Below, one piece after another: positions 1 to 36,978 of a stretch of DNA of 36,978 nucleotides. The stretch is from an uncultured bacterium (GTDB lineage: Bacteria > Actinomycetota > Actinomycetes > S36-B12). The notes below the pieces were generated by a model. The model was not told the DNA's origin, made no database searches, and saw nothing but the letters and a program-made list of their open reading frames with translations. How positions within the stretch are numbered: the stretch's first letter is position 1; each line of letters opens with the position of its first letter. The stretch lies in assembly GCA_903850745.1 (NCBI GenBank), contig CAINMH010000125.1, positions 1 to 36,978 of the forward strand. The letters run 5' to 3'. The position numbers and the translations under genes were made by a program.

Positions 1-2424
1 ATCATCGCGGCTAAAGCCCCACGTTGTTTGGGTCAGGTCGTTAGTGCCAAAGGAGAAGAAATCAGCTGCCCGCGCGATGCGCCCCGAAGTCAGCGCGGCA
101 CGCGGTAGCTCAATCATCGTGCCGATAGGCATGGATACCTCTAGGCCGCTGTGCTCACTGACCTCTGCAAGCACCCCAGTGATCTCTTCGCGCATAAGCC
201 GCAACTCGCGAGCCGAACCCACGAGCGGCACCATGATCTCCGGTTGAGGTGCACCGCCGGCGCGTACGAGCTCCACATAGGCCTCAGCGAGTGCTCGAAC
301 CTGGAGCGCGAAGAGGCCCGGAACAACAAGGCCGAGGCGCACGCCACGAAGACCCAACATGGGGTTGGACTCGTGCAGTCGATTGACGGCGATCAGGAGT
401 TTCTCATCGGCGGAGGCATCTTCACCCCGCTCCTGTGCAAGTGCCACCCGAACCATCAGGTCAGATCGATCTGGCAAGAACTCGTGCAGCGGTGGATCAA
501 GGAGTCGGACCGTGACGGGTAAGCCGTCCATCTCACGGAGGATCTCGACAAAGTCATCGCGCTGCAAAGGAGCAAGTGCCGCGAGGGCATCGGTGCGTTC
601 TGTTGAAGTCTCGGCCAGAATCACTCGTTCGACAAGTTCGCGACGCTCGCCAAGGAACATGTGCTCAGTACGACACAATCCGATGCCTTCTGCGCCCAGG
701 TGACGGGCGCGCGATGCATCAAGGCCACTGTCGGCATTGGCACGGACCCGCAGTCGACGAACGGTGTCGGCATATTTCAAAATTCGATCCGCACAAAGGA
801 CCGTCGCCGCATCGTCTTCATTAAGACTAGGCAAGACCGCATTCATGCCTTCGAGGAGGTAGCGGGAAACGGGGGATGAGGACACCGGGATTTCGCCGAG
901 GAAGACCTCTCCGGTTGCGCCGTCGAGCGACACAAAGTCACCTTCGCGGAGAACTATCTGTTCGCCTTCAGAGGTGACCGTGACCATACGCTCGGCCTCA
1001 TCCACGCGCAGGGCTTCAGCGCCACAGACGGCCGGCTTGCCCATGCCACGCGCAACAACAGCCGCGTGGCTCGTCTTTCCGCCACGTGCGGTGAGAATGC
1101 CGACCGAAGCGACCATGCCCGCGAGATCATCCGGATTTGTCTCGCGCCGTACCAGCACCACATTGCGGCCGCTTTCGGCCCATTCGACTGCTATCGCGGG
1201 ATCGAAAACAACCTGACCAACAGCGGCTCCGGGTGATGCGGGAATGCCGCGAGTGAGGACCCGGTTTCCTGCATTCTGAGCGAGTTGGGGAACGAGCAAT
1301 TGGGCCAGCTGACTTCCCGTCACGCGTGCAAGTGCCTCATCTTCAGTGATGAGGCCTTCATCGAGGAGTTGACACGCGATGCGGAAGGCTGCACCAGCAG
1401 TGCGCTTGCCAACACGCGTCTGCAGCATCCACAGTTTGCCGCGCTCCACCGTGAACTCGATGTCACATAGATCGCGATAATGCGTTTCGAGGCGACGCAT
1501 GGTCTGTGCAAGTTGCGTAGCGACGGCAGGATTGCTGGCCGCGAGGTCATCGAGAGTGAGGGTGTTGCGAATGCCAGCAACAACGTCTTCACCTTGGGCA
1601 TTGGCCAGGTAGTCGCCATAGTGACCGGGTGACCCCGTCGCCGGATCGCGAGTGAAGGCAACTCCAGTGCCCGAATCCTCGCCAAGATTGCCAAAGACCA
1701 TTGCGCACACGTTGACTGCGGTGCCGAGATCATCAGCGATGCGTTCGCGGCGACGATAAAGCTTGGCACGTTCACTGTTCCACGATTGGAAGACGGCCCG
1801 CACGGCCATGTCGAGTTGTTCGCGTGGGTGTTGCGGGAATTCACGCCCACTGTGAGTGCGGATAATCTCTTTGTAGATGACCACGATTGACCGAAGTTGG
1901 TCGGCGCTCAGTTCACTCTCCGATGCGACCCCCGCGCTCTCCACCGCATGCTCAAGCGCTTTGCTGAAGAGCTCGGGCGAGACGTCCATCACGGTGCGGC
2001 CATACATGGAGATCAGTCGGCGATACGAATCCCAAGCAAATCTCTCATCTCCGGATGCTTCTACGAGCCCCTGCACCGAGGCGTCGTTGAGCCCGACGTT
2101 CAAAATTGTGTCCATCATGCCCGGCATGGAGAAAACCGCACCAGAGCGCACCGACACCAGCAGTGGATCGTGGGTGTCACCCAACTGGCGACTGAGTGAG
2201 TCTTCTAGTCGACGAAGCGCGGAAGTGACCTGCACACGAAGCGCAGGAGGCTCTTCATCATGAGTCAGAAACCACCGGCAAGCTTCAGTCGTGACAGTGA
2301 ATCCTGGGGGCACCGGCAGCCCCAGGCGCGTCATTTCTGCGAGGTTTGCGCCCTTGCCGCCTAGGAGTTCTTTCTGGTCGCGATTGCCCTCGGAGAAGTC
2401 GTAGACAAAGGTTCCATTAGGCAT
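1..2424 (-). CDS. ppdK: Pyruvate, phosphate dikinase (3' end runs off left edge)
   Basis: Absent from the ORF track because it has no stop inside the window. My reading of the minus strand from ATG at 2424 gives MPNGTFVYDFSEGNRDQKELLGGKGANLAEMTRLGLPVPPGFTVTTEACRW..., later the phospho-His swivel motif GGKTSHAAVVARGMGKPAVCG and the PEP-domain GAEGIGLCRTEHMF, continuous to position 1. Confidence 0.93.
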   Translation of the reverse strand, partial: MPNGTFVYDFSEGNRDQKELLGGKGANLAEMTRLGLPVPPGFTVTTEACRWFLTHDEEPPALRVQVTSALRRLEDSLSRQLGDTHDPLLVSVRSGAVFSMPGMMDTILNVGLNDASVQGLVEASGDERFAWDSYRRLISMYGRTVMDVSPELFSKALEHAVESAGVASESELSADQLRSIVVIYKEIIRTHSGREFPQHPREQLDMAVRAVFQSWNSERAKLYRRRERIADDLGTAVNVCAMVFGNLGEDSGTGVAFTRDPATGSPGHYGDYLANAQGEDVVAGIRNTLTLDDLAASNPAVATQLAQTMRRLETHYRDLCDIEFTVERGKLWMLQTRVGKRTAGAAFRIACQLLDEGLITEDEALARVTGSQLAQLLVPQLAQNAGNRVLTRGIPASPGAAVGQVVFDPAIAVEWAESGRNVVLVRRETNPDDLAGMVASVGILTARGGKTSHAAVVARGMGKPAVCGAEALRVDEAERMVTVTSEGEQIVLREGDFVSLDGATGEVFLGEIPVSSSPVSRYLLEGMNAVLPSLNEDDAATVLCADRILKYADTVRRLRVRANADSGLDASRARHLGAEGIGLCRTEHMFLGERRELVERVILAETSTERTDALAALAPLQRDDFVEILREMDGLPVTVRLLDPPLHEFLPDRSDLMVRVALAQERGEDASADEKLLIAVNRLHESNPMLGLRGVRLGLVVPGLFALQVRALAEAYVELVRAGGAPQPEIMVPLVGSARELRLMREEITGVLAEVSEHSGLEVSMPIGTMIELPRAALTSGRIARAADFFSFGTNDLTQTTWGFSRDD

Positions 2425-2437
2425 GGCAACTCCCCAA

Positions 2438-3460
2438 TTAGACTTCTTGCTCCGCGTGCTTGCGTGCTAGTTCCAGGGCAACGTCAATGATCATATCTTC
2501 TTGGCCGCCCACCACCTTCCTGCGTCCAAGCTCAAGAAGGATCTCAGCCTGCGAAACGCCGTAGCGCTCCGCGGCACGCTGTGAGTGAAGTAGAAACGAG
2601 CCGTAGACCCCCGCGTAGCCGAGGATCAGGCCGGCTCGGTCGATCACCTGCTGTCGCGGCATCATCGGACGCACGATCTCCTCAGCGAGGTCCATGAGTT
2701 TGAGCGGATCCACCCCGGTGTTGATCCCGTACTTGGTTGAGACTGCGGCAAGAATCTCGGTCGGACAATTCCCTGCGCCTGCACCGAGTCCAGCCGAGGT
2801 CCCGTCCAGATTGACGGCACCTTCTTCATAGGCAGCGATCGAATTTGCTACCGCCATCGACAGATTGTTATGCGCATGTACGCCGACGGGAATCTCCAGG
2901 GCTGAAACGAGAGCGTTGACCCGACGGCGGACATCCTCCGTCGTCATCGCGCCAGCCGAGTCCGCGATGTACAACGTGTCGGCACCATAGGACTGCATCA
3001 GGAGTGCCTGCTCGACAAGACCCTCGGGGGAATTCATATGGGCCATCATAAGAAATCCGATGGCCTCCATCCCTAGTTCTTTAGCTGCCTTAATGTGCTG
3101 CTCGGAGATATCGGCCTCAGTGCAGTGCGTTGCGATGCGAGCAACTTTGACACCAAGTGCACCGACCTCGCGAAGATCGTCCACGATCCCGATGCCCGGC
3201 AGTAGGAGGCAGGCGATTTTTGCCTGATCTGTCACGTCACATGCAGCGGCGATGAGTTCCTTTTCTGGCACGGCGGAAAAGCCATAATTAAAACTTGACC
3301 CACCCAAACCGTCACCGTGAGCAATTTCAATGACCTGTACGCCTGCTGCATCGAGCCCTTTCACGATGCGAATGACATCTTCCGCGTAGTACTGATGACT
3401 GATCGCGTGTGATCCATCTCGAAGAGTCGAGTCGATGAGTCGGTAGTCAATAGTAGTCAT
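2438..3460 (-). CDS. 4-hydroxy-2-oxovalerate aldolase (DmpG/HsaF/MhpE family)
   Basis: 340 aa; LIDSTLRDGSHAISHQY N-terminus, HAHNNLSMAVANS, DGTSAGLGAGAGNCPTE; overlaps upstream acetaldehyde dehydrogenase by 4 nt. Confidence 0.95.
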   Translation of the reverse strand: MTTIDYRLIDSTLRDGSHAISHQYYAEDVIRIVKGLDAAGVQVIEIAHGDGLGGSSFNYGFSAVPEKELIAAACDVTDQAKIACLLLPGIGIVDDLREVGALGVKVARIATHCTEADISEQHIKAAKELGMEAIGFLMMAHMNSPEGLVEQALLMQSYGADTLYIADSAGAMTTEDVRRRVNALVSALEIPVGVHAHNNLSMAVANSIAAYEEGAVNLDGTSAGLGAGAGNCPTEILAAVSTKYGINTGVDPLKLMDLAEEIVRPMMPRQQVIDRAGLILGYAGVYGSFLLHSQRAAERYGVSQAEILLELGRRKVVGGQEDMIIDVALELARKHAEQEV

Positions 3461-4365
3461 AGTCGCGCCTCCGATACACGTGATGCGGCGACGGCCTCGC
3501 CCACTTTCATGGCTGCGGCGGTCATAATGTCGAGATTCCCTGCGTAGGCGGGCAGATAGTCTCCTGCCCCCTCGACCTCGAGAAGGACCACTGCACGGTG
3601 GGGTACGTCACCACCAGGTGTCTTGAAGGGCCCAGCTTCGATCACGGGCCGGTTCTTCAAGTGGTAGCCAGGTACATACGACTGCACCGTCTTCTCCATC
3701 GCGTAGATAGATTCGATGACGGCGGAATGGTCAGATCCTTCAGGCAGCGCTGCAAAAACAGTATTGCGCATCATGATTGGCGGCTCAGCCGGGTTCAGAA
3801 CGATTATTGCCTTGCTCGTCTCTGCCCCACCGATCTCTCGAAGTGCTTGGGAAGTCGTCTTCGTGAACTCATCGATGTTCTGTCGGGTACCCGGACCAGC
3901 AGACTTCGAGGCGATGGTCGAGACCATTTCGGCGTAAGGCAGCGTTTCGATGGCCCTGCGGACCGCGTAGACCATGGGAGTTGTTGCCTGACCACCGCAG
4001 GTGACCATGTTGATATTGGGGGAATTCAAGTGCTCCTCGAGATTGACCGCCGCGATCACCTTCGGGCCACGAGCGGCAGGCGTCAGATCAACGGCGACGA
4101 TGCCCGCTTCGGCGTACTGCTTATAGTGCCGGACGTGCACGTAAGCACTGGTCGCATCGAAGATCATGTCGATCTCACTCGCATGATCGAGTACCCACTG
4201 GGGCCCCTCATGCGGACCTTGAACTCCTAGCGACCGCGCTCTGGCCAGACCATCACTTTGCGGATCAATGCCCACAAGTGCCACCAACTCAAGCACTTCG
4301 CTTCGAAGCATCTTGATCATGAGGTCGGTCCCAATATTGCCTGACCCGATGATTGCGCATCTCAC
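3457..4365 (-). CDS. Acetaldehyde dehydrogenase (acylating) (DmpF/HsaG/MhpF family)
   Basis: CAIIGSGNIGTDLMIKML Rossmann start, VDLTPAARGP, NMVTCGGQATTPMV. The ORF track extends to 4473, but the GTG start at 4365 (VRCAIIGSGNIGTD) fits family N-termini and avoids overlapping the next gene. Confidence 0.93.
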   Translation of the reverse strand: MRCAIIGSGNIGTDLMIKMLRSEVLELVALVGIDPQSDGLARARSLGVQGPHEGPQWVLDHASEIDMIFDATSAYVHVRHYKQYAEAGIVAVDLTPAARGPKVIAAVNLEEHLNSPNINMVTCGGQATTPMVYAVRRAIETLPYAEMVSTIASKSAGPGTRQNIDEFTKTTSQALREIGGAETSKAIIVLNPAEPPIMMRNTVFAALPEGSDHSAVIESIYAMEKTVQSYVPGYHLKNRPVIEAGPFKTPGGDVPHRAVVLLEVEGAGDYLPAYAGNLDIMTAAAMKVGEAVAASRVSEARL

Positions 4366-4375
4366 TATAAAATCC

Positions 4376-5173
4376 TCACTTGCCGTCGATACGAAGAGTG
4401 ATCGAGCCGAGCCGATCGAACTCAGCTCGGAAGACATCGCCTGCGGCGATAGGCACCATTGCATGCAAGGCACCGGTCATGATCACGCTGCCAGCCGGGA
4501 TCGTCACACCCAGCGGTGCAAGCGTGTTTGCCAGCCACGCGACTGCCGCGAGCGGATCCCCCAACGCTGCGGCGCCTGCTCCTGTAGCGACCAGCGAGCC
4601 ATTCTTGGAGAAGACCATGCCCAGAAGCCGAGGATCGAAATTGTCAATGGGAACGACCCTCCCGGCCAGCGCCAACGCTCCATTACTCGCCAGATCCGCG
4701 ACTGTGTCGCAGATCTTGATCTTCCAGTCCTTGATTCGGGAATCGACTATCTCCAACGCTGCGACAAGGCCCTCTGTCGCTTGGTAGACATGATGAGGCT
4801 GGCAGTCAGGACCCGATAGGTCATGCTTGAGAACTACGGCGATCTCAGCTTCGACCCGAGGGGCGATGAAGTCTCCGACATGCAGAGTCGCACCATCGCT
4901 GTAGACGGTGGAGGCGAATGTCGGAGCGAAGTCGGGCTGATGGACACCCAGGAGTTCTTGCATTGGTGCAGATGTGAGTCCCAACTTGTAACCACAAATG
5001 GACTCGCCATCGGCCACCAGACGGGAGACCAAACGCTGTTGAATCGCATAGCCGTCGAGCATGTCGAGTTCCGGTCGCGACTCGGTGAAGGCGGGAATAG
5101 GAACGCACGTGCGCCGAGCCTCGTAGAGCGCGTCTCCATGCTCATTCGCCTCAGCCTGTGTAAGTGACGGCAT
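4376..5173 (-). CDS. 2-keto-4-pentenoate hydratase (HsaE/MhpD/DmpE family)
   Basis: 265 aa; SICGYKLGLTSAPMQELLGVHQPDFAPTF, PRVEAEIAVVLKHDL, ALEIVDSRIKDWKIKICDTVADLASNG. Confidence 0.93.
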   Translation of the reverse strand: MPSLTQAEANEHGDALYEARRTCVPIPAFTESRPELDMLDGYAIQQRLVSRLVADGESICGYKLGLTSAPMQELLGVHQPDFAPTFASTVYSDGATLHVGDFIAPRVEAEIAVVLKHDLSGPDCQPHHVYQATEGLVAALEIVDSRIKDWKIKICDTVADLASNGALALAGRVVPIDNFDPRLLGMVFSKNGSLVATGAGAAALGDPLAAVAWLANTLAPLGVTIPAGSVIMTGALHAMVPIAAGDVFRAEFDRLGSITLRIDGK

Positions 5174-5189
5174 CTGCCTTTTCCTCCTA

Positions 5190-5822
5190 TTATGAATTCA
5201 ACGCGTGTAGCAGAACAATCAGATTTCGTGGACCGTGGACTCCTTCGACCCGGACCAGTTCGATATCGCTTGTGGCCGACGGCCCACTTATCCAGGTCAT
5301 GACCTTGCGTGGCCCAAGTTTGGCAATGGCTTCTGGAAGCGTGCCCACGATGGACTCGATGTGGACCAGACATATATGCGTGTCAGGAATGAGGGTGAGC
5401 GCACGCCGCCCTTGATTCCCCGCGTGATCGAGGAGGATCGTGCCGGAGAGCGCAACCGAGATGGCACTCTCGGTCAGAGACGCTCCGGTGACATCCAATT
5501 CAGAATTCGTTAACCCGCGATCTTCGACAACCGGGACGCAGGTCGGTCGTAGGCCGTCAGGCAAACCTACCGGGACCGCGACTGAGGCGATATCCCGTTC
5601 GGCAAGCACCGCTTCGATTTCTGTGCGAATTTTGTCGGCATCAACTTCTAATCGCAGATCGATAACGGTGGCTCGGTAGTCGAGCAGCCGATCAATGAAT
5701 AGTTCGAGTATGGAATCGGAAGGCTCGAGGCTCGTTCGATAGTTGCGTGAGAACGATGTTGTCGGCATTGCTTCACTCGCTGAGCGCACTGCAGTGAGCA
5801 CGCGCTCACGTGTATTACTCAT
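5190..5822 (-). CDS. lutC: LUD-domain protein, LutC-like
   Basis: SNTRERVLTAVRSA...; ALSGTILLDHAGNQGRRALTLIPDTHICLVHIESIVGTLPEAI; directly downstream of LutB-like gene. Start at 5822 (ATGA overlap) preferred over 5834. Confidence 0.85.
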   Translation of the reverse strand: MSNTRERVLTAVRSASEAMPTTSFSRNYRTSLEPSDSILELFIDRLLDYRATVIDLRLEVDADKIRTEIEAVLAERDIASVAVPVGLPDGLRPTCVPVVEDRGLTNSELDVTGASLTESAISVALSGTILLDHAGNQGRRALTLIPDTHICLVHIESIVGTLPEAIAKLGPRKVMTWISGPSATSDIELVRVEGVHGPRNLIVLLHALNS

Positions 5823-7210
5823 CGCGTATTCCACCAGTCTCTGAAGGATTCACGCGGAACCTGCGGAAGCGAACGACTCCGGGACCACGCACGAATCGGT
5901 CCTATCCGCAGCGCGCTTCCAAGTCGCGCGAGAGGTAGACCAAAACGAGCCCACCTATGCGCGCGACGCATTCCTCGGGCGTTTGAGAGAGTACGGGCCA
6001 CCTCCGCGAAGGCCGCCTTCTCCGTTCCACCATGCGGACCGGTCGCTCGCAGATGCACCAAGATCGAGGGAATATCTATCATCACGGGACATACGTCATA
6101 ACAGGCGCCGCAGAGGGTCGATGCATACGGCAGAGTCTCCGCTTGTCCCGGGCCCAGGAGTTGCGGCGTGAGGATCGCGCCGATCGGCCCAGGGTAGACA
6201 GAACCGTATGCATGGCCGCCGGTTCGTTCGTACACTGGGCATACGTTCATGCAGGCAGAACACCGGATGCACATGAGTGCATCTCTGCCCACTGGTTCGG
6301 CCAGCGTTCTCGATCGACCGTTGTCGAGGAGAACGATGTGAACTTCTGCGGGGCCATCGTGCTCAGCAGTGCCCGTCCAGATCGTGGTGTAAGGATTCAT
6401 TCGTTCACCGGTAGATGATCGTGGCAGGACCTGCATCATGACTTCGAGATCTTCCCAACTCGGAATGATCTTCTCGATTCCGACAATGCTCACCAAGACC
6501 TCGGGAAGGGTCAAGCACATACGCCCGTTGCCCTCGGACTCCACAACCACGAGTGAGCCGGTATCCGCTATTGCGAAGTTCGCTCCGCTGACCGCCATCT
6601 TCGCGTCAAGGAACCGCGATCGCAAATGGGCACGAGCAATCGACGCCAAGACAGCCGGATCGTCGACAGTATCCTCGTTTGCGCCCAGATGCTCGATGAA
6701 GAGATCTCGGATCTGAGACCTGTTCTTGTGAATAGCCGGCACGAGAACATGTGAGGGATGTTCATTCGCGATCTGGACGATGAGCTCCGCGAGGTCAGTC
6801 TCGTACGCATCCACGCCCACTGCGTTCATCGCCTCATTGAGTCCGATCTCATCGGTGGTGAGAGATTTCACTTTGACGAAACTCTCGACACCATGCCTTT
6901 CAGCCACTTCACGCACAACTGCGATCGCCTCTTCGGCGCTCGATGCCCAGTGCACGATCGCGCCTGCGGCCTGAGCGTTCTTCTCGAACTCGACAAGAAG
7001 GTCGGCGAGGTCCGCGAGGGTCTGCTGCTTTATTCCCCGCGCTGCCTCACGAAGGAACTCCCAGTCCGGAAGTTCCTCGGTTACCCGGGCCCGCTTCCCT
7101 CTTATTGTGCCCGTTGCATGGGCAAGATTGGTTCGAAGCTGCGAGTCCTTCAAAGCCTCACGAGCAGCCGCCGGGAAGGATGGCTGGATGCCCACAAATG
7201 CCCGGCCCAT
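5819..7210 (-). CDS. lutB: LutB-like iron-sulfur lactate-utilization protein
   Basis: 463 aa; LUD domain ANFAIADTGSLVVVESEGNGRM plus two 4Fe-4S motifs CIRCSACMNVCP and CGACYDVCP. Confidence 0.92.
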   Translation of the reverse strand: MGRAFVGIQPSFPAAAREALKDSQLRTNLAHATGTIRGKRARVTEELPDWEFLREAARGIKQQTLADLADLLVEFEKNAQAAGAIVHWASSAEEAIAVVREVAERHGVESFVKVKSLTTDEIGLNEAMNAVGVDAYETDLAELIVQIANEHPSHVLVPAIHKNRSQIRDLFIEHLGANEDTVDDPAVLASIARAHLRSRFLDAKMAVSGANFAIADTGSLVVVESEGNGRMCLTLPEVLVSIVGIEKIIPSWEDLEVMMQVLPRSSTGERMNPYTTIWTGTAEHDGPAEVHIVLLDNGRSRTLAEPVGRDALMCIRCSACMNVCPVYERTGGHAYGSVYPGPIGAILTPQLLGPGQAETLPYASTLCGACYDVCPVMIDIPSILVHLRATGPHGGTEKAAFAEVARTLSNARGMRRAHRWARFGLPLARLGSALRIGPIRAWSRSRSLPQVPRESFRDWWNTR

Positions 7211-7977
7211 CAGTTCACTGTCCCGGCGAGGATCTCGGCGAGATGAACGGTACGAACACCTGACCTCTCATGAGCCAGACCGCCGCCGATCTGCATCAGA
7301 CACGATACGTCCAGCGACGTCACGAATTCGGCCCCACTCGATGTGATGGCGTCGAGCTTGTCGGTCAGCATTGCCGAGGAGACATCGGAGTTCTTGACAG
7401 AAAAGGTACCGCCAAAGCCACAGCAGGAATCAGCGTTTTCCTGCTCGACGAGTTCAAGACCTTCAACATTTCGGAGCAGGTCGTACGGTCGCGTTCCGAC
7501 TCGTGCCACGCGTAATGAGTGACATGAGGGGTGATACGCGACTCTGTGGGGGAATACGGCTCCAACGTCGACCAGACCGAGATCGTCGACGAGGTATTCA
7601 GTGAGTTCACGCACGCGAGGGACGATCTCCTGGACATGAGAGACGAGTGATTCGTCGCCGCTGCGTCGAGCCACCGAAAGCATCTGATGACGGATGGATC
7701 CGACGCACGATCCGCTCGGCGCGACGATCAAATCGCAGCCCGAAAATGCCTCTGCGAAGGACCGCACCATCGGTATGGCGAGATCCGGGAATCCTGAGTT
7801 CACGTGCATTTGGCCACAGCAGCCCTGCGCCTGCGGAAAAGAAACTTCGACGCCCAGTCGTTCCAGCAATTTCACTGTGGCAATGATTGCGTTGGGGAAT
7901 GCCACATCGCCTACGCACGTGGCAAACAACGCGACCCTCGGTCGCACCTTGCTTACGCGATTCTCATTCGTAGACAA
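7210..7977 (-). CDS. lutA: LutA-like (Fe-S)-binding CCG-domain oxidoreductase
   Basis: 255 aa; CCG motifs QGCCGQMHVNSGF and NADSCCGFGGTFSVK; ATGA overlap with lutB. Confidence 0.92.
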   Translation of the reverse strand: MSTNENRVSKVRPRVALFATCVGDVAFPNAIIATVKLLERLGVEVSFPQAQGCCGQMHVNSGFPDLAIPMVRSFAEAFSGCDLIVAPSGSCVGSIRHQMLSVARRSGDESLVSHVQEIVPRVRELTEYLVDDLGLVDVGAVFPHRVAYHPSCHSLRVARVGTRPYDLLRNVEGLELVEQENADSCCGFGGTFSVKNSDVSSAMLTDKLDAITSSGAEFVTSLDVSCLMQIGGGLAHERSGVRTVHLAEILAGTVN

Positions 7978-7979
7978 AA

Positions 7980-8498
7980 CTAGCCCACAACCCTGAGTTC
8001 GTTTCGATAGCGAATCCCGTTTCGGGCATAGCGTTCAGCTCCATCGCTGATGAAGTCCCTGGTAACCGCATTCAGACGTACCTTTGCAGGAACACCTAAA
8101 GCCAAAGCGCCTGTTGGTACATGTGTATTGTCCGTCAACACAGCTCCCGCACCCACAACAGCACCAGACTCCACCACCACTCCATGCATGGCAATCGACC
8201 CTGATCCTACGAGAACGCGATCGTGAATCGTGCAGCCCTCAAGGTGGACGTTATGCCCAATCACGCAATCGGATCCCACGAATGTGGGGGCGTCTGAAGT
8301 AGCGTGGATGACGCAGCCGTCCTGAATGGAAGTTCTCTCCCCGACTGTGATGACCCCGTAATCGCCCCGCAGCACAGCGCATGGCCAGACCGTGGAACCC
8401 GCACCGATGGTTACATTGCCGATGACCACCGCATCAGGATGAACATAGGCATCGGGATGAATTGTGGGCTCGACATCTCCGAGTGCATAGATCGTCAT
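7980..8498 (-). CDS. Gamma-carbonic-anhydrase-like / PaaY-like hexapeptide-repeat protein
   Basis: 172 aa left-handed beta-helix hexapeptide repeats (VVIGNVTIGAGSTVWPCAVLRGDYG...), IGHNVHLEGCTI, GVPAKVR. Confidence 0.85.
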   Translation of the reverse strand: MTIYALGDVEPTIHPDAYVHPDAVVIGNVTIGAGSTVWPCAVLRGDYGVITVGERTSIQDGCVIHATSDAPTFVGSDCVIGHNVHLEGCTIHDRVLVGSGSIAMHGVVVESGAVVGAGAVLTDNTHVPTGALALGVPAKVRLNAVTRDFISDGAERYARNGIRYRNELRVVG

Positions 8499-9706
8499 CG
8501 CATCTCTCCTGCCTCATAGTCCGCGATAGCTCCAATGGCGCGAAGATGCTCGATCTTCTCAGCGCTGAACCCGATCTCCGCCAGAACAGCTGAGGTGTGC
8601 TCGCCCAGCAGTGGTGGATGTCGATCGATCTCCCGTGAGTCATCACCAATCGTCACAGCCTTGCCAAGAATCTCCATTGGTCCGAGTTGTGGGTGATCAA
8701 TCGTCTGGACGATACCCAGTGCTCTCGTTGTCGGATGATCAAGAGCCTCACGCAGATCGAGTACTGGTCCGCATGGCACTCCAGTCGAATTGATGATGTC
8801 TATCCACCCATCGGGAGATCCGTCCCTGAGCGCCTCCTCGATGATCCGACGAAGTTCGCGCCGATGCTTCATGCGACCCGCGTTATCGAGGAATCGCGGA
8901 TCCTCCGCGATCGTGTCCAGTCCTAAGGCAGTGCAGAGGTAACGCCACATCTTCTCGTTGCCACACGCGATGGTGATCGCGCCATCGCCTGCCTTGAAGG
9001 TCCCCTGCGGGAACATGATGGGGTGGTCGTTTCCGACGCGGTCCGGGAGAGTTCCGAGACTGAGTGTCGACTGAGCCTGGTAGTTGATCATCGCGATCAT
9101 GGATTGCATAAGCGAGGCATGGACGATGGTGCCCTTGCCAGTTCGTTCTCGTTCAAGCAAGGCAGCCAGAATGCCCATGGCGGCGAACACACCAGTGCTC
9201 GCGTCGGCGATAGCGATGCCCGTGCGTAGAGGTCCCGAGTCCTCGGTTCCAGTGAGACTCATCAGTCCCGACATCGCCTGAACGGTCTGGTCGAAGCCGG
9301 GCATGTCCCGGCCCACATCGGTATGGCCGAAGCCACTGATCGAAACATAGATCAGGCGGGGGTTGCGTCTGAGAAGTTCGTCCGGTGCCAGCCCCATGGC
9401 AACCGCGGTACCCGGGCGGAAGTTCTCGATGAACACGTCGGCAGAATCGATGAGCGCGAGCAGCACATCGAGGCCTTCCTGCGACCGAAGGTCCAGAGCC
9501 ACACTTCGCTTATTGCGATTGGAAGCCATGTAGTACGTGCTTTCAGTCCCTGCGAAGGGACCGGATTGACGAGCGGCGTCACCCCCAGGCAGCGGCTCGA
9601 TCTTGAGCACGTCCGCACCCAGATCCCCGAGCATCATGGCCGACATCGGCCCTGCAAGATATCGCGTCAGGTCGATGACTCTGACTCCCTGCAAAGGCGC
9701 AGTCAT
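8495..9706 (-). CDS. CaiB/BaiF family (class III) CoA-transferase
   Basis: 403 aa; PLQGVRVIDLTRYLAGPMSAMMLGDLGADVLKIEPLPGGDAAR, NRNKRSVALDLRSQEG, ADVFIENFRPG, GIAIADASTGVFA. Confidence 0.94.
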   Translation of the reverse strand: MTAPLQGVRVIDLTRYLAGPMSAMMLGDLGADVLKIEPLPGGDAARQSGPFAGTESTYYMASNRNKRSVALDLRSQEGLDVLLALIDSADVFIENFRPGTAVAMGLAPDELLRRNPRLIYVSISGFGHTDVGRDMPGFDQTVQAMSGLMSLTGTEDSGPLRTGIAIADASTGVFAAMGILAALLERERTGKGTIVHASLMQSMIAMINYQAQSTLSLGTLPDRVGNDHPIMFPQGTFKAGDGAITIACGNEKMWRYLCTALGLDTIAEDPRFLDNAGRMKHRRELRRIIEEALRDGSPDGWIDIINSTGVPCGPVLDLREALDHPTTRALGIVQTIDHPQLGPMEILGKAVTIGDDSREIDRHPPLLGEHTSAVLAEIGFSAEKIEHLRAIGAIADYEAGEMR

Positions 9707-10575
9707 CCAGCATCTCCTGTGTCAGCTAGCGGCCGGGCAGATGGGAATTGGGCAGGGCGCCTCTCAGCGAAGGCTGACACGCCCTCTCGAAGATCGGCCC
9801 CGGAATAAGCCTCGACGGTGATACGCGCCAGTGCCTCCGTGTCCTCGGGAGTTATGTCCCGTTGAGTCATGTCGATAGCCAACTTGCCAGCACGCAGCGT
9901 CATCGCCGACGTGGAGAGAATCGACTGCACCAACGACACCGTCTCAGTGATGAGATCCTCACGTTCGACCATCTGCTGGATGAGGCCCATACGCAGTGCA
10001 TCTTCGGCATCAACGATACGGCTTGAGAAGAGGAGGTACTTCTCGTTGGCTGGACCGATGAGCCTGGTGATTCCAGCCGCTTCGGAGTAGCCGAGGGTGA
10101 CTCCAAGCTTGCCGATAGGCAGTCCGAAGCGTGAATCGCGTGACGCAATACGTACATCGGCGGAGCCGCTCAGTTCGAGTCCACCGCCTACCGCGAGTCC
10201 TCCGATTACCGCAATCACGGGAATCGGTATTGCTGCCACGGCCCGTAGAGCCTTGCCAAGGGTTTCGTTGTAGGAGACAGCCGTCTCGGCAGTCATGCGA
10301 ACTTCAGGGAACTCCTTGATATCGGCACCAGTGCCGAAGGCCTTGGGTCCTGCGCCGCGCAGGAGAACGACTCTGAGCTCACTGTCCTGCGCAAACTCCT
10401 CTGCCGTGGCCAGAATACGTCGCCAACCCGCCAGATTGATGATATTTAGCTGTTCAGGACGGGCAAGCGTGATGATCCCGACCGGACCGATCCGCTGCAC
10501 ACCGACAAAGTCCTTAATACAAGAATCCTCAGGGTCACGACCCAGCAGGTTCTGAAGTTCCTGAATGCTGGTCAT
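9703..10575 (-). CDS. Crotonase-superfamily protein (enoyl-CoA hydratase/isomerase-like)
   Basis: 290 aa; oxyanion-hole-like GTGADIKEF and GGLAVGGGLELSGSADVRIA; FGLPIGKLGVTLG. Confidence 0.9.
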   Translation of the reverse strand: MTSIQELQNLLGRDPEDSCIKDFVGVQRIGPVGIITLARPEQLNIINLAGWRRILATAEEFAQDSELRVVLLRGAGPKAFGTGADIKEFPEVRMTAETAVSYNETLGKALRAVAAIPIPVIAVIGGLAVGGGLELSGSADVRIASRDSRFGLPIGKLGVTLGYSEAAGITRLIGPANEKYLLFSSRIVDAEDALRMGLIQQMVEREDLITETVSLVQSILSTSAMTLRAGKLAIDMTQRDITPEDTEALARITVEAYSGADLREGVSAFAERRPAQFPSARPLADTGDAG

Positions 10576-10602
10576 CGCACACCGCCTCGCAGCCGCAGAG
10601 CA

Positions 10603-11574
10603 TCACACATGCAGCACCACCTTGCCTCGCAATTGACCCTTTTCCATGGCCTCTAGGCCTTCATGGATTCTTTCCAGCGGTAGGACTCTGTCGATTATCG
10701 GAGTCACGCCGCTATGGACCAGCGCATTGGCAAGCTCCTTCAACTCGGCCGTAGTGCCGCATACGGAGCCCTGAACGGTGATCACTTTTGCCAGAATCGA
10801 CAACAGATCTGCGCCCGGCATCGCACCTGAGGTTATTCCCGACACCACGATTCGTCCGCCGAAGCGCACGCTGTCAACGGAGTGCTGCCAGGTAGCCGCA
10901 CCCACAGTCTCTATGACGAGATCGACGGGATCAGGCACGGTCTCGCCGGGAGCGAACGCCGCGTCGGCCCCTATGTCGCGCGCCCACACCCGCTTGGCTT
11001 CCTCCCGAGATGTGACCCACACTCGGAGTCCCATCATCTTTCCCAGAAGGATTGCGGCAGTCGACACCCCTCCACCGGCACCCTGAACGAGAACAGTCTC
11101 GCCAGGAACACCGTGGCCGTGAGTCGTCAGCATCCGATAGGCGGTCAGCCAGGCTGTCGGGAGACACGCGGCCGACTCCCACGAAAGTCCTGCTGGCTTG
11201 TCCACCAGATTGCGAGCCGGCACCCTGACCCGCTCAGCGAAGGTCCCCGGCACCCACTCACTGAGAATCTGCCGCTGTGGGTCCTTCGTGTCGTCGCCGT
11301 AGCCACGATCCGGGTCCCCGAGCACGGCGTGGACGATCACCTCGCGGCCGTCATCCGTGACGCCGGCTGCATCAGTCCCCAGAATCATGGGCAGGCGGTC
11401 CTCCGTGAGCCCTGCTCCGCGTAGTGACCAGAGATCATGGTGGTTGATGCTCGCTGCACGGACATTTACGGTTACCCAGCTGTCAGGTACCGGGGCCTCA
11501 GCAATGTCACCGACCTCCAATCCCCGCAGCGGATAGAGCGCATCGATTCTCTTCGCATATGCAGCTCGCATCAC
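10603..11574 (-). CDS. Zinc-binding/quinone-reductase-like MDR alcohol dehydrogenase family oxidoreductase
   Basis: 323 aa; ASINHHDLWSLRG, MILGTDAAGV, VLVQGAGGGVSTAAILLGKMMG cofactor-binding motif. Confidence 0.88.
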   Translation of the reverse strand: MMRAAYAKRIDALYPLRGLEVGDIAEAPVPDSWVTVNVRAASINHHDLWSLRGAGLTEDRLPMILGTDAAGVTDDGREVIVHAVLGDPDRGYGDDTKDPQRQILSEWVPGTFAERVRVPARNLVDKPAGLSWESAACLPTAWLTAYRMLTTHGHGVPGETVLVQGAGGGVSTAAILLGKMMGLRVWVTSREEAKRVWARDIGADAAFAPGETVPDPVDLVIETVGAATWQHSVDSVRFGGRIVVSGITSGAMPGADLLSILAKVITVQGSVCGTTAELKELANALVHSGVTPIIDRVLPLERIHEGLEAMEKGQLRGKVVLHV

Positions 11575-11583
11575 ATTTTCCCT

Positions 11584-12504
11584 TCAGACCTGATTGCCGA
11601 GACTCAATGGCACAACGCGCACGCCAAGAATGTGCTCACACACATCGATTACAAGTGGCACATCTTCCGGCCACGGACATTGACTTACGAGGGCGGACGC
11701 CGCGAAGTCCAGGTCAAATCCGGCTTCAGTTAAGCGGCGAGCTGCCAGAAGTTCACGCATCTGCGGAGTCCAAATTCCCCTTCCGCCACTACCTCGATCG
11801 GTATCACTCTTCACGACAAGATTTTCCGCTATGGCCACAAGCTCCTCTGGGACACCAAGAACTCGCGCCGCATCAAAGTCAGTTGAGACCTCAATGTGCA
11901 CTGCGAACCTTGACAGCAGCGCTTCCGAGAGGCGTCTTCCGCCAAGACTCCCAGGGTTGTACGAAGCAAGTACATAGAAACCAGGCTCAACGTGCACCGG
12001 GGCGGAGTCTGGGCGATCATCAATCCGGACAAAGTCCCGGCCGTCCATGACCGAGTGGAGAATGGTGGACACGTCCATAGGCATCGAATTGATTTCGTCC
12101 AGATACATCGGCAGTCCTTCGCGAGCAGCGATGGTCAGCGGTCCGTCGGCCCATCGCCAACCCCCGTCTTCCGTGGGCAGGTGCGTGCCTAAAAGGTGCG
12201 CAACTGTCATATCGCCGTGGCACTGCACCGTGACCAAGTCGGGAAAGGCTGCCTCAGCAAGTGCAGTCTTCCCGGAACCCGGTTCTCCGGACAGAAGCAC
12301 GAAGAGCCCGCATTCCGCTAGGCGCCTAAGCGCCGCTACATCCGAGTGACCACCAAGATCCCGCGGAAGGTAAATCTCCCCGTTGGGTCGCACGTGCGTC
12401 TTCGCGTCCGTCGAGAAGTTCTCTCCTCGCTCCGCGACGGGTCGGGTGATGGGCCGACGACGCACTCGTGTCGATCTGTCCATTGACTGCCCACCGGGGA
12501 TCAT
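11584..12504 (-). CDS. MoxR-like AAA+ ATPase (resembles the CbbQ/NirQ/NorQ/GvpN group)
   Basis: 306 aa; Walker A GEPGSGKT (12265-12288), Walker B-like LPMYLDEIN, sensor region VLASYNPG, LSEALLSRF arginine-finger region. Start could also be the internal ATG at 12483. Confidence 0.88.
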   Translation of the reverse strand: MIPGGQSMDRSTRVRRRPITRPVAERGENFSTDAKTHVRPNGEIYLPRDLGGHSDVAALRRLAECGLFVLLSGEPGSGKTALAEAAFPDLVTVQCHGDMTVAHLLGTHLPTEDGGWRWADGPLTIAAREGLPMYLDEINSMPMDVSTILHSVMDGRDFVRIDDRPDSAPVHVEPGFYVLASYNPGSLGGRRLSEALLSRFAVHIEVSTDFDAARVLGVPEELVAIAENLVVKSDTDRGSGGRGIWTPQMRELLAARRLTEAGFDLDFAASALVSQCPWPEDVPLVIDVCEHILGVRVVPLSLGNQV

Positions 12505-12507
12505 TCA

Positions 12508-13278
12508 CTACACCGCGATGCCACCGTCAAGCACGATGACGGCTCCATTCAGAAAGGAACCCGCCCGGCTGGTCATGTAGACGATCGTTCCGGCCATATC
12601 ATCGGGGCGACCGATGCGGGCCAGCGGTGTGATGTCTATGAAGTCCTGGAGGTGAAGCTCGAGGATCGGTTCAGCCGTGCGCGAAGGGAACGCGCCGGGT
12701 GCAATCGCGTTGACCGAGATGCCCCTCGGCGCGAGTACCTTCGACAGGTGCTTCGTGAGGTGATGCAGCGCTGCCTTGGCCGCCGGGTACGGGTAGGTGT
12801 CGAGAAAAGGCGGCTTGATCCCATCGATGCTACCGATATTCACCACACGCGCCGGATCCTCCATCGAGCCAGCTGCCTCCAGCAGCGGTATGAAAGCCTG
12901 CGTCATCAGGAACGGCGCACGCAGGTCGAGGTCGATGACTGCATCCCACGCCTCGACAGTGAACTCCTCCAGTGGTGATTGGATCATGCGCCCGGCGTTG
13001 TTCACGAGAATATGCAATTGATCTTCTTGCTCCGCGAATTCCGCAACTAGCCTCTTGATCTCATTTGGATCTGCTAGATCGGCAACGATAAAAAACGCAT
13101 CTCCGCCTGAATCTTTAATTTCGGCTACAGCCCGCGCACAGTCATCGGCACTGCGCGACACGATGCATACTCGCGCACCAGCGTCGGCTAGTCCTTGAGC
13201 AAGCATTCGCCCAATACCGACGCTCGCCCCCGTAACCAGGGCAGTCTTACCGCTAAGATCAAACAGAGTAGCCATCAA
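12508..13278 (-). CDS. SDR-family NAD(P)-dependent oxidoreductase (candidate cis-diol dehydrogenase or ketoreductase)
   Basis: 256 aa; TGASVGIG, NNAG, YPAAK (YxxxK), C-terminal LNGAVIVLDGG. Confidence 0.93.
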   Translation of the reverse strand: MMATLFDLSGKTALVTGASVGIGRMLAQGLADAGARVCIVSRSADDCARAVAEIKDSGGDAFFIVADLADPNEIKRLVAEFAEQEDQLHILVNNAGRMIQSPLEEFTVEAWDAVIDLDLRAPFLMTQAFIPLLEAAGSMEDPARVVNIGSIDGIKPPFLDTYPYPAAKAALHHLTKHLSKVLAPRGISVNAIAPGAFPSRTAEPILELHLQDFIDITPLARIGRPDDMAGTIVYMTSRAGSFLNGAVIVLDGGIAV

Positions 13279-14123
13279 ATGGTTTCCCCAAAGAAGTCAA
13301 CGACCAGTTCGCGGAATCTATCCGCGTGCTCAATCTGAGTCCAGTGTCCACACTTCCCGAAAGCATGCAACTGCGCGTTCGGAATAGTGTTAAACATGTG
13401 CATTGAGTTAGCGAAAGGAACTACGCGATCATCCCGCCCGTGAATAATTAGCGTCTCATTCGGTAGCGATGCCAACTGCTCGTCCGACACGATCTGCGCA
13501 TCCAGGTGGCGCTGCAGCGGTTCGGGAAACACACGCTCAAAAGCTTCTTGGGCTCCGGGCCTGATCGTCGCCTGGTAGCGCAGTTCGGCTAATTCGTCGG
13601 TGACCAAATCGCGGTTGTAGGCCATAATGTCCATCACGCGCTTCATGTTTTCCACTGACGGCTTGTACTGCCAGAGTTCCGCGAGGTTGTCATTCAGTGG
13701 CATCGGGACGCCACCCGCTCCCATGAGGACTATGCGATCAAAACGGTCTGGATAGTGAATCGCAAGATGAAGCGACAGCCCTCCACCGAAAGAGTTGCCG
13801 ACAAGATGTGTCTTCTCGATACCCAGTTGGTCAAGGAGACTCATCATCTGGGAAATCCACGTGTCGAAGATCCTAAATTCGAGGTCGTCCGGAGTCTCGG
13901 TGTATCCGAAGCCAACCATGTCCGGAACGATCACTCGGAAATGCTCCGAAAGTTGCGGCATGATTCCGCGCCAATTCGCCCAACCGCTGACTCCGGCTCC
14001 CGAACCATGCAACATGAGCATCGCCGGACCGCTTCCCACATCGTGGTAGTTGGTCACATATCCGTCGGTGATGATGCTCTTTCCGATTTCCGGAGAAACG
14101 CTGCTCATAAGGTTTCCTATCAC
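13275..14123 (-). CDS. Alpha/beta hydrolase, meta-cleavage-product C-C hydrolase-like (MhpC/HsaD/BphD type)
   Basis: 282 aa; MLMLHGSGAGVSGWANW, nucleophile elbow GNSFGG, IHGRDDRVVP, FGKCGHWTQIEHADRF. Confidence 0.9.
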   Translation of the reverse strand: MIGNLMSSVSPEIGKSIITDGYVTNYHDVGSGPAMLMLHGSGAGVSGWANWRGIMPQLSEHFRVIVPDMVGFGYTETPDDLEFRIFDTWISQMMSLLDQLGIEKTHLVGNSFGGGLSLHLAIHYPDRFDRIVLMGAGGVPMPLNDNLAELWQYKPSVENMKRVMDIMAYNRDLVTDELAELRYQATIRPGAQEAFERVFPEPLQRHLDAQIVSDEQLASLPNETLIIHGRDDRVVPFANSMHMFNTIPNAQLHAFGKCGHWTQIEHADRFRELVVDFFGETI

Positions 14124-14178
14124 TAGTTTCGGGTTACTCGGTCAACTCTGTTCCTGCAGGTGGATCAATGACGAACGG

Positions 14179-15516
14179 TCAGACGCCCACGTCCTCGCGC
14201 GTTCGCGTCAGGGTGTCCACAACGGTGTAGGCGATCGTTCGAACAGCCTTCATCACATCGTCGATGGAGGCCACACCCATGCCCCCAAGCCCTGCCTTGA
14301 GCTCCTCGGGCGCATGGGCTGGTGGCATCGGATAGCCGACTCGGGCCGTTGGCACGCCCAGTACGCGGATCATGGTTCCGTCCGTCTGGCCCGCCTGATA
14401 CGGCGTGCTGACGTAGGGCTCTCCAGTCTCCACTTCGAAACCGCGTTGAGAGGACTGGATGATCCAGTTGTCCGGCGAAGTGGCACCCCCCGGCATCGAG
14501 CCGTACATCTCCCACGCGATCTCGAAGTCAGGGTGATTCGCCTTTATCGACTCCATAAGTTGATGGAACTGATGGCGTACCTGCGCCGGCGAGGTCCGCG
14601 GACTGATCCGCACGTCGAGAAAGATCTCCGTCGTTGCTGGCGGGAATGCCGGACGCGTGGGATCCCCAGCACGAACCGCCGAGATCCAGCCCTCCGGGTT
14701 GATGAAGCCGTCTCGGTTGCGCACCGTGTAGACCGGAAGCCACTCCTCGATCTCCTGAATGATGGTTGCGGCCGGGATAATCGAGGCGCGGAATCCAGGC
14801 GTACCGCGGGTGATTCCGGCGTATCCGAAGTCTCCATACACAGAGACCTTGAACCAGCACATTCCCGGCTCTTCGGGAAAGACTCCTGCGCGTGGCTTCA
14901 TTAGCACGCAGAAGTCTGGATACAGGCCGCGGTTGAGGAGATGATAAACACCGAGACTGATGCCGTACGCGTCACGATGCATCGCGGTCCACGGCATATT
15001 TCCGCCTGCGAAACCGATCGCCAGATCGCCCGTGAAACCAACGCCTGCATCCTTGACTGCATGCACGATCTCGGTGAGTCCAGCGACCATGCACTTGGGA
15101 TTGGTCGCCCCAAGCCCGATCACCAAGTCTCCATCGACACGAGCCTTAGGGATCATGTCTTCGCGCAGGGCCTTTGCTACATACGGGATGTCGCGCTCAG
15201 GGTCGATATGGGTATCAATCGGCGAATAGAGCAGCAGCCGGGCTCCCTCGCCTGATCCCAGGATCTCGCCATATGCGTTGCCTGTCGCCGCCGAGATCTC
15301 CTGATAGTGCGCATCAATACCGACCACGTCACGAAGGTGTGCAGCCATGAACTCCGAGGCCGGACGTTCGGCGCCGGTGGGGCTATGTATGTCGATCACG
15401 TCCACCAGCAAATTGCGCATGCGGTCAGCATTGAGATGCGCGAGAACAGCCTCGAAGATCTCCTGACGTTCCGGCGTGAGAGGCAGAGCGTTGGTTGTGG
15501 TGGGCACCTCTTCCAT
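14179..15516 (-). CDS. M20-family peptidase/deacylase-fold protein with degenerate metal-site motifs
   Basis: 445 aa; M20 layout (IDIHSPTGAERPASEFMAAHLRD..., C-terminal YQAGQTDGTMIRVLGVPTARVGYPMPPAHAPEE); canonical HxD, D and EE positions are altered (see findings). Confidence 0.85.
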   Translation of the reverse strand: MEEVPTTTNALPLTPERQEIFEAVLAHLNADRMRNLLVDVIDIHSPTGAERPASEFMAAHLRDVVGIDAHYQEISAATGNAYGEILGSGEGARLLLYSPIDTHIDPERDIPYVAKALREDMIPKARVDGDLVIGLGATNPKCMVAGLTEIVHAVKDAGVGFTGDLAIGFAGGNMPWTAMHRDAYGISLGVYHLLNRGLYPDFCVLMKPRAGVFPEEPGMCWFKVSVYGDFGYAGITRGTPGFRASIIPAATIIQEIEEWLPVYTVRNRDGFINPEGWISAVRAGDPTRPAFPPATTEIFLDVRISPRTSPAQVRHQFHQLMESIKANHPDFEIAWEMYGSMPGGATSPDNWIIQSSQRGFEVETGEPYVSTPYQAGQTDGTMIRVLGVPTARVGYPMPPAHAPEELKAGLGGMGVASIDDVMKAVRTIAYTVVDTLTRTREDVGV

Positions 15517-16814
15517 CAGGGCGCCGTGGGGAGGTCGGGAATCGCACTGATCCCAAGGTCGAATGTCATTGTGCAGACAAGTTCGAGCAGCGCCTGATCG
15601 GAGTTCTGGGGTCCGATCACCTGCAGTCCGAGGGGTAGTCCCCGTGGGCCGACCCCTACGGGCATTCCCGCCGAGGGAAGGCCAGCGGTACTCGCAAATC
15701 GATTGAAAGCCGGATCGCCCGTGGACGCGAGAGTCTCCGGGGCCTCACCCGGCGCAGCCAAGGTGATGACGACGTCGAATTGCCCGAAGACGTGTGCAGC
15801 AAAGACCGTCGTCTGCGCCAGTACTGAGCGATAGGACTCGATCTCGTCAGCACTCAGGGCATGCGCCTCTGCGATCGTGTCCTTCAGGAGGTCGGAGATC
15901 TTTGCCGGATCCGGTGAGATCATGTCACGCAGATACCACCCCGCCTCGAGGCTCTGGATCGTCGCGTGAGCGATCTGCAGGGCCGCGAGCTCCTCGGGTA
16001 CGTCCACTTCGTCCACGGATGCGACGACTCCCCGTAGTCGTTGCTCCACATCGTCGAGCATTGCCGCTGCCGCTGGCTGCGCACGATCGAACCAAGGTCC
16101 GCGCAGCACGCCCACCCTCAAATCAGCAAGAGGCGGCAGAAACCTGATTCGGGTAGGCGTCCCGTCGGGACGCGGACTGGCAAGAACACCGTCGAGACGA
16201 ATGAGATCCTGCGGGTCCCTCGCGAAACCGCCGAGGGTATCGAACGTCAATGCCACGGGCAGGACCCCGTTGAAGGGCCACCGGTTGAAGGTGGGCTTGA
16301 AGGTGAACACCCCGCAGAATGAGCCCGGTCGGTTCACCGAGCCCGCGGTCTGGGTGCCTAATGCGATCTGTACCTGCCCGTCGGCCACTGCGGCAGCAGA
16401 CCCAGCCGAAGAACCACCCGGTGTGTGGTCAGGGTTATGCGGGTTCATCGTGATGGTCGGCTGATATGTCGCGAACTCAGTAGTCGTCGTCTTGCCCATG
16501 ATCACTGCACCAGCTTCACGCAGACGTCGAACCGCCTCAGCATCCGCACTGGGCTGATGAGAGATCCATGCCGCAGAACCGTAGGAGGTCGGCTGATCGC
16601 CGGTCTCAATGATGTCCTTCAGACCGACAGGGACACCATGAAGAGCAGATCGTGGTTCGACTGCATCTGCGGCCCGCGCCTGGGCAAGTGCGTTTTCGGC
16701 ATTGAGATGGGCCCATGCGCGCACCTCGCCGTCTCGCTCGGCGATACGACTCAGGCACGCACTGACTGCATCTTCGCTTGTAGTGGTGAGAGAAGGTGTG
16801 CTCACAGATGACAT
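15516..16814 (-). CDS. Amidase-signature family amidase
   Basis: 432 aa; catalytic Lys region GVPVGLKDIIETG, TPGGSSAGSAAAVADGQVQIALGTQTAGSVNRPGSFCGVFTFKPT; Ser-cisSer-Lys triad apparently intact. Confidence 0.94.
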   Translation of the reverse strand: MSSVSTPSLTTTSEDAVSACLSRIAERDGEVRAWAHLNAENALAQARAADAVEPRSALHGVPVGLKDIIETGDQPTSYGSAAWISHQPSADAEAVRRLREAGAVIMGKTTTTEFATYQPTITMNPHNPDHTPGGSSAGSAAAVADGQVQIALGTQTAGSVNRPGSFCGVFTFKPTFNRWPFNGVLPVALTFDTLGGFARDPQDLIRLDGVLASPRPDGTPTRIRFLPPLADLRVGVLRGPWFDRAQPAAAAMLDDVEQRLRGVVASVDEVDVPEELAALQIAHATIQSLEAGWYLRDMISPDPAKISDLLKDTIAEAHALSADEIESYRSVLAQTTVFAAHVFGQFDVVITLAAPGEAPETLASTGDPAFNRFASTAGLPSAGMPVGVGPRGLPLGLQVIGPQNSDQALLELVCTMTFDLGISAIPDLPTAP

Positions 16815-16817
16815 TGA

Positions 16818-17696
16818 TCAGCCCTTGACTAGTTCGTGGCCCCAGCGCATGGGTGCCCGCCATGTCTTGACTTCCCAGACCTCGTCGTCAATGACAATGC
16901 CTCCATTGCCGACTTCCATGGCGAATCCGCTAGGGCTCGTGATGTAGAAGGAAGTCATTGCGTCGTTCGTGTGCCGGCCGAAGTCCATCGTCAGAGGAAC
17001 ACCACTGCGAGTCATCAGATCGTAAGCACGACCAGTGTCATCGAGATCGTTGACTTCGACCATGAAGTGGTTGAACTGACCGCCCTTCTGGCCGAAGCAC
17101 TCATTCATGATCGCAAGGCTGTGATGGCGACCATTGCAATGGAAGAACGTCGCATCCGCACCGTCCCAGACGATGTAATCGGAGAGCTTGAACCCCAGGA
17201 CGTTGAGGTAGAAATCGACCATTCCCTTGTAGTCCTCCGCGATGACCACCAGGTGGCCAAGGCCCATGTCACCGGTCACGAAGCCCGAGACGATACCTGA
17301 GGGCCGGAACTCGTTGTGGTCCCACGTAGCCCCGTAACGCACGGCCAAGGGGAAACCCTGCGGGTCCTTGAAGGTGATGGACTCGGTCCAATCGCGCGTG
17401 TCGTTGTCGCCATGCTCGTGCCACTCGACGGCGATGCCCGCTCCCTCTACCTGCGCAGCGATTTCACGCAGCTCCTCGGGTGTATCCACTTCCCATGTCA
17501 TGAGGCGCAAGCCATCATCTTCGGAGGGATGGAATGCGAGTCGGTATTCGAGGTCGTCGTAGCGAATGAGCATCGGGTCGGTCTCAGCCGTGCGTGGGCG
17601 CTCCTCCATCCCAAGCATGCCGACAAGGATGCGGCGCCACTCAGGGATGTTCGTGGTGTTGAACGCCAGAGCTCCAAGACGAGCAACTGCGGCCAT
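16818..17696 (-). CDS. VOC-superfamily extradiol (catechol 2,3-) dioxygenase
   Basis: 292 aa two-domain VOC protein; likely metal ligands in GHLVVIAED, FNHFMVEV, SPSGFAMEVG. Confidence 0.92.
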   Translation of the reverse strand: MAAVARLGALAFNTTNIPEWRRILVGMLGMEERPRTAETDPMLIRYDDLEYRLAFHPSEDDGLRLMTWEVDTPEELREIAAQVEGAGIAVEWHEHGDNDTRDWTESITFKDPQGFPLAVRYGATWDHNEFRPSGIVSGFVTGDMGLGHLVVIAEDYKGMVDFYLNVLGFKLSDYIVWDGADATFFHCNGRHHSLAIMNECFGQKGGQFNHFMVEVNDLDDTGRAYDLMTRSGVPLTMDFGRHTNDAMTSFYITSPSGFAMEVGNGGIVIDDEVWEVKTWRAPMRWGHELVKG

Positions 17697-17716
17697 GGTC
17701 TACCTCCTACGAATGG

Positions 17717-18772
17717 TTAACTGGGAAGGAACTGCTCGGAGCGAACGTCAGACAAAGACAGGCCGAACCCCGCCATTGCCTGTTCGGCGGCGGCGATCAT
17801 CCCCGGTGGGCCGCACAGGTAGGCGATGGTCCCTTCTGGGGCGTCGGTCCGCGATAGCACGGTCACCGGATTGCCCTTGAGGACCCCTGGGATGGTCGAA
17901 TCCTGCTCGAGCGAGATGCGGACCTGAAGCGTCGGGGTGAAACTTGCGCGAGCTCGGAGCTCATCCAGATGGAAGAGGTCCGCCTCCTTGACGCAGCCGA
18001 ACACCAGCTGGATCGGCGGAGCAGGACGAAGCAGGCGAAGCCGGTCGATCATCGACAGCATCGGCGCAAGACCAGTGCCACCGGCGACAAGCAGGTGAGG
18101 TCGCTGTGTCGGCTCAAGCACGAAAGAGCCAAGGGGGCCCTCCATCTCGAGAACATCGCCCGCTTTCGCACGGTCACGCAGGTAGTCCGACATGGTGCCC
18201 TTCGGAAGAATACGAATCAGGAAAGTGAGTTTGTTGGGTTCGTGCTCACCGGATGCCATCGAGTACGAGCGCCAGTCGTCTGTGCCGGGAACCCTGATTC
18301 GGCAGTACTGGCCAGCTGTGAATTTCAGCCGCATCGTCTTGGGGACCTTGACTTCGATCTCGGCCACCGACTCGGCAAGTCGGGTGATGCGCCCGATCTT
18401 CGCGTTGAAGAACACTGGAGGATTGGCGAGCAGCAGCGACGAGGGGTAGCCCATGTCGAACTCTGCATCTGAGTGCGCCAGTGTCTGACACAGCAAACGC
18501 TGTCCCCGAGAGGCCTCCTCCGAAGTCAGGACTGTGACGACGTCCGGCTTGGGCTGGGCATCTCCGACAAGCAGTTGCGAGATGCACGTGGCGCAGGTCC
18601 CGACCGTGCACTGACTCGCTAGATTCACGCCCCGAGCCTTGGCCGCCGCGAGGATCTCCTGACCTTCAGCGACCTCAATGGTGCGAGACTCGCCATCGCT
18701 GAAGTGGAGCACCACGCGACGAATGGAGGACCCCGAGGGGTCCTCCATCGTCGTCATCGAACTGCTCATCAA
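17717..18772 (-). CDS. Oxygenase reductase: N-terminal plant-type [2Fe-2S] ferredoxin plus FAD/NAD(P)H ferredoxin-reductase domains
   Basis: 351 aa; CTVGTCATC...LLC 2Fe-2S motif, RIRVPGTDDWRSYSMAS flavin motif, LLVAGGTGLAPMLSM, YLCGPPGM. Confidence 0.94.
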   Translation of the reverse strand: MMSSSMTTMEDPSGSSIRRVVLHFSDGESRTIEVAEGQEILAAAKARGVNLASQCTVGTCATCISQLLVGDAQPKPDVVTVLTSEEASRGQRLLCQTLAHSDAEFDMGYPSSLLLANPPVFFNAKIGRITRLAESVAEIEVKVPKTMRLKFTAGQYCRIRVPGTDDWRSYSMASGEHEPNKLTFLIRILPKGTMSDYLRDRAKAGDVLEMEGPLGSFVLEPTQRPHLLVAGGTGLAPMLSMIDRLRLLRPAPPIQLVFGCVKEADLFHLDELRARASFTPTLQVRISLEQDSTIPGVLKGNPVTVLSRTDAPEGTIAYLCGPPGMIAAAEQAMAGFGLSLSDVRSEQFLPS

Positions 18773-18778
18773 CCGGTT

Positions 18779-19975
18779 CTACTCCTCGTCGAAGTCAGGT
18801 GACTCGAAGAATCCACGCCCGTACTTCGATGCATGCTTGCGCCACGCGACGACCGAGAAGTCGAGATCGGATAACTGCTCGTTGTTCCAGCCATCACGCT
18901 TCTCGTAGAACTCCTCAGTGGCCTCACGCGCCATGATGTCGTTGTTGTTGAAGTCGAGAAGGCCGAGCGGCTTGAAGAAGTGTTCGTACTTCATGTCGAA
19001 CTCCTTGTCCTGATCAGGAGTTCCGCCCCAGTACGCGATGACCTCGAAGTACATGTGGTTGTGGTCATCGATCGGGACGTAGAATTCATACTGTGCGTAA
19101 TCCGGAATGGGCCAGTTCTCGACCATGAGGGTCGCCGGAACCCATGCAGAGACGCGGAAGATCTCCGGCATCCACTTGCCGCGCGCCTTGATATCCGGAA
19201 CCTTCGGGTTCTCGAAGACGGGCGCGTAGTTGTCGGGGAGGTCATAGCGGTTCATGACGCCCTTGGGGCCGTCTTCGAAGTCGAGGAGTTCGGTGGCGTC
19301 TTCCTTGAGCGCCTTCATTCCCAGCGGCATCGCGCGGTCAAGTGCAACGATGATTTGGTTGTCCCAATGGACCAGCAGATGACCGGGGTCAAGCCCATTC
19401 TCAACCGCCAGGCGCCAGTTGCCATAGAGCTTGCGACGAATTCCACGCGTGATGATCCTCGGGTCCTGAAGGTGTGGAATCGCATTCGGCTTGTCAGTGA
19501 CCTTGATCGGAAGATCGGTCGAGATCGGAGGAGTTGGGTAGTCCTCATCCCCGACGAAGACCCAGATGATGCCGGCGAACTCCTCGGTCGGGTATGTCCG
19601 CGTACGCGCGTTGTCGATCAACTTGTCGTCGGGGCTGCCGACGATCGTGTCGAGGTTGCCGCTCTCCAGATTGTAGGTATAGCCGTGATACCAGCAGGTG
19701 ATGGTGCCGTCTGCAAAGCACATGGGCTTGAGGGAGAGCTTGACGCCCTTGTGGATACAGCGATCAGAGAGAGCCCAAGCCTTGCCATTCTGATCACGCG
19801 AAATCGCGATGTCGTGACCGCCGATAGTGATGCCAACCACGCCACGCTCCGCGACTTCATCACTGAAGACTCCGGGGTACCAGTGATTCGCATAACCCCA
19901 GTCGGCCTGGACATAAGGGCCGTATTGACGCGACAACTGGGAAGCCTTACCAACCTCATAGACGTTTTGGGACAT
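18779..19975 (-). CDS. Rieske non-heme iron oxygenase, alpha subunit, CarAa/2-oxoquinoline monooxygenase-like
   Basis: 398 aa; Rieske motif C73-x-H75-x18-C94-x2-H97 (19685-19759), mononuclear iron motif NWRLAVENGLDPGHLLVH, DFNNNDIMAREATEEFY. SD GGAGG upstream. Confidence 0.93.
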   Translation of the reverse strand: MSQNVYEVGKASQLSRQYGPYVQADWGYANHWYPGVFSDEVAERGVVGITIGGHDIAISRDQNGKAWALSDRCIHKGVKLSLKPMCFADGTITCWYHGYTYNLESGNLDTIVGSPDDKLIDNARTRTYPTEEFAGIIWVFVGDEDYPTPPISTDLPIKVTDKPNAIPHLQDPRIITRGIRRKLYGNWRLAVENGLDPGHLLVHWDNQIIVALDRAMPLGMKALKEDATELLDFEDGPKGVMNRYDLPDNYAPVFENPKVPDIKARGKWMPEIFRVSAWVPATLMVENWPIPDYAQYEFYVPIDDHNHMYFEVIAYWGGTPDQDKEFDMKYEHFFKPLGLLDFNNNDIMAREATEEFYEKRDGWNNEQLSDLDFSVVAWRKHASKYGRGFFESPDFDEE

Positions 19976-20040
19976 AAAAACTCCTCCAGGAAGAAACCAG
20001 AGGCCCCGGATTCGGGCTCCTCAAAGGGTGCGTTCCACGT

Positions 20041-20068
20041 ACTTTACTTGCGTTAAATCGGATGTCAA
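20041..20068 (-). promoter_or_regulatory. Putative sigma-70-type promoter for the oxygenase operon
   Basis: Minus strand TTGACA (20063-20068), 16-nt spacer, TAAAGT (20041-20046); then ~60-nt leader with GGAGGAG SD before ATG 19975. Confidence 0.6.
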
Positions 20069-20077
20069 TGGGTTTTT

Positions 20078-20092
20078 ATAAAAATTTTAGAA
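20078..20092 (-). promoter_or_regulatory. Putative regulator site in the divergent promoter region (minus strand TTCTAAAATTTTTAT)
   Basis: AT-rich, partly palindromic (AAATTTTAGAAATAT at 20082-20096), 9 nt upstream of the minus-strand TTGACA at 20063-20068; near match to 22442-22457. Confidence 0.5.
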
Positions 20093-20101
20093 ATATTCCA
20101 A

Positions 20102-20130
20102 TTGATACTTCTCGAAGTCGCTGTCAGAAT
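20102..20130 (+). promoter_or_regulatory. Putative promoter for VWA gene
   Basis: TTGATA (20102-20107), 17-nt spacer, CAGAAT (20125-20130) with extended TGt; ATG 20137 lies ~7 nt downstream. Confidence 0.4.
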
Positions 20131-20136
20131 GCTCAA

Positions 20137-21753
20137 ATGTGGGGCCAACCTCAAGACGACGAAATTTGGATCGGCCTTTCTTCTCGACTGCAGAGATTCA
20201 TTGCTGCTCGTAGCGGTAGGCCGGGGGTGGTCGTCCGGATCTCACCCGAACCCATCGACGAGCGACGTATATGGCCGAGTGGGTATCAAGTAGGAATTGC
20301 GGAAGTTTTGATCGATGCGCACAGGGTGCTACAGAATTCGGACGACCCTGGCATCATTGATCCGTCCCAACCTAAGGATCGGGCCGCATTCCCGGTGCTT
20401 ACCGGCTGGCTCTGCATGGCGGCAGCGCATGTAGCGCACACCACGTGGCCCATCGACTCTCGACTCGAAGGGCCAACCGCAGCCGTCGGTCGCGGACTCG
20501 AGCAGGCACGAGCATGCGGCCGCTACCTTGCGGATCATCCGGCCGATAGACGATGGCTGCGTGCGGCAGCGCGATCCTTGTTTTCCCTTGAGGGCCAGCA
20601 GGACTTCCTCGGCCTGGTCGCCTTGTATCGGGTAGGAATTCTCAGGAGCGATGAAGTCAAGCCGCTACTGGATGCCTACACGAGTTCTCTCGCTGGGGAA
20701 GGATTCTGTTCGCTGATTGATCAGATCGACTTCGCGCTTGAGTTGGCCGACGATCAGGTAGAGGACCTTGTTGCAGCAGCACGAGGGATCACCGATCTAC
20801 TCGGCCTGCTGGACTTCGCCGGTGAGGCTGAGATTTCCCGCGAGATGGGCGCCACACTCGAAAGCATCGCCGAGCGGATCGCTCCGACTCAAGACCGAGC
20901 TCCTCAAGCTCACTTTGGAACCGCCCGAGAAGTTCAGACAGACTTTAGAATCCAAGATCACACCGCTGCGATGGGAGCATTCCTGCGTGACCCTCACCGT
21001 CGAGCAGTCCTCGTACGGGAACCCAGCACTGAGGTTCGCACTCAGGCACGAGCGCTGCTCGCCACCCTACGTGGGGCCAGACATAGGTACCCAACCATCG
21101 ACCTTGTCGCGAGCCCGCTTCCGCCCGGACGACTCAAACTTGCTGAAGCCATGAGACTAGAGGCACAGCGGGAATCCCATGCCCGGATGACTGCGCGCCC
21201 TTGGCGGCAATTGCGCAGGCGAGATGTAGAGCAGCCGAGACTGAGAGTCGGGATCAGCTGGGATATCTCGCGATCTCAGTCCCCACTTCATCGAGAAATC
21301 GCGGATATGGTGTGGGCCGTCGCATGGACGATCGCGCGCCTGGACGGCGAAGTGGCCGCGGTAGCATGGAATTCCGGCCCCAGCCCCGTTGTCTGGCCCG
21401 GACGAATCCCCACCCACGTGGTTGAGCCCGAATGCGGCGGAGGGTCGAGCGGTTGTCCCGCCTCCCTCCGCGCGCTCAGTGGGGCACTTCGGCTCGATAG
21501 GGACGACGGGGGCCGAATTATCATTATCTTCACAGATGCGCGAAGCACACACAGGCGTTTCGTTCAGCAGGAGGTGGATCGCCTTCGGGGATACGGAGTG
21601 CCTGTTCTGTGGCTCACTCCAAGCGTCGACCCTCGGGCCCCGACTGGTTCTCTAACCCACTCTTACACGAACGGAGCGGCTTTGTCGCGGGCAGTGAGCA
21701 CGGCGCTTGAAGGCGCGCTGAGCAAAGACTACGATCTTCGAGATGCCCAGTGA
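20137..21753 (+). CDS. VWA-domain (MIDAS) protein, probable partner of the MoxR-like ATPase (NorD/CbbO/CoxE-like arrangement)
   Basis: C-terminal VWA-like domain: LRVGISWDISRSQSP with DxSxS MIDAS (DISRS, 21262-21276), IIIIFTDARSTHRRF. ORF track starts at 20062, but its first 25 codons cover AT-rich promoter DNA; Met26 (20137) preferred. Confidence 0.78.
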   Translation: MWGQPQDDEIWIGLSSRLQRFIAARSGRPGVVVRISPEPIDERRIWPSGYQVGIAEVLIDAHRVLQNSDDPGIIDPSQPKDRAAFPVLTGWLCMAAAHVAHTTWPIDSRLEGPTAAVGRGLEQARACGRYLADHPADRRWLRAAARSLFSLEGQQDFLGLVALYRVGILRSDEVKPLLDAYTSSLAGEGFCSLIDQIDFALELADDQVEDLVAAARGITDLLGLLDFAGEAEISREMGATLESIAERIAPTQDRAPQAHFGTAREVQTDFRIQDHTAAMGAFLRDPHRRAVLVREPSTEVRTQARALLATLRGARHRYPTIDLVASPLPPGRLKLAEAMRLEAQRESHARMTARPWRQLRRRDVEQPRLRVGISWDISRSQSPLHREIADMVWAVAWTIARLDGEVAAVAWNSGPSPVVWPGRIPTHVVEPECGGGSSGCPASLRALSGALRLDRDDGGRIIIIFTDARSTHRRFVQQEVDRLRGYGVPVLWLTPSVDPRAPTGSLTHSYTNGAALSRAVSTALEGALSKDYDLRDAQ

Positions 21754-22346
21754 CAACGAAGAGCAAGGGACGAATTATGAGCCGCGTTACCCCAGACTAC
21801 GAAGCCGCACGATCTTGGCACTTGGCGGACTCACAACGAGCTGAACGGGTGACGGCGTTTGAATTCGCTCTCATGCAAGTCAATGAGGCCTACCAACGAT
21901 GGGTGACCCAATCGGCCCGCCTGGTCGGACACCCAGACATCAGTTTCAATGAGGTGGTCGTCTTACACGTGGTCCGTATGCAGGAGCGAGCGAAGGATGC
22001 CGCAACGATTGCCAAACTCATTAACCGAGATGACCTTCCTAATGTTCTCTATAACCTGCGAAAGTTGGTTGGTCTCGGTCTTGTGAAAAAGGTGAAGGTT
22101 GGCTCTAGCACCCTGTTCGAGGTCACTGAACGCGGAACCCTTGAGTCGAATCGATACGCTGACCTGCGAAAAGTTCTACTCCTCGACAGTATGGAAGAGA
22201 TCGTCAACATCGACAGCAAACTTGATTCACTTATGGCTCTGATGCACGTCATGACGGGGCTTTATGACAGCGCCTCACGCGAGGTAGTCGTGATCGACCC
22301 CAAGACGGCATTCGCCAGCGAGTCTCCATCGGCCCTTCAGAAATAG
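21750..22346 (+). CDS. MarR-like winged-helix transcriptional regulator
   Basis: 198 aa; ISFNEVVVLHVVRMQERAKDAATIAKLINRDDLPNVLYNLRKLVGLGLVKKVKVGSSTLFEVTERGT is a typical wHTH; GTGA overlap with VWA stop (alternative ATG at 21777). Confidence 0.82.
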   Translation: MTTKSKGRIMSRVTPDYEAARSWHLADSQRAERVTAFEFALMQVNEAYQRWVTQSARLVGHPDISFNEVVVLHVVRMQERAKDAATIAKLINRDDLPNVLYNLRKLVGLGLVKKVKVGSSTLFEVTERGTLESNRYADLRKVLLLDSMEEIVNIDSKLDSLMALMHVMTGLYDSASREVVVIDPKTAFASESPSALQK

Positions 22347-22441
22347 CGGGTAAAACCACGCGGCCGTCCAGCCAGTGCTTTGCTTCTTCCAGGATCCCTC
22401 GCGGGAATTTTCATAAAGACCGAAACACAGTTGTTACAAAA

Positions 22442-22457
22442 TTCTATAAATTTCTAT
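22442..22457 (+). promoter_or_regulatory. Putative regulator site upstream of ABC transporter (TTCTATAAATTTCTAT)
   Basis: Overlaps a 15-nt palindromic AAATTCTATAAATTT (22439-22453; 5-bp arms); 10 nt upstream of TTGACA at 22468; matches 20078-20092 with one indel and one substitution. Confidence 0.5.
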
Positions 22458-22467
22458 GGGATTTTGA

Positions 22468-22496
22468 TTGACAGCCTATTTTGGTTGACCTAGTCT
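22468..22496 (+). promoter_or_regulatory. Putative promoter for the ABC transporter operon
   Basis: TTGACA (22468-22473), 17-nt spacer, TAGTCT (22491-22496). Confidence 0.6.
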
Positions 22497-22581
22497 GCGC
22501 GTACCGGGCGACGCCGTCGCCGAAAACGGACGGCGACAATCTCGTCGGCTAAATACGACTCCTTGGTTTAAGGGAGGCACT

Positions 22582-22626
22582 ATGCGCACCGCGCAGGAAG
22601 TAGGTCCCAAATGCAACGTCGATTGA
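22582..22626 (+). other. Possible leader ORF MRTAQEVGPKCNVD* overlapping the substrate-binding-protein start
   Basis: ATG 22582 preceded by strong SD AGGGAGG (22571-22577); stop TGA 22624-22626 lies inside the start of the next gene in another frame. Confidence 0.4.
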
Positions 22627-23756
22627 TTCCAAGCCTCTTGGCCTTAGGAGTCGTAGCCGCGACAGTTCTCGTTGGCTGTGGCAGCAGTTCGGGTGGTGGT
22701 TCCTCGACCGTCGCTCCGACGACCTCGAGCGTGCCAGCTCCGACCACGTCCGGTGGGGGCGACCCTACTGATCCGGCCATCATCATGGGCCAAGAAAACA
22801 TCAATAAGATTCTCGCTTCGTACACTGGAGAGAACTCCACCCTTCCCAATTCCTTCGGCACTGCCACGCCGAAGCCACTAAAGATCGGCTGGTCTGAGGC
22901 TCTCGACGCAAATGAGCTCAACAATCGCCTTTCTTACGCGATCCAGAAGGCCGTGGAAAAGATCGGGGGTACTCTTATCACCCTCGATGCAGGGGGCGAT
23001 CCCGCCAATCAGGTCACTCAGATCCAACAACTGATCAACCAGAAGGTCGACGGGATCATCGTGTGGCCGCTCGACGCAACGGCGCTCGTGCCCGTGCTCA
23101 CTCAGGCGAAGGCTGCCGGTATCCCCATCACGGCCATGGAGGTCACCCCGAACGGTTCCACTGATCTCGGTCCTGTCGATGGTCAAGTCATCTACGGCCG
23201 CGACCTCGGCGCCTACGTCTCGGCAAAACTGATGTCCGAACTTCACCCCGGTGCACAGGTAGCGACGAATAAGTTCTCAGTGCCGGTTCCCTCAATTGTG
23301 TACTACGCGGAGCGGGCCTCTTACTGGGCTGGTGAGTTTGGGCTTAAAGTGCTCGGCACATTTGACAACCCGAGTGACAACGTCGCTGGGGGCGAGCAGA
23401 TGGCCGGGCCTGTCATCTCTGCGAATCCCGAGATCAAGGGCTGGTTGGCCTACAACGACGCCTCGGCACTCGGCGTGACCGCAGCTGCTCGCACGGCTAG
23501 CAAGACCGTGTCATCCTTCGGCATCAACGGCGAAGACGCTACGATCCCTGCCATCGAAGCAGGTCAAATCGAGCTGACAATCCAGCCGCCTGCCGCACAG
23601 TGGGCCGAGCAACTCGTTAACGGCATTCTGCTGGTCAAGGCCGGTCAGACAATCCCGAAGTCGATCTTCGTGGGCCTCGGCAATGTCATCACCAAGCAGA
23701 CGGTGGCAAATGCCAAACCCATCAAGGACATCGTCGACGCTTACTTCGGCGGATAG
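22611..23756 (+). CDS. Sugar-type (RbsB-like) ABC transporter substrate-binding lipoprotein
   Basis: 381 aa; signal peptide with lipobox LVGC; QINQKVDGIIVWPLDATALVPVLTQAKAAGIPI, LAYNDASALG. Confidence 0.93.
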   Translation: MQRRLIPSLLALGVVAATVLVGCGSSSGGGSSTVAPTTSSVPAPTTSGGGDPTDPAIIMGQENINKILASYTGENSTLPNSFGTATPKPLKIGWSEALDANELNNRLSYAIQKAVEKIGGTLITLDAGGDPANQVTQIQQLINQKVDGIIVWPLDATALVPVLTQAKAAGIPITAMEVTPNGSTDLGPVDGQVIYGRDLGAYVSAKLMSELHPGAQVATNKFSVPVPSIVYYAERASYWAGEFGLKVLGTFDNPSDNVAGGEQMAGPVISANPEIKGWLAYNDASALGVTAAARTASKTVSSFGINGEDATIPAIEAGQIELTIQPPAAQWAEQLVNGILLVKAGQTIPKSIFVGLGNVITKQTVANAKPIKDIVDAYFGG

Positions 23757-23765
23757 TCTCACTAC

Positions 23766-25310
23766 ATGGAGCACGTCTCTAGTTCGGCATCGTCGACCCC
23801 GGGGCAACCTGGGGTCGACGATGCGCTTCTTGTGGCAACTGGGATGACCAAGCACTACGGCGGCATTCGCGCTCTTCAGGGTGCAGATTTCACGGTGTAT
23901 CCCGGAGAGATTCATGGTCTCATTGGCGAGAATGGCTCCGGCAAGTCGACCCTGTTGGGGATCCTGTCCGGTCAGACGATCGCCGACGCAGGCACTGTGA
24001 GTATCTCTGGAACCCCAATCCACTTCAGCGATACGCGCTTACTCCGCAAAAACGTCGCCATCGTCACGCAAGAACTCAGCCTCGCACTAGATCTCTCCGT
24101 GGCCGAGAACATTCTGATGTCCCACGACAAGCCCCGAAAGTTCGGCCGAATCGATTGGGCCGAGCTTTACCGGCGCGGCGCGGTTGCCCTCAAACGTCTC
24201 GGTCTAGACATTGATCCTCGTACCCAAGTTGGCACACTCCGTATCGACCAGCAGCAACTGGTCGAAATCGCGAAGGCCGTCAATCTTGAGCACCAGATTC
24301 TGATTCTGGACGAGCCCACGAGTTCTCTTACAGAGGACGCCGTATTGATGCTCGCTCGCACAATGCGCACACTTCGCGATGCGGGCACAGCAATCATCTT
24401 CGTGTCGCACCGACTCGACGAGTTCTTCGACTTCACTGATCGCATCACTGTCCTTCGCGACGGTCGCACCATCTCTACTCGAAAGACAGTCAGTTACACC
24501 AAATCAACACTCGTCGAGGACATGCTTGGCTATTCCGTGGAGCATTACGAGCGCGAAGGTGTCAAATCTGAGCGTAATGCGGACCCGCTGCTACGAGTGC
24601 TCAACGTGAACGTGGGGCACAAAGTTCACGACGCTGGATTCGAGGTTTTCCCCGGTGAGGTTGTCGGCTTGGTGGGCCTCGAAGGGGCCGGCCGCAGCGA
24701 ACTGCTCATGGCTATCTTCGGCGCCCTTCCCGAGGCCACCGGCACACTCGACATGGATGGCGCAAAGCCCCTACCCACAAGTCCTCTTCACGCGATGCGT
24801 CGGGGAATCGGCCTGGTGCCAGGTGATCGTAAAAGTGATGGCCTAATGCTTGAGATGTCTATCCAGTCCAACATCAATATCCCAAGGACAGCCGGCGGCC
24901 TTCGGTTGCGCTGGCTCAAGACGCGGAATGAATTGACTGTCGCCTCACGCACGTCTACGGCGCTGTTAATCCAGAAAGGTTCACTCGCTCGCGAGGTGGG
25001 CTCGCTATCAGGTGGAAACCAGCAGAAAGTCCTACTTGGCAAGTGGTTGGAAACAAATCCCAAGGTCCTACTCATGGACGAACCAACCCGCGGTGTCGAT
25101 GTCGGTGCAAAGCGAGAAATTCATAACATTATTTTCGATGTGCGAAATCGTGGGCTAGGAGTCGTCGTCGCCTCGTCAGATCTTGAGGAACTGATGGTCC
25201 TCAGCGACCGATTTGTCGTCATGTTCCGGGGGCAGATAGTGGGCGAAATGTCCCACAGCGAAGCAACCACCGCACGACTGTCACATATGGCCACTGGAGG
25301 TGGGACGTGA
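23766..25310 (+). CDS. RbsA/MglA-type ABC transporter ATP-binding protein (two NBDs)
   Basis: 514 aa; GENGSGKSTLL, DEPTSSL, second half LSGGNQQKVLLGKWLETNPKVLLMDEPTRGVDVGAK. Confidence 0.96.
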   Translation: MEHVSSSASSTPGQPGVDDALLVATGMTKHYGGIRALQGADFTVYPGEIHGLIGENGSGKSTLLGILSGQTIADAGTVSISGTPIHFSDTRLLRKNVAIVTQELSLALDLSVAENILMSHDKPRKFGRIDWAELYRRGAVALKRLGLDIDPRTQVGTLRIDQQQLVEIAKAVNLEHQILILDEPTSSLTEDAVLMLARTMRTLRDAGTAIIFVSHRLDEFFDFTDRITVLRDGRTISTRKTVSYTKSTLVEDMLGYSVEHYEREGVKSERNADPLLRVLNVNVGHKVHDAGFEVFPGEVVGLVGLEGAGRSELLMAIFGALPEATGTLDMDGAKPLPTSPLHAMRRGIGLVPGDRKSDGLMLEMSIQSNINIPRTAGGLRLRWLKTRNELTVASRTSTALLIQKGSLAREVGSLSGGNQQKVLLGKWLETNPKVLLMDEPTRGVDVGAKREIHNIIFDVRNRGLGVVVASSDLEELMVLSDRFVVMFRGQIVGEMSHSEATTARLSHMATGGGT

Positions 25311-26386
25311 GCAACGACCTAGAGAACGCATTGGCGACAGAAGCAGCCGGGGCCGGGGACAGTCCTGACGTAGCGCTGTCAACTCGCCCCCCGATATGGA
25401 ATCGAGTGCTCCACAGTCGTGTCACATCGATCTCGGTCCTACTCATTCTCCTGCTGGTCTTCTTCGCGATCACCCAACGCGAAACCTTCCTCACCTTCGA
25501 CAACATGGTCCTCCTGCTAATCAGTAGTTCGGTTCTGTTTTTGGTCTCTATCGGCTTGACATTCGTCCTACTCGTGGGAGGCTTCGATCTTTCGATCGGG
25601 GCCTTGATGGCTCTTACCACCTTCATTCTCGCGTGGCTCGTCAACCAGCTTTCCGTCCCGATCGTGGTTGCGATGGCCCTCACGATCATCTTCGGAGGTT
25701 TGCTCGGCTTCTTAACGAATGGTTTCCTCATCGGCCGGCTCAAACTCTCTTTCATGGTGGTAACTCTGGGCACGATGACTCTCTTCATGGGTCTGGTAAA
25801 GCTCATCTCCGGTGGTCAGACCATCGTGATCAAGTCAACGTGGCTCGTAGACACTTTCTCATTCGGCAAAGTGGTCGGAATTCCGATCCCGGTTCTATGC
25901 TCAATCGCCGTCTTTGCAATCGCAGCATTCACACTTCGGTATACCCTCTTTGGGCGCGACATCTATGCGGTCGGCGGGAATCAAAAGGCAGCACGCCTAT
26001 CTGGGATTAATGTCTCGCGAACTGTCATGCTCGCCTACGGCCTCGCAGGAGCGTGCGCAGCCTTCGGTGGATTGGTGGCGGCATCCCGGACTGGTTCTGC
26101 TGGGCCCACCATCGGCGACACCATCATGTTGCAGGCGGCCGCGGCCGTACTTATCGGTGGCACTAGCCTGCGCGGCGGTAGCGGCTCGATTCTTGGCACG
26201 GCAATCGGCGTTCTCTTCTTTGGTGTGCTGTCCAATGGACTGACTGCCGCTGGTTTCGGCACCCAATGGCAGCAGACGATTGGCGGTATCATTATTGTCG
26301 GAGCCGCTCTAGCAGATAAGGTACAGCGTGATGGCTGGGCGTCACTCGATCTTCGTATCTTCACCGCGCGCAGTCGCCGCACATGA
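25307..26386 (+). CDS. RbsC-type ABC transporter permease
   Basis: 359 aa polytopic; LVGGFDLSIGALMAL, FLTNGFLIGRLKLSFMVVTLGTM, AAAAVLIGGTSLRGGSGS. Confidence 0.95.
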   Translation: MSNDLENALATEAAGAGDSPDVALSTRPPIWNRVLHSRVTSISVLLILLLVFFAITQRETFLTFDNMVLLLISSSVLFLVSIGLTFVLLVGGFDLSIGALMALTTFILAWLVNQLSVPIVVAMALTIIFGGLLGFLTNGFLIGRLKLSFMVVTLGTMTLFMGLVKLISGGQTIVIKSTWLVDTFSFGKVVGIPIPVLCSIAVFAIAAFTLRYTLFGRDIYAVGGNQKAARLSGINVSRTVMLAYGLAGACAAFGGLVAASRTGSAGPTIGDTIMLQAAAAVLIGGTSLRGGSGSILGTAIGVLFFGVLSNGLTAAGFGTQWQQTIGGIIIVGAALADKVQRDGWASLDLRIFTARSRRT

Positions 26387-26405
26387 CCTTTGAAAGATTC
26401 GTCCC

Positions 26406-27845
26406 ATGAGTAACCCGCTTGCCGACCTCTTGCTGTCTTGGAGTCGGAGAGATGGCTCGCGACCCTGTATTCGTAACGCGAACGGCGAGGTGTGGACCTA
26501 CGGCGATCTAGCCGACCGATCAGCCCAGATTGCGAACACGCTCATCGCTCACAACGTGCAGGCCGGGGATCGTGTGGCCGTCCAGGTTGAGAAGTGTCCT
26601 GATGTGTTCACTCTCAACATCGCCTGCGCTCGCGTGGGTGCGGTGTACGTGCCTCTCAACAGCACCTACACGCACCATGAACTCCTCGGACTACTCGAGG
26701 ACGCGTGTCCGGCGCTGCTCGTCGTGGATGCCCTGCTCGACGTTCCCTTCCAGCAAGTGACTCTTGCCGCACTTCTAGAGCAGTCAGCCACGGCACCAAC
26801 CACCTACATCGACGTCGAGCGCAGCGACGACGATCCGGCCGCGATGCTCTTCACTAGCGGCACAACGGGTAAGCCCAAAGGCGCGGTTCTCAGCCAGAGC
26901 AATCTTGTCTACGGCACTTCCACGCTCAGCGCCTTCTGGGGCATGACCGAGAATGACGTATTGCTGCACACGCTCCCGGTTTACCACGTCCATGGCCTTT
27001 TCGTTGCGGGCTACAACACGCTCGTGACGGGCGGCTGCATGGTTCTCCTGTCAGCGTTCGACATCGATCGGATAGTCGCGGAGCTGCCGAACTGCACAGT
27101 GCTGATGGGCGTACCCACTCACTACACGCGGCTTCTCGCGGATGCTCGCTTCACCCGCGAACTCGTGAGCCATACGCGCCTGTTCACCTCGGGATCTGCG
27201 CCCATGCTGGCGACTACGCACGCGGAGTTCACCCAGCGCACTGGTGCACAGATCGTGGAGCGTTACGGACTCACTGAGACCTATATCCTCACCTCCAATC
27301 CCGTTGACGGTGCTCGCAAGCCCGGCACGGTCGGACTCCCGCTGCCTGGAGTTGAGCTGCGGCTCGACGGTTTGGAGACCGGGGAGATCCAGGTCAAGTC
27401 TCCGACCGTCTTCGCTGGGTATTGGAATCGACCAGAATTACGTGGCACCGAATTCAGTGCTGACGGATGGTTCAAGACTGGTGACATCGGGCGCATCGAC
27501 GCCGATGGTTACGTCGAGATTGTCGGACGCTCAAAGGACCTGATCATTACTGGTGGGCTTAATGTCTATCCGAAGGAGATCGAGCAGGCACTCGATGCCC
27601 TGCCCGGCATTCTCGAATCAGCCGTCGTCGGCCTACCGGACCCAGACTTCGGAGAGGCAGTCACTGCCGTCGTAGTGGCCGAACCCGGAAGCACCCTGGA
27701 CCCAGCAGAGATTCGCTATCAGGCCCGAGAGGTTCTCGCACCATTCAAGGTGCCGAAGTCTGTGCACGTCGTCGAGAGCCTCCCCCGTAACGCTCTCGGC
27801 AAGGTCGAAAAGGCCCGACTCCGAGAGATGCTCTCGGGTCGATAG
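26406..27845 (+). CDS. AMP-forming acyl-CoA synthetase, MatB (malonyl-CoA synthetase)-like
   Basis: 479 aa; LFTSGTTGKPKGA, ERYGLTETYILTSNPVDGARKPGTVGLPLPGVELRLD, GRSKDLIITGGLNVYPKEIE, PRNALGKVEK. Confidence 0.9.
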   Translation: MSNPLADLLLSWSRRDGSRPCIRNANGEVWTYGDLADRSAQIANTLIAHNVQAGDRVAVQVEKCPDVFTLNIACARVGAVYVPLNSTYTHHELLGLLEDACPALLVVDALLDVPFQQVTLAALLEQSATAPTTYIDVERSDDDPAAMLFTSGTTGKPKGAVLSQSNLVYGTSTLSAFWGMTENDVLLHTLPVYHVHGLFVAGYNTLVTGGCMVLLSAFDIDRIVAELPNCTVLMGVPTHYTRLLADARFTRELVSHTRLFTSGSAPMLATTHAEFTQRTGAQIVERYGLTETYILTSNPVDGARKPGTVGLPLPGVELRLDGLETGEIQVKSPTVFAGYWNRPELRGTEFSADGWFKTGDIGRIDADGYVEIVGRSKDLIITGGLNVYPKEIEQALDALPGILESAVVGLPDPDFGEAVTAVVVAEPGSTLDPAEIRYQAREVLAPFKVPKSVHVVESLPRNALGKVEKARLREMLSGR

Positions 27846-27917
27846 GCGCCTGAACCCGCCTAGGCCCTGTGTCGTGTCGAGCATCACCCACGGTCGCCGG
27901 GTTACCCTGACTGTCGT

Positions 27918-29126
27918 ATGACTTTCACATCGCGCTCCCATAGCCTGCGTCACGGACGTGGGCTGACCGCACTCACCCTCGCATCTGCAACAGCAGTGGT
28001 AGCCCTCCTTCTCGCTGCCGGGCCGGCCGCTGCTGAGCCCATCGGTGGGCCCAATCTGTCTGGCTATGACGTGATCGTCGATCCGGGCAAACAAGCCAGC
28101 AACTTGCCGAATGTCGCCGCATCGACCTGGGTGCTGGCCGACCTTGACACCGGCGCGATCTTGGCGGCCCAAGGACCCCATATACAGCGCTCCCCCGCGA
28201 GTGTTCTAAAAACGTTGACTCTGCTTACCCTCGTGCAGCGTCTCGACCCAGCAACCGTCTACACGACAACTTTTGACGACGTGACGGTCGATGGCAGCAG
28301 GGTGGGGATCGTCGAGAATGCGCCGTATAGCGTCAGTGATCTGTTTTACGGGCTCATGATGCAAAGTGGAAACGACTGCGCACGCTCCCTCGCCATGGTC
28401 AACGGCGGTCTAGAAAAGACCATCTCGCAAATGAACGACGAAGCACAACGTCTACAGGCATACGACACGGTGGCCAAAACTCCCCATGGCCTCGAGGCTC
28501 CTGGCCAAGTGACATCCGCCTACGATCTCGCGCTCATCTCACGAGCAGGCTTGAATCGTCCTGATTTCTTCGACTACGTCAACAAGATTAACTACGAAAT
28601 GCCCGGCTTCCTGGCCGAGAAGGAGGGCGATCCGCGTTCGACGTTTACGATCGCGACGCAGAATCCGCTCTTCATCAACGACTACCCTGGCGCGATTGGC
28701 GTGAAGACCGGCTGGACTGACGAGGCAGGGCGCACGTTCGTAGGCGCGGCCGAGCGGGACGGGCGCCGGTTGATCGTGACCTTAATGAACGTCCAAGACG
28801 ACATCATCAACGTCGCGGCGCCACTGCTGGACTGGGGCTTTGCCAATGCAGACGAACTCACCCCCGTGGGCTACCTCGTTGAGCCAGTTAGCGCAGATGC
28901 AACAGCCAGTGCAACCGCAAAGCCTGCCGGCGGCGACTCAGCCGCGCCCTCGTCGGACAAGCCCACGCCAACTGGGGAGATCACTGCAGCCACTCAGACT
29001 TCAACATCCGTAAACACAGGTTGGTTGTGGGGCTTCGGCGCAGTTGTTGTTCTCGCGCTATTCCTGCTCGGTGCCGGCATCCGGGTCTGGCGCAAGCCTG
29101 TCCCAGCTGCTCGTCATCGACGCTGA
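27918..29126 (+). CDS. D-alanyl-D-alanine carboxypeptidase (DacA-type PBP)
   Basis: 402 aa; signal peptide, SVLK (SxxK), SGN, KTGWTD motifs, C-terminal TM anchor. Confidence 0.93.
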   Translation: MTFTSRSHSLRHGRGLTALTLASATAVVALLLAAGPAAAEPIGGPNLSGYDVIVDPGKQASNLPNVAASTWVLADLDTGAILAAQGPHIQRSPASVLKTLTLLTLVQRLDPATVYTTTFDDVTVDGSRVGIVENAPYSVSDLFYGLMMQSGNDCARSLAMVNGGLEKTISQMNDEAQRLQAYDTVAKTPHGLEAPGQVTSAYDLALISRAGLNRPDFFDYVNKINYEMPGFLAEKEGDPRSTFTIATQNPLFINDYPGAIGVKTGWTDEAGRTFVGAAERDGRRLIVTLMNVQDDIINVAAPLLDWGFANADELTPVGYLVEPVSADATASATAKPAGGDSAAPSSDKPTPTGEITAATQTSTSVNTGWLWGFGAVVVLALFLLGAGIRVWRKPVPAARHRR

Positions 29127-29647
29127 TCGGCCAAAAGAAAGCTTCTACGAGTCAACCAAGCGCCGTCCGCGTCCTGCTCGTAAAAATCAAAACGATCAGC
29201 CAAGAAGGTCGCCTCAAAATCGGCTAGCGAATCAAATGCTTCATCGAGCACCTCATCGCTGAGATGGTGCGCGACCGTCACGTGCGGGTGATACGGATAC
29301 GTCAGATCCAGATCGAGCGGACCAGAGCGAAGCCGCCGCTGCAAAGCGTCGCAGCCGGAGATGCCCTCCGTAAGAGCAAGAAAGACCACCGGAGCTAGCG
29401 GGCGAAAGGTTCCCGTGCCACGCAGGTGGATCGTGAACGCCGGCGATCGTGACGCTACTTCTTCGAGGTGTTGTTCGACTACGAGTAGATCCGTCACGAG
29501 CATTGGCGGCACCAAGGTGATGTGTGCTGCGATCTGCGTGGACTGCGGATCGCCAAACCGAGTTCGCCAGCCCGTCACTTGACTGGCCAACGGCTCAGGG
29601 ATGGCTACAGCCACCCCAATTAGGGTGCCTGGCCCACTAGTGGCCAT
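29114..29647 (-). CDS. 2H phosphoesterase / 2'-5' RNA ligase family protein
   Basis: 177 aa; two HxT motifs (AAHITLVPP and HPHVTVAHH); its 3' end overlaps dacA 3' end by 13 nt (convergent). Confidence 0.85.
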   Translation of the reverse strand: MATSGPGTLIGVAVAIPEPLASQVTGWRTRFGDPQSTQIAAHITLVPPMLVTDLLVVEQHLEEVASRSPAFTIHLRGTGTFRPLAPVVFLALTEGISGCDALQRRLRSGPLDLDLTYPYHPHVTVAHHLSDEVLDEAFDSLADFEATFLADRFDFYEQDADGAWLTRRSFLLADQRR

Positions 29648-29665
29648 GGTGTTCGCCGGTTCGGC

Positions 29666-30424
29666 TCAGTCGTCCTTGCCGCGCACGCGGATCTTGTTGC
29701 CGAGCCAGCGCAGCGGGTCGTACTTGAGGTCAGCCACGCGCTCCTTCAACGGAATCAGCGCGTTATCAGTGATGTGAATGTGCTCAGGGCACACCTCGGT
29801 GCAGCACTTGGTGATGTTGCAGTAACCCAAGCCCAACTCGTCTTGCGCCATACGCCGGCGGTCGAGGGTGTCAAGCGGATGCATGTCGAGCTCAGCGGTG
29901 CGCATGAGCACGCGCGGGCCAGCGAAGAACTTCACGTTCTCCTCATGGTCACGCACGGCATGACAGGTGTTGGTGCAAAGGAAGCACTCGATGCACTTGC
30001 GGAACTCCTGCGAGCGCTCGACGTCTTTCTGTTGCATACGGAAGTCACCGGGCTTGAGGTCCTTCGGTGGGGAGAAGGCCGGAACCTGACGGCCCTTCTC
30101 GTAGTTGAAGGAAACATCGGTCACGAGATCGCGGATCACGGGGAACGTACGCATTGGTGTGACCGTGACGGGAGCACCCTCTTCGAAGGTGTTCATGCGA
30201 GTCATGCACATGAGGCGCGGCTTGCCGTTGATCTCGGCGCTGCAGGAGCCGCACTTGCCGGCCTTGCAGTTCCAGCGAACACCCAGATCTGGCTCCTGTG
30301 TCGCCTGAATGCGATGGATGACGTCGAGTACGACCTCGCCCTCGTTGACTTCAACGGTGTAATCCTGCAGCTCACCCTCGCCGCCGATTCCACGCCAGAC
30401 TCTAAAGTTCGCGGTGTAAGTCAT
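29666..30424 (-). CDS. sdhB: Succinate dehydrogenase/fumarate reductase iron-sulfur subunit
   Basis: 252 aa; CKAGKCGSCSAEINGKPRLMC, CIECFLCTNTC, CCTEVCPEHI. Confidence 0.96.
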   Translation of the reverse strand: MTYTANFRVWRGIGGEGELQDYTVEVNEGEVVLDVIHRIQATQEPDLGVRWNCKAGKCGSCSAEINGKPRLMCMTRMNTFEEGAPVTVTPMRTFPVIRDLVTDVSFNYEKGRQVPAFSPPKDLKPGDFRMQQKDVERSQEFRKCIECFLCTNTCHAVRDHEENVKFFAGPRVLMRTAELDMHPLDTLDRRRMAQDELGLGYCNITKCCTEVCPEHIHITDNALIPLKERVADLKYDPLRWLGNKIRVRGKDD

Positions 30425-30426
30425 AA

Positions 30427-32328
30427 TTATGCCGTCCCTTGCGCGATGGAATCGAGCTCCGCCTGGGTCATGTACTTGCTGAGTTCACTGCTGTCGAACA
30501 ACGAGACTAACTCTTGCGGAATGGTCGGCAATGCCTGTTTCTCCACCCGCACGCCGGTGCCCTCGGCATAACAGATCAGATTGACCTGACGCCACTCTGG
30601 GCTCATCTTCGCGAAGTCGTCACGGGTGTGTCCACCACGCGACTCTTCACGTCCGAGCGCTGCCCGAGCGATGCATTCGGACACGACCAACTGATGCGGC
30701 AGATCAAGTGCGATGTGCCACGCCGGGTTGTACTGACGCGTGCCCTTGACGCCCACACGTGCCGCGCGCTCCTTGAACTTCTCAATTTCGACGAGCGCCT
30801 GCTTCAGTTCATCCTCGGTGCGGATGATGCCGACATAGTCGTTCATCATCTGCTGCAACTCCTGCTGAATGGCGTAGGGGTTCTCTCCACCGGCATTGCT
30901 GAACGGGGCCATTGCCGCGGTCTCGGCCGCTGCGATCTCAGCGTCACTCAGCGTCACTGGGCCAGCAGCACTCGCGTATTCGGCCGCTGCATCACCGGCA
31001 CGCTTACCGAATACAAGGAGATCAGAGAGCGAGTTGCCACCGAGACGGTTGGAACCGTGCATGCCGCCAGAGGATTCGCCAGCCGCATAGAGGCCCTTGA
31101 CGCCCACTGCCTGCTGCGTATCAGGATCAACCTCAATGCCACCCATCACGTAATGGCAGGTAGGTCCAACCTCCATGGGCTCGAGAGTGATGTCGACGTC
31201 AGCAAGCTCCTTGAACTGATGCCACATCGAAGGGAGCTTGGCCCTGATGACGTCAGCGGGAAGCCGCTTGGACACATCAAGGAAAACGCCGCCATGGGGT
31301 GATCCGCGACCGGCCTTCACCTCGGTGTTGATCGCGCGCGCAACCTCATCGCGAGGAAGCAACTCCGGCGGACGCTTGTTGTTGTCCGGATCGGTGTACC
31401 AACGGTCTGCTTCTTCTTCGGTCTTGGCGTATTGCGCCTTGAAAACGTCGGGGATGTAGTCGAACATGAAGCGACGGCCTTCAGAATTGGTCAGTACGCC
31501 ACCATCACCACGCACCGACTCAGTGACGAGGATGCCCTTGACGCTGAGCGGCCACACCATGCCCGTGGGGTGGAACTGTACGAATTCCATGTTGACCAGT
31601 GAGCCACCGCTGATGAGTGCCATGGAGTGGCCATCGCCGGTGTATTCCCAGGAGTTGGACGTGACCTTGAACGATTTGCCAATGCCGCCGGTCGCGAGGA
31701 TGACCGAGGGCGCCTCAAAGACGATGAAGTCACCGGTGCCACGTGCGTAGGCGAATGCGCCGGAAACCTTGCGGTCGGCGCCTTCACCTGAGACGAACAC
31801 GTGCGAAACAGAAGTCTCAGCGAAGACCTGGATCATCGCGTCGTAGTCGCCGAACTCCGCCTTGTCCTGCTGCTGGAGAGCGACCACACGCTGCTGCAGG
31901 GTGCGGATCATCTCTAGGCCGGTGCGGTCGCCTACGTGGGCGAGACGGGGGTATTCGTGACCGCCGAAGTTACGCTGGCTGATCTTGCCGTCAGGAGTGC
32001 GGTCAAAGAGTGCGCCCCACGCCTCAAGCTCCCATACGCGATCTGGCGCTTCCTTGGCGTGCAACTCAGCCATGCGGTAGTGGTTGAGGAACTTGCCGCC
32101 ACGCATCGTGTCGCAGAAGTGAACCTTCCAGTTGTCGTTGGAGTTCACGTTGCCCATGGATGCAGCAATGCCACCCTCGGCCATCACCGTGTGGGCCTTG
32201 CCAAAGAGCGACTTGCTCAGGATGGCCGTCTTCTTGCCGGCCTCGCGAGCGGCGATGGCTGCGCGAAGACCCGCGCCGCCGGCACCGACGACGATCACGT
32301 CGAACTGCAACTTCGTAATCTGGGACAT
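30427..32328 (-). CDS. sdhA: Succinate dehydrogenase/fumarate reductase flavoprotein subunit
   Basis: 633 aa; VVGAGGAGLRAAIAAREAG, HTVMAEGGIAAS, VQFHPTGM, GGMHGSNRLGGNSLSDLLVFGKRAG. Confidence 0.97.
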   Translation of the reverse strand: MSQITKLQFDVIVVGAGGAGLRAAIAAREAGKKTAILSKSLFGKAHTVMAEGGIAASMGNVNSNDNWKVHFCDTMRGGKFLNHYRMAELHAKEAPDRVWELEAWGALFDRTPDGKISQRNFGGHEYPRLAHVGDRTGLEMIRTLQQRVVALQQQDKAEFGDYDAMIQVFAETSVSHVFVSGEGADRKVSGAFAYARGTGDFIVFEAPSVILATGGIGKSFKVTSNSWEYTGDGHSMALISGGSLVNMEFVQFHPTGMVWPLSVKGILVTESVRGDGGVLTNSEGRRFMFDYIPDVFKAQYAKTEEEADRWYTDPDNNKRPPELLPRDEVARAINTEVKAGRGSPHGGVFLDVSKRLPADVIRAKLPSMWHQFKELADVDITLEPMEVGPTCHYVMGGIEVDPDTQQAVGVKGLYAAGESSGGMHGSNRLGGNSLSDLLVFGKRAGDAAAEYASAAGPVTLSDAEIAAAETAAMAPFSNAGGENPYAIQQELQQMMNDYVGIIRTEDELKQALVEIEKFKERAARVGVKGTRQYNPAWHIALDLPHQLVVSECIARAALGREESRGGHTRDDFAKMSPEWRQVNLICYAEGTGVRVEKQALPTIPQELVSLFDSSELSKYMTQAELDSIAQGTA

Positions 32329-32346
32329 ACAAATGGGCCTTTCGAT

Positions 32347-33174
32347 TTAGAAGAAGTAGAAGTTCGTGATCTTTCCGGAGGCTACGAGGTAGACGTAGAA
32401 GTCAGTGAAAGCAACGAAGACCATGGAGATCCATGCGTAGCGCATGTGATTGCCATTGAGCTTGCTGACCCACGTCCACATCTTGTAACGAGCCGGGTGC
32501 TTCGAGAAGTTCTTCAGACGCCCACCGATCGCGTGACGGCAGGAGTGGCACGACAGCGAATAGAACCAAAGGAAGGCAGCATTGAGAATCAGAACAAGCG
32601 TGCCAACACTTGCATGTCCCCACTGGCCCTCATGGTTGCGGAAGGCGATGATCGCGTCGTAGGTAAGAAGCGCGTTGAACGCGAGACCGGCATAGAAGAA
32701 GTAGCGGTGCGCGTTCTGGAAGATCAGCGGGAAGCGCGTCTCGCCGGTGTACTTGCCGTGCGGCTCGGCCACTGCACACGCGGGCGGAGACTGCCAAAAG
32801 GCCCGGTAGTAGGACTTGCGGTAGTAGTAGCAGGTGAGGCGGAAGCCGAGCGGAAAGATCAGAATGAGCAGGGCCGGCGAAAACGCCACTGGCAGATCAA
32901 GTGGGGTCCAGAAGCTCGAACCGGGCGGACACGCGGTTGACAGACATGGTGAGTAGAACGGTGAGATCAGCGGCTCGTAGAAGTAGTCAGCGTTCATGAA
33001 CGCACGCCACGTCGAGTAGATGACGAAAAGCATGAGGGCGATGAAGGTCACCAGCGGCTGGACCCAGTACCGGTCCGTCCGGAGTGTCTTAACGCCAATT
33101 TCGGCGCGCTTGCGCTTTGGGGGTTGCCCGTCTGTAGAGACCGGGGTGGTCACACTGCTCACAAAACCCTCCAT
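32347..33174 (-). CDS. sdhC: Succinate dehydrogenase cytochrome b/membrane subunit
   Basis: 275 aa polytopic protein directly upstream of sdhA/sdhB; multiple His in predicted TM segments. Confidence 0.82.
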   Translation of the reverse strand: MEGFVSSVTTPVSTDGQPPKRKRAEIGVKTLRTDRYWVQPLVTFIALMLFVIYSTWRAFMNADYFYEPLISPFYSPCLSTACPPGSSFWTPLDLPVAFSPALLILIFPLGFRLTCYYYRKSYYRAFWQSPPACAVAEPHGKYTGETRFPLIFQNAHRYFFYAGLAFNALLTYDAIIAFRNHEGQWGHASVGTLVLILNAAFLWFYSLSCHSCRHAIGGRLKNFSKHPARYKMWTWVSKLNGNHMRYAWISMVFVAFTDFYVYLVASGKITNFYFF

Positions 33175-33201
33175 ATCGCCGCGCTAGCCGAACGTCTGAA
33201 T

Positions 33202-33236
33202 CCTAGGCATCGCAGGTGGAGCCCACCACCCCTAGG
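33202..33236. repeat. Nested inverted repeat between trpS end and sdhC start
   Basis: CCTAGG (33202-33207) ... GGTGG-AGC-CCACC (33215-33227) ... CCTAGG (33231-33236); possible terminator of trpS. Confidence 0.35.
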
Positions 33237-33272
33237 CGTAGGACGTCCGTCACACAGGGCCGCCCCAAAGTG

Positions 33273-34380
<1,108 letters not shown>

Positions 34381-34417
34381 GCGGAGGGGCGGGTGGCGGC
34401 GGGAGGGCGGGACGTGG

Positions 34418-35242
34418 TCAGGCGAAGTTGATGATCAGGGGCGCGTGGTCACTCCAGCGCTCGGCGTAGGTGGGCGCTTTGCCGACCTCGGCGGACTTCG
34501 CCATCGCGGCAATCTCGGGCGTAGCAATCACATAGTCAATGCGCCAGCCACCATCAGTGTCAAAGCCCTTACCGCGCCAGGACCACCACGTGTACGGCCC
34601 CGGACCGGGCCCACCGAGCGCACGACCAAGATCGGCCCACGGACCATTGCCGGTGCCAGCTGCACCGAACCATCGATCGAGATAGGCGCGTTCCTCCGGC
34701 AAGAAGCCGGCCTTATCGCGATTGCCCTTCCAGTTCTTGATGTCGACCTCGGCATGTGCGATGTTGAAGTCACCCGTGACGATGACGTGGCTCTTCTTGC
34801 GCGTCGCACTTCGACGCAATGCGGCGAGTCGTTTGTCCATTGCGACAAGAAAGGCGTACTTGTCGATTTGCTTCTGTGTTTCAGCTTCACCGGAATGAAC
34901 GTACGCCGACACCACGGTGAGCGGTCCGTACTTGGACTCGACATCCACTTCGATCCATCGACCCGAACGAGCAAAGACTGCATCTCCCACTCCTTCGCGC
35001 GATGCAAGCGGCGCAGCCTTGGTGAGCACCGCGACACCATTGCGACCAAGATCTTCAGAGGCGCTGTGCTCGACGTGCCACTTTGCTAGCCCGCTCTCAG
35101 CAAGAACCTCGTGCAGTTGCTCGTGCGTCGCGCGCACCTCCTGCAGACAAATCACGTCGGCTTTGGCGGCTGCAAGCCACTCCAGTCCACCTCGACGGGC
35201 CGTAGCACGGATGCCATTCACATTTGCCGTAATAATGCGCAC
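34418..35242 (-). CDS. xthA: Exodeoxyribonuclease III
   Basis: 274 aa; MRIITANVNGIRATARRGG (GTG start), ICLQEVRA, GDFNIAH, WSDHAPL. Confidence 0.94.
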   Translation of the reverse strand: MRIITANVNGIRATARRGGLEWLAAAKADVICLQEVRATHEQLHEVLAESGLAKWHVEHSASEDLGRNGVAVLTKAAPLASREGVGDAVFARSGRWIEVDVESKYGPLTVVSAYVHSGEAETQKQIDKYAFLVAMDKRLAALRRSATRKKSHVIVTGDFNIAHAEVDIKNWKGNRDKAGFLPEERAYLDRWFGAAGTGNGPWADLGRALGGPGPGPYTWWSWRGKGFDTDGGWRIDYVIATPEIAAMAKSAEVGKAPTYAERWSDHAPLIINFA

Positions 35243-35268
35243 AGCCCGAGGCTAGTGCCTCGGGCTGT
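35241..35268 (-). terminator. Probable hairpin terminator of icd
   Basis: Perfect 12-bp stem ACAGCCCGAGGC / GCCTCGGGCTGT with 4-nt loop, immediately after icd stop; no clear U-tract. Confidence 0.65.
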
Positions 35269-35283
35269 CGCGTGAAACGAGTG

Positions 35284-36498
35284 TCAGGCCATGGCCTTCT
35301 TGAGGTTGTTGTCGATGCTGGCAAGGAACTCCTGCGTCGTCTCCCACTTCTGGTCGGGTCCGACAAGCAGCGCAAGGTCCTTGGTCATCGAACCCGCCTC
35401 AACGGTCTCGATGCAGACGCGCTCAAGCGTCTCAGCAAAATTCGACACCTCGGGGGTGTTGTCGAACTTGCCGCGATAGACGAGGCCCCGGGTCCACGCG
35501 AAAATCGACGCAACGGGATTGGTCGAGGTTGGCTTCCCCTTCTGGTGATCGCGGTAGTGACGCGTCACCGTGCCGTGTGCGGCCTCAGCCTCGACAGTGC
35601 GGCCATCCGGCGTCAACAACACTGAAGTCATCAATCCAAGCGAACCAAAGCCCTGCGCGACGGTGTCGGACTGCACATCACCGTCGTAGTTCTTGCAGGA
35701 CCAGATGTAGCCGCCCTCCCACTTCATAGCGGAGGCGACCATGTCGTCGATGAGGCGATGTTCGTAGGTGATGCCAGCCGCATCGAACTCGCCCTTGAAC
35801 TCGGCATCAAAGATTTCTTGGAAGATGTCCTTGAAACGGCCGTCGTAGGCTTTGAGGATCGTGTTCTTAGTAGACATGTAGACCGGGTAATTGCGATCGA
35901 GCCCGTAGCGGAACGACGAACGCGCAAAATCGCGAATGGAATCGTCAAGGTTGTACATGCCCATAGCTACACCAGAACTCGGGAAGTCAAACACGTTGAA
36001 CTCCATCGGCTCCGAGCCATCCTCGGGCGTGAAGGTCATCGTGAGCTTGCCCGCCGAGGGCACTCTGAAGTCGGTCGCGCGGTACTGATCACCGTACGCA
36101 TGACGGCCGACAACGATCGGCTTAGTCCACGTCGGAACCAGACGCGGGATGTTGTTGATGATGATGGGCTCACGGAAGATCACGCCGCCAAGGATGTTAC
36201 GGATAGTGCCGTTCGGCGACTTCCACATCTTCTTCAAGCCGAACTCCTCAACACGCGCCTCGTCAGGAGTGATGGTCGCGCACTTGACGCCCACACCGAA
36301 CTCGCGAATTGCATTGGCCGAATCAATCGTGACCTGATCGTCTGTCGCATCACGATGCTCAATGCTGAGATCGTAGTAGCGCAGATCGACATCGAGATAG
36401 GGAAGGATCAACTGATCCTTGATGAACTGCCAGATGATGCGAGTCATCTCATCGCCATCAAGTTCAACAACCGGATTTATAACCTTGATCTTCGCCAT
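35284..36498 (-). CDS. icd: NADP-dependent isocitrate dehydrogenase
   Basis: 404 aa; [35 protein letters not shown]-type region [37 protein letters not shown]. Confidence 0.97.
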
Positions 36499-36531
36499 GA
36501 CTGCGACAATCCCTTCAGTGACGTGAGTGTG

Positions 36532-36978
36532 TCAGATCAGACCGAGTGCACGCACCGCGTCGCGCTCTTCAATGAGCTCGTTAACGGATGCGTCGATGCG
36601 GCTCCTGGAAAATTCGCTGATCTCCAGGCCTTGCACGATCTCCCACTGTCCATTGACGGAACGGCAGGGGAACGACGAGATGATGCCTTCAGCAACACCG
36701 TACGAACCATCGGAGTAGACCGATGACGAGACCCAGTCATCGGCAGGCGTGCCGAGGACCCAGCTGTGTACGTGATCAATTGCAGCATTGGCGGCCGAAG
36801 CAGCCGACGACGCCCCACGCGCTTCGATGATTGCGGCGCCGCGCTTGGCAACTGTCGGAATAAACGTGTCGCGCACCCAAGCCTCATCGTTAACAACCTC
36901 GAGGGCGGGCTTGCCGTTGACGAGTGCGTGAGAGATGTCGGGGTACTGAGTCGCGGAGTGATTGCCCCACACCGTCAT
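36532..36978 (-). CDS. mdh: Malate dehydrogenase, C-terminal part (5' end off right edge)
   Basis: [30 protein letters not shown]..., [26 protein letters not shown]. Confidence 0.94.

Follow-up and report, generated by a model that had tools for sequence, protein, structure and literature searches.

The gene clusters closest to the locus described here are those for 2-oxo-1,2-dihydroquinoline 8-monooxygenase and carbazole dioxygenase, which combine a homotrimeric Rieske oxygenase with a reductase, an extradiol dioxygenase and meta-cleavage genes. A described counterpart for the regulator is Variovorax iadR/MarR_73, a MarR-type repressor of aromatic catabolism (PMC9613470); this winged-helix regulator is encoded within its catabolic locus and has its site between divergent genes. 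HTH_27 regulators with the same domain and gene size as the one studied here are found beside hydantoinase/oxoprolinase, TRAP/ABC transporter and luciferase-type monooxygenase genes, with uptake and hydrolysis genes adjoining and AT-rich sites by TTGACA at several of these loci. To our knowledge, no operator has been proven for any member of this large family. UP elements, the AT-rich docking sites of the RNA polymerase α-CTD defined by Estrem and described for mycobacteria, resemble the boxes discussed below in position and AT content; promoters of Mycobacterium tuberculosis are enriched in UP-like sequences, and the mycobacterial polymerase is stimulated about threefold by an engineered UP element (PMC5511352).

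The window, by which we mean the whole 36,978-nucleotide stretch analyzed, corresponds to contig C125; the genome to which it belongs measures 2.57 Mb, is 99% complete and is split into 201 contigs. The window shares the core genes of the quinoline- and carbazole-type clusters and differs from them in an extra amidase, M20-like hydrolase, MoxR ATPase and VWA-like gene. Unlike iadR/MarR_73, its regulator matches an HTH_27 rather than a MarR model, and its boxes lie upstream of the −35 element; unlike the window, the HTH_27 loci just mentioned are proteobacterial and mostly belong to the EDTH recognition-helix subgroup. What emerges is ordinary local gene control, a further case of a known type.

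Gene content and the regulator

The Rieske oxygenase gene (18779..19975, minus strand) encodes an enzyme of the homotrimeric type, for which the nearest structure is 2-oxo-1,2-dihydroquinoline 8-monooxygenase (E 2.5e-105). The other genes of its operon (2438..18772, minus) encode a reductase, an extradiol dioxygenase, an amidase, an M20-like hydrolase, a meta-cleavage hydrolase, an SDR, a MoxR-type AAA ATPase and CoA steps, with lower-pathway genes that reach acetaldehyde dehydrogenase and hydroxy-oxovalerate aldolase. On the plus strand, the transporter operon (22611..27845) encodes a sugar-type binding lipoprotein, a double ABC ATPase, a permease and an acyl-CoA ligase of the malonyl-CoA type. 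The oxygenase operon is predicted to break down an aromatic compound and the transporter operon to import that compound.

A third operon, on the plus strand, holds a VWA-like gene with a DISRSQS motif (20137..21753) followed by the regulator gene. The VWA-like frame is open from 20062, with ATG 20137 as the preferred start, and its match to VWA_2 is insignificant. The VWA-like protein (20137-21753, plus) and the MoxR-type AAA ATPase (11584-12504, minus) belong to separate, divergent operons within a single Rieske cluster; proteins of these two kinds often act together as metal-centre chaperones, and this pair could possibly form a maturation pair for the oxygenase.

The regulator (21750..22346, plus; 198 residues), whose gene sits between the two boxes, had been called MarR-like in the initial annotation. 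That label is right in a loose sense: the protein has a winged-helix domain, matching HTH_27 (PF13463) above the cut-off at E 3.3e-12, but shows no match to MarR Pfam models at E 0.001, and the homologue from Cupriavidus has only a sub-cut-off MarR match. A single-sequence structure model reaches pLDDT 41, too poor to be used on a MarR dimer fold or ligand pocket. The same annotation proposed this regulator as the binder of both boxes on the ground of its position; synteny and the half-sites of relatives speak for that candidacy, and the likeness of the boxes does not suffice by itself.

Two promoters and their AT-rich boxes

The AT-rich box of the oxygenase operon, TTCTAAAATTTTTAT, lies on the minus strand at 20092-20078 and is separated by 9 nt from the promoter TTGACA-N16-TAAAGT (20041..20068), in which TTGACA occupies 20068-20063 and TAAAGT 20046-20041, 16 nt apart. 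The transporter operon carries the box TTCTATAAATTTCTAT on the plus strand at 22442-22457, 10 nt ahead of TTGACA-N17-TAGTCT (22468..22496), in which TTGACA spans 22468-22473 and TAGTCT, 17 nt further on, ends at 22496. Re-reading the sequence returned every position and spacing as first described, and aligning the boxes returned the one gap and one substitution claimed to separate them. In the 24 nt before TTGACA, 20 are A/T at the oxygenase promoter and 18 at the transporter promoter; both promoters are unusually strong-looking, and their boxes are alike and AT-rich.

This arrangement is rare in the genome. The pattern TTGACA-N16/17-TANNNT has seven matches genome-wide (four for the reversed control pattern), two of which are the oxygenase and transporter promoters, and these two alone have AT-rich DNA upstream; the remaining five have 7-15 A/T in 24. 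In a 551-kb genome sample (58.8% GC) that served for the tract and motif statistics, 24-mers with no fewer than 20 A/T account for 0.004%, and the window's only 24-nt tracts of this kind are at the two boxes. The initial annotation had seen no third copy of the box within the window, and at promoters this extends to the whole genome: allowing up to three mismatches, scans turned up a single additional match to the transporter box and five additional places resembling the oxygenase box. Of these six, the best two (on C91 and C7) fall inside open reading frames, and TTGACA at the proper spacing is missing from all six. Thus, by whole-genome scanning, the same box occurs at both promoters and at no other. 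An AT-rich spot of the genome sample that resembles the transporter box, near 3460 of stretch L056, was set aside, having a different dyad and preceding an unrelated gene; an inverted repeat TAAATTCTCTAAATA...TATTTTAGAGAATA is found there (3460-3495), just upstream of a gene for a 343-residue secreted-looking protein.

The likeness of the two boxes had been offered as ground for a single regulator, and here composition suffices. Local alignment of one box to the other scores 11, for a shuffle p of about 0.10, and among 49 unrelated AT-rich spots 7-9 align as well as the two boxes do; we therefore reject the likeness as proof of a shared operator, and it is insufficient by itself to argue for one shared regulator. 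The imperfect palindromes noticed in the boxes are likewise not significant (shuffle p 0.26 and 0.53). A search for dyads common to both promoter regions found AAAATT-N5-AATTTT-like motifs with two mismatches in total, and 40 block shuffles of the same regions gave common dyads with at least three mismatches; a common dyad of this form at both promoters is suggestive only.

A candidate divergent promoter, TTGATA-N17-CAGAAT with TG before the −10 (20102..20130, plus), is weakly predicted, sites of this type numbering three in the region against 0.9 expected from shuffles. It lies 9 nt from the oxygenase box, on the side opposite to the oxygenase promoter, and about 7 nt before ATG 20137, which would make a leaderless start of the operon holding the regulator possible. 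One box could thus serve both divergent operons, bringing the number of operons under control to three.

Other features of the transporter promoter and its presumed leader are recorded here as observations in their own right. Tandem 12-mers, ATTTTGATTGAC and ATTTTGGTTGAC, lie 17 nt apart at 22461-22489 (plus), the former covering most of the −35 box and the latter within the spacer. A possible hairpin, GTCGCCG...CGGCGAC, was spotted by eye at 22506-22541 (plus). A 14-codon reading frame MRTAQEVGPKCNVD (22582-22626, plus) with a good Shine-Dalgarno sequence AAGGGAGG runs in a different frame across the start of the binding-protein gene (22611), as a possible leader peptide or a case of translational coupling.

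Relatives of the regulator and a candidate half-site

The regulator was not detected in any of 98 relatives, nor in a further 396 genomes drawn from the phylum, and a search of 165 additional genomes of the order did not find the Rieske gene; for the M20-like hydrolase there are weak matches in another three genomes of the phylum. The absence of regulator and Rieske genes from the relatives searched leaves no close orthologous promoters for comparison. A distant syntenic cluster is present in Cupriavidus necator C39, in which the Rieske protein (44% identity to that of the window), reductase (42%), M20-like hydrolase (50%), amidase (30%) and HTH_27 regulator (37%) are encoded within about 6 kb; since this cluster keeps an HTH_27 gene with Rieske, reductase, hydrolase and amidase genes, the regulator belongs to the gene set. 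The Cupriavidus Rieske promoter is TTGACA-N18-TAATCT, and a perfect dyad, ATCGAAGTT-N6-AACTTCGAT, abuts its TTGACA.

We collected 24 homologous regulator loci and grouped them by recognition helix. The window regulator falls into a group with helix NRDD-PN-QYSLRKL, together with those of Cupriavidus, Neorhizobium, Rhizobium 11515TR and Novosphingobium; the Bradyrhizobium and Paroceanicella regulators are looser members, and the Neorhizobium, Rhizobium 11515TR and Cupriavidus regulators share NR(D/E)D..PN.QYSLRKL with that of the window. In the two nearest Rhizobiaceae relatives of the window regulator, ATAGAAATTYTAT adjoins the regulator's own promoter: ATAGAAATTCTAT in Neorhizobium and ATAGAAATTTTAT in Rhizobium 11515TR, each by TTGACA in the short region that separates the regulator from a divergent luciferase-type monooxygenase gene. 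Palindromes are present in the promoters of relatives; the window dyads do not rise above shuffles.

The two Rhizobiaceae sites and the Cupriavidus site have in common the half-site ATMGAARTT, a motif picked after several loci had been viewed, so that its p values are optimistic. On the minus strand of the transporter box, ATAGAAATT (22457-22449) matches it exactly, with a shuffle p of 0.0075 and no exact match in any of 46 AT-rich spots, and ATAGAATTT (22447-22439), 10 bp from the exact copy, has one mismatch. The plus strand of the oxygenase box carries the tandem near-copies ATAAAAATT (20078-20086) and TTAGAAATA (20087-20095), with one mismatch at best (shuffle p 0.145; 3 of 46 spots as good). 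With a motif built from the two Rhizobiaceae sites, the oxygenase box is the window's top score on either strand (11/13, plus strand, 20078); the transporter box reaches 10/13, equalled at a few other places in the window. Of the 1.10 million positions scored in the genome sample, 5 attain 11 and 27 attain 10, and 46 other AT-rich spots score at most 10.

Operators, UP elements and other explanations

Our preferred explanation, which we put at an even chance, is that the boxes serve the HTH_27 regulator (21750-22346) as operators and overlie DNA that also suits the α-CTD. These operators would be built from ATMGAARTT-like half-sites centred near −50 of each promoter, at the contact region of the α-CTD, and the regulator would be a ligand-released repressor covering that region and the −35; once the repressor had left, the same AT-rich DNA would work as an UP element, and the operator and UP-element readings can hold together. 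With the anatomy, rarity, synteny and relatives' half-sites observed above, we infer binding, the direction of regulation and a ligand, and a local regulon of two, perhaps three, promoters is probable, with binding by the regulator predicted. With 9 nt between the box at 20078-20092 and the candidate −35 of the divergent operon that includes its gene, the regulator may also control itself. The analogy to MarR-type repressors of catabolism, Variovorax MarR_73 among them (PMC9613470), makes us prefer a repressor to an activator. Several findings count against operators: the half-sites are tandem in the window and inverted in relatives; the Neorhizobium and Rhizobium sites lie downstream of −35, the window boxes upstream; the regulator relatives are only 25-37% identical; the DNA upstream of the regulator lacks ATMGAARTT in Novosphingobium, Bradyrhizobium and Paroceanicella; the half-site in the oxygenase box is inexact by one mismatch; and neither box likeness nor dyads exceed shuffles.

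The principal alternative, less probable in our view although a substantial one, is that the boxes are constitutive UP elements, docking sites for the α-CTD with no regulator bound, any regulation being exerted elsewhere. The E. coli (Estrem) UP consensus score peaks in exact register at both promoters, in the A/T-rich DNA just upstream of −35 (20/24 and 18/24). At the oxygenase promoter, the earlier caveat that the boxes might be UP elements proves quantitatively good, with 12/14 to the consensus (p 0.009 against composition-matched shuffles), a score found at just two more positions across 551 kb. The genome's RpoA α-CTD carries TVRSYNCLK and NFGAKS, in which the main DNA-contacting residues, E. 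coli R265, N268, C269, G296, K298 and S299, are, as we take it from the alignment to E. coli, kept. An UP element would not by itself make a promoter respond to the substrate. The oxygenase promoter further fits the rule AAA-N10-(16N)-NANNNT, applied to mycobacterial UP elements by Hubin et al. 2017 (PMC5511352). The transporter box, however, differs from known UP elements in its poor fit, being average (9/14, p 0.28) and without a proximal AAA, and this reading leaves unexplained the exact ATMGAARTT and its counterparts in the promoters of relatives. A different operator, the −35-overlapping pattern ATTGACANYCNATT (a degenerate ATTGAC-N-GTCAAT palindrome), is improbable as a replacement for the AT boxes. 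It is fitted by ATTGACATCCGATT (20056..20069, minus), over the −35 and spacer, as a second candidate regulator site, and by ATTGACAGCCTATT (22467..22480, plus); its only two exact matches in the genome are these window promoters, the Cupriavidus Rieske promoter with its perfect palindrome ATTGACAGTCAAT shares it over −35 and spacer, and the 12-mer repeats of the transporter promoter lie over the same region. Yet the pattern was defined from these very sites, and TTGACA is the plain −35 consensus, so the extra information in it is small; beyond TTGACA, only five of the seven positions common to the window sites are kept in Cupriavidus (counted by hand, p about 0.01), and other HTH_27 loci offer no good match.

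Two explanations dispense with a local regulator and with UP elements. A chance pairing of two unrelated AT-rich promoter upstreams would agree with the p of about 0.10 for box likeness alone given composition, but such AT-rich tracts account for only about 0.004% of 24-mers and both are in register with rare TTGACA promoters, and we judge coincidence very improbable. Silencing of foreign genes by an Lsr2-type protein on AT-rich DNA we hold to be scarcely credible: the absence of regulator and Rieske genes from the relatives searched means that the cluster may have been acquired, but Lsr2 (PF11774) was not found in the 99%-complete genome, which largely refutes this idea, the boxes span roughly 30 bp, and GC content is the same in the window (0.590) as in the genome sample (0.588).

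Operators of the HTH_27 regulator thus remain our preferred reading, which would link a regulator of a large family to a concrete half-site in two window promoters and three relatives. It predicts joint switching of the oxygenase, transporter and regulator genes in an uncharacterised pathway of N-heteroaromatic type, a handle for finding the pathway's substrate. A broader claim, that the NRDD-PN-QYSLRKL subgroup, found with monooxygenase-hydrolase-transporter clusters in Actinobacteria and in beta- and alpha-proteobacteria, recognises ATMGAARTT half-sites, and here does so over UP elements in competition with the α-CTD, is tentative, and we regard it as rather unlikely in full.

Finally, the EDTH helix group consists of regulators beside hydantoinase and TRAP genes, and AT-rich CGATAAAAT-type sequences abut TTGACA in this group. 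Upstream of HTH_27 genes or a neighbouring operon at L085, L086, L098, L092, L093 and L099, TTGACA is followed by an AT-rich TCGATAAAATG-type sequence; near hydantoinase/oxoprolinase genes, this combination is a likely operator motif of that HTH_27 subgroup.
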